This document shows positions 1 to 64,000 of a stretch of 64,000 nucleotides of DNA, one piece after another. The stretch comes from Phenylobacterium sp. (GTDB lineage: Bacteria > Pseudomonadota > Alphaproteobacteria > Caulobacterales > Caulobacteraceae), in contig NZ_JAUSCJ010000022.1 of NCBI RefSeq assembly GCF_030651185.1, positions 186,001-250,000 of the forward strand. The letters run 5' to 3'. The number at the start of each line of letters is the position of its first letter. Within the stretch, counting starts at the first letter, position 1. A program made the translations under genes and the position numbers. The notes under the pieces were generated by a model that saw only the letters and a list, made by a program, of their open reading frames with translations, was not told the origin of the DNA and did not search any database.

Positions 1-1782
1 GGTGGAGGCGTCGGCCTGGACGAACTTCTGGAACAGGGCGCCCAGCCGGTCGGCGGCGATCCCGGGGCCGGTGTCGGAGACCTTGAACACCAGGTGCGGC
101 TCGGCGACCGAAACCTCCACGCTGACCTCGCCCCGGTCGGTGAACTTCACGGCGTTAGAGACCAGGTTGTAGACGATCTGGCGCACCCGGGTGGGGTCGC
201 CGGCCCACACCCCGTGGGCCTCCGGGGCCACGGCGACGGCGAAGCTGACGTCCTTCTCGGTGGCCAGGGTGGTGAAGGTGGCGTGCGCGCCCTGGACCAG
301 CTTTTCGATGTCGATGGTCGAGTCTTCCAGCTCCAGCCGGCCGGCCTCGATTCGCGACAGGTCCAGCAGGTCGTTCAGCAGGGCTAGCAGGGTCTCGCCG
401 GCCTGGCGGATCACCGTCAGCCGCTCACGCTGAATATCCGGCAGCTCGTCTCGGGCCATGGCCTGGGCCATCCCCAGCACCCCGTTCAGCGGGGTGCGGA
501 TCTCGTGGCTCATGGTGGCCAGGAAGGCCGACTTGGCGTCGTTGGCGGCATTGGCCTCGTCGCGGGCCCGCTCCAGGGTCACATTCAGTTCGCGTAGCCG
601 CTCCTCGGACTCCTTCAGGTCCTGGATGGACTGGGTGATCACCACGCAGCGCACCGGCCCCTCGCCGGCGAAGCGCGCGGCGGTCATCCGGAACCACTCG
701 CCGTTGACGGCCTGGTAGGCGCGGATGAAGGACTTGGCCTTGCCGGACAGGATGCCGCGCAGGCCCCTGTCCAGGGCCTTGCCATGATTGCCAGGCAGGT
801 TGGCCAGCACGTCGAACAGGTTGCGGCCCAGCGGATAGACGATGGTCTCGGTCAGTTCCGCGCCGCGGGCCCGGAAGGCCTGGTTGGCCGCGAGGATGGC
901 GCCGGTCTCGTCGATGACGGTGAGCATCGCCGCCACCCCGTCGATCACGCCCCGGCTGAAACGCTCGGACTCCAGCAGTTCGGCATGGGCCTGCCGCTGG
1001 GCGGTGATGTCCTGCATGGCGCCGTGGATGGCCACGCACTTGCCGTCCACCATCTCCGGCTCACCGACGGTGCGGAACCAGAGGTCCTCGCCGCCGGGGG
1101 TGATCATGGGGCTTTCGAACTCGATCCGCTCGCCGGTCTGCATGGCCTGGCGGATATAGGTCCGAACCCGGTCGCGCTCCGTCTCCGGGTAGATCTCCAG
1201 GGTGCTGCCGGAGCTCTCGACCCGCTCTGAGCGGCCCAGCATGTCCTGGACCTCGCGGCTCCAGCGCACCACGCCGTTGCGCAGGTCCACCTCCCAGCCG
1301 CCCAGGCGGGCCAGATGTCCGGCCGACCGCAGGGAGGTAGAGGTGGCCTTCAGCCGGGTCTCGAGTTGCTTGGCCGAAGTGACCTCGGTCTGGACCGAGA
1401 CAAAGCCGTCATGGGCGCCGGCGGCGTCGTAGGTGGGCCGGACATCCAGGTCGATCCAGAACTGGCGCTGGCGCCTGTCCTGCAACTGGATCTCGGCCCG
1501 GTACCCCTCGCCCGCGGCGATGTGGGCGCGCATCGCCGCGATGGTCTCGGGATCGGTGTGGGGGGATTCCAGCAGGGCGCAGGGGGTCAGGCCGCGGCAG
1601 TCGTTCAGGGCATAGCCGGTGATGGCGGTGAAGCCCTCATTGACCCAGTCGATGCGGCCGGCGGCGTCTAGCAGGATCGTGCCGTTGGAGGTCGCCCGGG
1701 CGATTTGCGCCAGGCGGCGATCGAGGTCAGCCGCGGCCTGCGGCGGCCATCCCTCAGCCCTCACCCTGTTGATCTTGCCCAT
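1..1782 (-). CDS. PAS-domain sensor histidine kinase, C-terminus beyond the window edge
   Basis: Reading the minus strand from ATG at 1782 gives about 594 residues that stay open at the edge. Seen: three PAS-like regions (about residues 15-130, 140-265 and 275-400), a HisKA segment with the H-box ATMSHEIRTPLNGVLGMAQ (phospho-acceptor His about 426), an N-box YNLVSNAVKF (about 540) and a G1 box SDTGPGIAADRLG (about 570). No transmembrane segment is visible, so it is probably a cytoplasmic sensor. The H-box type is usual in hybrid kinases, so a receiver domain may follow outside the window; that part is inference. No clear ribosome binding site precedes the ATG. It lies 74 bases after eutC on the same strand, but nothing in it points to ethanolamine sensing. 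Confidence 0.9.
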   Translation of the reverse strand, partial: MGKINRVRAEGWPPQAAADLDRRLAQIARATSNGTILLDAAGRIDWVNEGFTAITGYALNDCRGLTPCALLESPHTDPETIAAMRAHIAAGEGYRAEIQLQDRRQRQFWIDLDVRPTYDAAGAHDGFVSVQTEVTSAKQLETRLKATSTSLRSAGHLARLGGWEVDLRNGVVRWSREVQDMLGRSERVESSGSTLEIYPETERDRVRTYIRQAMQTGERIEFESPMITPGGEDLWFRTVGEPEMVDGKCVAIHGAMQDITAQRQAHAELLESERFSRGVIDGVAAMLTVIDETGAILAANQAFRARGAELTETIVYPLGRNLFDVLANLPGNHGKALDRGLRGILSGKAKSFIRAYQAVNGEWFRMTAARFAGEGPVRCVVITQSIQDLKESEERLRELNVTLERARDEANAANDAKSAFLATMSHEIRTPLNGVLGMAQAMARDELPDIQRERLTVIRQAGETLLALLNDLLDLSRIEAGRLELEDSTIDIEKLVQGAHATFTTLATEKDVSFAVAVAPEAHGVWAGDPTRVRQIVYNLVSNAVKFTDRGEVSVEVSVAEPHLVFKVSDTGPGIAADRLGALFQKFVQADAST

Positions 1783-1856
1783 GCTTAACTTTGTTACGCC
1801 GGGAATGAACAAAGGGGAAAGCCAGCGCGAATATTCGCCGCAGTCTGGCCCGTGCG

Positions 1857-2642
1857 TCAGACCGCCGGCCGTGGGGCCAGGCTCCCGGCGGTCAGGCTGA
1901 CCAGGTCACTCTCATCCTTCAGCGCCAGGCCGGTCAGGCCCAGCCGCCGGGCCTCGGCGACATGCCAGGCCAGCTTGAAGGCGGCCTCGTCATAGGAGAG
2001 GCCGTCGGCACGGATATTGGAGATGCAGTTGCGCTCGGCGTCGGTGCGGCCCACCTGCGGACCGTGGGTCAGATAGACCCCCAGGCTGTCAGGGCTCGAC
2101 AGGCCGGGCCGCTCCCCCACCAGCAGGGCGACCATGGATGCGCCCAGGATTTCGCCGATTTCGTCGCCCAGGGCCACGCGGGCCTGGGTGGCGATCACCA
2201 CCGGCCCGAGGCTCCAGGCGGCGCGGTCGACATAGGGCGCGAGCGCCGCCACCAGCGCAACCGCGTGGGCATGGACCGCGGCGCTGGAGAGGCCGTCGGC
2301 CACCACCAGCACCAGGTCGGTTCCATGCGGTTCGGCGGCCTCCAGGGCGGTCCGACCGGCGTCCGACAGCTTCCGGCCCAGGTCCGGCCGGCGCAGATAG
2401 GTCGCCCGGTCCGGCGCGGCGCTGACCACCTGGACCGTGACATGGCCGAGCGCCCGCAAGCCTGCCGCGACCGCATCCCCCTCGAAGGGCGCGTGCACCG
2501 CGTCGCGGGCCTGGGCATGGGCGAGGGACAGGGCCAGGACCTCGCGGGTCGGCAGGGCGGGGCCGGCGCGGCCGAGCGCGATCCGCGCCGGGGTCAGGCC
2601 GGTCAGATGCGTCCACGGATCACGGGCTGGGGACTTGCCCAT
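1857..2642 (-). CDS. eutC: Ethanolamine ammonia-lyase, small (light) subunit
   Basis: The 261-residue product fits the EutC family (E. coli about 295). It opens with a typical segment, WTHLTGLTPARIALGRAG, and contains the VLVVADGLSSAAVHAHA stretch of the cobalamin-contacting domain. With EutB it forms the adenosylcobalamin-dependent enzyme that splits ethanolamine into acetaldehyde and ammonia. Its start codon shares one base with the eutB stop (TGATG), so the two are translationally coupled. No microcompartment shell genes, EutA reactivase or ethanolamine permease is visible nearby, which suggests the simple nitrogen-scavenging form of the pathway. Confidence 0.95.
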   Translation of the reverse strand: MGKSPARDPWTHLTGLTPARIALGRAGPALPTREVLALSLAHAQARDAVHAPFEGDAVAAGLRALGHVTVQVVSAAPDRATYLRRPDLGRKLSDAGRTALEAAEPHGTDLVLVVADGLSSAAVHAHAVALVAALAPYVDRAAWSLGPVVIATQARVALGDEIGEILGASMVALLVGERPGLSSPDSLGVYLTHGPQVGRTDAERNCISNIRADGLSYDEAAFKLAWHVAEARRLGLTGLALKDESDLVSLTAGSLAPRPAV

Positions 2643-4015
2643 CAGGCGCCGGTCAACAGGGGATGGCTCGCGGTGGGCGGCAGCAGCCGCCCGTCCCCGC
2701 CGGTGATCTTCAGCCGCGCCAGCCAGGCCTCGAACTCCGGGGCCCGCTTCAGCCCTAGCAACTCGCGGACATAGAGGGCGTCGTGGAAGGAGGTGGACTG
2801 GTAGTTCAGCATCACGTCGTCGCCGCCGGGCACCCCCATGACGAAGGTGACGCCGGCCGTGGCCAGCAGGGTCAGCAGGGTGTCGATGTCGTCCTGATCG
2901 GCCTCGGCATGGTTGGTGTAGCAGACGTCGCAGCCCAGGGGCGCGCCCAGCAGCTTGCCGCAGAAGTGGTCCTCAAGGCCCGCCCGGATGATCTGCTTGC
3001 CGTCATAGAGGTACTCGGGCCCGATGAAGCCGACGACGGTGTTGACCAGCAGGGGATCGAAGGCCCGGGCCACGCCATAGGCGCGGGCCTCCAGGGTCTG
3101 CTGGTCCACCCCATGATGGGTGCCCGCCGACAGGGCCGAGCCCTGGCCGGTTTCGAAGTACATGACATTGTCGCCCACCGTGCCGCGCTTCAGCGACAGG
3201 GCGGCCTCGCGGCCCTCCTTCAGCAGGGCCAGGTTCACCCCGAAACTGGCGTTGGCGGCTTGCGTCCCCGCAATGGACTGGAACACCAGATCCACCGGAG
3301 CCCCGCGCTCGATCAATTCAAGGCTGGTGGTGACGTGGGCCAGGACGCAGGCCTGGGTGGGAATTTCAAACCGCCCGATCAGTCCGTCCAGCAGGCGCAG
3401 AAGTTCGCCGGTCGCCGCCAGGCTGTCGGAGGCCGGATTGACGCCGATCACCGCGTCGCCGCAACCGTACATCAGGCCGTCCAGCACGCTGGCGGTGATG
3501 CCGGCCGGGTCGTCGGTAGGGTGGTTGGGCTGCAGCCGCACGGCGAGGGTTCCCGGTAGGCCGATGGTGTTGCGGAACTTCGTCGTCACGCGGCATTTCG
3601 AGGCCGCCAGGATCAGGTCCTGATTGCGCATCAGCTTGCTCACCGCCGCCGCCATCTCCGGGGTGATTCCGGGCGCGAGGCGGGCCAGGACCGCCGGTGT
3701 GGTGGTCTGGGCCAGCAGGACGTCGCGGAATTCACCGGCGGTCAGGGAGGCGAGGGGGGCGAAGGCGGCCGCGTCGTGGCTGTCGCAGATCAGTCGGGTG
3801 ACCTCGTCTGTCTCATAGGGGACCAGCGGCTGGTCCAGCAGGGCTTTCAACGGCACGTCGGCCAGGGCCAGCTTGGCGGCCACGTTCTCCTGGGCGCAGG
3901 AGGCCGACAGGCCCGCCAAGGCGTCCCCCGACCGCAGCGGCGAGGCCTTGGCCAGCAGGTCCTTCAGGTCCGGAAAGGTCCAGGTGGTCGTGCCCACGAC
4001 CTGTCGATAGCCCAT
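2642..4015 (-). CDS. eutB: Ethanolamine ammonia-lyase, large (heavy) subunit
   Basis: The product has 457 residues, close to the usual EutB length (about 453). Recognisable family stretches include GLPGTLAVRLQPNHPTDDP, VDLVFQSIAGTQAANASFG and YFETGQGSALSAGTHHGVDQ. EutB is the TIM-barrel catalytic subunit that binds ethanolamine and, with EutC, adenosylcobalamin. It is first of the pair, and eutC starts on its stop codon. The enzyme makes the cell depend on B12, which fits with the B12-riboswitch receptor gene about 13 kb away. The ATG at 4015 matches the normal N-terminus; its ribosome binding site is weak. Confidence 0.96.
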   Translation of the reverse strand: MGYRQVVGTTTWTFPDLKDLLAKASPLRSGDALAGLSASCAQENVAAKLALADVPLKALLDQPLVPYETDEVTRLICDSHDAAAFAPLASLTAGEFRDVLLAQTTTPAVLARLAPGITPEMAAAVSKLMRNQDLILAASKCRVTTKFRNTIGLPGTLAVRLQPNHPTDDPAGITASVLDGLMYGCGDAVIGVNPASDSLAATGELLRLLDGLIGRFEIPTQACVLAHVTTSLELIERGAPVDLVFQSIAGTQAANASFGVNLALLKEGREAALSLKRGTVGDNVMYFETGQGSALSAGTHHGVDQQTLEARAYGVARAFDPLLVNTVVGFIGPEYLYDGKQIIRAGLEDHFCGKLLGAPLGCDVCYTNHAEADQDDIDTLLTLLATAGVTFVMGVPGGDDVMLNYQSTSFHDALYVRELLGLKRAPEFEAWLARLKITGGDGRLLPPTASHPLLTGA

Positions 4016-4065
4016 GGCGCGCCCCGCTTGAGGTGGCGATCATGGCGCCTTCGGGCAAAGCTCCC

Positions 4066-4200
4066 AACCCCGCTCATCCCGGCGAAGGCCGGGACCCAGG
4101 TGAAGCCCACTTTGATTTCAGGACGCGCCCAATTGAGCAGCGAGATAACACCGCGCCTCAGATGAATCTGGGTCCCGGCCTTCGCCGGGATGAGCGGGTT
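4066..4200. repeat. Intergenic inverted repeat, arms of about 32 bp
   Basis: Left arm 4066-4098 and right arm 4169-4200 are reverse complements apart from one extra C in the left arm; the arm core is GGCGAAGGCCGGGACCCA. Each arm also holds its own short GGCGAAGGCC hairpin. The element lies between eutB and the small gene that ends at 4202, so it may act as terminator for that gene. Arms of this type are a common dispersed palindrome in Caulobacterales genomes (general knowledge). Confidence 0.8.
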
Positions 4201-4201
4201 A

Positions 4202-4357
4202 TTACAGAGCTCTCGCCAGCCGCATCGTCTCGGCGTTCTCGGCGCGGGCGCGGCGGTCGTTGATCTCGACATCGGCGCTGAGGGAGTCGGCGTAGGACAC
4301 CTCGTCGTCGAACGGCGAGACGATGGCGTCCGGCAGCAGTTCCATTTCGTTCGGCAT
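4202..4357 (-). CDS. Small acidic protein of 51 residues, unknown function
   Basis: The frame reads MPNEMELLPDAIVSPFDDEV at its start and MRLARAL at its end, then TAA. A strong ribosome binding site (GGAGAAG) sits six bases before the ATG, and the stop lies one base from the palindromic repeat, as for a normal gene end. The protein is hydrophilic, acidic in its first 35 residues and basic towards the C-terminus, with no membrane segment or metal motif. I do not recognise a family. The binding site and the coding-like third positions argue for a real gene; conservation in related genomes would settle it. Confidence 0.6.
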   Translation of the reverse strand: MPNEMELLPDAIVSPFDDEVSYADSLSADVEINDRRARAENAETMRLARAL

Positions 4358-4657
4358 CGGACGCTTCTCCAAGGTTAGCGCTCGCCTGTCGCGGGAAGGC
4401 CAGATTGCCGTTCATCCCTCGTTAAGGAAAGCGTCATGAGACGTCGGGGTCGGACTCTCACGCAGTGTTGACCCCGCCGGCTGCGTTCGGGTGCGGCGCC
4501 GATTTCAGTGATCGATGATCAGAAAGCGTATTGGCCTGGGCGTGGAACGGTATTTAGATGATTTCCAACGCCGCGTCGGGGTCGGCGAAACGCTTTCCTG
4601 CCAAGGGGAGAGCGCTTCGCAACTGCGAGAGTAGAGCGTTGCGGGAAGGAAATTGTT
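4358..4657. other. Intergenic region between divergent genes
   Basis: 300 bases separate the small minus-strand gene from the oxidoreductase operon, so promoters for both should be here. I see no convincing protein-coding frame. A short dyad TGATCGATGATCA lies at 4509-4521, and GGAAGGA at 4645-4651 is the ribosome binding site of the gene starting at 4658. Confidence 0.5.
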
Positions 4658-6445
4658 TTGCAGCGCACCAGTACCGATGGGCCTGACTATTTTCACAAGG
4701 TCGTCGATTGTCAGTGGGCCTGTCCGGCCCATACGCCGGTCCCCGAATATATTCGCCTGATCGCCGACGGCCGCTACTCAGACGCCTATATGGTCAACTG
4801 GCGGTCCAACGTCTTCCCGGGGATCCTCGGCCGCACCTGCGATCGCCCCTGCGAGCCGGCGTGCCGCCGTGGCCGGGTGGAGGACGAGCCCGTCGCCATC
4901 TGCCGGCTGAAGCGGGTGGCCGCCGACAACAAGACCGACATCACCGCCTTCCTGCCCCAGGTCGCGCCGCGCAACGGCAAGACGGTGGCCCTGGTGGGCG
5001 CCGGCCCCGCCGCGCTCACCGTGGCGCGAGACCTCGCCCCCCTCGGCTACCACGTCGTGGTCTTTGACGGCGACGCCAAGGCCGGCGGCATGATCCGCCG
5101 TCAGATCCCGCGCTTCCGTCTGCCGGAAGAGGTGATCGACGAGGAGGTCGGTTACATCACCGGCCTCGGGATCGACATGCGCCTGGGCCAGCGGATCGAC
5201 AGCCTCAAGAGCCTGCTGCAGGACGAGACCTACGACGCGGTCTTCGTCGGCACCGGCGCCCCGCGCGGCCGCGACCTGGACCTGCCCGGCCGCAAGGAGG
5301 CCGCCGCCAATATCCATATCGGCATCGACTGGCTCTCCAGCGTCGCCTTCGAGCACGTGGAGCGGATCGGCAAGCGGGTGATCGTGCTGGGCGGCGGCAA
5401 CACCGCCATGGACTGCTGCCGCACCTCGCGCCGGCTCGGCGGCGAGGACGTCAAGGTCATCGTCCGCTCCGGCTTCGACGAGATGAAGGCCTCCCCCTGG
5501 GAGAAAGAAGACGCCCTCCACGAGGATATCCCGATCCTCAACTTCCTGGTCCCCAAGGAATTCACCCACGACAATGGTCGCCTCACCGGCGTGATCTTCG
5601 AGAAGGTCGTGGCCCAGTTCGACGAGAGTGGCCGCCGCAAGCTGGTTGCCTCCGGCGAGCCCGACCAGCACTTCGAATGCGATGACGTGCTGGTGGCCGT
5701 CGGCCAGGAGAACGCCTTCCCCTGGATCGAGCGCGACCTCGGTCTCGACTTCGACGAGTGGGGCATGCCCAAGGTCGATGAGGTCACCTTCCAGTCCACC
5801 CTGCCCAAGGTGTTCTTCGGCGGCGACTCCGCCTTCGGACCCAAGAACATCATCTGGGCCGTGGCCCAGGGCCACGACGCGGCGATCTCCATCGACAGGT
5901 TCTGCCAGGACCAGGACGTCCGCGACCGGCCGCCGCCGGGCACGACGATGGTCAGCCAGAAGATGGGCATCCACGAGTGGAGCTATGACAACGACATCTC
6001 CAACGATCTGCGCCATCGCGTGCCGCTGCGGGGCAAGGACGAGTCCCTGAAGAACGTGAAGCTGGAGGTCGAACTCGGCTTTGATCTGCAGCTCGGTCTC
6101 GCCGAGGCTCAGCGCTGCCTGAACTGCGACGTCCAGACGGTGTTCGCCGAGCCGATCTGCATCGAGTGCGACGCCTGCGTCGATATCTGCCCGGTGGACG
6201 CCATCACCTTCACCGCCAATGGCGAGGAGGGTGACCTGCGGATGCGGCTCAGCGCTCCGGCCCTCAACCTCACCCAGGACCTCTACGTCTCCGGCGAGCT
6301 GAAGACCGGCCGGGTGATGGTCAAGGACGAGGACGTCTGCCTGCACTGCGGGCTGTGCGCCGAGCGTTGTCCCACCGGCGCCTGGGACATGCAGCAATTC
6401 ACCCTTGAGATGACCCACGCGGGGGAAAAGCCATGCGCCCGCTAG
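4658..6445 (+). CDS. GltD-like FAD/NAD(P)H oxidoreductase with extra 4Fe-4S clusters, electron-transfer subunit of a 2-oxoacid oxidoreductase
   Basis: 595 residues. Seen in order: an N-terminal Fe-S domain with Cys sets at about 18-22 (CQWACPAHTP) and 60-71 (CDRPCEPAC), as in GltD and dihydropyrimidine dehydrogenase; an FAD Rossmann motif VALVGAGPAALTVARDLA (about 111); a second nucleotide motif VIVLGGGNTAMD (about 226); and two C-terminal ferredoxin motifs, CIECDACVDICP and CLHCGLCAERCP. The start is TTG with GGAAGGA just upstream; the next in-frame ATG falls after the first cysteine set, so TTG is the only credible start. The gene overlaps the next by 13 bases. I infer that it moves electrons between the KorAB-like enzyme and NAD(P)H or ferredoxin; the direction is unknown. 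Confidence 0.88.
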   Translation: MQRTSTDGPDYFHKVVDCQWACPAHTPVPEYIRLIADGRYSDAYMVNWRSNVFPGILGRTCDRPCEPACRRGRVEDEPVAICRLKRVAADNKTDITAFLPQVAPRNGKTVALVGAGPAALTVARDLAPLGYHVVVFDGDAKAGGMIRRQIPRFRLPEEVIDEEVGYITGLGIDMRLGQRIDSLKSLLQDETYDAVFVGTGAPRGRDLDLPGRKEAAANIHIGIDWLSSVAFEHVERIGKRVIVLGGGNTAMDCCRTSRRLGGEDVKVIVRSGFDEMKASPWEKEDALHEDIPILNFLVPKEFTHDNGRLTGVIFEKVVAQFDESGRRKLVASGEPDQHFECDDVLVAVGQENAFPWIERDLGLDFDEWGMPKVDEVTFQSTLPKVFFGGDSAFGPKNIIWAVAQGHDAAISIDRFCQDQDVRDRPPPGTTMVSQKMGIHEWSYDNDISNDLRHRVPLRGKDESLKNVKLEVELGFDLQLGLAEAQRCLNCDVQTVFAEPICIECDACVDICPVDAITFTANGEEGDLRMRLSAPALNLTQDLYVSGELKTGRVMVKDEDVCLHCGLCAERCPTGAWDMQQFTLEMTHAGEKPCAR

Positions 6446-8280
6446 AGGCCGTCAACGACTTCGTCGTCAAGTTCGCCAACGTCAACGGCTCGGGCTCGGC
6501 CAGCGCCAACGCCATGTTCGCCAAGTCCTTCCTGCGGATGGGCGTGCCGGTGGCGGCCCGCAACATCTTCCCCTCCAACATTCAGGGCCTGCCCACCTGG
6601 TACGAGGTCCGCGTCACCGAGGCCGGCCACCAGGGCCGGCGCGGCGGGGTGGACATGATGGTGGCCATGAACCCACAGACCTGGGACCGCGACCTCGCCG
6701 AGATCGAGCCCGGCGGCTACCTGTTCTACGACTCCACCAAGCCGCTGCCGCCGTCGAAATTCCGCGAGGACATCACGGTGGTCGGCGTGCCCCTGACCCG
6801 GATGTGCAACGAGGCCTATTCGGTCCCGCGCGAACGCCAGCTGTTCAAGAACACCATCTATGTCGGCGCGCTCGCCGCCCTGCTGGACATCGAGATCGCG
6901 GTCATCGAGCAGCTGCTGGCCGAGCAGTTCGCCGGCAAGGAACGGCTGATAGCCGCCAATGTCGCGGCCCTGCACATGGGCGCCGACTATGTGAAGGCCA
7001 ACCTGCAGCCCCTGGGCCTGCGGGCGCGCCGCGCCGACAAGGTGGGCGACCGCATCTATGTCGAGGGCAACATGGCCGCCGGCCTGGGCGCCGTCTATGG
7101 CGGGGCCACGGTCTGCGCCTGGTATCCCATCACCCCGTCCACCTCCCTGGCCGAGGCCTTCACCGAATTCTGCGGCGACTACCGGACGGACCCTGCGACC
7201 GGCAAGGCGCGCTACGCCATCGTCCAGGCCGAGGACGAGATCGCCTCCATCGGCATGGTGGTGGGCGCCGGCTGGAATGGGGCGCGGGCCTTCACTGCCA
7301 CCTCCGGTCCCGGCATCTCGCTGATGCAGGAGTTCGTCGGCCTGTCCTATTTCGCCGAAATCCCGGCGGTGATCTTCGACGTCCAGCGCGGCGGCCCGTC
7401 CACCGGCATGCCCACCCGCACCCAGCAGTCCGACATCCTCTCGGCCGCCTATGCCAGCCACGGCGACACCAAGCACGTCCTGCTGCTGCCGCAGGATCCG
7501 GGCGAATGCTTCGAGATGGGGGCTCTGGCCTTCGATCTCTCCGACCGCCTGCAGACCACCATCTTCGTCATGCTCGACCTCGACATCGGCATGAACGAGT
7601 GGCTGACCGAACCCTTCGCCTGGGACGACAGCCGCACGCTCGATCGCGGCAAGGTCATGACCCATGACGAGCTGGAGGCCGGCCGCGACTTCGGCCGCTA
7701 TCTCGACGTCGACGGCGACGGCATCCCCTTCCGCACCTATCCCGGGACCCACCCCACAAAGGGCGGCTATTTCACCCGCGGCACCTCGCGCAATCCCTAT
7801 GCCCGCTACAGCGAGGAGGGCAGCGTCTATGTCGACAACGTCCAGCGCCTGCTGCGGAAGTTCGAGACCGCCAAGGGCCTAGTCCCCGCTCCGGTCCGCC
7901 GCGACGCCGCCAGGCCCACCCGCACCGGAGTGATCTATTACGGCTCCACCGGCGCGGCCATGGACGAGGCCCTGCAGGTCATGGAAGCCCAGGGCCGCCA
8001 CGTCGACGCCCTGCGCGTTCGCGGCTTCCCCTTCGCCGACGAGGTGTTCGACTTCATCGCCGCCCATGACGAGGTCTTCGTGGTGGAGCAGAACCGCGAC
8101 GGCCAGCTGCGCACCCTGATCATGAACGAGGGCGGGGTCGATCCGGCCAAGCTCACCGCCGTGCTGCACTATGATGGCACGCCGATCACCGCCCGCTTCA
8201 TTACCGGCGAGATCGCCGGGCGCCTCACCCCGGCCGAGCCGACGCCGGAACGCCGTCAGGTCCCGGAGGCCGCCGAATGA
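6433..8280 (+). CDS. korA: 2-oxoacid:acceptor oxidoreductase, fused gamma-alpha subunit
   Basis: 615 residues. The first ~190 form the gamma domain (NVNGSGSASANAMFAKSFLR, then AGHQGRRGGVDMMVAMN). The rest is the alpha, pyrimidine-binding domain (GATVCAWYPITPSTSLAEAF, ATSGPGISLMQEFVGL, GPSTGMPTRTQQSD). This fused layout is typical of KorA-type 2-oxoglutarate:ferredoxin oxidoreductases, which make acyl-CoA and CO2 from 2-oxoacids using thiamine pyrophosphate in the beta partner. The gene overlaps both neighbours by a few bases, so the three are one operon. The exact substrate (2-oxoglutarate, pyruvate or a branched 2-oxoacid) cannot be read from the sequence. Confidence 0.9.
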   Translation: MRPLEAVNDFVVKFANVNGSGSASANAMFAKSFLRMGVPVAARNIFPSNIQGLPTWYEVRVTEAGHQGRRGGVDMMVAMNPQTWDRDLAEIEPGGYLFYDSTKPLPPSKFREDITVVGVPLTRMCNEAYSVPRERQLFKNTIYVGALAALLDIEIAVIEQLLAEQFAGKERLIAANVAALHMGADYVKANLQPLGLRARRADKVGDRIYVEGNMAAGLGAVYGGATVCAWYPITPSTSLAEAFTEFCGDYRTDPATGKARYAIVQAEDEIASIGMVVGAGWNGARAFTATSGPGISLMQEFVGLSYFAEIPAVIFDVQRGGPSTGMPTRTQQSDILSAAYASHGDTKHVLLLPQDPGECFEMGALAFDLSDRLQTTIFVMLDLDIGMNEWLTEPFAWDDSRTLDRGKVMTHDELEAGRDFGRYLDVDGDGIPFRTYPGTHPTKGGYFTRGTSRNPYARYSEEGSVYVDNVQRLLRKFETAKGLVPAPVRRDAARPTRTGVIYYGSTGAAMDEALQVMEAQGRHVDALRVRGFPFADEVFDFIAAHDEVFVVEQNRDGQLRTLIMNEGGVDPAKLTAVLHYDGTPITARFITGEIAGRLTPAEPTPERRQVPEAAE

Positions 8281-9332
8281 CCTACATCACCAAGCCTCAG
8301 CTACATCACCCCCGCCTGGTGGAGAACGCGCTGGGCAAGACGCGGCGCGACTACGAGGGCTCGGTCTCCACCCTCTGCGCCGGCTGCGGCCACGACTCGA
8401 TCTCGGCGGCCATCATCCAGGCGGCCTACGAACTGGACCTGCCGCCGCACCGGGTCGCCAAGCTGTCGGGGATCGGCTGCTCGTCCAAGACTCCGGACTA
8501 TTTCCTGGGCGCCTCCCACGGCTTCAACACCGTGCATGGCCGCATGCCCTCAGTGCTCACCGGCGCCAACCTGGCCAATCGCGACCTGATCTATCTCGGC
8601 GTCTCGGGCGACGGCGACAGCGCCTCCATCGGCTTCGGCCAATTCGCCCACGCCATCCGGCGCGGCGTGAACATGACCTATATCGTCGAGAACAATGGGG
8701 TCTACGGCCTGACCAAGGGCCAGTTCTCCGCCACCTCCGACAAAGGTTCGAAGTCCAAGAAGGGCGTGGTCAACCACGACAGCGCCATCGACCTGGTCAG
8801 CGTCGCCCTGCAGCTGGGCGCCACCTTCGTCGCCCGCTCCTTCTCTGGCGACAAGGCCCAGCTGGTGCCGCTGATCAAGGCGGCGCTCAGCCACCAGGGC
8901 TCGGCCTTCATCGACTGCATCAGCCCCTGCATCCAGTTCAACAACCACGCGGGCTCCACCAAGAGCTTCGACTATGTCCGCGATCACAACGAGGCGGTGA
9001 ACACCCTGGACTTCGTGGTGCCGCGCGAGGCGATCCACTTGGACTATGAGCCGGGGACCAACACGCTCGTCACCCAGCACGACGGCTCGGTGCTCAACCT
9101 GCACAAGCTGGCCGAGCACTACGATCCCACCGACCGCATCTCGGCCATGGCCTATCTCGCCGGCCGCCAGGCCCAGGGCGAGGTGGTCACCGGCCTGCTC
9201 TATGTCGACCCCAAGGCCACCGACCTGCACGAAGGCCTGGAGACCGTGGAGACGCCCCTCAACCAGCTCACCGACGCCGAACTGATCCCGGGCTCGAAAG
9301 TGCTGGAACGCCTGAACGCCAGCCTGCGCTAG
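8277..9332 (+). CDS. korB: 2-oxoacid:acceptor oxidoreductase, beta (TPP-binding) subunit
   Basis: 351 residues. It has the cluster-binding CAGCGHD near residue 36, GIGCSSKTPDYF, and the thiamine pyrophosphate/Mg motif GDGDSASIGFGQF followed by NNGVYGLTKGQFSAT, all diagnostic of the beta subunit. It overlaps korA by four bases (ATGA) and ends the operon just before a strong hairpin at 9336. With the fused alpha-gamma subunit it forms the catalytic core; the flavoprotein encoded first is the likely electron partner. Confidence 0.93.
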   Translation: MTYITKPQLHHPRLVENALGKTRRDYEGSVSTLCAGCGHDSISAAIIQAAYELDLPPHRVAKLSGIGCSSKTPDYFLGASHGFNTVHGRMPSVLTGANLANRDLIYLGVSGDGDSASIGFGQFAHAIRRGVNMTYIVENNGVYGLTKGQFSATSDKGSKSKKGVVNHDSAIDLVSVALQLGATFVARSFSGDKAQLVPLIKAALSHQGSAFIDCISPCIQFNNHAGSTKSFDYVRDHNEAVNTLDFVVPREAIHLDYEPGTNTLVTQHDGSVLNLHKLAEHYDPTDRISAMAYLAGRQAQGEVVTGLLYVDPKATDLHEGLETVETPLNQLTDAELIPGSKVLERLNASLR

Positions 9333-9335
9333 CGC

Positions 9336-9376
9336 CACCCTGCCCTCTCCCCCTATGCGGGGGAGAGGGCAGGGTG
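9336..9376. terminator. Perfect 18-bp hairpin after the oxidoreductase operon
   Basis: CACCCTGCCCTCTCCCCC at 9336-9353 pairs without mismatch with 9359-9376 around a five-base loop, three bases after the korB stop. There is no U-tract, so it may be a dispersed palindromic repeat that also ends transcription. The same CCCTCTCCCCC-type core occurs in other intergenic palindromes of such genomes (general knowledge). Confidence 0.75.
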
Positions 9377-9429
9377 AGGGGGCCTGTCGGCCATTCCATC
9401 GCCGCGCGAATTGCGCGATCCTCACCCCC

Positions 9430-9984
9430 ATGACCGTGGCCCTCCGCGCCCTGACCCCCGACGACAGCGACCGCCTGCTGGCCTGGCGCAACCTGCCCGA
9501 GGTGGCGCGCTGGATGTATTCCGACCACGAGATCACGCGTCCCGAGCACGACCGCTGGTTCGCCGGCCTCGCTGGTGATCCGAGCCGCAAATACTGGATC
9601 ATCGAACTGGACGGCGAACCCGTCGGCCTGGCCAACCTCGCCGACATCTCGCCCGCCAACCGCAAGGCCGCCTGGGCCTACTACCTCGCCAGCCCGTCGG
9701 TGCGCGGCAAGGGGGTCGGGGCCTTCGTCGAGGTCTTCGTCCTCGACCACGTGTTTCGGACGCTGGGCCTCAACAAGCTCTGCTGCGAGGTGCTGCTGGA
9801 GAACGAGGCCGTCTGGAAGATGCACGAGTCCTTCGGCTTCCAGCGCGAGGCCCTCTACCGCGCCCACGTCTGGAAGGCCGGCCAGCCCCACGACGTGGTG
9901 GGGCTCGCCATCCTCGCCGCCGACTGGGCCAAGGCCCGCCCGGCCAGCGTCGAGCGCCTGCGGGCGCGGGGGTTTGAGATCTGA
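9430..9984 (+). CDS. PseH-like GNAT acetyltransferase for nonulosonic acid (flagellin sugar) synthesis
   Basis: 184 residues from the ATG at 9430. The GNAT fold is clear: acceptor-side TPDDSDRLLAWRNLPEVARW, the acetyl-CoA loop SVRGKGVGAFVEVFVLDHVF and the C-terminal LLENEAVWKMHESFGFQREA. This combination is typical of PseH/FlmH enzymes, which acetylate the 4-amino group of a UDP-4-amino-dideoxy sugar on the way to pseudaminic acid, used in Caulobacter to glycosylate flagellin (family knowledge). A cytidylyltransferase of the same pathway type lies at 11477-12172 on the opposite strand, with a toxin/immunity pair between them. Confidence 0.82.
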   Translation: MTVALRALTPDDSDRLLAWRNLPEVARWMYSDHEITRPEHDRWFAGLAGDPSRKYWIIELDGEPVGLANLADISPANRKAAWAYYLASPSVRGKGVGAFVEVFVLDHVFRTLGLNKLCCEVLLENEAVWKMHESFGFQREALYRAHVWKAGQPHDVVGLAILAADWAKARPASVERLRARGFEI

Positions 9985-10024
9985 GCCTGCCGCTCGAACA
10001 GTGGCTTCCAAGGTCAGAGAATTT

Positions 10025-10068
10025 GTTCTCTATTTGTTCTTGACAGAGCAGCCCTTCCGTGAGACGTT
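10025..10068 (+). promoter_or_regulatory. LexA (SOS) box overlapping a sigma-70 type promoter
   Basis: GTTCTCTATTTGTTC at 10025-10039 is an exact match to the alphaproteobacterial LexA box GTTC-N7-GTTC. A perfect TTGACA follows at 10040-10045, with a weak -10-like GACGTT 17 bases later (10063-10068). LexA bound here would cover the -35 region, so expression of the gene at 10230 should rise on DNA damage. The leader from this promoter to the ATG is about 155 bases and holds no other gene. Confidence 0.78.
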
Positions 10069-10229
10069 CGTCCGTGCGAAATCACTGCGCCTCGCCACCC
10101 GCCTCGGCGGACAATGGCTGCAGCAAGAACGCGCTTTGAATCCTGTTACTGCGCGTCGTTAGAGGCAGAGCCTCCGCCCGTTGAGGGAGGGGACGCGTGT
10201 GACCTCCATTCTCATTCACGGAGAAGAAA

Positions 10230-10943
10230 ATGGCCCTCGCGCCACGCGGTCAATCGCGCACCGTGCCGGATCCCGCCGGCGATTTGTACGACCAGGAGAT
10301 GGACAAGCTAAGGGCGAAGCGGGAGGCGGAAGATGGTGGCTTTCGCTCGCCACTCGACGTCGCCCAAGATGCATTTCACGACTTCCAGAACGGCCCGGAG
10401 ATTCCGCGGCCAAACCTGGCGGAGTCGTTCATTCCGGTTGTCGGACCTGCCTGGGAAGCGGTCGCCGACCTTCAGGACGGGGACTATGGCGGCGCGGCTT
10501 TCAACGGGCTGATGGCGGTTACAGACGCCCTGCCCGTTGGTGTCGCCGTCAAGGGAGTCCGGGCCGCCAGCAAGGGCATTACCGTCCTCAAGAAGGGATC
10601 CGTCACCGCAGGCGCGGCAGCCAAAAAGATTCGCAGGGCTGGCCTAGCCACCAAGGGCGAAGAGATCCACCACACCATTCCGCTCAATGGGACCAGTCGG
10701 AGCGCTCAAGATTGGCGCAACCACTATGCTCTGCTGAAGACGCTTCCGGTGGAGCAACATCGTCGACTTACGGGCAGTTGGATGGGAAAGCCAAGGTACG
10801 ATCCGGTCCGACAGTTCTGGTATGGAACGACCGATTGGATGAAGGCCCTGCCGACCGGTGTTGCTGGCTATGCGGCTGATACTTGGGACAATCTCAACCG
10901 GGCATCCGATCCGGCGAGTCCGAGGTCTTTCCCCAAACGCTAG
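10230..10943 (+). CDS. Candidate SOS-induced toxin with HNH/EndoVII-like nuclease domain
   Basis: 237 residues; GGAGAAG lies four bases before the ATG. The N-terminal half holds a hydrophobic stretch (about 70-105: FIPVVGPAWEAVADL, then GAAFNGLMAVTDALPVGVAV), as seen in pretoxin regions of polymorphic toxins. The C-terminal part has EEIHHTIPLNG (His147/148), an Asn164-His165 pair and LPVEQHRRLTG (His177), a layout like HHH/HNH nuclease domains of bacterial toxins. No signal peptide is seen. Third codon positions are less GC-rich than in the neighbours, which suggests transfer. An SOS box drives it and a probable immunity gene follows. Colicin-like bacteriocins and the Caulobacter damage-induced nuclease BapE are precedents; identity with either is not shown. 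Confidence 0.6.
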   Translation: MALAPRGQSRTVPDPAGDLYDQEMDKLRAKREAEDGGFRSPLDVAQDAFHDFQNGPEIPRPNLAESFIPVVGPAWEAVADLQDGDYGGAAFNGLMAVTDALPVGVAVKGVRAASKGITVLKKGSVTAGAAAKKIRRAGLATKGEEIHHTIPLNGTSRSAQDWRNHYALLKTLPVEQHRRLTGSWMGKPRYDPVRQFWYGTTDWMKALPTGVAGYAADTWDNLNRASDPASPRSFPKR

Positions 10944-11004
10944 GTCTCCCCTTGCGTGCTAGATCATTCCGGTGTTCACTATACGTTCCAGATCGGGGGC
11001 GCAG

Positions 11005-11469
11005 ATGAAAGCGGCGGACGCGGGGCTTGAATTTCCGGTTCTGGGCTTCACACCCGACCTTGAGATCTGGGCGTTCCAAGACCTGAATATCCTCACATCG
11101 TGCGGGCCGAAGGCGCTCAAGGACAACATGCACGTCGGCATGGAACTTGTGGACGCCAAGGGTCGACGCTGGATCGTCCGGTCGGCAACCCGAACAGGAC
11201 GAGCGGAATCCTGGTTCGCCTGGGCGATCTCAAGGTTGCTTTCCACACCGCAGTCCCGCGTCGAGCTCGAGCTGGAGACGCTTGAGCCCCTGTCGCTCAG
11301 GGAGGTGCAGGCGCGAGTCTGCGCCTCGTTGGAGGCCTTTCCCGAGGACTACGGTCAGTACGACGAGTCCGACAACGTTCTGGCGCCGCTGCTCGCGCAG
11401 GTTCGGGCCACCAAGGACATCGGCAGCCTCCCGGAGTTGCTGGGGCTGGACAGCTTCATGGCCTATTGA
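11005..11469 (+). CDS. Probable immunity protein for the upstream toxin
   Basis: 154 residues from ATG 11005 (a GTG at 10972 would add 11). The protein is soluble and acidic, with AGLEFPVLGFTPDLEIWAF near the start and FPEDYGQYDESDNVLAPLL near the end. I know no family. The evidence is positional: same strand, 61 bases after the toxin gene, small and acidic, as expected for a partner that neutralises a basic nuclease. Like the toxin it has more A/T at third positions than the surrounding genes. It could be an unrelated hypothetical gene. Confidence 0.5.
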   Translation: MKAADAGLEFPVLGFTPDLEIWAFQDLNILTSCGPKALKDNMHVGMELVDAKGRRWIVRSATRTGRAESWFAWAISRLLSTPQSRVELELETLEPLSLREVQARVCASLEAFPEDYGQYDESDNVLAPLLAQVRATKDIGSLPELLGLDSFMAY

Positions 11470-11476
11470 GGCGAGA

Positions 11477-12172
11477 TCAGACGGCCTTGGAACTGTTCCA
11501 GTCCAGCGCCGCGATCTCCGCCATGCCGAAGTCGGGGTTGGCGGCGTGCAGCGTCCCGTAGACGTGGCGCACGAAGTCCAGGTCGTCCGGGTGGTCCACG
11601 GTCCAGCGCAGGTGGGCCAGGGACGGGGTCTGGGACAGGAACTCGAGCCGGAAGCGCCGGGGGTTCCGGTACAGGAACGGGGTCACGTGCTCGCGCTCAT
11701 AGGGGTCGGTCGCCTCGAAGAGCGCGGTGCGCAGGGCCTGGGCGGTCATCACCTCGATGTCCAGGCCGTGGGGATAGGTCCGCACCTCCGGGGTATTGCT
11801 GGCATAGTCGGCGCGGGTCGCCGCCCGGTGGTCGATCACCGCGTCCAGCACCCGCCAATCCGTGAGCGGACAATCGGCGGTCATCCGCACCACCGTGGCC
11901 GCCTCCGGGAAGGCCTCCAGCGCCCGCCCGAACCGCCCCAGCACGTCGTCGAGGGCGCCGCGCACCACCGTCAGGTCCAGCCGCGCGGCATAGTCGGCCA
12001 GCGCGTCGTCGCTGGCCTGGTCGCTGGTGGCCAGCACCAGTTCGTCCATCCGCCTCGACCGCCGCAGCCGCTCCACCTGGCGGCCCAGCATCGGCATGCC
12101 GGCCACCTCGGCCAGCACCTTGCCGGGCAGCCGGGTCGAGCTCATCCGCGCCTGGAGAATGCCTAGGATCAT
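11477..12172 (-). CDS. SpsF/NeuA-type cytidylyltransferase (nonulosonic acid activation)
   Basis: 231 residues starting MILGILQARMSSTRLPGKVL, the nucleotide-binding signature of the SpsF/CMP-sugar synthetase family (R-x-S-S-x-R-L-P-x-K), with VRMTADCPLTDWRVLD as the metal/nucleotide loop. In flagellin-sugar clusters this enzyme attaches CMP to pseudaminic or legionaminic acid before transfer to flagellin (family knowledge). It converges on the immunity gene with a seven-base gap and starts 46 bases from the divergent malonyl-CoA synthetase gene. Pairing with the PseH-like gene on the far side of the toxin module supports the pathway call; the exact sugar is not determined. Confidence 0.8.
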   Translation of the reverse strand: MILGILQARMSSTRLPGKVLAEVAGMPMLGRQVERLRRSRRMDELVLATSDQASDDALADYAARLDLTVVRGALDDVLGRFGRALEAFPEAATVVRMTADCPLTDWRVLDAVIDHRAATRADYASNTPEVRTYPHGLDIEVMTAQALRTALFEATDPYEREHVTPFLYRNPRRFRLEFLSQTPSLAHLRWTVDHPDDLDFVRHVYGTLHAANPDFGMAEIAALDWNSSKAV

Positions 12173-12218
12173 TTCACCACCTTAACGGCGCCGCCCGCGT
12201 CGCGGTAGGCTGGCGGCC

Positions 12219-13604
12219 ATGAACCTCTATGACCGCCTCATCACCGCCTCCGACGCGCCCTGCTTCCTGCTGCCGGACGGCGCGCAGATCACCTATGGCG
12301 AGCTCAATGCGGGCGCGGCGCGCCTTGCCGCCCTGCTCATCTCAAGAGGCGTGGTCCCGGGCGACCGGGTGGCGGTGCAGACCGAGAAGACGCCGGAAGC
12401 GGTGATGCTCTATCTCGCCACCCTCAAGGCCGGCGCCGTCTTCCTGCCGCTCAACACCGCCTATACCGCCAGCGAGGTGGACTACTTCCTCACCGACGCC
12501 GAGCCGCGGGTCTTCGTGCAGGACGCCGTCGCCCTGGCCGCCGAGGCCGCCGCCCACGCCCCGCTCGCCACCAGCGTCCCCCGCGCCGACGAGGATCTGG
12601 CCTCGATCATCTACACCAGCGGCACCACCGGCCGCTCCAAGGGCGCCATGCTGACCCACGGGGCGCTGTTCGCCAACGCCACCGCCCTGCACGAGGCCTG
12701 GGGGTTCACCCCGGCCGACGTCCTGCTGCACGCCCTGCCGATCTTCCACGTGCATGGCCTGTTCGTGGCCCTGCACTGCGCCTTCCTGTCGGGGGCGCCG
12801 ATGGTCTGGCTGGCCAAGTACGAGGACGCTCCGCTGCTGGCCGGCCTGGCGAAATCCACGGTGATGATGGGCGTCCCCACCTTCTACACCCGCCTGCTGG
12901 CCAACCCTGGCTTCACGCGGGCCGCCGCCGCCCACATGCGCCTGTTCATCTGCGGCTCCGCCCCCCTGCTGGAGTCGACCTTCGCCGCGTTCGAGCAGCG
13001 CACCGGCCAGCGAATCCTGGAGCGCTACGGCATGAGCGAGGCGGTGATCATCACCACCAACCCCCTGGCGGGCGACCGCATCGCCGGCAGCGTCGGCTAT
13101 CCCCTGCCGGGCGTGGACCTGCGCATCGGCGGCGGCGAGGAAACCGGCGTCATCGAGATCAAGGGCCCCAGCGTCTTCTCCGGCTACTGGCGGATGCCCG
13201 ACAAGACCGCCGAGGACTTCACCGCCGACGGCTACTTCATGACCGGCGACGTGGGCCGCCAGGACCCTGACGGCCGCGTCTGGATCTCCGGCCGCGCCAA
13301 GGACCTGATCATCTGCGGCGGCTACAACGTCTATCCCAAGGAGATCGAGCTGATCCTCGACGAACTGCCCGGCGTCACCGAGAGCGCCGTCATCGGCCTG
13401 CCGCACCCCGACTTCGGCGAGGCCGTCGCCGCCGTGGTGATCGGCGCCGGCGACGAGGCCGCCATGATCGCCACGCTCCGCGAGCAGCTGGCCGCCTTCA
13501 AGGCGCCGAAACGCATCTTCTTCGTGGCCGACCTGCCCCGCAACGCCATGGGCAAGGTGCAGAAGAACCTGCTGCGCCAGACCTATGCGGGGACGTTCGG
13601 CTAA
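12219..13604 (+). CDS. matB: Malonyl-CoA synthetase-like AMP-forming acyl-CoA ligase
   Basis: 461 residues of the ANL superfamily: P-loop YTSGTTGRSKGAMLTH (about 133), ERYGMSEAVIITTNPL (A5 motif in the form usual for MatB, about 267), YFMTGDVGRQDPDGRVWISG, and C-terminal NAMGKVQKNLLR with the catalytic Lys. The combination YGMSE plus HVHGLFVALHCAFLSGA is characteristic of malonyl-CoA synthetases, which activate malonate with ATP and CoA. It is some 40 residues shorter than typical MatB because the segment before the P-loop is compact. No malonate transporter or decarboxylase is nearby, so the substrate is a homology call. Its end overlaps the convergent HD gene by four bases. Confidence 0.8.
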   Translation: MNLYDRLITASDAPCFLLPDGAQITYGELNAGAARLAALLISRGVVPGDRVAVQTEKTPEAVMLYLATLKAGAVFLPLNTAYTASEVDYFLTDAEPRVFVQDAVALAAEAAAHAPLATSVPRADEDLASIIYTSGTTGRSKGAMLTHGALFANATALHEAWGFTPADVLLHALPIFHVHGLFVALHCAFLSGAPMVWLAKYEDAPLLAGLAKSTVMMGVPTFYTRLLANPGFTRAAAAHMRLFICGSAPLLESTFAAFEQRTGQRILERYGMSEAVIITTNPLAGDRIAGSVGYPLPGVDLRIGGGEETGVIEIKGPSVFSGYWRMPDKTAEDFTADGYFMTGDVGRQDPDGRVWISGRAKDLIICGGYNVYPKEIELILDELPGVTESAVIGLPHPDFGEAVAAVVIGAGDEAAMIATLREQLAAFKAPKRIFFVADLPRNAMGKVQKNLLRQTYAGTFG

Positions 13605-14140
13605 CGCTTCGGCGAAGAAAACACCTTCACCACCTGGTCCTCGAAGCTCTCCAGGCTGTCGACGTCGAAGCCGGGGTCGAAGGCCGGCGCGTCCCAGCGG
13701 TCCACCAGCTTCTCGGCCATGGCGTACCAGCTCTCCTCGCGGAAGTTTTCCCGCAAGGTGCCCGGCTTGCCCAGGAACTCGTAGTAGTAGGCGCCCTGGA
13801 AATCCTGGTGCCAGTAGATGGCGTGATAGATGTCGTCGCTGACGTAGGGCTTCAGCATCTCGGCCGCGATCGGCCCGTGGTTGGGGATCGACAACACCTT
13901 GCCGATGTCGTGGCACAGGGCGGCCACGACCTCCTCGTCGGTGGCCCCGTCGCGGCGCGCCAGGGTCCCGGCCATCAGGCTGTGGGTCAGCTGGTTGGCG
14001 GCGAAGCCCAGCTCCATGGGCTCCAGTCGGCGCAGGGTGTCCATGATCTGCATCGGGGCGGTGGTCTGCTGATGGACGCGATGCCCCGCGCCGATCACCT
14101 TCCAGTGTTCCTGGGTCCCCTGGCGCATGTCGGTGAACAT
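13601..14140 (-). CDS. HD-domain protein of the PhnZ-like diiron oxygenase type
   Basis: 179 residues. Candidate metal ligands: His53 (QLTHSLMAG), His77-Asp78 (ALCHDIGKV), His88 (IPNHGPIAAE), His111 (YWHQDFQGAYYYEF) and a C-terminal Asp. The 24-residue gap between the first His and the HD pair is the same as in PhnZ. This six-ligand set marks mixed-valent diiron oxygenases such as PhnZ and myo-inositol oxygenase rather than HD phosphohydrolases (family knowledge). No phosphonate genes are nearby and the substrate is unknown. A phosphohydrolase activity cannot be excluded. Confidence 0.65.
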   Translation of the reverse strand: MFTDMRQGTQEHWKVIGAGHRVHQQTTAPMQIMDTLRRLEPMELGFAANQLTHSLMAGTLARRDGATDEEVVAALCHDIGKVLSIPNHGPIAAEMLKPYVSDDIYHAIYWHQDFQGAYYYEFLGKPGTLRENFREESWYAMAEKLVDRWDAPAFDPGFDVDSLESFEDQVVKVFSSPKR

Positions 14141-14202
14141 GGTGCTCTCCCTTTGATCTCGTTGGGATCAGCCTAACCCACGATCCTCCACACAACCAAG
14201 CG

Positions 14203-14364
14203 TCCTTCTCCCCTTGCGGGAGAAGGTGTCGGGCGAAGGCCCGACGGATGAGGGGTCGCACCGGTCTATCGGGTTGGGGCCGTGGGAAGCGCGCGGAGAG
14301 GGGAGCGTGACCCCTCATCCGACCGGTCTCCGACCGGCCACCTTCTCCCGCAAGGGGAGAAGGA
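14203..14364. repeat. 162-bp dispersed palindromic element, copy 1
   Basis: The two ends, 14203-14226 and 14341-14364, are reverse complements (core CCTTCTCCCCTTGCGGGAGA), and each forms its own hairpin. Inside, GGATGAGGGGTCGC and its complement near 14310 extend the fold, leaving a unique loop of about 50 bases. A second copy lies at 31859-32021 with nearly identical arms and a different loop. It looks like a non-autonomous palindromic repeat (REP/MITE-like). This copy abuts the MmcQ gene end. Confidence 0.88.
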
Positions 14365-14727
14365 TCAGGGTTTCACCAGCCGCTTCGGCGCCGCCAGCCG
14401 CCAGCTGGTCTCCAGCCGCCCCGCCACATGGTCCCAGTCACAGTCGACGAGGCTCATCCCCACCCAGCCCGACGGCCACAGATAGGCCGGCTTGCTGAAC
14501 AGCTCCGGATCGGCCTCGATCAGCATCTCGGCCTCGTCGCGGCCGGAGGTCTTCACGCAGACCACGGTCATGCCGTCCCCGTGATGGTCGTGGCGGAAAT
14601 AGGCGAACATCTTGCCCGCCACCCGGAAGGCCGGGATGCCGTGGCTCACCACCTCGTCGGTCTCGGCGAGCGCCAGGGCCAACCCCCGCAGCCGGGCCAG
14701 CACAACCTCCGGATCGGCACTCAACAT
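14365..14727 (-). CDS. MmcQ/YjbR family protein
   Basis: 120 residues from ATG 14727, preceded by a GGGCGGGGA stretch. An in-frame ATG 45 bases further upstream would start inside a dispersed repeat and is less likely. Family features: the start LSADPEVVLARLRGLALAL, SHGIPAFRVAGKMFAYF, and PAYLWPSGWVGMSL near the end. MmcQ/YjbR proteins have a double-wing fold proposed to bind DNA, but their role is unknown. The gene ends directly at a 162-bp palindromic repeat. Confidence 0.85.
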   Translation of the reverse strand: MLSADPEVVLARLRGLALALAETDEVVSHGIPAFRVAGKMFAYFRHDHHGDGMTVVCVKTSGRDEAEMLIEADPELFSKPAYLWPSGWVGMSLVDCDWDHVAGRLETSWRLAAPKRLVKP

Positions 14728-14743
14728 TCCCCGCCCCCACCAC

Positions 14744-14770
14744 CGTCGTCTCGGCTTGTCCCGAGGACCC
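14744..14770. repeat. Short dispersed palindrome, copy 1
   Basis: A CTCGG-CTTGT-CCCGAG hairpin followed by GACCC. A close copy lies at 16289-16317, and both are followed by a CGGATCAGA stretch about 10-20 bases on. The pattern fits a dispersed REP-type element. Confidence 0.7.
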
Positions 14771-14787
14771 ATGATCTCCGCTACGGA

Positions 14788-15768
14788 TCAGATCGCAAGG
14801 TCTCCCCGCCTCACCTCGACCGGCGCGGGCGCGGCCGCGATTGCGCGGGCCAGGGCCAGGCCCGACAGCCAGGCGCACTCCACCCGCGGTCCCACCAGCC
14901 AGTCGCCGCAAACCCCCAGGCCGGTTTCCGGCGACCACAGGGCCTGCGCCCCGGCCGCCCCGGAGCGGGCGTAGCGCCAGCGGTGGGCGGCGAGCGACAG
15001 GGGCGCGGGCCAGTCGACCCCCGCCAGCTCGGCGAAGGCGCCCGCCAGCCGATCGGCCACCGCCTCGGCCGGCAGCTCCAGATGGGCCGCCGACCAGTCC
15101 GGGCTGGCCTGGATCACCCAGGCCTCGGGGCCGCCGCGCCCCGGCTTGGCGCTGTTGCGCGCGGCCCAGCCGATCGTCCCTTGGCTGCGCAGGATGTCGG
15201 CCGCCACCGGCAGCGGTTCGGCGAAGGCCGCCATCACCGTCCAGCAGGGTTGGGCCGGGGTCGCCCGGGCCAGGCTCGCCCCCGCCGCGTCGTGGCCGTC
15301 CAGCAGCACCGCGGCCTGCTCGGCGGGCACAGCCACGATCACCACATCGGTCTCCAGCGGCGGCGCCCCGTCGGCGATCAGGGTCCAGCCCGCCTCGCCC
15401 CGGACCATCGCCTCCACCCGGCGGCCCCACACCACGTCCAGGGGCTGCGCCAGGGCGCGGATCGGCGCGTTCATGGCCGGGGTCCCCACCCACGCCCCCT
15501 CGCCGGCCGCGGGCCAGGGCGCGCAGACCCCGGCCAGGGCCCAGGCCCGCACCTGGGCCTGAAATCCCGGGTCCCGGGCGGTGAAATACTGCGCCCCATG
15601 GTCAAAGGTCACCTGGCCCAGGGGCGTCTCCACCCGCCGCGCCGACATCCGCCCGCCCGGTCCGCGGCCCTTGTCGAGCACCGTGACCGCATGGCCGGCG
15701 CGGCTCAGGACCGTGGCGCAGGCCAGGCCCGCCAGGCCCGCCCCGATCACCGCGACGCGCCGCGTCAC
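14788..15768 (-). CDS. FAD-dependent amine-oxidase/renalase-like oxidoreductase
   Basis: 326 residues from GTG 15768, chosen because it gives the canonical start MTRRVAVIGAGLAGLACATV and a GTGA overlap with the preceding gene; the reading frame is open further upstream, but that part is a shadow of the DCC gene. The dinucleotide motif is followed by KGRGPGGRMSARRV and FDHGAQYFTAR, as in renalase-like NAD(P)-binding flavoproteins, and the C-terminal GLGVCGDWLVGPRVECAWLS closes the FAD site. Substrate unknown. Translational coupling to the DCC thiol protein suggests a shared redox role, which is inference. Confidence 0.82.
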   Translation of the reverse strand: MTRRVAVIGAGLAGLACATVLSRAGHAVTVLDKGRGPGGRMSARRVETPLGQVTFDHGAQYFTARDPGFQAQVRAWALAGVCAPWPAAGEGAWVGTPAMNAPIRALAQPLDVVWGRRVEAMVRGEAGWTLIADGAPPLETDVVIVAVPAEQAAVLLDGHDAAGASLARATPAQPCWTVMAAFAEPLPVAADILRSQGTIGWAARNSAKPGRGGPEAWVIQASPDWSAAHLELPAEAVADRLAGAFAELAGVDWPAPLSLAAHRWRYARSGAAGAQALWSPETGLGVCGDWLVGPRVECAWLSGLALARAIAAAPAPVEVRRGDLAI

Positions 15769-16163
15769 GTGCGCGCCCGGTCGCGGCCTCGGTCGTCGGG
15801 GCCGGGTCGGCGGGGGCCGCCCAGCAGGGCCTGCAGCCAGGGCCGGATCTTCAGGAAGCCGAGATAGAGACGCTCCAGCCGCGCCAGCACCCGCGGCGAC
15901 CGCGCCATCTCCCCCAGGGGCCGCAGCGGCGGCACGGCGCGCCACATGGCGGCGAAGGCCTCGGCGCCCGACAGCAGCGGCCCGCCCGGCGCCTGGGCGT
16001 GGAACCGCAGTTTCATGGCCGCGCGGTCGATCGGGCAGGGCTCGCCGATCGACAGGTCGACGAAGGCGACCTTGCCGCCCAGGGCGCGCAGCACCGCGAT
16101 CTCGTTGCGGCACAACGGACAGTCGCCGTCGTACCAGACCGTCACCTCAACCGGACCCGCCAT
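15765..16163 (-). CDS. DCC-family (DUF393) thiol-disulfide protein
   Basis: 132 residues beginning with EVTVWYDGDCPLCRNEIAVL, the DxxCxxC hallmark of the DCC family, whose thioredoxin-like fold is thought to act in thiol redox. The C-terminal third is proline- and arginine-rich and unlikely to be structured. Its stop overlaps the start of the flavoprotein gene (GTGA), so the two form an operon. Confidence 0.85.
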   Translation of the reverse strand: MAGPVEVTVWYDGDCPLCRNEIAVLRALGGKVAFVDLSIGEPCPIDRAAMKLRFHAQAPGGPLLSGAEAFAAMWRAVPPLRPLGEMARSPRVLARLERLYLGFLKIRPWLQALLGGPRRPGPDDRGRDRART

Positions 16164-16288
16164 CGCCTTGCGCCTCCAACGCCTCCGTCGGTACGGCGCC
16201 GCTTGGCGGAAGGATGCAGGTCGGCGGGCCTGATGGGCCCGGCCCTGTCACCGAATTCCCCGAGGACCCAGGGGCCCAACCCCTCAAC

Positions 16289-16317
16289 CGTCATCCTCGG
16301 GCTTGTCCCGAGGACCC
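16289..16317. repeat. Short dispersed palindrome, copy 2
   Basis: CCTCGGG (16295-16301), a five-base loop and CCCGAGG (16307-16313), followed by GACCC. It matches the copy at 14744-14770. It lies between the broken GFA gene and the DCC gene. Confidence 0.72.
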
Positions 16318-16375
16318 CCGCCTCGGATCAGAGGGCAGGGCGCCCGCCGTCCGGCCTCGCCGCGACCACGCCCCC

Positions 16376-16729
16376 TCAGTCCAGATACCGCTCGCTCACC
16401 GCCCCATCCAGATGCCGCACCCGCGCCGCGGCCAGAACCTGCAGGTCCATCAGCCGCGCATTCACCCCCATCCGGTTCACCCCCGGGTCGTTGGCGCTCT
16501 AGTGGGTGACGCAGCCGCAGGCGACGCAGCGATGAAACCCGATCGACCGGTCATCCCACTCATAGACCTCGGTCGCCCCACCCTCGATCCGCACCTGGGC
16601 AGGCTCGTAATAGGCCCACAGCACCCCATAGCGCCGGCAGATGGAGCAGGTGCACTCGGTCACCTCAACGGGCGCGGCCTCACAGGTGAGGCGGACGGCG
16701 GCGCAGTGGCAGGTGGCGAGGGTGGGCAT
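16376..16729 (-). pseudogene. GFA-family (S-(hydroxymethyl)glutathione synthase-like) gene with in-frame amber stop
   Basis: The first 76 codons encode a normal GFA/CENP-V zinc fold: CHCAAVRLTCEA, TECTCSICRRYGVLWAYY, IGFHRCVACGCVTH. A TAG at 16499-16501 follows, then 40 more codons in the same frame, SANDPGVNRMGVNARLMDLQ and onward to LDGAVSERYLD and TGA at 16376. Family members usually have Trp right after CGCxTH, so one TGG to TAG change explains the break. The full length would be 117 residues, normal for the family. Either a recent pseudogene or a sequencing error; the truncated form keeps all cysteines and could still fold. Confidence 0.8.
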
Positions 16730-16951
16730 GGGGGCTCAGACGGCCACGGGATCCCATGCCCGACAACTGGGCAGAGCGCGCCCGCATAGCCTACGACAAG
16801 ATTGACGCTGCTCGGTCCACCTTAAGCGCTGGAACATGGCTCTATTCCGCGAGACGACGTCAATTGAAAGTTTGGCTAAGCTGGCGGGAACGTTAGGGCT
16901 CCCCCCCACATTGACCCCCACCCCACCTTCGCCCTAAACCCCCCCCTGCGA
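16730..16951. other. Intergenic region before the cobalamin riboswitch, with one doubtful small frame
   Basis: The region is less GC-rich than its surroundings up to about 16890. A 46-codon plus-strand frame (16756-16896, starting MPDNWAERARIAYDKIDAAR) reads somewhat like protein but lacks a ribosome binding site, so I do not call it a gene. It may be a remnant. The btuB promoter is expected in the last 60 bases. Confidence 0.4.
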
Positions 16952-17116
16952 CAGGTTCTCCGCGAGGAGATGAAAAGGGAACTCAGGTGAGACACCTGGG
17001 CTGCCCCCGCAACTGTAAGCGGCGAGCCCGCGCGCCATCAGCCACTGGGTCCTTCGGGGTCTGGGAAGGCGGCGCGCAATGGGCGTTGACCCGTGAGCCA
17101 GGAGACCTGCCTGACG
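16952..17116 (+). promoter_or_regulatory. Cobalamin (B12) riboswitch
   Basis: Conserved pieces are present in order: GGTTCTC at the start, AAAAGGGAA, the core GCTGCCCCCGCAACTGTAAG, a CCACTG stem, GGAAGGCG, and the B12 box GAGCCAGGAGACCTGCCTG ending about 17113. It lies about 165 bases upstream of a TonB-dependent receptor gene. Known role: adenosylcobalamin binding lowers expression of the downstream uptake gene. Confidence 0.95.
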
Positions 17117-17282
17117 CAGTCGTCCTTCGACCGGCCGGGGTGCGCCGAGCGAACGGGGATTAGTCCCGAGAGGCGACGTTTGTTGGGCCGTGGCCCGGCG
17201 ATCGTGCGCCCTGATCCCCACCCCGGGGTCGTGACGTCTGTCGCCTGGTGGCGGCTCGTCGTCAGATGAAGGGGCAAGACCC

Positions 17283-19259
17283 GTGAAGACCTATCTCTAC
17301 TCGACCACCGCCGCCGCCGCGTTCGCCGTGGCTGTTCTCACCTCGACCTCGGCCCTGGCCGGCGACAAGGCTCCCACCCCCGACGCCGCCGGGGCCGAGG
17401 CCGCCAATCCGGTCAGCGAGCTGATCGTCACCGCCGCCCGCGGGCCGCAGGACCCGGCCAAGGTCGGCCAGTCGGTGACCGTGCTGAACGCGGCCGTCAT
17501 CGCGGCCAGCCAGCAGGTGCTGGTCTCCGACCTGGTCTCGCGCACCGTGGGCGTGGCCTATTCCCGCAACGGCGGGCCGGGCGGCATCACCACCCTGCGC
17601 ATCCGCGGGGCGGAGGGCGACCAGACCGTGGCCGTGGTGGACGGGGTGAAGATCAACGACCCCTCGGCGCCGGGCGGCGGCTACAACTTCGCCAACCTGC
17701 TGACCGGCGACGTGGCGCGCCTCGAGATCCTGCGCGGCGCCCAGTCGACCCTGTGGGGCAGCCAGGCGATCGGCGGGGTGATCAACATCGTCACCGCCGA
17801 GCCGACCCGGGCCCTGGAGGGCGGGCTGCAGGCCGAGGTGGGCACGCAGAACAGTTCCTATGTGCGCGGCGCGGCCGGCGGGATCAGCGACCACCTGGTC
17901 TGGCGGCTGTCGGCCAGCCACGACCAGACCGACGGGGTGTCGGCCGTGGCCGGCGGGGCCGAGGATGACGGCCACCGGGTCACCGCGCTCAGCGGCCGGG
18001 CCCGGGTGATCGCCAGCGAGGCGCTCTCGCTCGACCTGCGGGCGGTCTATACCCAGAGCCGCAACGACTTCGACGGCTTCCCGGCCCCGCTCTACGCCTT
18101 CGCCGACACCGCCCAGTATGGCGAGATGGAGGAGCTGGTGGCTTACGCCGGCCTCAACGTCGCGCTGCTGGACGGCCGGTTCCGCAACCGCCTGGCCTTC
18201 GGCTACACCAATTCCGACACCCTGAACTATGACCCGGCCCAGGCGATGACGCCGGTCACCTTCGACTCCACCGGCCGCAACAGGCGCTGGGAGTACCAGG
18301 GGACCTTTGAGATCGCGCCCACCTGGACCGCCACCTTCGGCGCCGAGAGCGAGGCGGCCAGCTTCCGCACCCGCGCGCCCTCGGCCTTTGCGCCCAACCC
18401 GCCGACCGCGCGGGCGAAGGTGGGGATCGACAGCCTCTATGCTCAGGTTCGTGGGGACCTCGGCGATCACCTGTCGGTCAGTGTCGGCCTGCGCCGCGAC
18501 AGCCACGACACCTTCGGCGACCACAGCCTGGGACAGCTGGCGGCCGCCTGGTCGGTGGGGCAGGGCACGGTGCTCCGCGCCAGTTTCGGCCAAGGATTCA
18601 AGGCCCCGACCCTCTATCAGCTCTACAGCGAGTACGGGAACCTGGGCCTGGCCGCCGAGCAGGCCGACGCCTGGGACGTCGGGATCGAGCACACGGTGGG
18701 CGAGGGTTGGCTCGTGGTGTCGGCCACCGGTTTCGCCCGCGAGACCGAGAACCAGATCGACTTCGTCTCCTGCGCCTTCGGCTCGCTGACGGCCATCTGC
18801 AACCCCGGCGGGGCGCCCCGCTTCGGCTACTACGCCAATACCGCAAAGACCGCTGCGCATGGGGTTGAGCTGGTGGCGGCGGTCGAACAGGGCCCCTTCA
18901 GCCTCGACGCCAACTACACCTGGACCCATACCGAGAACCGCTCGGCGGGCGCCAATCAGGGCAAACAGCTGGCCCGCCGGCCCGAGCACCAGGCCAACCT
19001 GGCGGCCACCTACGAATGGCCGGTTGGTCTCTCCACGACGGCCGCCATTCGGTATGTCGGGGCCAGCTTCGACAATGCCGCGGGCAGCTACACCCTGCAG
19101 AGCTTCACCCTGCTGGACCTGCGGGCGGCCTACCCGGTGAACGAGACCTTCGAGGTCTATGGCCGGGTCGATAACGTCTTCGACGACAGCTACGAAACGG
19201 CCCGGAACTACGGGACTCAGGGGCGCACCGCCACGGTGGGCGTGCGCGCCAAGTTCTGA
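17283..19259 (+). CDS. btuB: TonB-dependent vitamin B12 receptor
   Basis: 658 residues from GTG 17283 with AAGGGG upstream; no in-frame ATG would keep the signal peptide. Seen: signal peptide (about 1-27, ending STSALAG), a TonB-box-like SELIVTAARG, a plug domain with RIRGAEGDQTVAVVDGVKIN and EILRGAQSTLWGSQAIGG, and a beta-barrel ending in ATVGVRAKF with the terminal aromatic typical of outer-membrane proteins. Together with the riboswitch this is a BtuB-type cobalamin transporter. A hairpin at 19274 follows. No BtuCDF or B12 synthesis gene is in the window; the imported cofactor would serve eutBC among others. Confidence 0.93.
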   Translation: MKTYLYSTTAAAAFAVAVLTSTSALAGDKAPTPDAAGAEAANPVSELIVTAARGPQDPAKVGQSVTVLNAAVIAASQQVLVSDLVSRTVGVAYSRNGGPGGITTLRIRGAEGDQTVAVVDGVKINDPSAPGGGYNFANLLTGDVARLEILRGAQSTLWGSQAIGGVINIVTAEPTRALEGGLQAEVGTQNSSYVRGAAGGISDHLVWRLSASHDQTDGVSAVAGGAEDDGHRVTALSGRARVIASEALSLDLRAVYTQSRNDFDGFPAPLYAFADTAQYGEMEELVAYAGLNVALLDGRFRNRLAFGYTNSDTLNYDPAQAMTPVTFDSTGRNRRWEYQGTFEIAPTWTATFGAESEAASFRTRAPSAFAPNPPTARAKVGIDSLYAQVRGDLGDHLSVSVGLRRDSHDTFGDHSLGQLAAAWSVGQGTVLRASFGQGFKAPTLYQLYSEYGNLGLAAEQADAWDVGIEHTVGEGWLVVSATGFARETENQIDFVSCAFGSLTAICNPGGAPRFGYYANTAKTAAHGVELVAAVEQGPFSLDANYTWTHTENRSAGANQGKQLARRPEHQANLAATYEWPVGLSTTAAIRYVGASFDNAAGSYTLQSFTLLDLRAAYPVNETFEVYGRVDNVFDDSYETARNYGTQGRTATVGVRAKF

Positions 19260-19273
19260 TGCGATAAGGGTTT

Positions 19274-19297
19274 GCGGCGGGGCAGCGCCCCCGCCGC
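19274..19297 (+). terminator. GC-rich hairpin after btuB
   Basis: GCGGCGGGG pairs with CCCCGCCGC around a short loop, 15 bases after the btuB stop. No U-tract follows, so Rho-independent termination is plausible but not strong. Confidence 0.5.
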
Positions 19298-19400
19298 GGC
19301 TCTGTCTGGAGGACGGGTTGGCCGCCCAAGGCCAGCCGGCGCCCCTGAGCGTGCATTGAGCGTCTGGCCTGCGCCCGGCGCGCCCGGCTATGGTCGGGTG

Positions 19401-20207
19401 ATGAACAACTTCGAAACCGTGGCGGCCTGGATCAAGGCGAGGGTGGCCCGCGATCCGCCCCTGGCCAGCGAGCCCGAACTCGGCACGCTCCTGCGGGTCC
19501 TGGCCATCTGGCGATCGCGGCTGATCGCCGACGCCCTGCTGCGCCGGGAGGGCGCCAAGATCCTCAGCGGCCCCTTCGCCGGCATGGACTATGTCGGCGA
19601 GGCCACCGAGGGGGCGCTCGCCCCCCGCCTGCTGGGCTCCTACGAATCCGAACTGCACCCGGCCATCGCCCGGTTCGCCGGCGAGGACCTGGACTGCATC
19701 GTCGATGTCGGCTGCGCCGAGGGCTACTACGCCGTGGGCCTGGCCCGGCTGATGCCGCGGGTCACCGTCTACGCCTACGACATCGTGGAGAAGGCCCGGC
19801 GGGCCTGCGCCGAGCTGGCCGCCAAGAACGGCGTCGCCGACCGGGTGGTGGTCCGCGAGACCTTCACCCCCGAGGGCTTCGAGGAATTCGCCGACCGCAA
19901 GTGCCTGGTGATGATGGACGTCGAGGGCGCCGAGGACGACCTGCTGCGCCCGGATCTCTCCCCGGCCCTGGCGAAGATGAGCCTGATCGTCGAGACCCAC
20001 GACGTCTATCGGCCAGGCGTGCTGGAACGGCTGCGGGAGCGCTTTGCCGCAACCCACGACATCCAGCGTCTGAACCCGCAGGGCAAGAGCGTGCCCCTGC
20101 CAGACTGGCTGGCCGCCCAGGGGCACCTGGACCACCTGATCGCGGTCTGGGAGTGGCGCATCCGGCCCACCCCGTGGCTGGTCATGACCCCCAAGGCGGC
20201 CGTCTGA
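19401..20207 (+). CDS. SAM-dependent methyltransferase-like protein
   Basis: 268 residues from ATG 19401. The SAM motif I is CIVDVGCAEGYYAVGLARL (about 95), followed by VYAYDIVEKARRACAELA (motif II region) and LVMMDVEGAEDDLL, similar to FkbM-type methyltransferases. Substrate unknown. Its stop codon overlaps the start of the alpha-galactosidase gene (TGATG), so it is co-translated with the galactose operon, although a functional link is not obvious. Confidence 0.72.
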   Translation: MNNFETVAAWIKARVARDPPLASEPELGTLLRVLAIWRSRLIADALLRREGAKILSGPFAGMDYVGEATEGALAPRLLGSYESELHPAIARFAGEDLDCIVDVGCAEGYYAVGLARLMPRVTVYAYDIVEKARRACAELAAKNGVADRVVVRETFTPEGFEEFADRKCLVMMDVEGAEDDLLRPDLSPALAKMSLIVETHDVYRPGVLERLRERFAATHDIQRLNPQGKSVPLPDWLAAQGHLDHLIAVWEWRIRPTPWLVMTPKAAV

Positions 20208-22324
20208 TGGCTCAGGGATTCCGGCTGGATGGCGGGGGCGAGAGCCTGGTGTTCCTGACCACGGAGGCGGGCGCCCCGCGGTTGGTCTATTGGGGCCCGG
20301 ACCTCGGTCCCGCCGACCCGCTCCCGGCCCTGGCGCGGCTGTCGATCCGCGCCATCCCGCACGGCATGCTGGACGGCGGCGAGCGGCTGACCTGGCTGCC
20401 GGAAGCCGGGCAGGGGTTCACCGGCCATCCCGCCCTGTTGGCCCACCGCAATGGCGCCGAGCTGGTCAGCCAGATGACCTTGCGCGACGTCGACCTCGCT
20501 CCGGGCGCCGCGACCCTGGTGCTGGGGGACGCAGCCGCCGGCGTCGAGCTGACCCTGACCCTCACCCTGGAGGCCGCCACCGGCGTGCTCACCAGCCGGG
20601 CCAAGCTGCGCAATCTGGGCACGGAGCCCCTGACCGTGGACTGGCTGGCGGCCGGCGCCTTCGACAGTCCCCACAACGACCTGCTGCTGTTCGACGGCCG
20701 CTGGACCCGCGAATTCGCGCCGGTCCGCCAGACGATCTCCACCGGCCTGATCGCTAAGGAAAACCGCACCGGCCGCACCTCCCACTACGCCCCGCCCTTC
20801 GCGGTGGTGGGCGAGACCGGCTTCAGCGAGACCCGCGGCGAAGCCTTCGCCCTGCACCTGGCCTGGAGCGGCGACCACCGCATCTTCGCCGAGCGCCTGC
20901 GGGACGGCCGCATCCAGCTCCAGGCCGGCGAACTGCTGCACCCCGGCGAGGTGATCCTGGGGCAGGGGGAAAGCTACGAGACCCCGGCCCTCTACATGGC
21001 CCGCTCGGCGACCGGGCTGAACGGTCTCTCCGACCGGCTGCACCCCTTCGTCCGCGACGTCATCCTCGGCGGCCGGCTCCGGGGCAAGACCCGGAAGGTG
21101 CACTACAACGGCTGGGAAGCCATCTATTTCGACCACGACCTGGCCACCCTGAAGGGCCTGGCCGACCTCGCCGCCCAGGCCGGCGCCGAGCGCTACGTCC
21201 TGGACGACGGCTGGTTCAATGGCCGCCCCGACGACCGCTCGGGCCTCGGCGACTGGACGGTCGACCCGGCCAAGTATCCTGACGGCCTCACCCCGCTGAT
21301 CGATCACGTCCGCGGCCTGGGCATGGACTTTGGCCTCTGGGTCGAGCCGGAGATGGCCAATGCCGAGTCCGACCTGCTGCGGGCCCATCCCGACTGGGTG
21401 CTGGGCGATCCCGGCCGTGACCAGCCCCTGGGGCGCGGCCAGTACGTGCTGGACCTGACTCGGGCCGAGGTGGCCGACAATATCTTCGGCCAGATCGACG
21501 CCCTGCTGCGCGACAACGCCATCGGCTATCTGAAGTGGGACATGAACCGCGACCTGACCCACGCGCTCAGCGGCGGGCGGGCGGCGGTCCACAACCAGAC
21601 CCTGGCGGTCTATGCCCTGATGGACCGCCTGCGCGCCGCCCACCCGCACGTCGAGATCGAGAGCTGCTCGTCGGGCGGCGGTCGGGCCGACTACGAAATT
21701 CTCAGGCGCACCGACCGCATCTGGACGTCAGACTGCAACGACCCCATCGAGCGCCAGGCGATCCAGCGCGGCTTCTCGATCTTCTTCCCGCCCGAGGTCA
21801 TGGGGTCTCACGTGGGCGCGGCCGCCAGCCACACCACCGCGCGCACCGCCAGCCTCGACCTGCGAGCCATGACCGCGCTTGGCGGGCATATGGGGATCGA
21901 GGCCGACCTGCGGGCCTTCACCCCCGAGGAGCGAGCGCAACTGGCCGCCGCCATCGCCCTGCACAAGACCCTGCGCGCCGACCTGCATGCCGGCCGCACC
22001 CTGCGCCTGGAACATCCCGACTGCCTGGCCTTCGCCAATGTGGGGGCGGCCAGCGTGCTGGTCTCCGCCGCCCAGGTGGAAACCTCGAAGGCCGCGGCCC
22101 TGGCGCCTCTGCGCATGGTGGGCCTGGAGCCCGAGGCGGACTATGAGATCACCATGCTCAACCCGCCCGAACGGCCCTTCGCGGTGATGAAGCGGCGCAT
22201 TCCCCTGGTGAAGGGCGACACCCTGGTCGCCAGCGGCGCGATGCTGGCCGGGACGGGCCTCCCCCTGCCGGTGATGCGGGCCGGCGAGATCGCGGTCTTT
22301 CGCCTGACGCGGATCGCACCGTGA
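20207..22324 (+). CDS. Alpha-galactosidase, GH36
   Basis: 705 residues from ATG 20207 (the frame is open upstream as a shadow of the methyltransferase gene). GH36 features: YVLDDGWFNGRPDD, FGLWVEPEMANAESDL, the nucleophile motif YLKWDMNRDL (Asp445) and the acid/base motif ESCSSGGGRADYE with WTSDCND (Asp509). The spacing between the two catalytic residues is that of GH36. It releases galactose from alpha-1,6-galactosides such as melibiose and raffinose. No signal peptide is seen, so it acts in the cytoplasm on imported oligosaccharides. It overlaps galK by four bases. Confidence 0.94.
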   Translation: MAQGFRLDGGGESLVFLTTEAGAPRLVYWGPDLGPADPLPALARLSIRAIPHGMLDGGERLTWLPEAGQGFTGHPALLAHRNGAELVSQMTLRDVDLAPGAATLVLGDAAAGVELTLTLTLEAATGVLTSRAKLRNLGTEPLTVDWLAAGAFDSPHNDLLLFDGRWTREFAPVRQTISTGLIAKENRTGRTSHYAPPFAVVGETGFSETRGEAFALHLAWSGDHRIFAERLRDGRIQLQAGELLHPGEVILGQGESYETPALYMARSATGLNGLSDRLHPFVRDVILGGRLRGKTRKVHYNGWEAIYFDHDLATLKGLADLAAQAGAERYVLDDGWFNGRPDDRSGLGDWTVDPAKYPDGLTPLIDHVRGLGMDFGLWVEPEMANAESDLLRAHPDWVLGDPGRDQPLGRGQYVLDLTRAEVADNIFGQIDALLRDNAIGYLKWDMNRDLTHALSGGRAAVHNQTLAVYALMDRLRAAHPHVEIESCSSGGGRADYEILRRTDRIWTSDCNDPIERQAIQRGFSIFFPPEVMGSHVGAAASHTTARTASLDLRAMTALGGHMGIEADLRAFTPEERAQLAAAIALHKTLRADLHAGRTLRLEHPDCLAFANVGAASVLVSAAQVETSKAAALAPLRMVGLEPEADYEITMLNPPERPFAVMKRRIPLVKGDTLVASGAMLAGTGLPLPVMRAGEIAVFRLTRIAP

Positions 22325-23454
22325 ACCCTGCGACCCTGGCCGCCGACTTCCGCGCGCGCTTCGGCGCGCAGCCGCGCCTGTTCCGCGCGCCGGGTCGTAT
22401 CAACATCATCGGCGAGCACACCGACTATTCCGAGGGATTCGTCCTGCCGGCCGCCATCGACCGCTGGTGCCTGGTGGCTGCGGCCCCCAACGGCCTGGCG
22501 CGGCTGCGCGCGGTCTCCCAGACCTTCGGCGAGGAGATGGAGGCCGACCTCTCGGCCCTGGCCCCGCGCGGAGACTGGGCCGACTATGTGGCCGGACCCG
22601 CCAAGACCCTGCTGGAGGCGGGCCTGGCCGTCGTGGGCGCCGACCTGCTGATCGCCTCGGACGTGCCGGTCGGGGCCGGCGTCAGTTCCTCGGCGGCCCT
22701 GCAGGTGGCGGTGACCCGCGCCCTGCTGGCGCTCTCCGGCCTAGAGGCCGATGGCGTCCAGGTGGCCTGCTGGACCCGGGCTTCGGAGAACCGCTTCGTG
22801 GGCATGCCCTGCGGGATCATGGACAGTTACGCCTCGGCCAACGGGATCGAGAACGGGGCCCTGATGCTGGACTGCCGCAGCCTGCAGGCCACGCCCGCTC
22901 CCCTGCCGGACGACGCGAGTTTCCTGTTGGTCAACTCCATGGTCAGCCACCGGCTGGTGGGCGGCGAGTACCGCCAGCGGCGCGAGGACTGCGAGGCTGC
23001 CGCCCGCACCCTCGGCGTCCCGACCCTTCGCGATTTGGCCGAGGCCGACCTGCCTGCCGCCCTGCGAAAGCTCAGCGGTGATGCCGCCAAACGCTGCCGC
23101 CACGTGGTGTCCGAGAACGCCCGGGTGGGCCGGGCCGAAACCGCCATGGCCGCCGGCGACCTCGCGGCCCTGGGTGCGCTGATGAACCAGTCCCACGCCT
23201 CCCTGCGCGACGACATGGAGGTCAGCCTGCCGGTAATCGATCAGCTGGCCGCCATCGCCCAGGCGACGCCGGGCGTGCATGGCGCCCGGCTGATGGGCGG
23301 CGGCTTCGGCGGCTGCGTCATCGCCCTGGTGGACAGCGCGGCGGCCGGCGACGTCCAGGCCGCCATCGCCGGGGCCTACGGCGCCGTGATCGGTGAAACC
23401 CCGGAGGCCTTCGTCTGCCGCGCGGTGGCCGGCGCGTCCGAGGTCTTCGCGTGA
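22321..23454 (+). CDS. galK: Galactokinase
   Basis: 377 residues (GTG start at 22321, GTGA overlap with the previous stop). It carries the galactokinase signature RINIIGEHTDYSEGFVLPAA (about 23), the GHMP ATP-loop PVGAGVSSSAALQVAVTRA (about 117) and GARLMGGGFGGCVIALVD near the C-terminus. It phosphorylates galactose to galactose-1-phosphate, substrate of the next enzyme in the same operon. Confidence 0.96.
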   Translation: MNPATLAADFRARFGAQPRLFRAPGRINIIGEHTDYSEGFVLPAAIDRWCLVAAAPNGLARLRAVSQTFGEEMEADLSALAPRGDWADYVAGPAKTLLEAGLAVVGADLLIASDVPVGAGVSSSAALQVAVTRALLALSGLEADGVQVACWTRASENRFVGMPCGIMDSYASANGIENGALMLDCRSLQATPAPLPDDASFLLVNSMVSHRLVGGEYRQRREDCEAAARTLGVPTLRDLAEADLPAALRKLSGDAAKRCRHVVSENARVGRAETAMAAGDLAALGALMNQSHASLRDDMEVSLPVIDQLAAIAQATPGVHGARLMGGGFGGCVIALVDSAAAGDVQAAIAGAYGAVIGETPEAFVCRAVAGASEVFA

Positions 23455-24455
23455 GCCGGCCCGAGAGGCGCCTCAACCTGCTGACCGGCGACTGGGTGCT
23501 GGTCTCGCCGCAGCGGGTCAGCCGGCCCTGGCAGGGGGCGGCCAGCGAGGCCGCGCCCCGCGAGCGGGTGGCCCACGACCCGGCCTGCTATCTCTGCGCC
23601 GGGGTGATGCGGGCGGGCGGGGTCCGCAACCCGAATTACGAGGGGGTCTACGTCTTCGACAACGACTATCCGGCCCTGTTGCCCGGCCTTTCCGAGGGCG
23701 TGTCCGACGACCCCCTGCTGGTGCGTGAGCCCGAGGCCGGGCTCTGCCGGGTGATCTGCTACAGCCCCGACCACAGCCTTACCATGGCGGGCATGAGCCC
23801 GCGCGAGATCGAGGCGGTGGTCGAGACCTGGACCGCCCAGTTCACCGAGCTCGCCGCCCGCCCGGACATCGGCGCGGTCACCATCTTCGAAAACCGGGGC
23901 GAGATGATGGGGGCCAGCAACCCTCACCCCCACGGCCAGGTCTGGGCCCAGCAGCACGTCCCCAACGAGCAGGTCCGCGAGGCCCAGCAGCAGCGTGTCT
24001 GGCTCGAGACCCACGGCGAGACCCTGCTGTCGGCCTACCTGGCGCGCGAACTGGCGGCCGGTGAGCGGATCATCTGCGCCAATGACGCCTTCGTGGCCCT
24101 GGTCCCCTTCTGGGCCGCCTGGCCCTTCGAGGCCATGGTCCTGCCGCGCCGGCCGGTCACCGGTTTGGACGACCTGACCCCGGCCGAGCGCGCCGGTCTG
24201 GCCGACATCCTCTCGCGCCTGACCAAGGCCTATGACCGGCTGTTCGACGTCGCCTTCCCCTACACCATGGGCTTCCACCAGCGGCCCGCCGACGGGGGTG
24301 ACCACCCGCACCTGACCCTGCACGCCCATTTCTATCCGCCCCTCCTGCGCTCGGCCTCGGTGCGCAAGTTCATGGTCGGCTACGAGATGCTGGCCATGCC
24401 CCAACGCGACCTGACGCCCGAGGAGGCCGCGGCGCGTCTGCGGGACCTGACATGA
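23451..24455 (+). CDS. galT: Galactose-1-phosphate uridylyltransferase
   Basis: 334 residues from GTG 23451. The HIT-type active site is ASNPHPHGQVWAQQHVPNEQ, with the nucleophilic His in HPH. Zinc-type residues are present (CYLCAGVMR near residue 44), as is GFHQRPADGGDHPHLTLHAH, as in E. coli GalT. It exchanges UMP between UDP-glucose and galactose-1-phosphate. It overlaps galK and galM by four bases each. galE, needed to close the Leloir cycle, is not in the window. Confidence 0.95.
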   Translation: MSRPERRLNLLTGDWVLVSPQRVSRPWQGAASEAAPRERVAHDPACYLCAGVMRAGGVRNPNYEGVYVFDNDYPALLPGLSEGVSDDPLLVREPEAGLCRVICYSPDHSLTMAGMSPREIEAVVETWTAQFTELAARPDIGAVTIFENRGEMMGASNPHPHGQVWAQQHVPNEQVREAQQQRVWLETHGETLLSAYLARELAAGERIICANDAFVALVPFWAAWPFEAMVLPRRPVTGLDDLTPAERAGLADILSRLTKAYDRLFDVAFPYTMGFHQRPADGGDHPHLTLHAHFYPPLLRSASVRKFMVGYEMLAMPQRDLTPEEAAARLRDLT

Positions 24456-25423
24456 ACGCCCCCATCACCATGAAGCCGCTCAGCCATCTGCCCGATGGCC
24501 GGATGGTGGACGCCTATACGCTCAACAACGTCCATGGCGTCTCGGTGCGCATCCTCACCTATGGCGGCGCCATCCAGTCGATCCGCAGCCCCGACCGTGA
24601 CGGCGAGCTCGACGACATCGTCCTCGGCTATGACCACCTGGAACGCTACCTGGAGAGCCCCCGCTATTTCGGCTGCCTGGTGGGGCGCTATGCCGGGCGC
24701 ATCGCCCGCGGCCAGTTCTCCATCGACGGCTGTGACTACGACCTCGACCGCAATGAGGGCGGAAACTGTCTGCACGGCGGCCGCGTCGGCCTCGACAAGA
24801 CGGTCTGGGCCGCCAAGGCCCAGGAGACCCGGGTCGGCGCCAAGCTCACCCTGACCCATGTCAGCCCGGACGGCGACATGGGCTTCCCCGGCGAGCTTGC
24901 GGTCCAGGCGGTCTACGAGCTGACCCGGGGCAATGAGCTGCGGCTGGAGATCTCGGCCACCACCACCGCGCCGACGGTGGTGAACCTCACCAACCACACC
25001 TACTGGAACCTGGGCGGGCTGAACTCGCGGCACGTCCGCGACCACGAGCTGCAGATCCTGGCCGAGGGGGTTCTGGTCACCGACGAGGCCCTGGTCCCCA
25101 CCGGTGAGATCATGGCGGTCGCCGGGAGCGAGCTGGACTACCGCCAGCCCCGCCCGCTGACGGTCGACCTCGACCACACCTTCGTGCTCGCCGACAAGAA
25201 GCGCGGCGTCCTGGCGCCGGCCGCCTGCCTGACCCACCAAGGCTCGGGCCGGTCCCTGCAGATCGACACCACCGAGCCCTGCCTGACGGCCTATACCGGC
25301 TGGGGTGGCGTGGCCCTGGAGACCCAGCACGCGCCGGACGCCCCCAACCACCCCCACTTCCTGCCCACCCTGCTGCGCCCCGGCGTGGTCCTGAAGACCA
25401 CGACGGTGTTCAAGCTGGGCTAA
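24452..25423 (+). CDS. galM: Aldose 1-epimerase (mutarotase)
   Basis: 323 residues. It has RYAGRIARGQF and NEGGNCLHGGRVGLDKTVW (catalytic His near 107), VNLTNHTYWNLGG (second His) and DHTFVL, all GalM signatures; the catalytic Glu lies near the C-terminus. It interconverts beta- and alpha-D-galactose ahead of GalK. Last gene of the operon; the next gene converges with a three-base gap. Confidence 0.94.
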   Translation: MNAPITMKPLSHLPDGRMVDAYTLNNVHGVSVRILTYGGAIQSIRSPDRDGELDDIVLGYDHLERYLESPRYFGCLVGRYAGRIARGQFSIDGCDYDLDRNEGGNCLHGGRVGLDKTVWAAKAQETRVGAKLTLTHVSPDGDMGFPGELAVQAVYELTRGNELRLEISATTTAPTVVNLTNHTYWNLGGLNSRHVRDHELQILAEGVLVTDEALVPTGEIMAVAGSELDYRQPRPLTVDLDHTFVLADKKRGVLAPAACLTHQGSGRSLQIDTTEPCLTAYTGWGGVALETQHAPDAPNHPHFLPTLLRPGVVLKTTTVFKLG

Positions 25424-25426
25424 GTC

Positions 25427-26653
25427 CTACTCCGCCGCGACGATCCTCGGCACCCAGAGGTGGATCCACAGCAGGGCCAGCAGGTAGGCGGCCGCGACGA
25501 TGGCGAACATCGGCAGGTAGCCGCCGCCATTGTCCAGGGTCCAGCCGGTGAAGGTCTGGATGCCCAGGCCTCCCAGCGTGCCCGCCGTCGCCCCGATGCC
25601 GATCACCGCCCCGATCACCTTGGCCGGGAAGACGTCGGCGGTGAAGGCGAAGATGTTGGTGGAGAAGGCCTGGTGGCCGGCCAGCGCGATGCCCAGGACA
25701 AGCGCCGCGATCCAGTAGCTCTGGGCGCCGAGCGCCAGCGGGATCGGCAGCACCAGCAGCGCCCCGCCCAGCATCACCCCCTTGCGGGCCAGGTTCACAT
25801 TCACCCCGGCGGCCAGCAGCCGGCTGGCGATATAGCCGCCCGCGAAGGAGCCGCAGGCTGCCAGGCCGTAGACCAGGGCCAGCGGCGGGCCGAGTTCTCC
25901 CAGGCCCAGGCCGAACTGACGGTGGAAGAAGTCCGGCCCCCAGAACAGCAGGAACCACCAGCCCATGTCGGTGAGGAACTTGGCGCCCGCCACCGCCCAG
26001 GTGCGGCGGTCGCCGAGCAAGGACAGCCAGGGGGTGCGCGCGCCCTCGACGGCGGCGACGTCCACCTGGCCGGCCTCCTCCACCGCGTCGCTGCGCTTGC
26101 CCATCACCATCCAGGCCGCCAGCCAGACGAAGCCGATGCCGCCGGTGATCAGGAAGGCCGCCCGCCAACCCAGGGCCAGGGCGAGGGCCGGCACCAGAAG
26201 GGGCACGAAGATCGCCCCCAGGTTCGGCGCGGCGTTGACGATGCCCATGGCCAGGGACCGTTCCTTGGCCGGGAACCAGGCCGTGGTGGTCTTGATGGCG
26301 GCCGGCGTATTGACCGTCTCGGCCACCGCCAGCACCACCCGCGCGCCGGTGAAGTGGCCGATGGTGTAAGCCACGCCGTGGGCCATGGCCGCCAGGCTCC
26401 ACACCCCGACCCCCCAGGCGTAGCCCTTGCGGACGCCGACCCGGTCGACGAACCAGCCCGCCAGCATCAGCGAGCAGGCCGTGGCCAGCTGGAACTTCTC
26501 GATGATCCCGGCATAGTCGCTGTTGGTCCAGCCGAGGTCCTGTTCGAGGACCGGCTTCAGCAGGGCGATGATCTGGCGGTCGGCGTAGTTGATCGCGCTG
26601 GCGAAGAACACCAGGCCCAGAACCACCCAGCGCAGGTTGGATGCGGCGGCCAT
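25427..26653 (-). CDS. MFS transporter, anion:cation symporter (hexuronate/glucarate-like) type
   Basis: 408 residues with about 12 hydrophobic segments. The first loop holds INYADRQIIALLKPVL and WFVDRVGVRKGYAWGVGVW, the ACS-subfamily pattern of ExuT and GudP-type carriers for sugar acids. It converges on galM, so uptake of a galactoside or sugar acid is a reasonable but unproven guess. The long upstream region with two dyads suggests its own regulation, divergent from the aldo/keto reductase gene. Confidence 0.82.
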   Translation of the reverse strand: MAAASNLRWVVLGLVFFASAINYADRQIIALLKPVLEQDLGWTNSDYAGIIEKFQLATACSLMLAGWFVDRVGVRKGYAWGVGVWSLAAMAHGVAYTIGHFTGARVVLAVAETVNTPAAIKTTTAWFPAKERSLAMGIVNAAPNLGAIFVPLLVPALALALGWRAAFLITGGIGFVWLAAWMVMGKRSDAVEEAGQVDVAAVEGARTPWLSLLGDRRTWAVAGAKFLTDMGWWFLLFWGPDFFHRQFGLGLGELGPPLALVYGLAACGSFAGGYIASRLLAAGVNVNLARKGVMLGGALLVLPIPLALGAQSYWIAALVLGIALAGHQAFSTNIFAFTADVFPAKVIGAVIGIGATAGTLGGLGIQTFTGWTLDNGGGYLPMFAIVAAAYLLALLWIHLWVPRIVAAE

Positions 26654-26822
26654 CTCAGGCGCTGCGTTTCGAAAAAGGCATGGTCGCTATCCCCCGGGCG
26701 GCGTCGCCGAAATATTTGAATTTCGGCGCAGGAGGAACTTGCAGTTCCGCCCGCCGCCGATCATTGGTGCGCTTCGCAGCTATTGATCATATTTTTTATT
26801 TTGCGGCCGGCGTCCAGAACCC
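26654..26822. promoter_or_regulatory. Divergent promoter region with two dyads
   Basis: 169 bases separate the MFS gene from the aldo/keto reductase gene. GCCGAAAT-N6-ATTTCGGC at 26706-26727 and GGAAC-N5-GTTCC at 26734-26748 are perfect inverted repeats. An AT-rich run at 26786-26802, unusual in this genome, could hold a -10 region for the plus-strand operon. Confidence 0.5.
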
Positions 26823-27716
26823 ATGACCAAATTGTCCCTCGGAAAGAGCTCGCTCGCGGTGTCGCCCCTGGCTTGGGGGATGTGGCGCTTCAAGGGCTCG
26901 GACGTGAAGGCCGCCCGCGCCCGGGTGGAGGCCGCCATCGCCGCGGGGATGACCTTCCTCGACACCGCCGACATCTACGGCCCCGACAATGGCGAGCCCT
27001 TCGGCGCCGCCGAGGCTCTGTTCGGCCAGGTGCTGAAGGAGGCCCCCCAGCTCCGCGAGCAGATCGTGCTGGCCAGCAAGGGTGGCATCGTCATGGGCAC
27101 GCCCTATGACTCCAGCGCCGGCTATCTGGAGAGCGCCGTCGAGGCCTCGCTGTCGCGCATGGCGGTCGACAGGATCGACCTCTACCAGATCCATCGCCCC
27201 GACCACCTGGCCCACCCGGCCCAGGTGGCCCAGGTGCTGACCCGCCTGCGTCTCGCCGGCAAGATCGGCGAGGTGGGGCTCTCCAACCACACGGCCGCCC
27301 AGGTTTCCGCCCTGCAGGCGCACCTGGCCTTCCCCATCGCCTGCGTGCAGATCGAGTTCTCGCCCCTGGTGGTCGGCCCGCTCTATGACGGGACCCTGGA
27401 TCAGGCCCTGGAGACCGGTATGGGCGTCATGGCCTGGTCGCCCCTGGCGCAAGGCCGTCTGGCCGATGGTCCGTCAACGGACGAACGGGTGCTGGCGGTC
27501 CGCGCCGAGCTGGACAAGGTCGCCGCCGCCCACGGCGTCTCGCGCACCATCGCGGCCTATGCCTGGCTGCTGGCCCACCCGTCGAAACCGATCCCGATCA
27601 TCGGCTCGCAGCAGCCCGCGCGCATCGGCGAGGCCACCCGGGCCCTCGATGTCGAGCTGACCCGGCCGGAATGGTACGCCGTCCTCACCGCCGCCCGTGG
27701 AGTTCCCCTGCCGTGA
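26823..27716 (+). CDS. Aldo/keto reductase
   Basis: 297 residues. The catalytic tetrad is visible: Asp and Tyr in FLDTADIYGPD, Lys in IVLASKGGIV and His in IDLYQIHRPDHL. The C-terminal NADPH site is AWLLAHPSKPIPIIGSQQPA. The overall form resembles YdhF-type oxidoreductases. Substrate unknown. Its stop overlaps the GTG of the monooxygenase gene, so it may reduce an aldehyde or ketone made by that enzyme (inference). Confidence 0.88.
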   Translation: MTKLSLGKSSLAVSPLAWGMWRFKGSDVKAARARVEAAIAAGMTFLDTADIYGPDNGEPFGAAEALFGQVLKEAPQLREQIVLASKGGIVMGTPYDSSAGYLESAVEASLSRMAVDRIDLYQIHRPDHLAHPAQVAQVLTRLRLAGKIGEVGLSNHTAAQVSALQAHLAFPIACVQIEFSPLVVGPLYDGTLDQALETGMGVMAWSPLAQGRLADGPSTDERVLAVRAELDKVAAAHGVSRTIAAYAWLLAHPSKPIPIIGSQQPARIGEATRALDVELTRPEWYAVLTAARGVPLP

Positions 27717-28780
27717 CCCAAGCCCCCTGCGAAGTTTCCTGGTTCTCGGCGCTGTGTGACGACGACTATGAGTTCCTGGGCGTGCCCGACCCGCGCCTGG
27801 CCTCGAGCTGGGAGCATTGCCGCAACATCGCCCTGACGGCGGAGAAGGGCGGCTTCGACAATATCCTGCTGCCGTCGGGCTATGGCCTGGGGATCGACAC
27901 CCTGGCCTTCGCCGCCGGCATCGCGCCGATGCTGCAGCGCATGCGCCTGCTGGCCGCCATCCGCTGCGGCGAGATGTGGCCGCCGCAGCTGGCCCGCCAG
28001 CTGGCCACCATCGACCAGATGCTGAATGGCCGGCTGACCGTCAACATCATCTCCAGCGACATGCCCGGCGAGACCCTGCCCAGCGCCCCGCGCTACCAGC
28101 GCACGGTCGAGACCATGCACATCCTGCGCACCCTGCTGAACGGCGAGGCGCTCGATTTCGACGGCGAGTTCTACAAGCTCAAGGTGGAGCCGCCGCGCAT
28201 CCGCACGGTGTCGGGCCAGTCGCCGCAGTTCTATTTCGGCGGCCTCTCGGAGGACGCCCGCGAGGCGGCCGCCAAGGGCTGCGACGTCTATCTGATGTGG
28301 CCCGACAAGCAGGAGGCGGTGAAGGAGATCCTCGCCGACATGACGGCCCGCGCCACCAAACACGGCCGCAAGCTGAAGTTCGGCTACCGCGTCCACGTGG
28401 TGGTCCGCGAGACAGAGTCTGAGGCCCGCGCCGCGGCCGACCGCCTGCTGTCGCACCTCGATGCGCCGGCCGGCGACGCCATCCGCGCCAAGTCCCTGGA
28501 CAGCCAGTCGGTGGGGGTGCGGCGCCAGGCCGAACTGCGCGAGGGCGCCTCGGACGACGGCTATGCCGAGGCCAACCTGTGGACCGGCATCGGCCGCGCC
28601 CGCTCGGGCTGCGGCGCGGCCATTGTCGGCGATCCGGACCAGGTGCTGGCCAAGCTGCAGGCCTACCAGGCCATGGGCATCGACGCCTTCATCCTCTCTG
28701 GCTATCCGCACGCCGCCGAGGCTGATCTCTTCGCCCGCCACGTCCTGCCCCGGCTGAACCACGGGCCCCTGCTGCCGTGA
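27713..28780 (+). CDS. SsuD-like FMNH2-dependent alkanesulfonate monooxygenase
   Basis: 355 residues from GTG 27713 (GTGA overlap). It is a luciferase-like (LLM) fold: LLAAIRCGEMWPPQLARQLA, NGRLTVNIISSDMPGETLP, FYFGGLSEDAREAAAKGCDVY and the C-terminal AFILSGYPHAAEADLF are close to SsuD. SsuD cleaves alkanesulfonates to aldehyde plus sulfite, using reduced FMN from a separate reductase. No ssuE, ssuABC or tau gene adjoins it. The next gene is a YeiH-like exporter, which would fit disposal of sulfite or sulfate. Confidence 0.82.
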   Translation: MTQAPCEVSWFSALCDDDYEFLGVPDPRLASSWEHCRNIALTAEKGGFDNILLPSGYGLGIDTLAFAAGIAPMLQRMRLLAAIRCGEMWPPQLARQLATIDQMLNGRLTVNIISSDMPGETLPSAPRYQRTVETMHILRTLLNGEALDFDGEFYKLKVEPPRIRTVSGQSPQFYFGGLSEDAREAAAKGCDVYLMWPDKQEAVKEILADMTARATKHGRKLKFGYRVHVVVRETESEARAAADRLLSHLDAPAGDAIRAKSLDSQSVGVRRQAELREGASDDGYAEANLWTGIGRARSGCGAAIVGDPDQVLAKLQAYQAMGIDAFILSGYPHAAEADLFARHVLPRLNHGPLLP

Positions 28781-29880
28781 CCCCGACCCCGAAGGAGCCC
28801 GAACAGCACGAGTTCGCCTTCGCCTCCTTCGACTCCCTGGAGGGGGTGCCGGTCCTCAGCTCCGCGCCGGCCGGCACGCCGGGCTATCTGCGCCTCTACC
28901 GCGCCGCCCAGGCGATCCTGCCCGGCGGCCTGATCGCCGTGGTGGTGGCGCTGGCCGCCTCCTGGCTCTCCGACCACTACGGCGCGCCGGTCATGCTGTT
29001 TGCCCTGCTGCTGGGCATGGCGGTGAACTTCGTGGGCCAGGACCCCCGCTGCCGGCCCGGCATCGACTTCATGGGCCGCACGGTCCTGCGCCTGGGCGTG
29101 GCCCTGCTGGGGGCCCGGATCACCCTCGATCAGATCAACTCCCTCGGCGGCCAGGTGCTGGTGATCGCCGCCGGAGGTGTGATCGTCACCATCCTGGCCG
29201 GCTGGGGCCTGTCGCGGGCCTTCAAGCTGAAGCCCGACTTCGGCATCCTCACCGGCGGCGCCGTGGCCATCTGCGGCGCCTCGGCGGCCCTGGCCCTATC
29301 GTCGGTCCTGCCGCCCTCGCCGACCCGCGAGCGGGACACCACCCTGACCGTGGTGGGGGTCACCACCCTGTCGACCATCGCCATGGTGCTCTACCCGCTG
29401 ATCGCCGCGGCGCTGGGCCTGACCCACACCCAGACCGGGGTCTTCCTGGGCGCCACCATCCACGACGTGGCCCAGGTGGTGGGCGCGGGCTACGGCGTGT
29501 CGAAGGAGACCGGCGACACCGCCACCATCGTCAAGCTGTTCCGCGTCGCCCTGCTGCTGCCCACCATCGTGATCGTCGCCCTGATGTTCCGCTCCAGGAT
29601 GGTCGCCGGCCCCTCGGGCAAGCGGCCGCCGCTGGTGCCGATGTTCCTGCTGGGCTTTGCGGCCCTGGTGGCGGTCAATTCCTCCGGCGTGGTGGCGGCC
29701 GGCGTCATGGAGCAGACCAGCGAAGCCTCGCGCTGGTGCCTGGTCACCGCCATCGCCGCCCTGGGCGCCAAGACCTCCCTGGGCGAGCTGGCCTATGTCG
29801 GCTGGAAGCCGGTGCTGCTGATCGTCGCCGAGACCGCGGTGGTGCTGGCCTGGGTGCTGGCCTTGTTGCTGCTCAGCTAG
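28777..29880 (+). CDS. YeiH/UPF0324-family sulfate or sulfite exporter-like membrane protein
   Basis: 367 residues from GTG 28777, again by GTGA overlap. About ten transmembrane segments follow a ~50-residue cytoplasmic lead; typical stretches are RTVLRLGVALLGARITLDQI, GGAVAICGASAALALSSVLP and GATIHDVAQVVGAGYGVS. The family is annotated as putative sulfate exporters, with little biochemistry. Coupling to an SsuD-like enzyme supports a role in removing inorganic sulfur released from sulfonates. Its end overlaps the convergent DUF3501 gene by eight bases. Confidence 0.8.
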   Translation: MTPTPKEPEQHEFAFASFDSLEGVPVLSSAPAGTPGYLRLYRAAQAILPGGLIAVVVALAASWLSDHYGAPVMLFALLLGMAVNFVGQDPRCRPGIDFMGRTVLRLGVALLGARITLDQINSLGGQVLVIAAGGVIVTILAGWGLSRAFKLKPDFGILTGGAVAICGASAALALSSVLPPSPTRERDTTLTVVGVTTLSTIAMVLYPLIAAALGLTHTQTGVFLGATIHDVAQVVGAGYGVSKETGDTATIVKLFRVALLLPTIVIVALMFRSRMVAGPSGKRPPLVPMFLLGFAALVAVNSSGVVAAGVMEQTSEASRWCLVTAIAALGAKTSLGELAYVGWKPVLLIVAETAVVLAWVLALLLLS

Positions 29881-30469
29881 AAAAGTCCCGCGCCAGCTCC
29901 GCCCGCGTCGCCGGGCTGAGCAGGGCCAGGTGACCGTAGCCCTCGTGGGCGCAGCCGATGGCCACGGTCACCGCGGGGTCGCGGAATACCGCCAGGTGCT
30001 CGGGCTTCAGGCCAAACCGCAGGAAATGCACGGAGGAGGTCTTTCCGTCCTCCCGCGTCCGTTCCACGTCGCCCTCGGGGACGCCCATCACCCGGTCCTC
30101 GCCGACCTGGACAAAGAAGTGGTCCTCCACCCCGCCCAGGCGGGCGAGCGTCGCGGCGCGGCGCACCTCGTCCTCGATCTCGAACATCACCGTGGCCACC
30201 AGTTCGCGCCCCTGCGGGATCAGCGGATTGTAGGCCGCCAGCTCGTCGGCCAGCTGGGCGTCGCCGCCCTTCTCGATCAGCAGCATCTCCTGGACCTGGA
30301 ACAGCATCGTCTCGAAGCTCTCGAAATAGAACGAGCAGATCGGCCCCAGGTCGATGCGGCGCAGGCGCTTGGTGGGCAGCAGGGCCTTGCGGCGCTCGGC
30401 GCGGACCTTGGCGAACTCGGCGTCGGGGAGCAGGTCGGCCTTGGTGATCTGGCGCTGGCTGAGGGGCAT
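29873..30469 (-). CDS. DUF3501 family protein
   Basis: 198 residues with the family stretches VRAERRKALLPTKRLRRIDL, SFYFESFETMLFQVQEML, and VHFLRFGLKPEHLA near the C-terminus. Function unknown. In many proteobacteria DUF3501, a GlpC-like Fe-S protein and rubrerythrin form a conserved trio (general knowledge), and all three occur here in order, suggesting a role in peroxide or anaerobic electron handling. Confidence 0.85.
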   Translation of the reverse strand: MPLSQRQITKADLLPDAEFAKVRAERRKALLPTKRLRRIDLGPICSFYFESFETMLFQVQEMLLIEKGGDAQLADELAAYNPLIPQGRELVATVMFEIEDEVRRAATLARLGGVEDHFFVQVGEDRVMGVPEGDVERTREDGKTSSVHFLRFGLKPEHLAVFRDPAVTVAIGCAHEGYGHLALLSPATRAELARDFSS

Positions 30470-30472
30470 GGG

Positions 30473-31837
30473 TTATTCCTGGAGGCCGTAGGCGCGGGCG
30501 AAGATCTCGATGGGGTGGGACTGGCGCGGCTGGGCGGCGTCGCCGGTCTCGGCGATCAGCATCTGGCCGATGTGCTTGCAGGCCAGGGGGCAGTCGGAAC
30601 AGAGCTCAGCATTGGCCTTCTGCGCCACCTGCCGGGTTGTGGGCTTGCCCACCTTCAGGGCGGCGGGCCGGGTTTGCTTCATGATCCCGAAGGTGCCGCC
30701 ATGGCCCGAGCAGCGCTCCACCACATCGACCTTGGTGCCGGGGATCAGCCGCAGCAGGTCGGCCGACTTCTGGCCCATATTCTGGGCCCGGGCGTGGCAG
30801 GCGTGGTGCACCGTCACCCCGCCCTCGACGGTGCTGAGGCCCGGCGTCAGGCCCTCGGTGCGGGCGATGTCGAGGACGTATTCGCTGATGTCCCGCGTCG
30901 CCGCCGCCAGCCGTCCGACCTCGTGGTTTCCGGGGTGCATCAGCGGCCATTCGAACTTCATCATCAGGCCGCAGGAGGCGGTCAGCGCTACCACGTCATA
31001 GCCCTGGGCGATCCAGGGCGCGAAGGCCCGCGCGATGCGCTCGGCGCGGCCGGCCACGTCCTTCAGGTCGCCGGCCTCCAGCTGCGGCATGCCGCAGCAC
31101 TCCGGGTAGATCGCCACCGTCTCGACGCCCTGCAGCGCCAGGACGCGCGCCGCCGCCACGGCGGTGTCGGGCTGGTTGTAGTCCACGAAACAGGTGGCGT
31201 AGATCACCGCCTTGCGCAGGCCGAAGGCGGGCCCTTGCGGGTTGGCCGGCACGGGCGCGTTCAGGAGGTCGGTGGCGGTCTTGGCGTGATATTTCGGCAG
31301 CTCGGCCTCGGCGTCGATCTGCGCGATGGCGTCCAGCAGCTTGCGCAGCGGGGTGTTCTTGCGCGCCGTGGCCCAGTTGGCCAGGCCGGCCACCGGCTTG
31401 GCCAACTTGCCGTTGCGGTCGGTGTGGCCCAGCTGGTCGCGGATGAAGTCGGTCTGCCCGGCCCGCCGCTTGGCCGCCCGATAGCGCAGGATCAGGTGCG
31501 GGATATCGATGTCGAATTCGTGCGGCGGCACATAGGGGCACTTGGTCAGGAAGCACATGTCGCACAGCGTGCAGGCCTCATCGACCTTGGCGTATTCCGC
31601 CTTGGGCACGCTATCGAGCTCGCCCGTGGGCGCCTCGTCGATCATGTCGAACAGCCGCGGGAAGCTGTCGCACAGGTTGAAGCAGCGCCGGCAGGTGTGA
31701 CAGACGTCGAACTGCCGCTCCATTTCCTTCTCGACGGCGGCCAGGTCGTAATAGGCCTCGTCGCGCCAGGCGATGGGATGGCGGAACGGCGCATCGAGGC
31801 TGCCCTCCCGCGCGGTGGTTTTCGGGCTCTCGTCCAC
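30473..31837 (-). CDS. GlpC/HdrD-like Fe-S oxidoreductase with CCG domains
   Basis: 454 residues. The N-terminal part has two 4Fe-4S motifs (CHTCRRCFNLCDSFPRLFD and CTLCDMCFLTKCPYVPP). The C-terminal half has two CCG-type regions (YPECCGMPQLEAGD; ERCSGHGGTFGIM) and another cysteine set, CSDCPLACKHIGQ. This is the layout of GlpC and the heterodisulfide reductase family, which pass electrons between quinones or thiols and other partners. It lies between rubrerythrin and DUF3501 on the same strand and may feed electrons to rubrerythrin (inference). Confidence 0.85.
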   Translation of the reverse strand: MDESPKTTAREGSLDAPFRHPIAWRDEAYYDLAAVEKEMERQFDVCHTCRRCFNLCDSFPRLFDMIDEAPTGELDSVPKAEYAKVDEACTLCDMCFLTKCPYVPPHEFDIDIPHLILRYRAAKRRAGQTDFIRDQLGHTDRNGKLAKPVAGLANWATARKNTPLRKLLDAIAQIDAEAELPKYHAKTATDLLNAPVPANPQGPAFGLRKAVIYATCFVDYNQPDTAVAAARVLALQGVETVAIYPECCGMPQLEAGDLKDVAGRAERIARAFAPWIAQGYDVVALTASCGLMMKFEWPLMHPGNHEVGRLAAATRDISEYVLDIARTEGLTPGLSTVEGGVTVHHACHARAQNMGQKSADLLRLIPGTKVDVVERCSGHGGTFGIMKQTRPAALKVGKPTTRQVAQKANAELCSDCPLACKHIGQMLIAETGDAAQPRQSHPIEIFARAYGLQE

Positions 31838-31858
31838 CAGGGACCTCCAATATCGGAG

Positions 31859-32021
31859 TCCTTCTCCCCTTGCGGGAGAAGGTGTCGGGCGAAGGCCCGA
31901 CGGATGAGGGGTCGCGCTTCCCCATCCGCCTGAGCTTTCGATACGCTAGCTGGAGAGGTCTGCGCGACCCCTCATCCGACCCGGCTCTGCAGGGCCACCT
32001 TCTCCCGCAAGGGGAGAAGGA
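31859..32021. repeat. 163-bp dispersed palindromic element, copy 2
   Basis: Ends 31859-31882 and 31998-32021 are reverse complements and match the arms of the element at 14203-14364, including the internal GGTGTCGGGCGAAGGCCCGA block; the central loop differs. It separates the rubrerythrin and Fe-S oxidoreductase genes, which may otherwise be one transcript. Confidence 0.88.
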
Positions 32022-32029
32022 ACTGCGCC

Positions 32030-32446
32030 CTAACCCAGCGTCTCAAGCGCCCGCTGGAAGCGACCGGCGTGGGACTTCTCGGCCTTGGCCAGGGTCTCGA
32101 ACCAGTCGGCGATCTCGTCGAAGCCTTCGTCGCGGGCGGTGCGCGCCATGCCCGGATACATGTCGGTATATTCGTGGGTCTCGCCGGCGATGGAGGCCTT
32201 GAGGTTCAGCTCGGTGCCGCCGATCGGCAGGCCGGTGGCCGGATCTCCAACCCCCTCCATGAACTCAAGGTGCCCGTGGGCGTGGCCGGTCTCGCCCTCG
32301 GCGGTGGAGCGGAACACCGCGGCCACGTCGTTATAGCCTTCGATGTCGGCCTTCTGGGCGAAGTAGAGATAGCGGCGGTTGGCCTGGCTTTCGCCGGCGA
32401 AGGCGTCCTTGAGGTTCTGCAGAGTCTTGCTGGTGGCGAGGGTCAT
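32030..32446 (-). CDS. Rubrerythrin, short form without rubredoxin domain
   Basis: 138 residues with the ferritin-like diiron pattern: [35 protein letters not shown] and [20 protein letters not shown] followed by KSHAGRF. It lacks the C-terminal rubredoxin Cys4 domain of classical rubrerythrin, so it needs another electron donor; the neighbouring Fe-S protein is a candidate. Rubrerythrins reduce hydrogen peroxide at low oxygen. GGGAG lies eight bases before the ATG. A perfect FNR/FixK box lies about 185 bases upstream. Confidence 0.92.
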
Positions 32447-32628
32447 CTGGTCATCTCCCTATGAGTCGAAGGGTGTCCGGGCGTCGAGGCCCAGCCTTGC
32501 TCACCGGCCACTATGGGCGAATTGCGGCATAGACCTAATCGAATAAATCTATCCACATCATAGAGATGCTCGATGTATTCCGGCGCGCGCCGGATCGGGC
32601 TTTCATTTGTGATCGGTGATAAGTTATC

Positions 32629-32642
32629 TTGATCTTGATCAA
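32629..32642. promoter_or_regulatory. FNR/FixK-type box
   Basis: TTGATCTTGATCAA is a perfect TTGAT-N4-ATCAA dyad, preceded directly by a second palindrome, GATAAGTTATC (32618-32628). It lies between rubrerythrin (minus) and the monooxygenase (plus), 70 bases before the latter start. Oxygen-dependent control of one or both genes is likely. Confidence 0.7.
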
Positions 32643-32712
32643 GGCCGGTCCGTTCGCGGACCTGAACCTTGGCGATGAGGAAACCGCGCCCCGGCGCCAT
32701 GGGATCAGAGAC

Positions 32713-34212
32713 ATGTCCGAAGCCGCCACCCTGACGCGCACCGCCCAGAAGACCGAGCATTTCGACGTCCTGATCGTCGGCGCCGGCATCTCCGGGGTCG
32801 GCGGCGCCTATCACCTGGCCAAGGAGCGGCCGGGAACCAGCTTCGTGGTGCTGGACAACCAGGACAAGTTCGGCGGCACCTGGACCACCCACACCTATCC
32901 CGGCATCCGCTCCGACAGCGACCTCTACACCTTCGGCTACCACTTCAAGCCCTGGGTCGGCGCCCCCATCGCCACGGCCGACGAGATCCTGCGCTACATG
33001 GGCGAGGTGATCGAAGAGAACGATCTGGACCGCCACATCCGCTACAAGCACCGCATCGTGAGCGCCGTCTGGTCCAGCCAGGACAACCTCTGGACCCTGG
33101 AGGCCGAGCGCACCGACACCGGCGAGCGCCTGCGCTTCACCACCAACTTCCTGTGGATGTGCCAGGGCTATTTCCGACACGCCAAGGGCTACACCCCCGA
33201 GTGGGAGGGGATGACCGACTACAAGGGCAAGATCGTCCATCCCCAGACCTGGCCGGCCGACCTCGACTACAAGGGCAAGAAGGTCCTGGTCATCGGATCG
33301 GGCGCCACGGCGGCGACCCTGGTCCCGGCCATCGCCGGCGACTGCGAGCACGTCACCCTGCTGCAGCGCTCGCCCACCTATTTCATCCCCGGCCGCAACG
33401 CCAACGAGCTGGCCGACACCCTGCGCGAACTGAAGATCGACGAGAAGTGGATCCACGAGATCGTCCGTCGCAAGATCGTCCATGACGGCGACGCCTTCGC
33501 CCGCCGCGCGGTGGAGGATACCGAGGCGGTCACCGCCGAGCTGCTGGGGGGCGTGCGCGCCTTCCTCGGCGAGGACTTCGACGTGGCCAAGCACTTCACC
33601 CCCCGCTACCGCCCCTGGCGCCAGCGCATCGCCTTCATCCCGGACGGCGACCTGTTCCGCGGCATCGCCTCGGGCAAGGCCTCGGTGGTCACCGACGAGA
33701 TCGACCGCTTCACGGAAAAGGGCATCCTGCTGAAGTCGGGCCAGGAGCTGGAGGCCGACATCATCGTCACCGCCACCGGCTTCGAGCTCTGCGTGCTGGG
33801 CGACATCGACTTCACCATCGACGGCAAGCAGCTGAACTTCGCCGACACCGTCACCTATCGCGGCATGATGTTCACCGGCGTTCCCAACATGGTCTGGGTG
33901 TTCGGCTATTTCCGCGCCTCCTGGACCCTGCGGTCCGACATGGTGGCCGAGTTCGTCCTGCGCCTGCTCGATCACATGGACAAGAAGGCCGCCAAGAAGG
34001 TCGAGGTCGCCCTGCGTCCGGAAGACAAGGACATGCCGCTGCTGCCCTGGATCGACCCGGAGAACTTCAACCCCGGCTACCTGATGCGCGGCATGCACCT
34101 GCTGCCCAAGAGCGGCGACAAGGCCGAATGGCGCCACAGCCAGGACTACCTCACCGAAAAAGAGCAGTTCCCCGCCATCGACCTCGACGACAAGGCCTTC
34201 GCCTATAAGTAG
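32713..34212 (+). CDS. Flavin-containing Baeyer-Villiger-type monooxygenase
   Basis: 499 residues from ATG 32713; the frame is open further up but passes through the FNR box. FAD motif DVLIVGAGISGVGGAYHLA (about 17), the Baeyer-Villiger fingerprint in the form YKGKIVHPQTWP (about 172), and NADPH motif KVLVIGSGATAATLVPAIAG (about 190). Such enzymes insert oxygen next to a ketone to make esters or lactones, or oxidise soft heteroatoms. Substrate unknown. The FNR box upstream suggests oxygen-linked expression. The next gene converges with a three-base gap. Confidence 0.88.
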   Translation: MSEAATLTRTAQKTEHFDVLIVGAGISGVGGAYHLAKERPGTSFVVLDNQDKFGGTWTTHTYPGIRSDSDLYTFGYHFKPWVGAPIATADEILRYMGEVIEENDLDRHIRYKHRIVSAVWSSQDNLWTLEAERTDTGERLRFTTNFLWMCQGYFRHAKGYTPEWEGMTDYKGKIVHPQTWPADLDYKGKKVLVIGSGATAATLVPAIAGDCEHVTLLQRSPTYFIPGRNANELADTLRELKIDEKWIHEIVRRKIVHDGDAFARRAVEDTEAVTAELLGGVRAFLGEDFDVAKHFTPRYRPWRQRIAFIPDGDLFRGIASGKASVVTDEIDRFTEKGILLKSGQELEADIIVTATGFELCVLGDIDFTIDGKQLNFADTVTYRGMMFTGVPNMVWVFGYFRASWTLRSDMVAEFVLRLLDHMDKKAAKKVEVALRPEDKDMPLLPWIDPENFNPGYLMRGMHLLPKSGDKAEWRHSQDYLTEKEQFPAIDLDDKAFAYK

Positions 34213-34215
34213 CCG

Positions 34216-34961
34216 TCAGCAGACGAGGACCGGGGTGCGGATACCCCAGACCCCGCGGGCCTCGATCTGTTGAAGCTGGGCCTGGACGTCGTGCAGCAGC
34301 ACGGCTCGCGAGACGATCACCAGGTCGACGGCGGCGCGCTCGATATATTGGGCGGTCGCCTCGTCGAGGCCCACGGCCTCGAGAATGAAGGCCTCGGCGT
34401 CCTCCGACGGCAGGCTGGCCCGCGCCCAGCGCAGCTTTTCCGAGGCGTCCTGGCCGGGCGGCTGGATGACCGCCAGGTCGATGTCCAGGTCTGAGAGACC
34501 GGGATGGGCGGCGAGGAACTCCACCGACCGGCGATGGCTCATATCGGCGTCCAGCAGCACCAGGGCGCGGGCGATGGGCAGGAAGATCTTGGAGGTCAGG
34601 CAGACCGGCCTGGCGGTGGCGCGGATCACCGTCTCCACGCTTGATCCGAGGGTCGCGCGCTCGTCGTGGCTGTGTTCGCCGCGCTTGCCCATCACGATCA
34701 GGTCAGCGTCCTGGGCCGCCACATAGCTGGCGAACTCGCCGCGCACCTCGGCGGCGGTGGCGTCCAGAGCGCCTTCGCCGTGCAACCGGTCGAGGGCGTG
34801 GTCCAGTCGCGCCTTGGCCCTTGGCGGGGCGTGGGCCGCGCGGTCGTCATCGACGTGAACCGCTCGGACCGTGGCGTCCAGGCGGCCGGCGAACAGGCCG
34901 CGTGATCGCACACGCTGTTGGAATAGACGGACCTGTCGATGCAGGCGAGGACATCGGACAT
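34216..34961 (-). pseudogene. Universal stress protein (tandem UspA) with a frameshift near the N-terminus
   Basis: The true start is ATG 34961 (MSDVLACIDRSVYSNSVCDH), but after about 22 codons this frame leaves the family. The family sequence resumes in the next frame with AGRLDATVRAVHVDDD and runs to 34216. Adding one base near 34894 (TGTTC restored to TGGTTC) joins the parts into about 248 residues, near normal for a two-domain Usp. The ATP-loop IVMGKRGEHSHDE with LGSSVETVIRATARPV is intact in domain 1. Either a real one-base deletion or a sequencing error. Confidence 0.72.
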
Positions 34962-34994
34962 CGCGGCGCTTTCGTTGGCGGCCTGGCCTGCGGC

Positions 34995-35852
34995 CTAGTC
35001 GCGCCACTCGCTGAGGGTTTCGCCGGTGTCCCCGTCGAGGAAGGCGACCCGGTCATAGGTCACGGCGTAGAGGCAGATTGGCCGATGGTCGGGCGACTCG
35101 CTCCAGCAGTGGCTGGCGCGGCCGTCCTGGAACCCCACCAGGCGGCCCTCCAGCCGCAGCCGATAGCTGTGCGAGAGGATGGCGGTGTCGGCCTTGTCGA
35201 CCTTGCGCACGTACTCGTAGGGCCGCGCCCCGCGCTGTTGCAGGCGCGAACTTCCCGCGTCGAACAGCTGGACGAGCGCCAGGGTCTGGGCGGCCGGCGG
35301 GGTCGGGGTGGCCGGAAGCTCGGTCTTCCGTTTGGGCGGGCAGGACTCCGACATGGCCCAGGGCCGCGGCGCCCAGAAGCCTTCCACGGCCTCGATCTTG
35401 GACGCCTCCGGCAGCGCCTTCACCAGGGGCAGGGTCGACAGGTCCACGGGCCGGGCGACCAGCCGCAGCGCGCTCTTGTCGATGTCGTATTCCGCGAACG
35501 CCTGGGCGCCGTCCGCCCCCGTGCGGGGCCCGTCGCAGCCAAAGGGGATGTCCAGGCGGAAGGTCCGCCCCACCAGGGGTGAAGTGCCTGTCGCGGGCTT
35601 CGCGCCGGTCGCGAAGGCGTTCGCGGCCAGATTGGCCGCCTCCACCAGTTCGGTCCGAGTCAGCGCCGGGGGCGGTTCCACCACCGGGTTGGCGGGCGGG
35701 GTGACCGCGACGGGTGGCGGGGGCGTGGGCGCAGGCGCCTCGGGGCGCCACAGCACCGCATAGAGCAGAATGGCGGCCAGCACGCCGGCCATGATCAGGG
35801 GCGCGATCAGCGAGAGTTTGCGGCGGGGCGTCGCCGGTCTATGATCGGACAT
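34995..35852 (-). CDS. Membrane-anchored periplasmic protein of unknown function
   Basis: 285 residues. A basic N-terminus is followed by one transmembrane helix (LIAPLIMAGVLAAILLYAVL, about 15-34), a proline-rich linker (about 38-62) and a soluble domain with four cysteines (near 105, 171, 248 and 257). This is the shape of an inner-membrane-tethered periplasmic protein. I recognise no family. It precedes the broken Usp gene on the same strand, 33 bases away. Confidence 0.7.
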   Translation of the reverse strand: MSDHRPATPRRKLSLIAPLIMAGVLAAILLYAVLWRPEAPAPTPPPPVAVTPPANPVVEPPPALTRTELVEAANLAANAFATGAKPATGTSPLVGRTFRLDIPFGCDGPRTGADGAQAFAEYDIDKSALRLVARPVDLSTLPLVKALPEASKIEAVEGFWAPRPWAMSESCPPKRKTELPATPTPPAAQTLALVQLFDAGSSRLQQRGARPYEYVRKVDKADTAILSHSYRLRLEGRLVGFQDGRASHCWSESPDHRPICLYAVTYDRVAFLDGDTGETLSEWRD

Positions 35853-35965
35853 CGGTCAACCTTAGCAGACGGCGGCGGCGTTTTGACAGTTCCTCAGAGA
35901 TTTCTGAGCGCATGGCTCAGAAATGGGGGGCGGCCGTCACTGTTGGCCTGTGGCGCGGCCAGGCC

Positions 35966-37261
35966 ATGACCGCGAATCAATTGATCGCACTCACTGTGCT
36001 GATCTCGGTGGTGGTCGCCCTCATCTGGGGCAAGCTTCGCTCCGATGTGGTGGCTCTGGCCGGCGCCGCCGTCCTGCTGGCCACCCGGACGATCCGTCCC
36101 GTGGAGGTCCAGGGCGCCTTCGCCAGCCCGGCCATCATCGCCCTGGCCAGCCTGTTCGTCATCGCCTACGCCATGGAGCTGTCGGGTCTGCTCGGGCTGG
36201 TCATCCGGTACGCCACCCGCATGTGCGCCAGGCTGGGGGCTCTCGGTCTCTGGCTGATGATCGCCGCCTGCGGGGTGGCCTCGGCCTTCCTGAACAATAC
36301 GCCCATCGTGGTGCTGTCGGCGCCGGTGGTGCGCGACGTGGCCCAGTCCCTCAGCCTGTCGCCCAAGCGATTCCTCATCCCCCTGTCCTACGTCACCATC
36401 ATGGGCGGGGCCTGTACCCTGATCGGCACCTCGACGAACCTGCTGGTCAACGACATGGCCCGCAGCGCCGGACAGCCCGGCTTCGGCATGTTCGAGGCCA
36501 CCCCCGTGGCCCTGATCGTGGCGGTCGTGGGCGGGGTCTACCTCTTCCTGTTCGGGGGCCGGCTGCTGAGCGGGGCCAGTGAATCGGACACCCCGGAGGC
36601 GCTTCCCGCCAAGGCGGCGCAGGCCGCGGGGGATGATCCGGATCTGGTGCCCACCGGTCGCGAATTCCGGCCCTTCGAGGCGATCACCTCGCTCACGGTC
36701 TTCGTGGCCGTGGTGGCGGCGGCGGCCTTCGGGATCGCCCCCATCGCGGCCTCGGCCTTCGCCGGCGCCGTGCTCCTGGTCCTGCTGCGGGTGATCAGCG
36801 TGGATGACGCCTACAAGGGGCTGCGGCCGGAGATCCTGCTGCTCATCGCCGGCATGGTGGTGGTGGGTCTGTCCCTGGAGGTCACCGGCCTCGCCTCCCT
36901 GGCCACCAACGCCTTGGTGGGCTGGGTCAAGGTGCTCGGGCCCGGCCTGGCGCTCGTCCTGCTCTACGGCGCGACCCTGCTGCTCACCGAGATCCTCTCC
37001 AACGCCGCCGTCGCCGTGCTGCTCACGCCCGTGGCCGTCGCCCTGGCCGAGAGCCTCGGGGTCAGCCCCAGGCCCTTCCTGGTGGCGATCATGATGGCCG
37101 CCAGCGCCGCCTTCGCCACCCCCTTCGGCTACCAGACCAACGTCCTGGTCTTTCAGCTCGGCCGCTATTCCTACATGGACTTCGTGAAGATCGGCGTGCC
37201 GCTCAACCTCCTGACCTGGGCGGTCGGTGCCGCGGTCATCCCGCTGTTCTTCCCCTTCTGA
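35966..37261 (+). CDS. SLC13/ArsB-like anion permease
   Basis: 431 residues from ATG 35966 (an in-frame ATG at 35912 is possible; neither has a clear ribosome binding site). About 11 transmembrane segments in two repeats: each has an SNT-type hairpin, ASAFLNNTPIVVLSAP with GACTLIGTSTNLLVNDM in the first half and ILSNAAVAVLLTPVA with TPFGYQTNVLV in the second. This is the ion transporter/DASS layout, used for dicarboxylates, sulfate or arsenite. The central loop (about 215-250) is hydrophilic but carries no TrkA-C domain. Substrate unknown. Confidence 0.82.
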   Translation: MTANQLIALTVLISVVVALIWGKLRSDVVALAGAAVLLATRTIRPVEVQGAFASPAIIALASLFVIAYAMELSGLLGLVIRYATRMCARLGALGLWLMIAACGVASAFLNNTPIVVLSAPVVRDVAQSLSLSPKRFLIPLSYVTIMGGACTLIGTSTNLLVNDMARSAGQPGFGMFEATPVALIVAVVGGVYLFLFGGRLLSGASESDTPEALPAKAAQAAGDDPDLVPTGREFRPFEAITSLTVFVAVVAAAAFGIAPIAASAFAGAVLLVLLRVISVDDAYKGLRPEILLLIAGMVVVGLSLEVTGLASLATNALVGWVKVLGPGLALVLLYGATLLLTEILSNAAVAVLLTPVAVALAESLGVSPRPFLVAIMMAASAAFATPFGYQTNVLVFQLGRYSYMDFVKIGVPLNLLTWAVGAAVIPLFFPF

Positions 37262-37387
37262 GCGCTTTCAATGGCGCATTATATCAGCAACTTGCGACCA
37301 TCACGCAATTGTCAAGCTGCGCAGGGCGCCGCATCGACGGTTTTCGCTCTACTATCGCTTCGTCACGTGAAAAAAGTTGGGGCCTGT

Positions 37388-37768
37388 ATGCTGGATATGA
37401 CCTCCGAAACTGTTCTGGTTGTTTGCAATGATTCAAAACTTGCAGACGAATTGCTGGAAGCCTTGTTCCGGAATGGCGTGGATGCTGTCGGCCCGGTTGA
37501 CAGTGCGAGGATGGCGCTGGCCGTCGCCACCCACGGCCAGCCGACCTTGGCGGTGATCGCCAATCCCCCCACGGGCCGTCGCGGCGCGGTGGAACTGGCC
37601 CAGGCCCTGGAGCGCGACTGGGGCATCCGATCCTGGATCCTGGACGACGCGGTGTCGGAGCGCGACCGGACGGCCGGCGACCTCGCCTGGTCGGCCAACC
37701 CCCGGCAGATCGAGGGCCTGCGCCGCGTCCTCGGACGATCCGACGAGATCGACGCAGTCTGCCTCTAA
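37388..37768 (+). CDS. Degenerate receiver-like protein lacking the phospho-acceptor Asp
   Basis: 126 residues from ATG 37388. It folds like a CheY receiver on paper: beta1 TVLVVCNDSKLADELLEAL, beta3 QPTLAVIANPPTG, beta4 IRSWILDD. The acidic pair after beta1 is reduced to one Asp, and the beta3 Asp that accepts phosphate is replaced (AVIANPP where DLAILD-type residues are usual). It is therefore probably a phosphorylation-independent adaptor. It overlaps the end of ppc by four bases, tail to tail. Confidence 0.6.
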   Translation: MLDMTSETVLVVCNDSKLADELLEALFRNGVDAVGPVDSARMALAVATHGQPTLAVIANPPTGRRGAVELAQALERDWGIRSWILDDAVSERDRTAGDLAWSANPRQIEGLRRVLGRSDEIDAVCL

Positions 37769-40449
37769 CCCGAGTTCCTCAAGCCCGCCGCCACGCCGTT
37801 GATGGCCAGGTGGATGCCCTCGCGGACCTCGGGCGTGTCCTCGCCCGCCCGGCGGCGGCGGATCAGTTCGATCTGCACGTGGTTGAGCGGGTCGATATAG
37901 GGCAGGCGTGAGCGGATGATCGCCGCCAGGTCGGGGTTGTTCTCCAGCAGGGACGACTGGCCGGTGATGGCGAGCAGGGCGTTGGTCGTCCGCTCCCACT
38001 CGGCGCTGATCTGGCCGAAGATCTTGTCCCGCACCCCCGCATCCTCCACCAGGCACGAATAGCGCCGGGCGATGGCGATATCGGCCTTGGCCAGCACCAT
38101 CTCCATATTGGCCAGGGTCGTGGAGAAGAACGGCCAGTTGCGGTGCAACTCGGCAAGCTGTTCGAGCGGGATGCCCGCGGCCTCCACCGCCGAACCGAAG
38201 CCGTACCAGCCGGGCAGCATCACCCGGGCCTGGGACCAGGAGAACACCCAGGGGATGGCGCGCAGGCCCTCGATGGTCCGCGTCGCTTGGCGCGAGGTGG
38301 GCCGGCTGCCGATGTTCAGATCGGCGATCTCGGCGATCGGGGTGGCGGCGAAGAAGTAGTCGGCGAAGCCTTCCGTCTCGTAGACCAGGGCCCGGTAGGC
38401 GCGGAAGCTTTCGTCCGACAGCCGGCCCATGATCACGCCATAGGCCTCGCGGGTGGAGACGTCGCGCTTGCGCAGCGAGGCCAGCACTACCCCGGCGGTC
38501 AGGGTCTCCAGGCTTTGCCGGGCAAGTTGCGGATCGGCGTACTTGTTGGCCACCACCTCCCCCTGCTCGGTGATGCGGATGTGGCCGTTCACGGTCCCGG
38601 CCGGCTGGGCCAGGATGGCGTCGAAGCTCGACCCGCCGCCGCGCCCCACCGTGCCGCCGCGGCCATGGAACAGCTGCAGGGATAGCCCCGCGGCCTTGGT
38701 GGCCGCCACCAGGGCCGTCGAGGTCTGGTGCAGGGTCCAGGTGGAGGTGAGGTAGCTGCCGTCCTTGTTGCTGTCCGAATAGCCGATCATCACCTCCTGC
38801 CGCCCCTTGCCCGCCAGCAGGGCGCGCACCAGGGGCAGGGCGAGATAGCGGGTCATGGTCTCGGGCGCGTCGCGCAGGTCGGCGATGGTCTCGAACAGCG
38901 GCTCGGCGAAGATCCCCGTGCCGGCCGGATCCTCGGGCCTGTAGAGGCCCACCTCCTTCAGCAGCAGATAGACCTCCAGCAGGTCGGAGACCGAGGTGGT
39001 GTTGGAGACGATATAGGCCTTGATGGCCTCGGGGCCGTAGAGGCGCACGGCCTCGGCGGCGGCCTGCAGCACGCCATGCTCCTGGGTCGTCTCCTCGCTG
39101 TAGGCGGCGTAGGGCGAGTGCAGCAGCCGCCCGTGCGAGAGCTCCTTGACCAGCAGGTCGCAGCGGTCGGCCTCGGGCAGGGCCTCGTAGTCGGGGCAGA
39201 CCCCGGCCACCTTCAGCAGCTCGGCCGCCACCCGGGCGTGGACCGCGGAGTTCTGGCGCATGTCCAGGGTGGCCAGGTGGAAGCCGAAACAGTCGACGGC
39301 GCGGATCAGGTCGGGCAGGGCGCCCTCGGCGAACACCTCCCCGTGCTGGGCGATCAGGCAGTCCTGCAGCACCAGCAGGTCGGCTTTCAACTCGTCGGGG
39401 CTCGTATAGGGAGGGCTGAGGAAGGGCGTCGGCCGCGGGGAGCCCCCCGTCAGGCCGGGATAGGCCGCGGCCAGGCGGGCATAGATCCCGGTGAGCGCCC
39501 GGCGATAGGGCTCATCAGCCCGGTTGAGGGACCTGTCGGGCGAGCGGTCGGCCAGGGCCTGCAGCTCCGGGGTGATCTGGGCCAGGCTGGCGGAAATGGA
39601 GAGCTCGGCGCCGAGCGCGTTGATCCGCGTCAGGTGGCTGTCCAGCGCCGCCCGCGCCTGCCGGGCGAAGGCGTGGCGCAGGATGTCGGCGGTGACGAAG
39701 GGATTGCCGTCGCGGTCGCCCCCCACCCAGGACCCGACCCGCAGGAAGCTGGGCAGGGCGGTGTCGGGTGTCAGGTGTCGCCAGTGGGCGTAGAGCCGGG
39801 GCAGTTCGGTCAGGAAGCTGCGCTCGAAATAGGAGACCGCGTTCTCGATCTCGTCGGTGACCCCCAGCTTCACGCCGCGCAGCAGCCGGGTCCGCCAGAT
39901 GATGGCGATCTGCCGGACCAGCTCGCGCTCGTGGGCCGCGCGGGCCGCCTCGTCGGGGGTGTCGTGGGCGTCCAGGGCCTGGGTGATGGCCCCGGCGCGG
40001 TCCAGCAGGCTCTTGCGGCGCACCTCGCTGGGGTGGGCGGTGATCACCGGGGCGATGACCGCGTCGGCCAGCAGTTCGGCGACCTTGTCGGGCCCGACGC
40101 CGGCCTCGGCCAGGGTGCGCAGGGCGCCGGCCAGGGTGTCGGCGCGGCCATCCCCCTCGCGGCTTCGACGGCGCTGGATCTGGTCCTCGGCGATGTTGGT
40201 GATTTGCAGGAAGCAGGCGAAAGAATGCGCGAACCGCACCGCATCCGGCAGCGGAAGGGCGCTCAGACGGCTTTCCACGCCCTTTTCGCCAACCTCCGGC
40301 CCATTCCTGTGCAGGGCCACGGAGGCCTGGCGGATCTGCTCGATCTCCTCATAGACCGCCAGCCCGTCCTCCGAACGGATCACGTCCCCCAGGATACGCC
40401 CCAGGAATCGCACGGTGGCGCGGAGCTGGACGGGCAGGGAATGGGGCAT
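37765..40449 (-). CDS. ppc: Phosphoenolpyruvate carboxylase
   Basis: 894 residues, the normal length. Both signatures are present: VITAHPSEVRRKSLLDRAG (catalytic His) and VMIGYSDSNKDGSYLTSTW, plus the glycine loop FHGRGGTVGRGGGSSFDA. The C-terminus LAINGVAAGLRNSG matches the conserved end that helps form the allosteric site. It makes oxaloacetate from PEP and bicarbonate. A 14-bp palindrome lies just upstream of the start. Confidence 0.97.
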   Translation of the reverse strand: MPHSLPVQLRATVRFLGRILGDVIRSEDGLAVYEEIEQIRQASVALHRNGPEVGEKGVESRLSALPLPDAVRFAHSFACFLQITNIAEDQIQRRRSREGDGRADTLAGALRTLAEAGVGPDKVAELLADAVIAPVITAHPSEVRRKSLLDRAGAITQALDAHDTPDEAARAAHERELVRQIAIIWRTRLLRGVKLGVTDEIENAVSYFERSFLTELPRLYAHWRHLTPDTALPSFLRVGSWVGGDRDGNPFVTADILRHAFARQARAALDSHLTRINALGAELSISASLAQITPELQALADRSPDRSLNRADEPYRRALTGIYARLAAAYPGLTGGSPRPTPFLSPPYTSPDELKADLLVLQDCLIAQHGEVFAEGALPDLIRAVDCFGFHLATLDMRQNSAVHARVAAELLKVAGVCPDYEALPEADRCDLLVKELSHGRLLHSPYAAYSEETTQEHGVLQAAAEAVRLYGPEAIKAYIVSNTTSVSDLLEVYLLLKEVGLYRPEDPAGTGIFAEPLFETIADLRDAPETMTRYLALPLVRALLAGKGRQEVMIGYSDSNKDGSYLTSTWTLHQTSTALVAATKAAGLSLQLFHGRGGTVGRGGGSSFDAILAQPAGTVNGHIRITEQGEVVANKYADPQLARQSLETLTAGVVLASLRKRDVSTREAYGVIMGRLSDESFRAYRALVYETEGFADYFFAATPIAEIADLNIGSRPTSRQATRTIEGLRAIPWVFSWSQARVMLPGWYGFGSAVEAAGIPLEQLAELHRNWPFFSTTLANMEMVLAKADIAIARRYSCLVEDAGVRDKIFGQISAEWERTTNALLAITGQSSLLENNPDLAAIIRSRLPYIDPLNHVQIELIRRRRAGEDTPEVREGIHLAINGVAAGLRNSG

Positions 40450-40472
40450 GGCGACCTCTCGACAAACGCTTA

Positions 40473-40486
40473 TGACACCGGTGTCA
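40473..40486. promoter_or_regulatory. Perfect 14-bp palindrome upstream of ppc
   Basis: TGACACCGGTGTCA, 24 bases before the ppc start. The central CCGG with ACAC/GTGT arms is like operators of LacI-family sugar regulators. Candidate operator only. Confidence 0.5.
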
Positions 40487-40531
40487 ACGGTCCCGCAAGC
40501 CGGGGGAACAACTTCATGCGGCGCCCAAACC

Positions 40532-42709
40532 TCAACGCCCCGGCCGGTAGGTTCGCTCCGTGTGGCCGGCCAGTTGCTCGGGATAGAAGTAGACCTCCCG
40601 CAGATCCCCGGCGGCGTAGCGGCCGGCCTGGTCGTTGAAGTGAGGGGAGGCCGGATCGCCGCTCTCGCCGCCGGCCGTCACCGCCCGGGCGCGCACCCTG
40701 TCGCCGAACTCCACCACGGCCACGAAGCTGTTGCCGCTGGTCCCGTAGTACCGCCGGGTCCCCGGCTTGCGGCCCGCCCCGAAGGAGGCCAGCGACCCCC
40801 ACTGGGCCGAGGCGAAGGGCACGGGAATGCTGGGGGCGGCGTCGCTGAAGGGCTGCACCAGGTCGCCGGTCAGGCGCTGGAAGCGGTTGATCTCGCCCCA
40901 GGGCGTCTTCCAGTTTCCGAAGTCCGCGGCCAGCCGATCCGAGGCGGTGGCCAGGGCGGCCAGCTTCTGCTCGGCGGTGGTCCGGCTGACCATGTCGTCA
41001 TAGACCGGCCGCCGCGCCGCGCGGGCGGCGACCGCCACCTCGCTCCACAGCTGCTCGCCCCAGAACACCGCCAGGGAGGTGGCCTCCGACCCTGCCGAGG
41101 ACCGCCGGTCCCAGGCGCGGAGCAGGGCGATCTGGTCGGCCAGCCTGGCCTTCAGCGGGCTCGCCGCCGGGGTCCCGTCATAGGCCGCCAGCAGGGGCGG
41201 GATCAGCTGGTCGAAGGCGGTGAGATGCGGATCATAGGCCGCCGAGATCAGGCCCGGCAGGGTGAAGTCCTTGCGGTCCCTCAGCACCGCGATGGCGTGG
41301 ATCCCGCGCGGGTTCTCGCCGGCTGAGTCCATGTAGCGGGGGAAGTCGGCCTTCCGGGGGCTCTCGGCGCCGGCCGCCGAATAGGGCCAGTTGTTAGTGT
41401 TGGTGATCCAGCCGTTGGCCGGGTTCAGCAGACGCGGCGCCTCGTCCAGCGCGTGCAGCCCCTTCCAGTCGGTGGCCGGGTCAGCGCCGTCCACCGGCGC
41501 GGTGTAGTCGAACTGGTCGTCTCGCCGGGGGATGAACTGCGGGTGCAGATAGGCCACCGCGCCCTTGGCGTCGGCGAACAGGGTGTTGTTGGACGAGTTG
41601 GCCTGCAGGGCCATGACCTTCATGTAGCCGGCATAGTCGCTCGCCTTGGTGCGCAGGAAGGACTGGCTGAGCGCGGCGATGGGCCGGTGCATCAGGGCCA
41701 CGCTGATCGCCTTGCCGTCGGCCTCGCGGACGATCGGGCCATGGTGGGTGCGGTAGGTCGTGAAGGTCTTGGACTTCATCGCGCCGTCGGCGGCGCGGTA
41801 GGGGACGGTGATGAGCTTGCTAGTGACCGGGCGGTTCTCGGTCCCGTAGCGATAGGTGAGCTTGTCGCCGGATAGGGTCTCGGCGAACTCGTCGATCACG
41901 TCCACGCCGCTGGAGGTGTGCATCCAGCCGGCCTTGGCGTTGAAGCCCTGGTAGATGAAGAACTGCCCCCAGGTCGCGGCCCCGTAGACGTTCAGCCCCT
42001 CGTCGCTGGTGACCTGCTGTTCGGAGCGGAAGAAGAAGCTGGTGTGCGGGTTGATCAGCAGCAGGGCGTGACCGGCCGTGGTGTTGCCGGGCGCGATGGC
42101 GAAGCCGTTGGAGCCGGAGGGCTCCCTGAACCGGGCCAGCGCGAACTGTTCCTGGGCCATGGAGGTCTGGCGGCCGCCGTAGAAGGCCTCGAGCTGGCTG
42201 AGCGAGATGCTCTCGATGTCCCCGCCGATGCTGCCCTCGGTGAAGGACAGGGCCATCCAGGGCTCGAAGTGGGTGATCACCCGCGGGGTCACCTTCGGGT
42301 GGGTGGCCAGGTAGTAGTTCAGGCCGTCGGCCCAGGCGGTCATCAGGGTCTGCAGCCAGGCCGGGCTTTCCGCGTACTGCGCCTTCAGCTCCGCCGGATC
42401 GATGAACATCTTCATCCGCAGGTCCTGCCAGACGGCCTTCTCCCCCTCGGCCTCGGCCAGTCGGCCCAGGGCGTTGAGGTAGTTGGTCTCCACCCGGTTG
42501 AAGTCGTCCTCGGCCTGGGCGTAGATCATCCCGAACACCGCGTCGGCGTCGGTCTTGCCGTGGACGTGGGCAATGCCCCAGTCGTCGCGGGTGATGCTGA
42601 TCCCAGCCGCCTGCCTGGCCCATCGAGCGCTGTCGCCGGTGGCGGCCGCCGCGGGCGAAGCGAAGACGATCAGGGCGACAAGGGCGAGGGCGCGAGGAAG
42701 CATGTGCAT
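40532..42709 (-). CDS. Penicillin acylase family N-terminal nucleophile hydrolase
   Basis: 725 residues: signal peptide (about 1-23, ending SPAAAA), alpha-chain region with GIAHVHGKTDADAVFGMIYAQAEDDFNR, a spacer, and the nucleophile Ser of the beta chain in REPSGSNGFAIAPGNT (about 199). Later family motifs include THHGPIVREADG and NTLFADAKGAVAYL. These enzymes self-cleave and hydrolyse amides in the periplasm; members act on beta-lactams, acyl-homoserine lactones or aculeacin. The substrate is not predictable. ATG 42703 is an alternative start. Confidence 0.88.
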   Translation of the reverse strand: MHMLPRALALVALIVFASPAAAATGDSARWARQAAGISITRDDWGIAHVHGKTDADAVFGMIYAQAEDDFNRVETNYLNALGRLAEAEGEKAVWQDLRMKMFIDPAELKAQYAESPAWLQTLMTAWADGLNYYLATHPKVTPRVITHFEPWMALSFTEGSIGGDIESISLSQLEAFYGGRQTSMAQEQFALARFREPSGSNGFAIAPGNTTAGHALLLINPHTSFFFRSEQQVTSDEGLNVYGAATWGQFFIYQGFNAKAGWMHTSSGVDVIDEFAETLSGDKLTYRYGTENRPVTSKLITVPYRAADGAMKSKTFTTYRTHHGPIVREADGKAISVALMHRPIAALSQSFLRTKASDYAGYMKVMALQANSSNNTLFADAKGAVAYLHPQFIPRRDDQFDYTAPVDGADPATDWKGLHALDEAPRLLNPANGWITNTNNWPYSAAGAESPRKADFPRYMDSAGENPRGIHAIAVLRDRKDFTLPGLISAAYDPHLTAFDQLIPPLLAAYDGTPAASPLKARLADQIALLRAWDRRSSAGSEATSLAVFWGEQLWSEVAVAARAARRPVYDDMVSRTTAEQKLAALATASDRLAADFGNWKTPWGEINRFQRLTGDLVQPFSDAAPSIPVPFASAQWGSLASFGAGRKPGTRRYYGTSGNSFVAVVEFGDRVRARAVTAGGESGDPASPHFNDQAGRYAAGDLREVYFYPEQLAGHTERTYRPGR

Positions 42710-42782
42710 CCCGCGACGCTAGGGTCTGGGCCCGGCCACCACAACGTCGGTGGTGCGGAAATCGGCGCGGGCCGATCCAGCG

Positions 42783-43379
42783 CTAGCCGATCAGGCGCCG
42801 CGCGGCCGCCTCGAGCACGGCCTGGGTCTGTTCCGGGGTGAGGCCCTGCTCCTCGCGCAGCCGCGACCACGCTTCGAAACTCAGCAGCAGATCCAGCGCC
42901 TCGAGGATCTGGACGTCGACCTCGTCGCCCACCACCCGCTCGAGGATTTCCCGGAGTCGCTGGGACAGCCGGTTGGCGTCGTCGCCGAGGAACCGCGACC
43001 GGTGGCGGAACGCGTCCGAGGCCCTCCGGAAGGGGCCGATCTTCTCGAAGGCGACGCCACGCCGTCCGGCCAGTTCGACCACCCGGCCGCGCCAGTCCGT
43101 CGCCTTGAAGGGCTGGTCGGCCACGGCCTGGACCTCGGCCTCGATGGCTTCGGACATCTCGCGGTAGAGGCTGTCCATGTCGCTGAAATGCCTGAAGACC
43201 GTGCGCAGGCCGACGTCGGCCCTTGCGGCCACCTGTTCGGCGTTGGGGGCGATCTCGCCCGACTGGACGATCTCCAGCATGGCCGCGACGATGCGGGCGC
43301 GGTTGTCCTCGCCGCGCCGCCGCCGGCCGTCGGACGAGCCCCCCGCCGCGTCAATCTTCAGGTCCGCAAGGTCCGCCAC
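42783..43379 (-). CDS. TetR-family transcriptional regulator
   Basis: 198 residues. The helix-turn-helix is RARIVAAMLEIVQSGEIAPN followed by AEQVAARADVGLRTVFRHF (about 28-65), classic for TetR. The C-terminal ligand domain is not assignable. It lies at the edge of a catabolic island (43441-50915) and is the only regulator there, so it may control those genes; a 17-bp dyad shared by two promoters of the island is a candidate target (inference). Confidence 0.87.
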   Translation of the reverse strand: MADLADLKIDAAGGSSDGRRRRGEDNRARIVAAMLEIVQSGEIAPNAEQVAARADVGLRTVFRHFSDMDSLYREMSEAIEAEVQAVADQPFKATDWRGRVVELAGRRGVAFEKIGPFRRASDAFRHRSRFLGDDANRLSQRLREILERVVGDEVDVQILEALDLLLSFEAWSRLREEQGLTPEQTQAVLEAAARRLIG

Positions 43380-43440
43380 GCGATCTCACTCATCCAGCCA
43401 CAACCGGTGATTAAGGCCGCTCGCGCCGTCACGCCAGTGC

Positions 43441-44463
43441 TCAGGCGAAGAGGGCCATGCATCCCGTCGTCGCAAGCACGGCATCGACCCGTTCGCGGGC
43501 GCCTGCCTCCAGGTCCGCCCGCGACTGCCGCAGCCATTGCAGGCACTTGGCCTGGTAGGGGAAGGGCTGCTGGGTCCAGGCCTGGCCGTCCACCACCGCC
43601 TCGACCTCAGGGGCGCCGGCCATCACCGCCCGCGCATTGGCCAGCATGACCGGCGGATAGACCCGGCCGATCTCGGTCAGCAGGGCGGTCAGGGTCTGGG
43701 GCAGGTCGGCGATGTCGTTCCAGCCGTCCTGCGCGGGTTCGACCCCGGACTGGTCCTCCATCATCCCGACCCAGGCGGTGACGCGGGGCGCGGTCTTCAG
43801 GGTCAGCGCCATCGGCGTCGGGTCAAACTCCGCGAGCTGGGTCATCTGGCCGAACACGGCGAAATCGGCCGACGAAGGCCGCTGGCCCAGCAGGTAGGGC
43901 TGGCGCGTCAGGTGGGCGTCGAAGGCCTTCAGGAAGCGGACATAGGCCGCCTCGATAACCGGGCCGGTGACGGGGTTGGAGCCCACATAGCGCAACCGCC
44001 CGATCTGGCGCTCGGCGAACATCGCGCCTCGCGCGGCCAGCTCCTCGTCGGGCACGCAGAATCCGCGCCAGCAAGGCAGGATGGCAGCCGCCTTGGCGAT
44101 GTCGGCCTGGTAGGCCCAGCGGTAGTGGAACATGGCCTTGGTCAGCCACTCGTCCGCATAGTCCTCGATCAGCTCGTTCAGGAAGGCCAGGGCCGGGTCA
44201 TCGGGGATCAGGCTGCGGCCTTCGTGCTCCCGCTCCAGCCGCCGGATGATCGGGGTGGAGTCGGTGACCGCCTGCAATTCTCCCTCTTCACCGGGCAGGT
44301 AGAAGGTCGGCAGCAGGGCGACCTTCGGCTGCGGAAGGCCAGACAGGGCCGGGCCGCTGGGCGGCAGGAAGCGGTAGGGGATGCGCCGATAGCGCAGCAC
44401 CGCCAGCATCTTGCGAGTGTAGGGCGAACCGGGCGCACCGGAGAGGGCGATGGGGTCAGACAT
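43441..44463 (-). CDS. Glutathione S-transferase-like protein
   Basis: 340 residues from ATG 44463, which has GAGG nine bases upstream (an ATG at 44472 is too close to it). Thioredoxin-like N-terminus SGAPGSPYTRKMLAVLRYRR with TDSTPIIRRLEREH (glutathione gamma-glutamyl site), then an all-helical domain containing LLGQRPSSADFAVFGQMTQL. It is longer than typical GSTs, with a ~100-residue C-terminal extension. It follows the metallo-hydrolase gene closely. In catabolic clusters such proteins often carry out dehalogenation or isomerisation, but that is inference. Confidence 0.78.
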   Translation of the reverse strand: MSDPIALSGAPGSPYTRKMLAVLRYRRIPYRFLPPSGPALSGLPQPKVALLPTFYLPGEEGELQAVTDSTPIIRRLEREHEGRSLIPDDPALAFLNELIEDYADEWLTKAMFHYRWAYQADIAKAAAILPCWRGFCVPDEELAARGAMFAERQIGRLRYVGSNPVTGPVIEAAYVRFLKAFDAHLTRQPYLLGQRPSSADFAVFGQMTQLAEFDPTPMALTLKTAPRVTAWVGMMEDQSGVEPAQDGWNDIADLPQTLTALLTEIGRVYPPVMLANARAVMAGAPEVEAVVDGQAWTQQPFPYQAKCLQWLRQSRADLEAGARERVDAVLATTGCMALFA

Positions 44464-44474
44464 GGGAGACATCC

Positions 44475-45569
44475 TCAGCGGAAGGTCATCAGCCGGTTGG
44501 AATGGGTGATCTCCGTGGAGCCGGCCGGCAGGCTTGCCAGGTCGCCGTCGTGGCCCACACGGATCTCGCCCTTGAAGATGTCCCGTGACTTGCCGAGGAA
44601 CGGGCCCTCCAGGGCGCGGACCGGCAGGGGCGGGATGACGTGGGTGAACAACAGGGACTTCACCCCGGCCCGCTGGGCGATGCCGGCGGCCTGCTCCGGG
44701 GTGGTGTGGTAGCTGAGAATATCGTGGAAGATGGCCGCCAGGTTGGCGCGGCCGTCGGCCAGGGCGGCCTTCCGCTGCAGGCCCACCAGCTCCGGCGACA
44801 ACCCCTCGTGCACCAGCAGGTCGGCGCCCTTGGAGGCCGCCTCCAGGCGCGGCGAGGCCGCGGTGTCGCCGCTGATCACCACCCGGCGGTCCTTGTAGAT
44901 GAAGAGGTAGCCAACCGCCGGCTCCACCGGATTGTGGTGGACCGGGAAGGCGATGACCTTGAGGTCCGGCTCGTCGATCACCGTCACGTTGGGCAGGTCG
45001 GGCCGGGCCTCGAAGGGATGGGCCGCGCCGCCGAAGCCGGAGGGGGGCACCACGGTCGCCCCGTGGTGGGCGACGCGGTAGCCGCTGTCGAGGACATAGG
45101 CCGCCTGGAACCCCGCCACCACCTGGTCCACCCCGGTCGGGCCATAGACCGGCAGCGGGCTGGTGTTGGGCCCGCTGGCCCAGCGCTGCAGCATCAGCTC
45201 CCCAAGGCCGTCGATGTGGTCGGAGTGGAAGTGGGTCAGGAAGACCGCATTCACGCGGGCCGGCGGCAGGTTCATGAGGGAGAGGTTCTTGGTGCTGCCG
45301 GCGCCAGCGTCGATGACGAACAGCTTCTTGCCGGCCAGCACCACGGTGCAGGGCCCGGCCCGGGTAGGATCGGGCATGGGCGAGCCGGATCCGCAGAGGC
45401 CCACGTGCAGCCCGTCCGGCAGCCCGGCATAGGGATCGGCGGCCATGACCCGCAGATAGGTCCGCTCCATCGCCGCCGTGGCCAGCTTGCCCCGCATCAG
45501 CCAGGCGCCTGCCAGGACCACCGCCGCCACACCCATCAGAACCAGGGCTGCTGTCCGCCGCTTCGACAT
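44475..45569 (-). CDS. Membrane-anchored metallo-beta-lactamase-fold hydrolase
   Basis: 364 residues from ATG 45569 (GGAGGACAAGAT precedes it; a start 14 codons earlier lacks a site). One N-terminal helix ([20 protein letters not shown]), then the zinc motif [28 protein letters not shown] and FTHVIPPLP supply the remaining ligands. The form resembles RNase Z/arylsulfatase-type MBL enzymes. It is probably periplasmic. Divergent from haloalkane dehalogenase 1 across a 97-bp region with the shared dyad. Confidence 0.82.
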
Positions 45570-45605
45570 ATCTTGTCCTCCCACCCGCTTGACCCGGGAA
45601 TGTAT

Positions 45606-45622
45606 TGGCACTCATATTGCCA
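45606..45622. promoter_or_regulatory. 17-bp dyad in divergent promoter, copy 1
   Basis: TGGCACTCATATTGCCA: arms TGGCA and TGCCA around seven bases. The 12-mer TATTGGCACTCA (45603-45614) recurs exactly at 50378-50389 in the sulfatase promoter. Read towards the plus-strand gene, TTGGCACT-N4-TTGCC also resembles a sigma-54 promoter. Confidence 0.6.
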
Positions 45623-45666
45623 CTAGTTTTGATCAAGGGCCAGAGAGAACTGGCGAGAGGATTGGC

Positions 45667-46569
45667 ATGCAGGTTCTGAGGACCCCGGACGAACGCTTCG
45701 AGCGCCTGGCCGACTGGCCCTTCGCGCCCCACTACGCGCAGATCAAGGATGCCGACGGCACGGTCCTGCGGCTGGCCTATGTGGACGAAGGTCCCCGCGA
45801 TGGGGCCGTCGTGCTGCTGATGCATGGCGAGCCGTCCTGGTCCTACCTCTACCGCACGATCATCGCCGCTCTGGCGGCCAAGGGGCATCGGGTGATCGCG
45901 CCCGACCTGATCGGCTTCGGGCGCTCGGACAAACCCACCCTGCGCACCGACTATACCTATGCCCGCCACGTGGATTGGATGAGCCAGTGGCTGACCCAGA
46001 TGGATTTGAAGCAGGTCACCCTCTTCTGCCAGGACTGGGGCGGGCTGATCGGCCTGCGGTTGGCCGCCGCCTTCCCCGAACGGTTCGCCGGGCTGGTGAT
46101 CGCCAATACCGGCCTGCCGACCGGATCGGGCATGACCGAGGGCTTCAAGGCGTGGCTGGAGTTCAGCCAAAGCATCCCGGAAATGCCGATCGGCATGATC
46201 GTCAACATGGGGACCGGCCGCGAGCTGACACTGGCAGAGATCGCCGCCTATGACGCGCCCTTCCCAGACGAGACCTACAAGGAAGGCGCGCGCCAGTTCC
46301 CGACCCTGGTGCCCGTGACGCCCGAGCACGGCCAGGTGGCGGAGAACAAGGCTGCCTGGGAGATTCTGGAGCGGTTCGACAGGCCCGTGGTCACCGCCTT
46401 CAGCGACGGCGACGCCGTCAGCCGCGGCGGCGACGCCGTCTTCCAGACCCGCGTCCCCGGCGCCAAGGGTCAGCCCCACGTCACCACCAAGGGCGGCCAC
46501 TTCCTGCAGGAAGACTGCCCAGACGACATCACCGCCATCATCGACACCCTGATCCGCGCCCGGAGCTAA
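45667..46569 (+). CDS. Haloalkane dehalogenase (HLD-I type) alpha/beta hydrolase
   Basis: 300 residues from ATG 45667. Catalytic nucleophile Asp123 in [11 protein letters not shown] with Trp124 beside it, a possible second halide-binding Trp in GFKAWLEFS, an acid in [11 protein letters not shown], and the base His278 in [12 protein letters not shown]. The N-terminal [19 protein letters not shown] is typical of DhlA-like enzymes, which replace halogen with hydroxyl. Cytoplasmic, no signal peptide. It forms a tight pair with the DUF1330 gene (six-base gap). Confidence 0.85.
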
Positions 46570-46574
46570 GCCCC

Positions 46575-46985
46575 ATGAACGTCGTCAACGCTGTCCTGCC
46601 CCCCATGCAGCAGGCCATGGAATTCTTCGGGGCGCCCGAGGAGGGGCCCTTCGTCATGGTCAACCTGTTGAAGTTCAAGCCGAAGGCCGAGTATGCCGAC
46701 GGCAGCGACGCTCACCTCAGCGGCCGCGAGGCCTATGCCCGCTACGGCGAGGAGGTCGCCCGGCTGGTGGAGGGGCTGGGGGGAAAGATCCGCTACAGCG
46801 GCGAGGTCACGGGCCTGATGATCGGTGAGGTGGAGGACCTGTGGGACATGGTGGCGCTCGCCGAATACCCCTCCCTGGCGGCCTTCCGCGAGATGGCGAT
46901 GTCGCCGGCCATGCACGCCATCGAGCATCACCGCGTCGCGGGCCTGGCCGGCCAGCTCAATATCAAGACCAAGCCCGGGGGATAG
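46575..46985 (+). CDS. DUF1330 family protein
   Basis: 136 residues with GPFVMVNLLKFKPKAEYADG, SGREAYARYGEEVARLVEGL and ALAEYPSLAAFREMAMSP, the dimeric alpha/beta-barrel pattern of DUF1330. The function is unknown; relatives often sit in degradation operons. Co-transcribed with the dehalogenase. Confidence 0.85.
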   Translation: MNVVNAVLPPMQQAMEFFGAPEEGPFVMVNLLKFKPKAEYADGSDAHLSGREAYARYGEEVARLVEGLGGKIRYSGEVTGLMIGEVEDLWDMVALAEYPSLAAFREMAMSPAMHAIEHHRVAGLAGQLNIKTKPGG

Positions 46986-47223
46986 GGGCGTGATCTCGGA
47001 GCTGTTTCTCTAGCGGCGTTCCGAGCGAATCTGGACGCCCACGAAAACCAGCGAGGCAAAGACTGCGATGGCGCCACGGGCTGTGAGGTGTCCAGCAGGC
47101 CCGCGAAGGTTATTCAGGTCGCCGTGGGAGGGCATGCCCTAGCCCGCAACTTCGCCCACACAATCTGTTGCTCGGCCCGGCGGCGGCGGGCGGGCCTGGC
47201 TATTCCAACGCCATTGGCGCTCT
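46986..47223. other. Intergenic region with a possible gene remnant
   Basis: No complete gene. On the minus strand, from about 47106 to 47014, a frame reads RGAIAVFASLVFVGVQIRSE and then stops, similar to the membrane-helix start of small unknown Caulobacterales proteins but without a start codon or continuation. It may be a decayed fragment. The region otherwise separates two convergent operons. Confidence 0.35.
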
Positions 47224-47658
47224 TCAGCCTCGACGCGGACGCAGGGCCAGAATTAGGAACACCAGGGCCAGGGCCACAAACACGGGGCTGCCATAGTGGG
47301 CAGGAGGGTGGTGGCCGCTGACCGGTGGCGACAGCACCCAACCGTGCAGGCTCATCAGGCCGCGCTCAACGATCACCAGGGCCAGGAACAGCGCCGTGAG
47401 GGTCTGATAGCGCAAGGCCACCGCCAGCAGTCCCATTCCCAGCGCCAGCTGGGTCGCGCCCTCCCATCGGAACAGACCGATCACCATGTCGCGCCTGTCA
47501 CCCATATCCAGGCCCCCGATCACACCAGCTCCGCCGTCGGGAAGAAAGCTGTGGATCAGACCGGGGACCAGGGTCAGGACCGCGGACAGTCCCAGGAACC
47601 AGACCGAACTCCGAGCCCCGAGGTACTGAGAATTGGTCGAGGGCGGAAAGAAGCTCAT
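47224..47658 (-). CDS. Small integral membrane protein, unknown function
   Basis: 144 residues with four hydrophobic segments (about 20-40, 65-85, 85-105 and 122-140). Family not recognised. Its ATG overlaps the stop of dehalogenase 2 (ATGA), making it the third gene of the sulfatase operon. Confidence 0.7.
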   Translation of the reverse strand: MSFFPPSTNSQYLGARSSVWFLGLSAVLTLVPGLIHSFLPDGGAGVIGGLDMGDRRDMVIGLFRWEGATQLALGMGLLAVALRYQTLTALFLALVIVERGLMSLHGWVLSPPVSGHHPPAHYGSPVFVALALVFLILALRPRRG

Positions 47659-48662
47659 GGCTGGGCCTTCATCTGTTCAAGCACGATCTCGGCGATCGCC
47701 TCGCCGTGCGTGTCTTGGAGAAAGTGTCCGGCGTCGGGCAGCAGGTGGAAGCTGGCCTGGCTGTAGTTGGCCGCCCAGGCCCGGCCCCAGTCCTCGGTAA
47801 ACACCGCGTCGTTGCCCCCCCAGATGAAATGGATTGGCTTTGGCCAGTCCAGCAGTGTTGCAAACCATTGCGCCTGGACCTCAGCGGCTCCGCCCACCGG
47901 ATTGTCGAAGGGCAGGCTGAGGGGAAACCGTCGCGGACCGGCATGGCCAGCACGATCAAGGCCGACAAAGGGCGCATCGTAGCCGCGACGGATGGCCTCC
48001 TGTTCCGCCGTCAGGGTGGGATAGGTCCCAGTGGTGATGATGCCAAACAGGTCGGCCGGCTTCATGCAGCCGAGCGGCAGCATCATGAACCAGCCCAGGG
48101 ACAGCTTTGCCGGGATATTGATTCCGAACAGGCCGTCGGTCTGCCATTGGGCGTTCCACTGCCTCAGGGCGTCGGTGTAGGCGTAGGTGGCATGGTGCAG
48201 CCAGGTGTTCATCACCACCAGGCGGGAGAACCGCTCCGGGTGCTCGGCGGCCTGGGCCAGGCCGATCGGGCCGCCCCAGTCCTGGCAGAACAGGGTGACG
48301 CCCCTCAGGTCTAGGGCCTCGATCAGCAGCTGGTGGGCCGCGACGTGCCGCGAGATCGAGTACCAGGCGTCGTCCGTCACCTTATCCGATCGCCCGAACC
48401 CAATGTGGTCGGCCGCCACGCAGCGCCAGCCGGCCGCGACCAACCGGTGGATGATCTTCCGGTTCAGGTAGCTCCACGTCGGCATACCGTGCATCAGCAG
48501 CGCAACCGGGCCGTCGCGCGGGCCTTCGTCCACATAGTGAAGCCGCAGTCCCTCGAAGCTCAGATAGTTGGGCGCGAAGGTGTAGTCGGCCAAGGCTTCA
48601 AAGGCCCCATCTGACGACCGGATGAAAGGCACGCCGGCCTGAGTCGCGTGGATCTGCGGCAT
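47655..48662 (-). CDS. Second haloalkane dehalogenase-like alpha/beta hydrolase
   Basis: 335 residues from ATG 48662, one base after the sulfatase stop. Nucleophile in [18 protein letters not shown], acid in IWGGNDAVFTED, base in LPDAGHFLQDTHGEA. It shares the N-terminal style RSSDGAFEALADYTFAPNYL with dehalogenase 1 but is about 35 residues longer, with a larger cap. Probably an HLD-I relative; whether it acts on halides is unproven, as cap residues decide this. Confidence 0.8.
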   Translation of the reverse strand: MPQIHATQAGVPFIRSSDGAFEALADYTFAPNYLSFEGLRLHYVDEGPRDGPVALLMHGMPTWSYLNRKIIHRLVAAGWRCVAADHIGFGRSDKVTDDAWYSISRHVAAHQLLIEALDLRGVTLFCQDWGGPIGLAQAAEHPERFSRLVVMNTWLHHATYAYTDALRQWNAQWQTDGLFGINIPAKLSLGWFMMLPLGCMKPADLFGIITTGTYPTLTAEQEAIRRGYDAPFVGLDRAGHAGPRRFPLSLPFDNPVGGAAEVQAQWFATLLDWPKPIHFIWGGNDAVFTEDWGRAWAANYSQASFHLLPDAGHFLQDTHGEAIAEIVLEQMKAQP

Positions 48663-48663
48663 A

Positions 48664-50343
48664 TCAATTGTCCCAGAGGATGTATTCCTCGCCCGCCTTC
48701 TGCGGCTGGCCACTCGGGTGGTCGATGAAGACCGGACCCTGGAGCAGGGACGGCCACATGGGCTTTTTCGTCTGCGCGTCCTGGGCCTTCAGCAGGGCCT
48801 TCAGCGCCGCCACCTTCTCTGGATTGGTCTTGGAGAGGTCGCGCTGCTCGGTGGGGTCGGCGGCCAGGTCGTAGAGCCAGACCTTGTCCCGGGCGCCGCT
48901 GACCTGAAGTTTCCACTCGCCGTCTAGAACGCTGCTGTATTGGCCTGAGCGCCAGAACAGAGTCTGGTGCGGGCGGCCCGTGGCCTTGCCCTGCAGATAG
49001 GGCGTCAGGTCGACGCCATCGATCACCCGGTCGGTGGGGACCGCCGCTCCGGCTGCCCCGGCGGCCGTGGCGAAGATGTCGATGTGGCTGACCGGGCTGG
49101 CGTAGCGGGAGCCCGGCGCGATCTTGGCGGGCCAGCGCATGAAGAAGGGCGCGCGGATGCCGCCTTCGAAGAAGGTCGACTTGAAGCCGCGATAGGGGCG
49201 GTTGATCTCCGGCAGGCCGACATAGCCCGCGCCGCCGTTGTCGCTGGTGAAGATCACCAGGGTGTTGTCGTCCAGGCCCTCGTCCTTCAGGGTCTGCAGC
49301 ACGCGGCCCACATTGCGGTCCAGGTTGCGGACCATGGCGGCATAGACCCGCAAGCGGTGATCCTTGATCTGGGGCAGGGCGTCATAGTCGGCCTTGGTGG
49401 CCTGCAGCGGCGTATGGATGGCGTTCGGCGCGTAGTACATGAAGAATGGCCGGTTCTTGTTGGCCTTGATCGCGCTCACCGCCTCATCGGTGAGGTAGTC
49501 GGTCATGTAGCCCTTCGGCGCGAACATGGCCGAGTTGTTGTACTGCACCTGATAGGGAAGGTTCGGCCACAGGAAGCGGTCGATGGGGTCCCAGGGCTGC
49601 TTGGCGTTGACCACGTCAGGCGCCTTTTCCGGCAGGTACATCGAGCCGCCGGCGATAAAGCCCAGGCTCTCGTCGAAACCCTGCGCCTCGGGACGCGACC
49701 CTTCCGCCCCGCCCAGGTGCCACTTGCCCAGGTGAATGGTGTGGTAGCCGCGGGTCTTCAGGACCTCAGCTATGGTCACTTCACTGGCGGGCACGCTCAG
49801 GGTGTTGACGGCGGTGGGCGACGGCGCGGTGCTGCCGGGGGGCATGTCCTTGACCCGGTCGCCGAAGAACTTCGGTTTGACGATGGAGTCCGGCTCCGCC
49901 TCGGTGCCCACCAGCTTGGCGAAGCCGACGGGGGCTGGTGTGAATTCGAAGCCGAAGCGCGTGGGGTAGCGGCCGGTCATGATGGCCGCCCGGGACGGGG
50001 CGCAGGTGGCGTTGCCGGCATAGCCGTTGGTGAAGTCGACCCCGTCGCGACCGATGGAATCGATGTTCGGCGTGGGGACGACGCCACCCGCCACCCCCCC
50101 GCCGTTGATGGTGATGTCGTTGAAGCCCATGTCGTCGACGAGGATGAAGACCACGTTCGGCGGCGCTTCGCCGGGCGCCGGGGCTGTTGGGCCCTGGGCC
50201 CAGTTCACCGGACGGTTGGGTTCGATGTGCGGCAGCCTCGCACGAGCGATCATCCCAATGATGGCCGGCTTGTTCATCGACGCGACGCCGACGCCGGCGG
50301 CGATCACCAGGGCGGTGGCGCCCAGCCAGATGCGCTTCTTCAT
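48664..50343 (-). CDS. Arylsulfatase-type sulfatase
   Basis: 559 residues: N-terminal hydrophobic export/anchor segment (5-22), the metal motif VVFILVDDMGFNDI, and the formylglycine motif NATCAPSRAAIMTGR (Cys114, C-x-P-S-R). Further active-site stretches are GYHTIHLGKWHLGG and VIFTSDNGGAGYVGL. It hydrolyses sulfate esters, probably in the periplasm, and needs a formylglycine-generating enzyme encoded elsewhere. First gene of an operon with dehalogenase 2 and the membrane protein. Confidence 0.92.
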   Translation of the reverse strand: MKKRIWLGATALVIAAGVGVASMNKPAIIGMIARARLPHIEPNRPVNWAQGPTAPAPGEAPPNVVFILVDDMGFNDITINGGGVAGGVVPTPNIDSIGRDGVDFTNGYAGNATCAPSRAAIMTGRYPTRFGFEFTPAPVGFAKLVGTEAEPDSIVKPKFFGDRVKDMPPGSTAPSPTAVNTLSVPASEVTIAEVLKTRGYHTIHLGKWHLGGAEGSRPEAQGFDESLGFIAGGSMYLPEKAPDVVNAKQPWDPIDRFLWPNLPYQVQYNNSAMFAPKGYMTDYLTDEAVSAIKANKNRPFFMYYAPNAIHTPLQATKADYDALPQIKDHRLRVYAAMVRNLDRNVGRVLQTLKDEGLDDNTLVIFTSDNGGAGYVGLPEINRPYRGFKSTFFEGGIRAPFFMRWPAKIAPGSRYASPVSHIDIFATAAGAAGAAVPTDRVIDGVDLTPYLQGKATGRPHQTLFWRSGQYSSVLDGEWKLQVSGARDKVWLYDLAADPTEQRDLSKTNPEKVAALKALLKAQDAQTKKPMWPSLLQGPVFIDHPSGQPQKAGEEYILWDN

Positions 50344-50380
50344 CGGTTTCCCCTACGACGATCAGATCGCTTTTATATAT

Positions 50381-50397
50381 TGGCACTCAACGTGTCA
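50381..50397. promoter_or_regulatory. 17-bp dyad in divergent promoter, copy 2
   Basis: TGGCACTCAACGTGTCA: arms TGGCAC and GTGTCA (one mismatch) around five bases, 38 bases before the sulfatase start. It is the same length as the dyad at 45606-45622 and shares the 12-mer TATTGGCACTCA with it. Confidence 0.58.
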
Positions 50398-50543
50398 TTA
50401 TATTCCGACCGTGTCCAGGCTCGACGGGCGCCCCCGGCGCGTTGATCTCGGTCAAGGCGCCGGCTCGGTTCCCCCTGGATATTTCGCATTCGAGAGAATG
50501 GGCTGCGGAGCGCCTTTCCGAGCGCCAACGGAGGATCGATGGG

Positions 50544-50915
50544 ATGACAAGGGTGCTGAGGATTCGCGCCATTGGCCGGCTCTGCGCGCCGCTGTTGCTT
50601 GTCGCGGCCTGCGCCAGCGCCGCCGCATCGACCCCGTCGCCAAGCCGACCTGCCGCGGATGTGGCGGTCGAACGCGGCCGAGACCTGGCCGAACTCCGTT
50701 GCGGCGGCTGTCATGGCCTGGGCCTCTACGGCGAGAGCCCCCGGTCCCCCTCAACCCCGTTTCGCGACATGCGGCGGGGCATGACCGCCCTGAGCTTCCA
50801 GCAGCGCATGGAGAACATCGCTGAGGGCCGCCACTACGACATGCCCAAGATCGGTCTGACCGCCGGCGAGGCCGATGACATCGCCGCCTATATCGAGAGC
50901 CTCGAGCTCCCCTGA
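50544..50915 (+). CDS. Periplasmic c-type cytochrome
   Basis: 123 residues from ATG 50544 (GGAGG upstream). Signal peptide or lipoprotein-like leader (LLLVAACASAAAS), one heme motif in LRCGGCHGLGLYG, and a likely axial Met in YDMPKIGLT. A small class I cytochrome. Divergent from the sulfatase; it may accept electrons from a dehydrogenase of the same catabolic route, which is not visible here. Confidence 0.85.
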   Translation: MTRVLRIRAIGRLCAPLLLVAACASAAASTPSPSRPAADVAVERGRDLAELRCGGCHGLGLYGESPRSPSTPFRDMRRGMTALSFQQRMENIAEGRHYDMPKIGLTAGEADDIAAYIESLELP

Positions 50916-50995
50916 GGTCATCGCCGCGATGATAGGCGCCCGGACCCGCCACTGCCTAGGAGACGGGCGCCGGACGAGTTGATGTCGTTGGTGAC

Positions 50996-51023
50996 GTATT
51001 ACGATTTGAGCGGATCGTAATAC
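50996..51023. promoter_or_regulatory. Perfect 28-bp NikR-type dyad (operator 1)
   Basis: Arms GTATTACGAT (50996-51005) and ATCGTAATAC (51014-51023) are exact reverse complements around eight bases, 18 bases before the NikR-like gene. Written as GTATTA-N16-TAATAC it has the same spacing as the E. coli NikR site GTATGA-N16-TCATAC. It probably mediates autoregulation of the guanidine operon. Confidence 0.8.
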
Positions 51024-51040
51024 TGACCGCACATCGGCGC

Positions 51041-51502
51041 ATGAACGTCGAAACCCTTCCCCTGGCGCGATTGAGTCTGAGCATGCCCGCCGAACTGGTG
51101 GCCCAGCTCGACGCCATGGTCACCGAACGCGGCCTGCCCAGCCGGTCTCAGATGATCGCCGAACTGATCCGCCACGAACTGGCCGAGCATGGCGAGACCC
51201 GGCCCGCGACGGTCCTGGCGGGCGCCATCACCCTGATCTACCGCACTGAGAGCGGCCGGGTCCGCCAGGCGCTGGCCCAGGCCCAGCAGGCCTATCTGGA
51301 GGAGGTGATTTCCTCCCAGCACGTCTTCCTGGAGGACGACCAGTCCCTGGAGGTGCTCCTGGTCCAGGGGCCGTCGGAGCGCCTGCGGGACCTCTGCGAC
51401 GAGCTGCGCAAAATCCGGGGCGTGCAGCAGCTGAAGCTGGTGACCACCACCGCTCTGCTGCCGCCCCTGCATGCCCTGTTCGATCCCGAGGACGCGACAT
51501 GA
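51041..51502 (+). CDS. NikR-like ribbon-helix-helix regulator without the nickel ligands
   Basis: 153 residues. The RHH domain is LARLSLSMPAELVAQLDAMV with LPSRSQMIAELIRHELAEH (about 7-49), followed by an ACT-like ligand domain ending VQQLKLVTTTALLPPLH. In E. coli NikR the high-affinity nickel site uses His76, His87, His89 and Cys95. Here the corresponding stretch is SSQHVFLEDDQSLEVLLVQG, with one His and no Cys, so nickel binding is unlikely. Its stop overlaps cgdA (ATGA), so it is the first gene of the operon, and a perfect operator-like dyad precedes it. I infer a regulator that senses guanidine, urea or nitrogen state. A second copy lies at the right edge. Confidence 0.8.
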   Translation: MNVETLPLARLSLSMPAELVAQLDAMVTERGLPSRSQMIAELIRHELAEHGETRPATVLAGAITLIYRTESGRVRQALAQAQQAYLEEVISSQHVFLEDDQSLEVLLVQGPSERLRDLCDELRKIRGVQQLKLVTTTALLPPLHALFDPEDAT

Positions 51503-52323
51503 CCGACACCGCCAACCCCTATGCCGCCCAGGCCCACGCCCGGGCCATGGCCGGGACGCAGGTCGAGGCCATGCCCACCGTGCCCGCGAGTTCGGCGACC
51601 GACCTGCCGGTCGAAGTGTCGCCGGCCGACATGCTTTGGGCCGAGACCGTCGCGCCGGGTGGCTACGCCGCCAAGCGCCTGGACCGCGGCGCGCGGCTGC
51701 AGCTCACCGACCTGGCCGGCGACGCCTGCGCCTCGATGCTGGTGTTCAACGCCGAGCGGCCCATCGAGCGGCTGAACGTGGCCGACACCCTGAAGGTCCA
51801 GTGGAACGCCTATCTGGGGGCCGGCAAGCTGGTCCTGTCGGACATGGGCAAGGTGATGTTCAGCGTGCTGGAGGATGGCGCGGGAACCCACGACGCCTTC
51901 TGCGGGGCTTCCAACCAAATGACCAACGCCGCCAGGTACGGGACCGGCGACAACTGGGGGCCGCACCCGAATGCGCGGGACCGCTTCAGTCTGGCGCTCG
52001 CCAAGTTCGGCCTGGGCCGCCGGGACATCCACCCCTGCCTCAACTGGTTCAAGGGCGTGAAGGTGGAGGCCGACGGGTCGCTGACCCCACAACATGGCCC
52101 CTTCGCCGGCAGCCGGAGCCTGACCCTGCGGGCCGAGATGGACCTGATCGTGGTGCTGGCCAACTGCCCCCACGTGTTGGACGCGCGGTCGGACTACAGC
52201 GTCACGCCCCTGCGGGTCGCCGCCTGGCGCGGCCCGGTGACCCCGGCGGACGACCCCATCCGCAACGCCACCCCGGAGGGCCAGCGGGCCTTCCTGAACG
52301 TCGAGGCCGAGTACAGCCGATGA
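51499..52323 (+). CDS. cgdA: DUF1989 protein, carboxyguanidine deiminase subunit A type (urea carboxylase-associated 1)
   Basis: 274 residues. DUF1989 features: DMLWAETVAPGGYAAKRLDR, LADLAGDACASMLVF-like core, DAFCGASNQMTNAARYG and HPCLNWFKGVKVEADGSL. The pair formerly called urea carboxylase-associated proteins has been shown in other bacteria to be carboxyguanidine deiminase (CgdAB), which turns carboxyguanidine into allophanate and ammonia. Here it sits directly before its partner (ATGA overlap) and the carboxylase, as expected for guanidine use. Assignment of A versus B follows gene order and length. Confidence 0.82.
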   Translation: MTDTANPYAAQAHARAMAGTQVEAMPTVPASSATDLPVEVSPADMLWAETVAPGGYAAKRLDRGARLQLTDLAGDACASMLVFNAERPIERLNVADTLKVQWNAYLGAGKLVLSDMGKVMFSVLEDGAGTHDAFCGASNQMTNAARYGTGDNWGPHPNARDRFSLALAKFGLGRRDIHPCLNWFKGVKVEADGSLTPQHGPFAGSRSLTLRAEMDLIVVLANCPHVLDARSDYSVTPLRVAAWRGPVTPADDPIRNATPEGQRAFLNVEAEYSR

Positions 52324-52949
52324 GTAGCCCCCTGGACGGCCTGACCGGACCCATCGCCCGGGACGACGTCGTCCCGGCCCGCGCGCCCTGGGACGCTGTG
52401 GTGCGCAAGGGCCAGACCCTGCGCATCGTCGACCTGGAGGGCAACCAGGCCGTGGACTTCCTGATGTATGCGCTGGCCGACGACGCCGAGCGCTACTCGG
52501 CCCAGGACACCATGGCCGCGCAGGGGAACATCTTCCTGCGCAACGGCTCGGTGCTGCTGTCCAATGAGGGCAATGCGATGGCCACCGTCACCGCCACCTC
52601 TGTGGCCTATCACGACACCATCGGTGGCGCCTGCTCGTGCGAGAGCAACACCCTGCGCTATGGCCACCACACCAAGAGCCAGCACGCCTGCGTCGAGAAC
52701 TTCCTGCAGGCCAACGCCAAGCACGGGCGCGGCAAACGCGACATGGTCTCCAACATCAACTGGTTCATGAACGTGCCGGTGGAGGCCGATGGGGCGCTGG
52801 GCATCGTCGACGGCATCTCGGCGCCGGGCCTCTATGTGGACCTGCGCGCGGAGATGGACCTGGTGGCCATCGTCTCCAACTGTCCGCAGATCAACAATCC
52901 CTGCAACGGCTTCAATCCGACGCCCGTGCGCATGATCATCGCGGGGTAG
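52320..52949 (+). CDS. cgdB: DUF1989 protein, carboxyguanidine deiminase subunit B type (urea carboxylase-associated 2)
   Basis: 209 residues from ATG 52320. It contains RIVDLEGNQAVDFLMYALAD, GGACSCESNTLRYGHHTKSQ (cysteine- and histidine-rich, likely metal site), HACVENFLQ and VSNCPQINNPCNGFNPTPVR. It is the shorter DUF1989 partner of the deiminase. It overlaps cgdA and lies five bases before the carboxylase gene. Confidence 0.82.
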   Translation: MSSPLDGLTGPIARDDVVPARAPWDAVVRKGQTLRIVDLEGNQAVDFLMYALADDAERYSAQDTMAAQGNIFLRNGSVLLSNEGNAMATVTATSVAYHDTIGGACSCESNTLRYGHHTKSQHACVENFLQANAKHGRGKRDMVSNINWFMNVPVEADGALGIVDGISAPGLYVDLRAEMDLVAIVSNCPQINNPCNGFNPTPVRMIIAG

Positions 52950-52954
52950 GGCGG

Positions 52955-55900
52955 TTGTTCACCAAGGTCCTGATCGCCAACCGGGGCGCCATCGCCTGCC
53001 GGATCATTCGTACCCTGAAGACCATGGGGGTTGGCTCCGTGGCGGTGTTCTCCGACGCCGACGCCGGCAGCCTGCATGTCTCCCAGGCCGACGAGGCCGT
53101 GCACATCGGCCCCGCGGCCGCCGCCCAGTCCTATCTCGACATCGACGCCATCCTGGCCGCGGCCCAGGCCACGGGCGCCCAGGCCATCCATCCGGGCTAC
53201 GGCTTCCTCAGCGAGAACACCAATTTCGCAGAGCGCTGCGAGGCGGCGGGGATCGCCTTTATCGGCCCGACCCCGGCCAATATCCTGGCCTTTGGCCTCA
53301 AGCACACCGCCCGCGACCTGGCTCAGGCCCAGGGTGTGCCCCTGGCGCCCGGCACCGACCTGCTCACCGACGCCGAAGTGGCCCGCGAGGCGGCCGAGCG
53401 GATCGGCTTCCCGGTGATCCTCAAGGCCACGGCCGGGGGCGGCGGCATCGGCATGCGGGTCTGCGAAACGCCAGAGGCCGTGGCCGAGGCCTTCGCCGCC
53501 GTGGCGCGGCTGGCGGGCTCCAACTTCTCCGACGCCGGGGTGTTCCTGGAGCGATATGTGCGCAAGGCGCGCCACATCGAGGTCCAGGTGTTCGGCGACG
53601 GCGCCGGCAAGGTCGTGGCGCTGGGCGAGCGCGACTGCTCCCTGCAGCGCCGCAACCAGAAGGTCATCGAGGAGACGCCCGCCCCGCACCTGCCGGTCGC
53701 CACCCGCGCCGCCCTCATGGCCGCCGCCGTCCGTCTGTGCGAGGCCGCCGACTATCGCTCCGCCGGCACCGTCGAGTTCCTCTACGACGCCGAGCGGGAC
53801 GACTTCTTCTTCCTGGAGGTCAACACCCGGCTGCAGGTCGAGCACGGGGTGACCGAGCAGGTCACCGGCGTCGATCTCGTCGAATGGATGATCCGCGGGG
53901 CGGCCGGCGACTACGCCTTCCTCGACAGCTTCGACGGCGCCGCCAAGGGCGCCTCGATCCAGGCCCGGCTCTATGCCGAGGATCCGGGCCAGGACTACAG
54001 GCCCTCCTCAGGCGTGCTCACCAAGGCCAGCTTCCCGGAGGGCGTCCGGGTCGACACCTGGATCACCGACGGCTCTGAGGTCAGCGCCCACTACGACCCC
54101 CTGCTGGCCAAGCTGATCGTCACTGCCGACGACCGAGAGACGGCCGTCCGCGCCCTGCAGCAGGCCCTGGACCGCACCGCCCTCTACGGCCTGGAGACCA
54201 ACCTCGAATGGCTGCGCCAGGTGGCGCGCAGCGAAGCCTTCGTCAGCGGCGAGGTCTCGACCCGTGCTCTGGCCGACATCGTGTTCAAGCCCCGCACCAT
54301 CCGGGTGCTGAGCGGCGGCCCGGCCACCACGGTCCAGGACTATCCGGGCCGCCTCGGCTACTGGGACGTGGGCGTACCGCCGTCGGGGCCGATGGATGCG
54401 CTCGCCTTCCGGCTGGGCAACAAGCTTCTGGGCAATCCGGAGACTGCGGCGGGGTTGGAGATCACCGCGCTGGGCCCCAGCCTGATCTTCAACCACGAGG
54501 CCGTGGTCTGCCTGACCGGCGCCGAACTGGAGGCCCGTCTCGATGGCGAGCCGGTGGCCACCTACGCGCCGTTTGCCATCGCGGCGGGCCAGACCCTGAA
54601 GATCGCCCGGGTGAAGGGCGCGGGCCTGCGGGCCTATCTGCTGGTGCGCGGCGGGCTGGATATCCCGGCCTATCTCGGCAGCCGCTCGAGCTTCACCCTC
54701 GGCGGCTTCGGCGGTCATGCGGGGCGCACCCTGGCGGCCGGCGACGTGCTGCACCTGGGCGACGCGCAGGTCGAGGATGTCGCCCAGCCGCTGGCGCCGT
54801 CCGCGCGGCCCAAGCTCGGCAAGGCCTGGGCGATCCGGGTGCTGGCGGGACCGCACGGCGCGCCGGACTTCTTCACCCCCGGCGACATCGCCATGGTCCG
54901 CTCGGCCGAGTGGAAGGTGCACTACAATTCCAACCGCACCGGCGTGCGCCTGATCGGCCCCAAGCCGCACTGGGCGCGGCGCGACGGCGGCGAGGCGGGG
55001 CTGCATCCCTCCAACATCCACGACAACGCCTACGCCATCGGCGCTGTCGACTTCACCGGCGACATGCCGATCATCCTGGGGCCGGACGGGCCGTCGCTCG
55101 GCGGGTTCGTCTGCCCCTTCGTGGTGATCCAGGCCGACCTGTGGAAGGTGGGCCAACTGGCGCCCGGCGACACCGTCAGCTTCGACGTGGTGGACGACAC
55201 CGCCGCCACCCTGGCCGAGGCCGAGCTGGACCGGCTGGTGGCCAGCCTGGAGCCCGGCCCGCCGCCGACTCCTGCGCCGCATCGCGAACTGCCCGGGGGC
55301 GACATCATCAATCCGGTGCTGGCGGTCATCGAAGCCACCGGTCACCGGCCCCAGGTGGTTTACCGCCGCCAGGGGGACCGGCACCTCCTGGTCGAATACG
55401 GCCCCATCGTTCTGGACCTCGAACTGCGCCTGCGCATCCACGCTTTGATGCTGGAACTCCAGGCCAAGGCCCTGCCCGGCGTCATCGACATCACGCCCGG
55501 CATCCGCTCGCTGCAGGTCCACTATGACAGCCGCGTCCTGCCCCAGGTCGGCCTGCTGCAGACGCTCGCCGACATGGAAGAGCGCCTGGGGGGGCTCGAC
55601 GACTTCGAGATCCCCAGCCGGGTGATCCACCTGCCGCTGTCCTGGAAGGACCCGGCGATCTACGAGACCATCGACAAGTACATGGCCTCGGTGCGCGACG
55701 ACGCCCCCTGGTGCCCGGACAACATCGAGTTCATCCGGCGCATCAACGGCCTGGAGAGCGAGGACGACGTCCACCGCATCGTCTTCGACGCCCGCTACCT
55801 GGTGATGGGCCTGGGGGACGTCTATCTGGGCGCGCCGGTGGCCACCCCGGTCGATCCGCGCCACCGGCTTGTCACGACGAAGTACAACCCCGCCCGCACC

Positions 55901-56578
55901 TGGACCCCGCCCAACGTGGTGGGCATCGGCGGGGCCTATATGTGCATCTATGGGATGGAGGGGCCGGGCGGCTACCAGCTGTTCGGGCGCACCATCCAGG
56001 TGTGGAACACCTATCGCCAGACCAACGCCTTCACCGAGGGCAAGCCCTGGCTGCTGCGGTTCTTCGACCAGATCCGGTTCTTCCCCGTCAGCCACGAGGA
56101 GCTCACCGAATGGCGCCGCGACTTCCCCCTGGGCCGCCGCGAGATCCGCATCGACGAGGAGACCTTCCGGCTTTCCGACTACCGCAGGATGATGGCCGAC
56201 AACGCCGAGTCCATCGAGGCCTTCCAGGCGACCCGCCAGGCCGCCTTCGAGGCCGAGCGGGCCGATTGGGAGGTGAAGGGCGAGTTCGCCCGGGTCGAGG
56301 CGCTCTCCAGCGAAGCCATCGATGACGCGCCCGCCGCCGCCTTCGAGGCGCCCGGCGGTTCGGAATTCGTCGAGGCGCCCCTGGGCGGCAGCGTCTGGAA
56401 GATGCTCGTCGAGGTGGGCGACCACGTGGAGAAGGGTGCGATCATCGCGGTCATCGAGGCCATGAAGACCGAGTGCGACGTGGCCAGCCCCAGCGCCGGC
56501 GTGGTCCGCCAGGTCTATGCCCAGGAACGCCAGCCCATTGCGCCGGGCGCCCCGATGATCGCCCTCGAACCGGCCTGA
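52955..56578 (+). CDS. uca: Urea/guanidine carboxylase, biotin-dependent
   Basis: 1,207 residues, the full length for the family. The start is TTG 52955, the only codon giving the canonical MFTKVLIANRGAIACRIIR. Domains: biotin carboxylase (1-450; ATP-grasp KATAGGGGIGMRV, then QRRNQKVIEETPAPHL), KipI/KipA-like carboxyltransferase (about 450-1100; VQDYPGRLGYWDVGVPPSGP, YNPARTWTPPNVVGIGGAYM), and a biotinyl domain with VIEAMKTECDV (biotin Lys1171). It carboxylates urea to allophanate or guanidine to carboxyguanidine with ATP and bicarbonate. The cgdAB neighbours favour guanidine as the true substrate; I have not checked substrate-pocket residues. Confidence 0.93.
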   Translation: MFTKVLIANRGAIACRIIRTLKTMGVGSVAVFSDADAGSLHVSQADEAVHIGPAAAAQSYLDIDAILAAAQATGAQAIHPGYGFLSENTNFAERCEAAGIAFIGPTPANILAFGLKHTARDLAQAQGVPLAPGTDLLTDAEVAREAAERIGFPVILKATAGGGGIGMRVCETPEAVAEAFAAVARLAGSNFSDAGVFLERYVRKARHIEVQVFGDGAGKVVALGERDCSLQRRNQKVIEETPAPHLPVATRAALMAAAVRLCEAADYRSAGTVEFLYDAERDDFFFLEVNTRLQVEHGVTEQVTGVDLVEWMIRGAAGDYAFLDSFDGAAKGASIQARLYAEDPGQDYRPSSGVLTKASFPEGVRVDTWITDGSEVSAHYDPLLAKLIVTADDRETAVRALQQALDRTALYGLETNLEWLRQVARSEAFVSGEVSTRALADIVFKPRTIRVLSGGPATTVQDYPGRLGYWDVGVPPSGPMDALAFRLGNKLLGNPETAAGLEITALGPSLIFNHEAVVCLTGAELEARLDGEPVATYAPFAIAAGQTLKIARVKGAGLRAYLLVRGGLDIPAYLGSRSSFTLGGFGGHAGRTLAAGDVLHLGDAQVEDVAQPLAPSARPKLGKAWAIRVLAGPHGAPDFFTPGDIAMVRSAEWKVHYNSNRTGVRLIGPKPHWARRDGGEAGLHPSNIHDNAYAIGAVDFTGDMPIILGPDGPSLGGFVCPFVVIQADLWKVGQLAPGDTVSFDVVDDTAATLAEAELDRLVASLEPGPPPTPAPHRELPGGDIINPVLAVIEATGHRPQVVYRRQGDRHLLVEYGPIVLDLELRLRIHALMLELQAKALPGVIDITPGIRSLQVHYDSRVLPQVGLLQTLADMEERLGGLDDFEIPSRVIHLPLSWKDPAIYETIDKYMASVRDDAPWCPDNIEFIRRINGLESEDDVHRIVFDARYLVMGLGDVYLGAPVATPVDPRHRLVTTKYNPARTWTPPNVVGIGGAYMCIYGMEGPGGYQLFGRTIQVWNTYRQTNAFTEGKPWLLRFFDQIRFFPVSHEELTEWRRDFPLGRREIRIDEETFRLSDYRRMMADNAESIEAFQATRQAAFEAERADWEVKGEFARVEALSSEAIDDAPAAAFEAPGGSEFVEAPLGGSVWKMLVEVGDHVEKGAIIAVIEAMKTECDVASPSAGVVRQVYAQERQPIAPGAPMIALEPA

Positions 56579-56584
56579 AATCCC

Positions 56585-58363
56585 ATGACCCGTCTCTCCA
56601 TCGCCGCCATCGCGTCCGACGTCTCCAGCGGCAAGCGTTCCGCCGAGGCCGTCATCGCCGAGGCCCTGGACTCCATCGCCGCCTATGACGAGGTTCAGGC
56701 CCACGCCTGGATCATGCGGCCAGATCCGCAAGTCGTCCTGGCCCAGGCCCGCGCCATCGACGCCCGCGTCGCGGCGGGCGAGACGTTGCCCCTGGCCGGC
56801 GTGCCCTTCGCGGTGAAGGACAATATCGACGTGGCGGGCCTGCCCACCACGGCGGCCTGCCCCGCCTACGCCTACGAGCCGCAGGCGACCGCCACCGTCG
56901 TCGCCCGGCTGCTGGCGGCGGGCGCGATCCTGATGGGCAAGACCAACCTGGACCAGTTCGCCACCGGCCTGGTGGGCGCCCGCAGCCCCTATGGCGCGCC
57001 GGCCTGCGTCTACAACCTGGCCTATGTCAGCGGCGGGTCGAGTTCCGGGTCGGCGGTGGCCGTAGCGGCGGGGCTCGTGGCTTTCGCGCTGGGCACCGAC
57101 ACGGCGGGCTCGGGCCGGGTGCCGGCGGCCTTCAACGGCCTGATCGGCTTCAAGCCCACCAAGGGCCGCTGGAGCACCTCGGGCGTTGTGCCGGCCTGCC
57201 GCTCCCTCGACTGCGTCACCGTGCTGGCCAACGACGTCGCCGACGCGGCTCTGGTGGACAGCGTCGTGGCGGCCTTCGATCCCACCGACGCCTATTCGCG
57301 GCCCGCGCCAGCCGCGCCCGCCCTGCTGGGGCCGAGCTTCCGGTTCGGGGTTCCGAAGGCGGATCAACTGATCTTCATGGGCGATGACCAGGCCCAGGCC
57401 TTCTACGCCAAGGCGGTCGAACGCCTCACCGCCACCGGCGGCGTCCCGGTCGAGATCGACATCGAGCCCCTGCTGGAGGCGGCCAAGCTGCTCTACAGCG
57501 GCCCGTGGGTGGCCGAACGCACCGCCGCCACCGAGTCCCTGCTCCGCGAGACCCCGGCGGCCGTGAACCCCACGGTCCGCGCCATCCTGCAGGGCGGCTT
57601 CGGGGTCACAGGCGTGGACACCTTCCGCGGCCTCTATGCGCTCGCCGACCACGCTCGGGCGGCTGAGGCGATCTGGCCCCAGGTCGACGTCCTGCTGCTG
57701 CCCACCACGCCGACCATCTACCGCCTGCGCGAGGTCATGGCTGAGCCCTTCGCCCTGAACGGGGCGCTCGGCCTCTACACCAACTTCGTCAACCTGCTGG
57801 ACATGAGCGCCATCGCGGTCCCGGCCGGGTTCCGCGACAACGACACCGGCTTCGGCGTCACCCTGGTGGGTCAGGCCTGGGCCGACAACCTCCTGCTCGA
57901 CCTGGCCCGCCGCTACGAGGAGATCTCCCCCATGCCCGACGCCCCTGTCCTCGACGCCACCGGAAAGGCCCAGACCGTGAAGCTCGCCGTGGTCGGCGCC
58001 CACCTGGCCGGCATGCCGCTGCACTGGCAGCTCACCTCCCGCGAGGCCAAGCTGATCAGCCGCACCAAGACCGCCCCGGCCTACAGGCTGTTCGCCATGA
58101 CCAACACCACGCCGTTCAAGCCGGCTCTGATCCATGTGGGCGAGGGCGGCGGGGCCATCGAGGTGGAGGTCTACGAGATGGGCGTCGAGGCCTTCGGCAG
58201 CTTCGTCGTCGAGGTGCCCGCGCCGCTCGCCATCGGCACCGTCACCCTGGAGGGGGGCGGCTCGGTGAAGGGCTTCGTCGCCGAACCTCGCGCCATCGTC
58301 GGCGCAGAGGACATCACGGCCCTGGGCGGCTGGCGCGCCTATATCGCCAAGCTGCCGGCCTAG
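56585..58363 (+). CDS. atzF: Allophanate hydrolase
   Basis: 592 residues. Amidase-signature domain (1-440) with AVKDNIDVAGLPTTAACPAY (catalytic Lys), YVSGGSSSGSAVAVAAG (Ser) and FALGTDTAGSGRVPAAFNGL (nucleophile Ser), followed by the C-terminal domain of long allophanate hydrolases (LAVVGAHLAGMPLHWQLTSR). It hydrolyses allophanate to ammonia and carbon dioxide, completing the route. It lies six bases after the carboxylase gene. Confidence 0.95.
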   Translation: MTRLSIAAIASDVSSGKRSAEAVIAEALDSIAAYDEVQAHAWIMRPDPQVVLAQARAIDARVAAGETLPLAGVPFAVKDNIDVAGLPTTAACPAYAYEPQATATVVARLLAAGAILMGKTNLDQFATGLVGARSPYGAPACVYNLAYVSGGSSSGSAVAVAAGLVAFALGTDTAGSGRVPAAFNGLIGFKPTKGRWSTSGVVPACRSLDCVTVLANDVADAALVDSVVAAFDPTDAYSRPAPAAPALLGPSFRFGVPKADQLIFMGDDQAQAFYAKAVERLTATGGVPVEIDIEPLLEAAKLLYSGPWVAERTAATESLLRETPAAVNPTVRAILQGGFGVTGVDTFRGLYALADHARAAEAIWPQVDVLLLPTTPTIYRLREVMAEPFALNGALGLYTNFVNLLDMSAIAVPAGFRDNDTGFGVTLVGQAWADNLLLDLARRYEEISPMPDAPVLDATGKAQTVKLAVVGAHLAGMPLHWQLTSREAKLISRTKTAPAYRLFAMTNTTPFKPALIHVGEGGGAIEVEVYEMGVEAFGSFVVEVPAPLAIGTVTLEGGGSVKGFVAEPRAIVGAEDITALGGWRAYIAKLPA

Positions 58364-58423
58364 CGGATCACAGCGGAGCCTTGATAGAAGGGAGCCGACG
58401 CTCCTCTCGACAACAAGGCCGCC

Positions 58424-59470
58424 ATGCTGAGCTGGATCCATTCGACCCTGGGCTACGCCTGGGGACCTCTGCGGCTCTTCGAGTCCTTCTTCTTCCTGGC
58501 GGGCATCGGCTTCGCGCTCTGCGCGCTCTCCACCTGGATTCTTCTGCCCAGGCTCTGGTCGCGCCTGCCCACCGACCGGGGCCGCGCCTTCGCTGTCAAC
58601 GCCGAGATGAGCGTGGGCAAGCCGATCAGCGCAGGCCTGATCTTCGTCAGCATTTTCTGCCTGGCCTGTCTGATCTTCGTGCCCTTTGGCGCGCGATGCC
58701 TCCTCACCCTGCCGTTGATGGTGGCGGCCATGCTGGTGGGCTATTTCGACGATCGGCGCGGCGGTTTCTCGGAGTACCAGCTGGCCCTGATGGACGCGGC
58801 CATCGCAGTCGGCGCGGCCATGGTGATCTGCGGCTTTGAGCCCGTCACCATCTGGCTGCCGATCTGGAAGGGGACCCTCATCCTCGGCCCCTGGCTCTCC
58901 ATTCCGCTGGCCTCGGGCCTGATCTGGCTTTCCATCAACGCCACCAACTGCTCCGACGGGGTGGACGGGGTGTCGGGCAGTCTGACCGGCACCGCCATCC
59001 TGCTGCTGGGCGGCCTGCTCTACGCGGTGCTCGGCAACGAGGTGGTGGCCGGACACCTCAACGTCCCCTTCACCCGCGAGGGCGCCAACTGGGCGATCAT
59101 GGCCTTCCTGATGGTGGGCTGCGTGGCCGGCTACCTCTGGTACAACGCCGCCCCCAGCCTGGTGCTGATGGGGGATGCCGGATCGCGGCCGCTGGGTCTG
59201 CTGATCGGCATGCTGGTGGTGGCCACCAACAACCCGCTGTTCCTGCTGCTGGTGGGCTCGGTGATCCTGATGAACGGCGCCACGGGCCTGGTGAAGGTCG
59301 CCCTGCTGCGGTTCTTCGGCCTGAAGATTCTGGCCGGCATCCGCTTCCCCCTGCACGACCATTGCCGCAAGGAACTGGGCTGGTCCAACACCCAGGTGCT
59401 GGTGCGCTTCATGCTGGTGCACCTCGGCCTCTCGGCCCTGCTGGTGATCCTGGCCCTGAAGGTCCGTTAA
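58424..59470 (+). CDS. MraY/WecA-superfamily phosphosugar transferase paralog
   Basis: 348 residues, nine to ten membrane helices. MraY-type motifs: MLVGYFDDRRGGFSEYQ (Mg-binding Asp pair), SINATNCSDGVDGVSGSL, LVLMGDAGSRPLGLLIGMLV and a C-terminal HDHCRKELGWSNTQVLVRFM in place of the MraY HHHFE-GW loop. MraY makes lipid I; WecA relatives start other polymers. A cell-wall-type enzyme in a nitrogen-salvage operon is unexpected. It follows atzF by 60 bases on the same strand and overlaps the convergent ATPase gene by four. It may be a second MraY or a glycan initiator unrelated to guanidine. Confidence 0.75.
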   Translation: MLSWIHSTLGYAWGPLRLFESFFFLAGIGFALCALSTWILLPRLWSRLPTDRGRAFAVNAEMSVGKPISAGLIFVSIFCLACLIFVPFGARCLLTLPLMVAAMLVGYFDDRRGGFSEYQLALMDAAIAVGAAMVICGFEPVTIWLPIWKGTLILGPWLSIPLASGLIWLSINATNCSDGVDGVSGSLTGTAILLLGGLLYAVLGNEVVAGHLNVPFTREGANWAIMAFLMVGCVAGYLWYNAAPSLVLMGDAGSRPLGLLIGMLVVATNNPLFLLLVGSVILMNGATGLVKVALLRFFGLKILAGIRFPLHDHCRKELGWSNTQVLVRFMLVHLGLSALLVILALKVR

Positions 59471-60234
59471 GTGCTCACGAGGCCCTTCAGAACCGGCGGC
59501 ACGGCGCGGCTCTTCTTGTCGTCCAGCGGGAAGTCGTAGACCGCGGTCGAGCCGTAGCGGTGCGGCGCCTGGGGATCGTGGCGGCGCTTGTCGAAGGCCA
59601 CCACGCGGGTGCCCAGCTTGAAGGCCTCCTTGATGTCGTGGGTGACCATCAGGATGGTGAGTTTGTGCTCGGTCCACAGCTCGGTGATCAGGGCGTGCAT
59701 GTCCAGGCGCACGCCTGGGTCCAATGCGCCGAAGGGCTCGTCGAGGAGCAGGATGCGCGGCCGGGTGATCAGGGCCTGGGCGAGGGCCAGCCGCTGCTGC
59801 ATGCCCCCCGACAGCGCGCGCGGATAGGTCTTGAAATTGTGCTCCAGCCCGACGCGGGCCAGCAGGGCCTTGGCCGCCTCGCGGGCCAGTTTCTTGTCCT
59901 TGCCCCCCAGCCGACCGCGCAGGGGGGAGCCCGCGCAGTCCAGGCCGAAGGTGACGTTGTCGAGGGCGTTCATGTGCGGGAACACCGAGTAGCGCTGGAA
60001 GACCACGCCACGGTCGGGGCCGGGCTCGGGCGACAGCGGCTCGCCGTCCAGCAGAATCGAGCCCCGCGTCGGCGCCTCCTGGCCGAGCGCCAGCCGCAGG
60101 AAGGTGGACTTGCCGGCGCCAGACGGCCCGATGATGGAGACGAAGGCCCCGTCGGCGACCTCCAGGTCGACCTTCTCCAGGACGATCTTCGAACCGTACT
60201 CGACCCAGACGTTTCGGAAGGCCAGCTTGCTCAT
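59467..60234 (-). CDS. ABC importer ATP-binding protein (guanidine/urea locus)
   Basis: 255 residues from ATG 60234 (ATGA overlap with the permease stop). Walker A IIGPSGAGKSTFLRLALG, signature ALSGGMQQRLALAQALI, Walker B ILLLDEPFGALDPGVRLD, H-loop VTHDIKEAF: the TauB/SsuB type. Third gene of the binding protein-permease-ATPase operon. Confidence 0.92.
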   Translation of the reverse strand: MSKLAFRNVWVEYGSKIVLEKVDLEVADGAFVSIIGPSGAGKSTFLRLALGQEAPTRGSILLDGEPLSPEPGPDRGVVFQRYSVFPHMNALDNVTFGLDCAGSPLRGRLGGKDKKLAREAAKALLARVGLEHNFKTYPRALSGGMQQRLALAQALITRPRILLLDEPFGALDPGVRLDMHALITELWTEHKLTILMVTHDIKEAFKLGTRVVAFDKRRHDPQAPHRYGSTAVYDFPLDDKKSRAVPPVLKGLVST

Positions 60235-61055
60235 CGGACGTTTCGCGGCGGATGGGCCCAGGCGAAGCTGGTGCGGCTCCAGGCCTGCAGGGCCAGGTCC
60301 ATGATCACCGCCAAGAGCGAGATCCAGACGACGTAGGGCAGGATGATGTCCATGGCCAGGTACCGGCGGACCAGGAAGATCCGATAGCCGAGGCCGACGT
60401 CCGAGGCGATGGCCTCGGCGGAGATCAGATAGACCCAGGCGGGGCAAAGGGAGAGCCGCAGGGAGTCGATCAAGCGCGGCAGGGCCTGGGGGAGGGCGAC
60501 CCGCAGCAGGGTCAGCCAGGTCGAGGCGCCGAGCGTCTGGGCCTTGACGATCTGTTCCTCGGGGATGGCCGCCACATGGGTCGCGAGGTCGCGGACCATG
60601 ACCGGGGTGATGCCGACGAAGATCAGCACGATCTTCGAGGTCTCCCCCAACCCGAAGACGATGAAGAGTATGGGCAAGACCGCGATGGGCGGGATCACCG
60701 AGATGGTCGCCACAAGGGGGCCGAGGCTGGCGCGCACATAGGGGAGCAGGCCGATGGTGAGGCCCAGGACCAAGGTGGTGGCCGCCGCGAGCCCGACGGC
60801 GATCCCAAGCCGGCTCAGGCTGGCCTTGGTGTCGGCCACCAGCGGCACCTCGCCGGTGCGGGGATCGGGCTCGAAGGCCATGGTCTGGATGCCGGCGGCC
60901 ATGGCGGCCGGGATCGGGGTGATCTTGTCGCGGGGGTTCTCGGTGTGCCGCGCAGTGGCGATCACCAGGTAGAGCAGGACCAGGGCCAGGATCGGCAGCA
61001 GGCCCAGAAGGAGGCGACCCCCGACACGCGGCCGCGCGTTCAGCAGACGGCGCAT
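60231..61055 (-). CDS. ABC importer permease, TauC/SsuC type
   Basis: 274 residues, six or seven membrane helices, with the EAA loop of importers (VKAQTLGASTWLTLLRVALP). A long periplasmic stretch near the N-terminus (about 35-75) follows the first helix. It overlaps the ATPase gene and follows the binding-protein gene. Confidence 0.9.
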   Translation of the reverse strand: MRRLLNARPRVGGRLLLGLLPILALVLLYLVIATARHTENPRDKITPIPAAMAAGIQTMAFEPDPRTGEVPLVADTKASLSRLGIAVGLAAATTLVLGLTIGLLPYVRASLGPLVATISVIPPIAVLPILFIVFGLGETSKIVLIFVGITPVMVRDLATHVAAIPEEQIVKAQTLGASTWLTLLRVALPQALPRLIDSLRLSLCPAWVYLISAEAIASDVGLGYRIFLVRRYLAMDIILPYVVWISLLAVIMDLALQAWSRTSFAWAHPPRNVR

Positions 61056-61102
61056 CGGAAGGTCACCTCCAGAGGGGTAAGTGAGTACTTGGAGCGCGGG
61101 GC

Positions 61103-62200
61103 CTAGAGCTTGCCGTCCGCGGCCATCTGCACGTAGGTCGGGTCGAAGCGCAGCTTCACGTTCTTCGGGTCGCCGAGGATCTTGCCGCCCGGGAACTCGA
61201 TGCCGATGTCGTCCACCGACTTGGCGCCCTGGCCGAACAGGCCGGCGGTGAAGCTGAACTTGCGCACCTTGTCGTTGGCGGTGACCAGGTCGGGACTGGT
61301 GGTGGCCGCCAGCGCCGCCTTGGGATCGTAGTAGAGGTAGGTGGTCTTCAGCTGGCTTTCGTAGCCGGCAAGGTCGGTGCCGGAGATCTTGGCCATCGCC
61401 TCGCGGGCGGCCTTACCGGCGGCGTCCTGCTGGTTCATCAGCATGGTGGTCTCGTACCAGATGCCGGCCAGGGCCTTGGCCAGGTTCGGGTTGGCCTTGG
61501 CCACCTCGGTGGAGATGATCATGCCGTCGAGGATCTCGCCGGGGATCTTGGACGAATCGAACACTTCCTTGGCCCCGGCCATCTTCTTGATTTCGGTGAG
61601 CTGCGGGTTCCAAGGCACCACAGCCTTGGTCTCCGGCGCGCCGAAGGCGGCCACGATGTCGGCGTCGGACGTGTTGACCACCTTCACGTCGGTCATCTTC
61701 AGGCCCGCGCTCTCCAAGCCCCGAGCCAGCAGGTAGTGGGAGACGGAGTTTTCCACCAGGTTGACCGGACGGCCCTTGATGTCGGCCAGGGTCGCGCCGC
61801 CCTTCAGGACGATGCCGTCATTGCCGTTGGAATAGTCGCCGATCATCACGAAGGTCGTGTCCTTACCGGCGGCGGCCGGAATGGTCAGGGCGTCCATGTT
61901 GGTGGAGGTCACCGCGTCCAGCTTGCCGGCGGTGAACTGGTTGAGGCTTTCGACATAGTCGTTGATCTGCACCAGCTTGATATCGACGCCGTACTTGTCG
62001 GACCACTTCTTCACGATCCCGGCCTGCTCGGCATAGGGCCAGGGCATCCAACCGGCATAGATGGTCCAGCCGACGGTGTAGGTCTTGGCGGCCGGCGCCG
62101 CGGCGCTCTCGGTCTCCGTCTTCGGGCTGCAGGCGGCGAGCGCCAGGCCGACAAGGGCCGCCGTGGCGGCGACTTTCACTCCGGTAAGCCACTTGGTCAT
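61103..62200 (-). CDS. ABC transporter substrate-binding lipoprotein of the urea-carboxylase-associated family
   Basis: 365 residues. Lipobox ALAACSPK (Cys about 24), then the NitT/TauT-like fold: YTVGWTIYAGWMPWPYAEQA, AGKLDAVTSTNMDALTIPAA, IVLKGGATLADIKGRPVNLV. This subfamily is regularly found beside urea/guanidine carboxylase genes (family knowledge) and probably binds guanidine, urea or a guanidino compound. The aromatic WTIYAGWMPWPY segment could form a cation-pi pocket for guanidinium (inference). A NikR-type dyad lies 47 bases upstream. Confidence 0.88.
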   Translation of the reverse strand: MTKWLTGVKVAATAALVGLALAACSPKTETESAAAPAAKTYTVGWTIYAGWMPWPYAEQAGIVKKWSDKYGVDIKLVQINDYVESLNQFTAGKLDAVTSTNMDALTIPAAAGKDTTFVMIGDYSNGNDGIVLKGGATLADIKGRPVNLVENSVSHYLLARGLESAGLKMTDVKVVNTSDADIVAAFGAPETKAVVPWNPQLTEIKKMAGAKEVFDSSKIPGEILDGMIISTEVAKANPNLAKALAGIWYETTMLMNQQDAAGKAAREAMAKISGTDLAGYESQLKTTYLYYDPKAALAATTSPDLVTANDKVRKFSFTAGLFGQGAKSVDDIGIEFPGGKILGDPKNVKLRFDPTYVQMAADGKL

Positions 62201-62246
62201 CTCGATCCCCTGTTCCGCAGACCGGCCTCGCCCGTCTTTCGAGCGA

Positions 62247-62272
62247 TATTACTGAGTGCGCAGATCGTAATA
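62247..62272. promoter_or_regulatory. NikR-type dyad (operator 2) before the ABC importer
   Basis: TATTAC-N14-GTAATA, exactly the half-sites and spacing of operator 1 (50996-51023). The right side ATCGTAATA is identical to that of operator 1. It lies 47 bases before the binding-protein start. Confidence 0.75.
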
Positions 62273-62401
62273 ATCCACGGCTCCGGCGTGCGCGGCGCGG
62301 AGAGGCGGAAAGGCGCCGCAAAACGAGGCAGGGAGGCGGCCGGATGACCGTCCAGGCGTCAATCGAGGGGGCCGTCGCGGCCGCTTCGCGTCGAGGGTGA
62401 C

Positions 62402-62429
62402 TGAATACGAACAGTTCAATTGGTAATAC
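62402..62429. promoter_or_regulatory. Weaker NikR-type site (operator 3) before the oxygenase
   Basis: GAATAC-N14-GTAATA followed by CG: the right half GTAATAC is exact and the left half has two mismatches to TATTAC. It lies 24 bases before the GTG start of the oxygenase gene. Confidence 0.45.
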
Positions 62430-62452
62430 GTGCGACGCCTGGGAGACCGCTC

Positions 62453-63448
62453 GTGACCCGCAATTTCCAGTCTGTGCCGGTGGTGGATATTGCCCGCCTC
62501 GGCTCGCCCGACGCGGCTGATCGCCAGGCCGTGGCCGAGGCCCTTGGCCGCGCGGCGCGGGAGGCCGGCTTTCTCCACGTCACCGGCCACGGGCTGAACC
62601 CGGCCCTGATCGACGATCTGCTGGCCGCCGCCCAGCGCTACTTCGCCCAGCCGATGCCTGTGAAAATGGGGTGCTATATCGGTGGCTCCACCAACCACTC
62701 CGGCTACGTCCCAGAAGGTGAGGAGGTCTTTCCGGGCGGCAAGATCGACAGGAAGGAGGCCTATGACATCGGCCTCGACTGGCCGCACGGCGATGACCGC
62801 GCCCCGATGATGGGGCCGAACCTCTGGCCCGACGACGCGGGCTTCAAGGCCGCCGCCGAGGCCTATTATTCCGCGATCTCCGGCCTGGCCCGGCGGCTGT
62901 TTGGCGGCTTCGCCCTGGCGCTGGGTTTGCCCCAGGACGCCTTCGAAGCCCACCTGACCTGCCCGCCCAGCCAGCTTCGCGTCATCCACTACCCCTTCGA
63001 TCCCCATGCCGAGCCTGACCAGCAGGGGATCGGCGCCCATACCGACTATGAGTTCTTCACCCTGCTGCACGGCACCGCGCCGGGCCTGGAGGTGATGAAC
63101 GGGGAGGGGCGTTGGGTCGACTGCCCGCCGATCCCGGGCGCCTTCGTGGTCAATATCGGCGACATGCTGGAGGCCTGGACCAACGGCGAGTTCGTCGCGA
63201 CCTCGCACCGGGTCCGCAAGGTCGGCGAGGAGCGCTACAGCTTCCCCTTCTTCGCCACCTGCGATTACTGGACGGTGGTGGCGCCGCACCCGGCCTTCGT
63301 CAGCGACGAGCGTCCTGCCCGCTATCGGCGCCTGGTGTCGGGCGACCACCTGATGGCCCAGACCATCGCGACGTTCGGGTATCTGCAGGACCGTCGCGAC
63401 GGCGTGTCGGCGACCCTGGCCTTCGGACAGGAAGCGAAGGTCGTCTAA
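62453..63448 (+). CDS. 2-oxoglutarate/Fe(II) oxygenase, isopenicillin N synthase family
   Basis: 331 residues from GTG 62453 (GGGAG upstream). DIOX N-terminal domain (VPVVDIARLG; AREAGFLHVTGHGL) and the jelly-roll with facial triad His196-x-Asp198 (GIGAHTDYEFFTLLHG) and His252 (VATSHRVRKV), plus Arg261 in ERYSFPFF for 2-oxoglutarate. Relatives include the ethylene-forming enzyme and homoarginine hydroxylases, which release guanidine from arginine-type substrates. Divergent from the importer and flanked by two operator-like sites, it may supply guanidine to the pathway. That function is inference; other substrates are possible. Confidence 0.82.
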   Translation: MTRNFQSVPVVDIARLGSPDAADRQAVAEALGRAAREAGFLHVTGHGLNPALIDDLLAAAQRYFAQPMPVKMGCYIGGSTNHSGYVPEGEEVFPGGKIDRKEAYDIGLDWPHGDDRAPMMGPNLWPDDAGFKAAAEAYYSAISGLARRLFGGFALALGLPQDAFEAHLTCPPSQLRVIHYPFDPHAEPDQQGIGAHTDYEFFTLLHGTAPGLEVMNGEGRWVDCPPIPGAFVVNIGDMLEAWTNGEFVATSHRVRKVGEERYSFPFFATCDYWTVVAPHPAFVSDERPARYRRLVSGDHLMAQTIATFGYLQDRRDGVSATLAFGQEAKVV

Positions 63449-63591
63449 TTCCTCCCCTCCGGGGGAGAGGGACCGCGAAGCAGTGGAGGGGGTTAGGGCC
63501 GTAGGGTTCCCAGCGTCCGAGCCCCCTCCGTCTCGCGGCCTTTGGCCACGATCCACCCCCCCGAACCGGCCTGCGGCTTGGGGGAGGAATT
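63447..63591. repeat. 145-bp imperfect palindromic element
   Basis: The ends AATTCCTCCCC (63447-63457) and GGGGAGGAATT (63581-63591) are exact reverse complements. Inside, ACCGCGAAGCAGTGGAGGGG and CCCCCTCCGTCTCGCGGCC also pair imperfectly. It looks like a third family of non-autonomous palindromic repeat; it overlaps the oxygenase stop. Confidence 0.75.
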
Positions 63592-63736
63592 TGGGCGGCG
63601 CTGCCCTGTATCGGCGTGTTCGGACGATTTACTGCTCAGGCATTGGGCAGGCGCGTTGAGTTCGCTGAGTCCTGGCCGCGCCGCCATATCCGCCGCCCGC
63701 GCCGCGCCTACCCTCGAACCTCGCCTGGAGGTTCCC

Positions 63737-63856
63737 ATGACCCCTCGAAAGATCACCCCGAAAGCCACCCAGCCCCTCGCCGCCGTCCCGTGGGTCGTGC
63801 TGCTGCGTTCGGCCCTGTTCCAGGCGATGACCGTGCGGGCCGACAGACTGGGTTAG
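63737..63856 (+). CDS. Possible 39-residue small protein
   Basis: ATG at 63737 with GGAGG six bases upstream; the product starts MTPRKITPKATQPLAAVPWV and ends with VRADRLG. It is basic, with a short hydrophobic middle (WVVLLRSALF). No family known. Its end overlaps the convergent regulator gene by four bases. The good ribosome binding site is the main support. Confidence 0.4.
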   Translation: MTPRKITPKATQPLAAVPWVVLLRSALFQAMTVRADRLG

Positions 63857-64000
63857 CGGGCGCCGGCCCGGCGGCGCATGGGCGCCACGGGCTCGGCCGC
63901 CCCATGAGCATGCAGCGGCGGCAGCAGGGAGCGCGTCGTCACCAGTTTCAATTGCTGAACCGCGCGGACCCGGCGCAGCCGGTCGCAGAGCTGTTGCAGA
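63853..64000 (-). CDS. C-terminus of a second NikR-like regulator (gene continues beyond the window)
   Basis: The minus-strand frame open at the edge ends in TAA at 63853 and reads LQQLCDRLRRVRAVQQLKLV then TTRSLLPPLHAHG. The regulator at 51041 has LRDLCDELRKIRGVQQLKLV then TTTALLPPLHALF at the same place, so this is a close paralog. A short extra tail (EPVAPMRRRAGAR) follows. The RHH domain lies outside the window. Confidence 0.82.
   Translation of the reverse strand, partial: LQQLCDRLRRVRAVQQLKLVTTRSLLPPLHAHGAAEPVAPMRRRAGAR

Follow-up and report, generated by a model that had tools for sequence, protein, structure and literature searches.

The guanidine gene cluster of a Phenylobacterium genome is probably under the control of a protein of the NikR fold encoded within it, which would bind dyads ahead of its target genes as an autoregulating repressor, leave the DNA in response to guanidine or a near derivative of it, and stand in the place that a riboswitch takes elsewhere. 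The window, the whole 64,000-nucleotide stretch of DNA analysed, carries the regulator, the catabolic enzymes, an importer, an oxygenase and three candidate operators (Table 1).

Table 1. Features of the cluster, with positions in the window.
Feature	Position	Strand	Support and remarks
operator 1	50996..51023	.	perfect dyad GTATTACGAT-N8-ATCGTAATAC; regulator ATG 17 bp downstream
NikR-fold regulator	51041..51502	+	ribbon-helix-helix and NikR_C/ACT domain; Pfam RHH_1, NikR_C
UAAP1 / carboxyguanidine deiminase subunit (DUF1989)	51499..52323	+	TIGR03425, 296.7 bits against cut-off 205.95
UAAP2 / carboxyguanidine deiminase subunit (DUF1989)	52323..52949	+	TIGR03424, 332.9 bits against cut-off 284.7; start codon provisional
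guanidine carboxylase (model name urea carboxylase)	52955..56578	+	TIGR02712, 1827.6 bits; start codon provisional
allophanate hydrolase AtzF	56585..58363	+	TIGR02713, 754.5 bits
ABC importer ATPase	59467..60336	-	ABC_tran
ABC importer permease	60231..61055	-	BPD_transp_1
importer substrate-binding protein (model name "putative urea")	61103..62200	-	TIGR03427, 549.4 bits against cut-off 333.9
operator 2	62247..62272	.	TATTACTGAGTGCGCAGATCGTAATA, perfect TATTAC-N14-GTAATA; importer's first gene 46 bp downstream
operator 3	62402..62429, core 62403-62428	.	2 mismatches; 5' of divergent oxygenase
2OG-Fe(II) oxygenase, DIOX_N domain (isopenicillin-N-synthase-like)	62453..63448	+	DIOX_N, 2OG-FeII_Oxy; likely GTG start
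second NikR-fold paralog, 3' end	63853..64000	-	71% identical; runs past window to about 64356

A first-pass annotation had proposed that one operator family links the regulator, the importer and the oxygenase. The perfect dyad that it described before the regulator has 10-bp arms (GTATTACGAT-TTGAGCGG-ATCGTAATAC) and encloses a TATTAC-N14-GTAATA core at 50997-51022; the same core recurs before the importer at the identical spacing claimed for it, and the weaker copy expected before the oxygenase is likewise present. Rather than being scattered at random, perfect matches occur at exactly two places in the whole 4.12-Mb genome, both at this locus, and a reversed control pattern at none. Scored with a profile drawn from the sites of relatives, the window's own sites being left out, operator 1 is the top match (35.4 bits), followed by operator 2 at 34.2 bits, while operator 3 reaches 20.1 bits; across 100 Markov-randomised copies of the 76 kb, the best match scored 14.4. 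Allowing up to three mismatches, the window holds 3 matches where 0.50 are expected (sd 0.76), a number reached by 2 of 100 shuffles. At up to two mismatches the genome holds 6 places for the motif and 14 for the reversed control, so the letters of operator 3 do not by themselves reach significance, and its support comes instead from its profile score and its conservation in relatives.

This conservation extends to all three intergenic regions, as the first-pass reading required of relatives. Confirmed stretches numbered 203, and the best 80 of these were taken as the related loci. In 78 of the 80, a site carrying one mismatch or none lies within 650 bp ahead of the regulator; in the exceptions, L043 and L077, the regulator is an internal gene of an operon, and the site stands before the operon's first gene. 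All 48 loci that include the start of the importer have a site of the same quality before it; another 6 break off within the gene and are outside this count. A site precedes the oxygenase in all six fetched relatives with that gene beside the importer, and the third site is absent from all four fetched loci that have the importer promoter without an oxygenase (L173, L174, L175 and L178). The spacers of the conserved sites differ between loci, and the half-site frequencies, drawn from sites picked for at most one mismatch, are no free measure of conservation. That the matches reflect chance, or simple ancestry without function, is scarcely credible: it would accord with the excess of control places in the genome at two mismatches, and with a class-wide sample of 240 genomes, in which the motif is not in excess (26 genomes, against about 34 for the reversed control) and a close regulator occurs in the source genome only, so that the sample enlarged the regulon by nothing, but it is opposed by the recurrence of sites with differing spacers at the same promoters, and by a third site that comes and goes with its gene.

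The sites also follow the regulator gene. Across 119 genomes of the source organism's own family, the regulator is present in 21, a perfect site in 20 of these 21 as against 1 of the 98 without it, and the reversed control pattern in 4 of the 119; the deiminase subunit UAAP2 is found in 20, all within the 21 that have the regulator. The 119-genome and 80-locus sets are not independent, as many of the genomes are likely to be of the same species and the 80 are the best of 203. Rarity, conservation and this co-occurrence together bear out the proposed operator family. It is very improbable that some other factor binds the dyads and the NikR-like neighbour is incidental; many sphingomonad sites do conserve a TTGAC within the inner spacer, which may be a promoter element and would suit such a factor, but the site tracks the regulator over the family, its geometry equals that of the E. 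coli NikR operator, and a regulator 44% identical, in genome G378, also has a one-mismatch site between itself and the importer. As a -35 element, the TTGAC of the sphingomonad operators was discarded on sites read by eye, with no convincing -10 at 16–18 bp and a ribosome-binding site close by.

The likeness to NikR systems is found in both the DNA and the protein. The E. coli nikA operator, taken from the K-12 genome (GTATGACGAATACTTAAAATCGTCATAC), shares with the regulator site a GTATNA-N16-TNATAC geometry, which upholds the earlier suggestion that the half-site spacing is that of E. coli; 18 of 28 bases are common to the two, with half-sites of GTATTACGA and GTATGACGA, respectively, and base 5 of the window operator is T in contrast to the G of NikR. 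The NikR family membership foretold from the operator is corroborated by this geometry, by Pfam domains over cut-off (PF01402 at 30.9 bits and PF08753 at 76.2 bits) and by the fold, as the top Foldseek matches of the regulator model are NikR. The NikR proteins of E. coli, Helicobacter pylori and Pyrococcus horikoshii likewise combine a ribbon-helix-helix with NikR_C and are the best PDB matches by sequence and fold, and the R-x-S-x-S strand residues of the P. horikoshii protein recur in the window regulator. Unlike NikR, the window regulator carries a C-terminal LLPPLH tail, falls in its own clade and scores under the NikR cut-offs: five NCBIfam NikR models matched it with none over cut-off, the best at 94.1 bits against 105, and TIGR02793 gave 57.7 bits, below its cut-off of 175.45. 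The nickel site of NikR sits between subunits, and the AlphaFold monomer (mean pLDDT 70, pTM 0.55) was therefore used for the fold and not for pocket geometry; it has the ACT-type beta-alpha-beta-beta-alpha-beta order.

The metal site itself has gone, and the regulator is thus not to be read as a nickel sensor, although several database names say nickel-responsive. At the positions of H76, H87, H89 and C95 (E. coli numbering), the high-affinity nickel ligands of NikR, the window regulator has Q, H, F and S, and lacks three of the four. Among 81 regulator sequences, His is found at the H89 equivalent in none, at H76 in 3 and at H87 in 71, and Cys at the C95 equivalent in none, while all four ligands are kept in 20 of 22 further NikR-like loci drawn from these genome samples for comparison (L098 included; L097 and matches without a returned locus left out). 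In a tree of 53 sequences, the 29 guanidine-linked regulators (28 including that of the window, plus the second paralog; L098 left out) form their own clade with support of 100/99, to which the G378 copy is sister (99/98). Acids are among the residues that the clade conserves, and so are several invariant arginines.

A switch that senses nickel, or another metal, through other residues, and closes down a guanidine route free of nickel when the metal is abundant, is accordingly improbable. It would draw on the NikR fold and operator geometry, the His retained at the H87 equivalent, the database names and a link in PMC8552747 between nickel and the urea-carboxylase operon of Caulobacter crescentus; against it stand the loss of the remaining ligands, the replacement pattern described below, which points to guanidine, and both perfect genome sites, which lie at guanidine genes, three other places outside the locus matching with two mismatches.

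The regulon is one of guanidine use and not of nickel, although the cluster is annotated as urea metabolism. According to PMC11410670, guanidine carboxylases are recognised by Asp residues at positions 1330 and 1584 in K. lactis numbering; the window carboxylase has Asp699 and Asp955 at these, and of 84 loci searched, the first Asp is present in all 71 and the second in all 67 where the stretch was found. The paired DUF1989 deiminase subunits and the allophanate hydrolase complete the route, and in this setting the predicted substrate of the importer is guanidine. The same enzymes and an ABC importer make up the guanidine carboxylase pathway of Pseudomonas, Enterobacterales and Vreelandella, as set out in PMC12508155, PMC12186494 and PMC11410670, the difference being that the window cluster is under predicted protein control.

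Elsewhere these core genes are controlled by guanidine riboswitches, with guanidine as the ligand (PMC12508155); such riboswitches commonly accompany the pathway, though not in every case. Guanidine-I and guanidine-II riboswitches (RF00442 and RF01068) stand at the same genes, namely UAAP1/2, guanidine carboxylase, AtzF and the ABC importer, but are RNA elements in the transcript, whereas the window cluster has a protein with DNA operators. No guanidine riboswitch was detected in the window at gathering score, and no guanidine-I riboswitch in the source genome, in 119 genomes of its family or in 199 of the family of G495, on the sphingomonad side. Of 25 cluster-bearing genomes across the Pseudomonadota, 21 carry a guanidine-I riboswitch and lack a close regulator (these being scanned for that class alone), three have the regulator with no riboswitch found, one has both, apart, and none has neither (Fisher p = 0.0017, shared ancestry not being taken into account). 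The genome with both is G378, in which an all-Rfam scan, covering 12 related loci and 16 plasmid loci, detects a guanidine-II riboswitch ahead of UAAP1, in the cluster whose importer has the diverged regulator; the exclusion of one device by the other is hence not absolute, and a strict form of it was dropped. The 16 plasmid loci, taken from 100 match rows (some records twice) and picked non-randomly for genus spread before control elements were looked at, comprise 10 with a riboswitch only, three with the regulator only, none with both and three with neither within the stretch fetched (L152, from Novosphingobium pentaromativorans, L156 and L157). The replacement of riboswitch by regulator may represent one or two evolutionary events.

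The closest PDB sequence to the oxygenase is 9ovh, named ethylene/succinate-forming enzyme, and chains of that name are among its PDB matches; ethylene-forming enzyme and plant homoarginine-6-hydroxylases are, like it, 2OG oxygenases, and are reported to release guanidine from arginine or homoarginine. The window enzyme is predicted to release guanidine too. An accessory 2OG oxygenase, MgdH, also belongs to the Vreelandella pathway (PMC12508155, PMC12186494 and PMC11410670); the window enzyme has DIOX_N and 2OG-FeII_Oxy domains. The regulon is predicted to be wider than first stated, taking in TonB receptors in relatives and, a short way outside the window, a weak putative site at a polyamine-type importer/aldehyde dehydrogenase promoter.

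This breadth leaves some room for another ligand, such as an alkylguanidine or guanidino acid (for example agmatine, arginine or homoarginine), allophanate, carboxyguanidine or some metabolite of nitrogen status, which is a less likely signal yet one of real weight. ACT domains often bind amino acids, and the model has the ACT-type order; several arginines are conserved beside the acids, so the ligand may be anionic; and the regulon reaches past guanidine to the oxygenase, the TonB receptors and the weak polyamine-type site. Against this, the regulator is found where guanidine riboswitches are missing, at the very core genes that those control with guanidine as ligand (PMC12508155).

Guanidine as the signal fits the following sequence of events. 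The NikR-fold protein would bind the dyads before its own gene and those of the importer and the oxygenase, as is suggested by an operator built in the NikR manner and by strand residues, Arg and Ser, that match those of P. horikoshii NikR. Once bound it would repress, its own gene included: of 68 loci measured, 37 have the end of the 26-bp core 17–20 bp ahead of the matched first residue, within the region that polymerase has to cover or transcribe at the outset, and repression is argued from this site position, with no -10 or -35 assigned. Guanidine or a guanidino compound would then release the repressor, given that the regulator occurs in places lacking guanidine riboswitches and that the sites lie at genes of uptake, breakdown and predicted guanidine release. 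In the weakest step, what was once the nickel pocket, where Phe and Ser now predominate next to a conserved Glu, may have been reused for the ligand. Canonical NikR requires nickel for DNA binding, so that release triggered by a ligand would reverse the usual logic.

No guanidine-responsive transcription factor, nor any NikR-type regulator of guanidine genes, is evident from titles or abstract openings among the literature matches listed, which cover few subscription papers. The chances are about even that this is the first guanidine-sensing transcription factor, a NikR repressor with its pocket rebuilt for guanidinium that displaced the riboswitch in Caulobacterales and Sphingomonadales with its operator almost unchanged. 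The locus supplies a testable candidate family, together with its operator and regulon, and the names "nickel-responsive regulator" and "urea carboxylase" would be corrected in many genomes, including that of Caulobacter crescentus. There, PMC8552747 links the cold-induced urea-carboxylase operon CCNA_01902-06 to nickel and urease; from its wording and the C. vibrioides locus L034, this operon appears to be the present cluster. More broadly, the family would exemplify how a metal sensor can be redirected to an organic ligand while its DNA recognition changes little, and how a riboswitch can be exchanged for a protein at one gene set.

The dyad GTATTACGAT-N8-ATCGTAATAC lies before the gene of a NikR-fold regulator, and the perfect TATTAC-N14-GTAATA lies before the ABC importer, both as described in the first-pass annotation; its weaker copy before the divergent 2OG-Fe(II) oxygenase fits the same pattern with two mismatches. 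The genome scan called for there returned the perfect pattern at two places in the 4.12-Mb genome, both at the present locus, and the reversed control pattern at none. As the perfect pattern is confined to these places and the control is zero, operators 1 and 2 stand unaided, whereas operator 3 needs further support, because at up to two mismatches the control outnumbers the pattern genome-wide (14 places against 6). Among relatives, the oxygenase site is present with 0 or 1 mismatch in all six fetched loci that have the oxygenase beside the importer (four perfect), and is absent from all four that have the importer promoter but no oxygenase (L173, L174, L175 and L178). A profile trained without the window's sites was also run over a contiguous 76 kb covering the window and its flank; across random copies of these 76 kb the median score was -5.2, the 95th percentile 5.1 and the maximum 14.4. 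On this comparison the fourth-ranked place is suggestive, and the fifth is by score no better than chance. The relative G270 has a two-mismatch site before its own copy of the binding-protein gene.

Operator sites and neighbouring features, with profile score and rank in the contiguous 76 kb. Positions are those of the window unless a fetched locus (L) is named; L089 includes sequence beyond the right edge.
Feature	Position	Score	Rank
Operator 1, regulator	50996-51023	35.4	1
Operator 2, importer	62247-62272	34.2	2
Operator 3, oxygenase	62403-62428	20.1	3
Possible degenerate operator, divergent promoter between substrate-binding-protein-like gene and aldehyde dehydrogenase	L089 7170-7199	13.4 bits	4
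Place before second 2OG oxygenase		-1.3	5
Two-mismatch site, G270	L177 630-655		
One-mismatch site, sphingomonad	L063 3755-3780		
Second NikR-fold paralog	63853-64000 and L089 1854-2357		
Alpha/beta-hydrolase-like and arylsulfatase-like genes	47655-50343		
MraY/WecA-like glycosyltransferase gene	58424-59470		
Cobalamin riboswitch (124.6 bits)	16936-17128		

The proposed likeness to the E. coli NikR operator was borne out when the window counterpart, GTATTACGA-N10-TCGTAATAC, was set beside the operator upstream of nikA in the K-12 record, GTATGACGA-N10-TCGTCATAC. Conservation, which the first-pass annotation listed as a check, was found in the best 80 of 203 related loci (Caulobacterales, Sphingomonadales and a few MAGs otherwise labelled): in 78, the 650 bp upstream of the regulator include a site with no more than one mismatch; in these best 80 the site is perfect in 60 and within 50 bp in 66. 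In the two others the regulator lies inside a site-led operon, behind a TonB-receptor-like gene (L043) or the importer (L077). The importer promoter has a site in all 48 loci that hold it, six more ending within the gene. After TATTAC, the profile favours G then A (56% and 61% of 127 sites); base frequencies of the half-sites themselves are no evidence, since the half-sites served to select the profile sites. In 37 of 68 loci the end of the 26-bp core lies 17-20 bp upstream of the first residue of the regulator, as matched; in most others the match to the protein starts some seven residues further on and the distance comes out about 21 bp greater. The position suits a repressor. Sites also precede TonB-receptor genes in L077 (by Pfam), L053 (by reading), and L178 and L179 (similarity 25-26%).

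Sphingomonads carry one-mismatch operator-like sites with similar spacers, e.g. ATGCGTCAAG, in L063 and similar places elsewhere; the L063 site precedes a fatty-acid-hydroxylase-like gene, with metallo-beta-lactamase-fold genes near. Two regulator copies appear to be present in Novosphingobium/Sphingobium loci (L055, L062, L066, L067, L069, L072-L075 and L083), one before the importer and the other before UAAP1 with its own perfect dyad.

The genome is close to Phenylobacterium; named relatives place the organism in the Caulobacteraceae, and 119 genomes of this family, which overlap the 80 related loci and cannot be treated as independent of them, were searched for the regulator (called present at an identity of at least 60%). 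It occurs in 21, of which 20 have a perfect site, against 1 of the 98 genomes lacking it (Fisher p 1.8e-20, ignoring ancestry); the reversed control occurs in 4 of the 119. Among the 21, the sole exception, G270, carries a one-mismatch site. UAAP2 scores above its cut-off in 20 of the 119 genomes, all within the 21 with the regulator.

The regulator family predicted from the operator is supported: RHH_1 and NikR_C domains, a predicted NikR-like fold with strands and helices in ACT order, and closest PDB relatives that are NikRs all agree with it. With each of the five NCBIfam NikR models matched, the protein scores below cut-off, and the nickel site is not intact. At the E. coli nickel ligands H76, H87, H89 and C95, the window protein has Q, H, F and S. 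Across 81 sequences (the window and the best 80 of 203 related loci, the nearest named relatives being 92-97% identical), His is found at the H76 equivalent in 3, at the H87 equivalent in 71 and at the H89 equivalent in none, nor is Cys found at the C95 equivalent. As a control, 22 further NikR-like loci taken from the same genome samples were compared, and 20 of them keep H, H, H and C; the exceptions are a marginal match (L098) and the protein of genome G378 (R, H, H, T). The guanidine-linked proteins group in a single clade (100/99) of a 53-row tree, and the sister of this clade is the G378 copy (99/98). The former metal pocket of the 81 sequences has Phe96 in 76, Ser102 in 71 and Glu104 in all, a combination that could hold a flat cation, although the clade also has invariant Arg residues. 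A genome search with NikR_C found, beyond the regulator, only one paralog, 71% identical, at the right-hand end of the window. This second paralog likewise lacks H76, H89 and C95, has strand residues R-x-G-x-S against the regulator's R-x-S-x-S, and may read weaker, variant operators.

The locus runs regulator, UAAP1, UAAP2, 'urea carboxylase', allophanate hydrolase and MraY/WecA-like transferase, followed by the opposite-strand ABC importer and divergent oxygenase. Paired DUF1989 proteins of the UAAP1/UAAP2 kind are described as carboxyguanidine deiminase subunits, and guanidine carboxylases as needing two Asp, aligned with K. lactis residues 1330 and 1584, with residue 1330 telling them apart from urea carboxylase (PMC11410670); a guanidine substrate is predicted for about 75% of 'urea carboxylase' genes (PMC12186494). 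In alignment, the window enzyme has Asp699 and Asp955 at both positions, and the K. lactis chain, counted along the alignment, has Asn at 1330. The stretches holding the two positions were found in 71 and 67 of the 84 loci searched, and all of these keep the Asp. Because both are present in the window enzyme and its relatives, the cluster is assigned to the guanidine type, and this, with a match to TIGR03427, leads to the prediction that the importer carries guanidine. The transferase, also found in the near relatives L008 and L009 and lying between enzyme operon and importer, seems unrelated to guanidine. The upstream hydrolase-like (haloalkane-dehalogenase-like) and arylsulfatase-like genes are named from translations only.

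Beyond the window, a polyamine-type ABC importer and an aldehyde dehydrogenase lie beside the second oxygenase, and with it and a TonB receptor adjoin the second paralog. The importer's ATPase and two permeases match the PotA, PotB and PotC models, below cut-offs; its binding protein had no NCBIfam match within the limit applied. The best model for the dehydrogenase, also below cut-off, is succinate-semialdehyde dehydrogenase. These genes would fit an alkylguanidine hydroxylation yielding guanidine and an aldehyde.

In other bacteria the same gene set is controlled by a guanidine riboswitch. UAAP2 scored above cut-off in 25 of 219 sampled Pseudomonadota genomes, 21 of which have a guanidine-I riboswitch within about 5 kb of it, by printed coordinates, and no match to the regulator above 30% identity. 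The remaining four are the present genome, G495, G469 and G378. G495 and G469 have regulators 72% identical to that of the window, adjoining the cluster, and in these two and the present genome no riboswitch class exceeded its gathering score at the locus (window or 12-kb stretches), apart from the cobalamin riboswitch at 16936-17128, the sole Rfam match in the window at that score; guanidine-I was not found genome-wide. In G378 the importer and a regulator 44% identical to that of the window are transcribed divergently from either side of a one-mismatch operator, and a guanidine-II riboswitch precedes UAAP1, so that, as read from sequence, riboswitch and regulator share out one cluster. None of the 25 has neither device. 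Guanidine-I was found in 0 of the 119 own-family genomes and 0 of 199 of the G495 family, with search filters that lose some weak matches. For 16 UAAP2 loci from named plasmids (16.6 kb fetched where neither device was found), there were ten with a riboswitch and no regulator, three with regulator and operator but no riboswitch (Sphingobium, Asticcacaulis excentricus and Novosphingobium PP1Y), none with both and three with neither (N. pentaromativorans and two Actinomycetota). In the N. pentaromativorans locus (pLA3, L152) the UAAP2 cluster has as neighbours a LysR-type gene and one for succinate-semialdehyde dehydrogenase, perhaps a third mode of control. The strength of the riboswitch-or-regulator pattern lies in its kind rather than in how many events it reflects: since the host range of the regulator is narrow, one or two exchanges may account for it.

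We propose that the NikR-fold protein would bind a pair of half-sites, spaced by some two turns of DNA, over the starts of its own operon, the importer and the oxygenase. Guanidine, or a guanidino compound converted to it, would release the protein, allowing joint production of uptake, carboxylation, deimination, allophanate hydrolysis and the oxygenase, which would free guanidine from a larger guanidino compound. The NikR fold, operator architecture and metabolic genes are already known; no NikR relative lacking the nickel site and placed over guanidine genes instead of the riboswitch was found in the literature searched, and in a 2025 review protein-based sensing of guanidine is still presented as something for the future (PMC12186494). 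Some public records label proteins of this clade 'nickel-responsive', and such proteins could mislead NikR-based searches for nickel transporters, as where NikR occurrence was used to supplement the search (PMC2667541).
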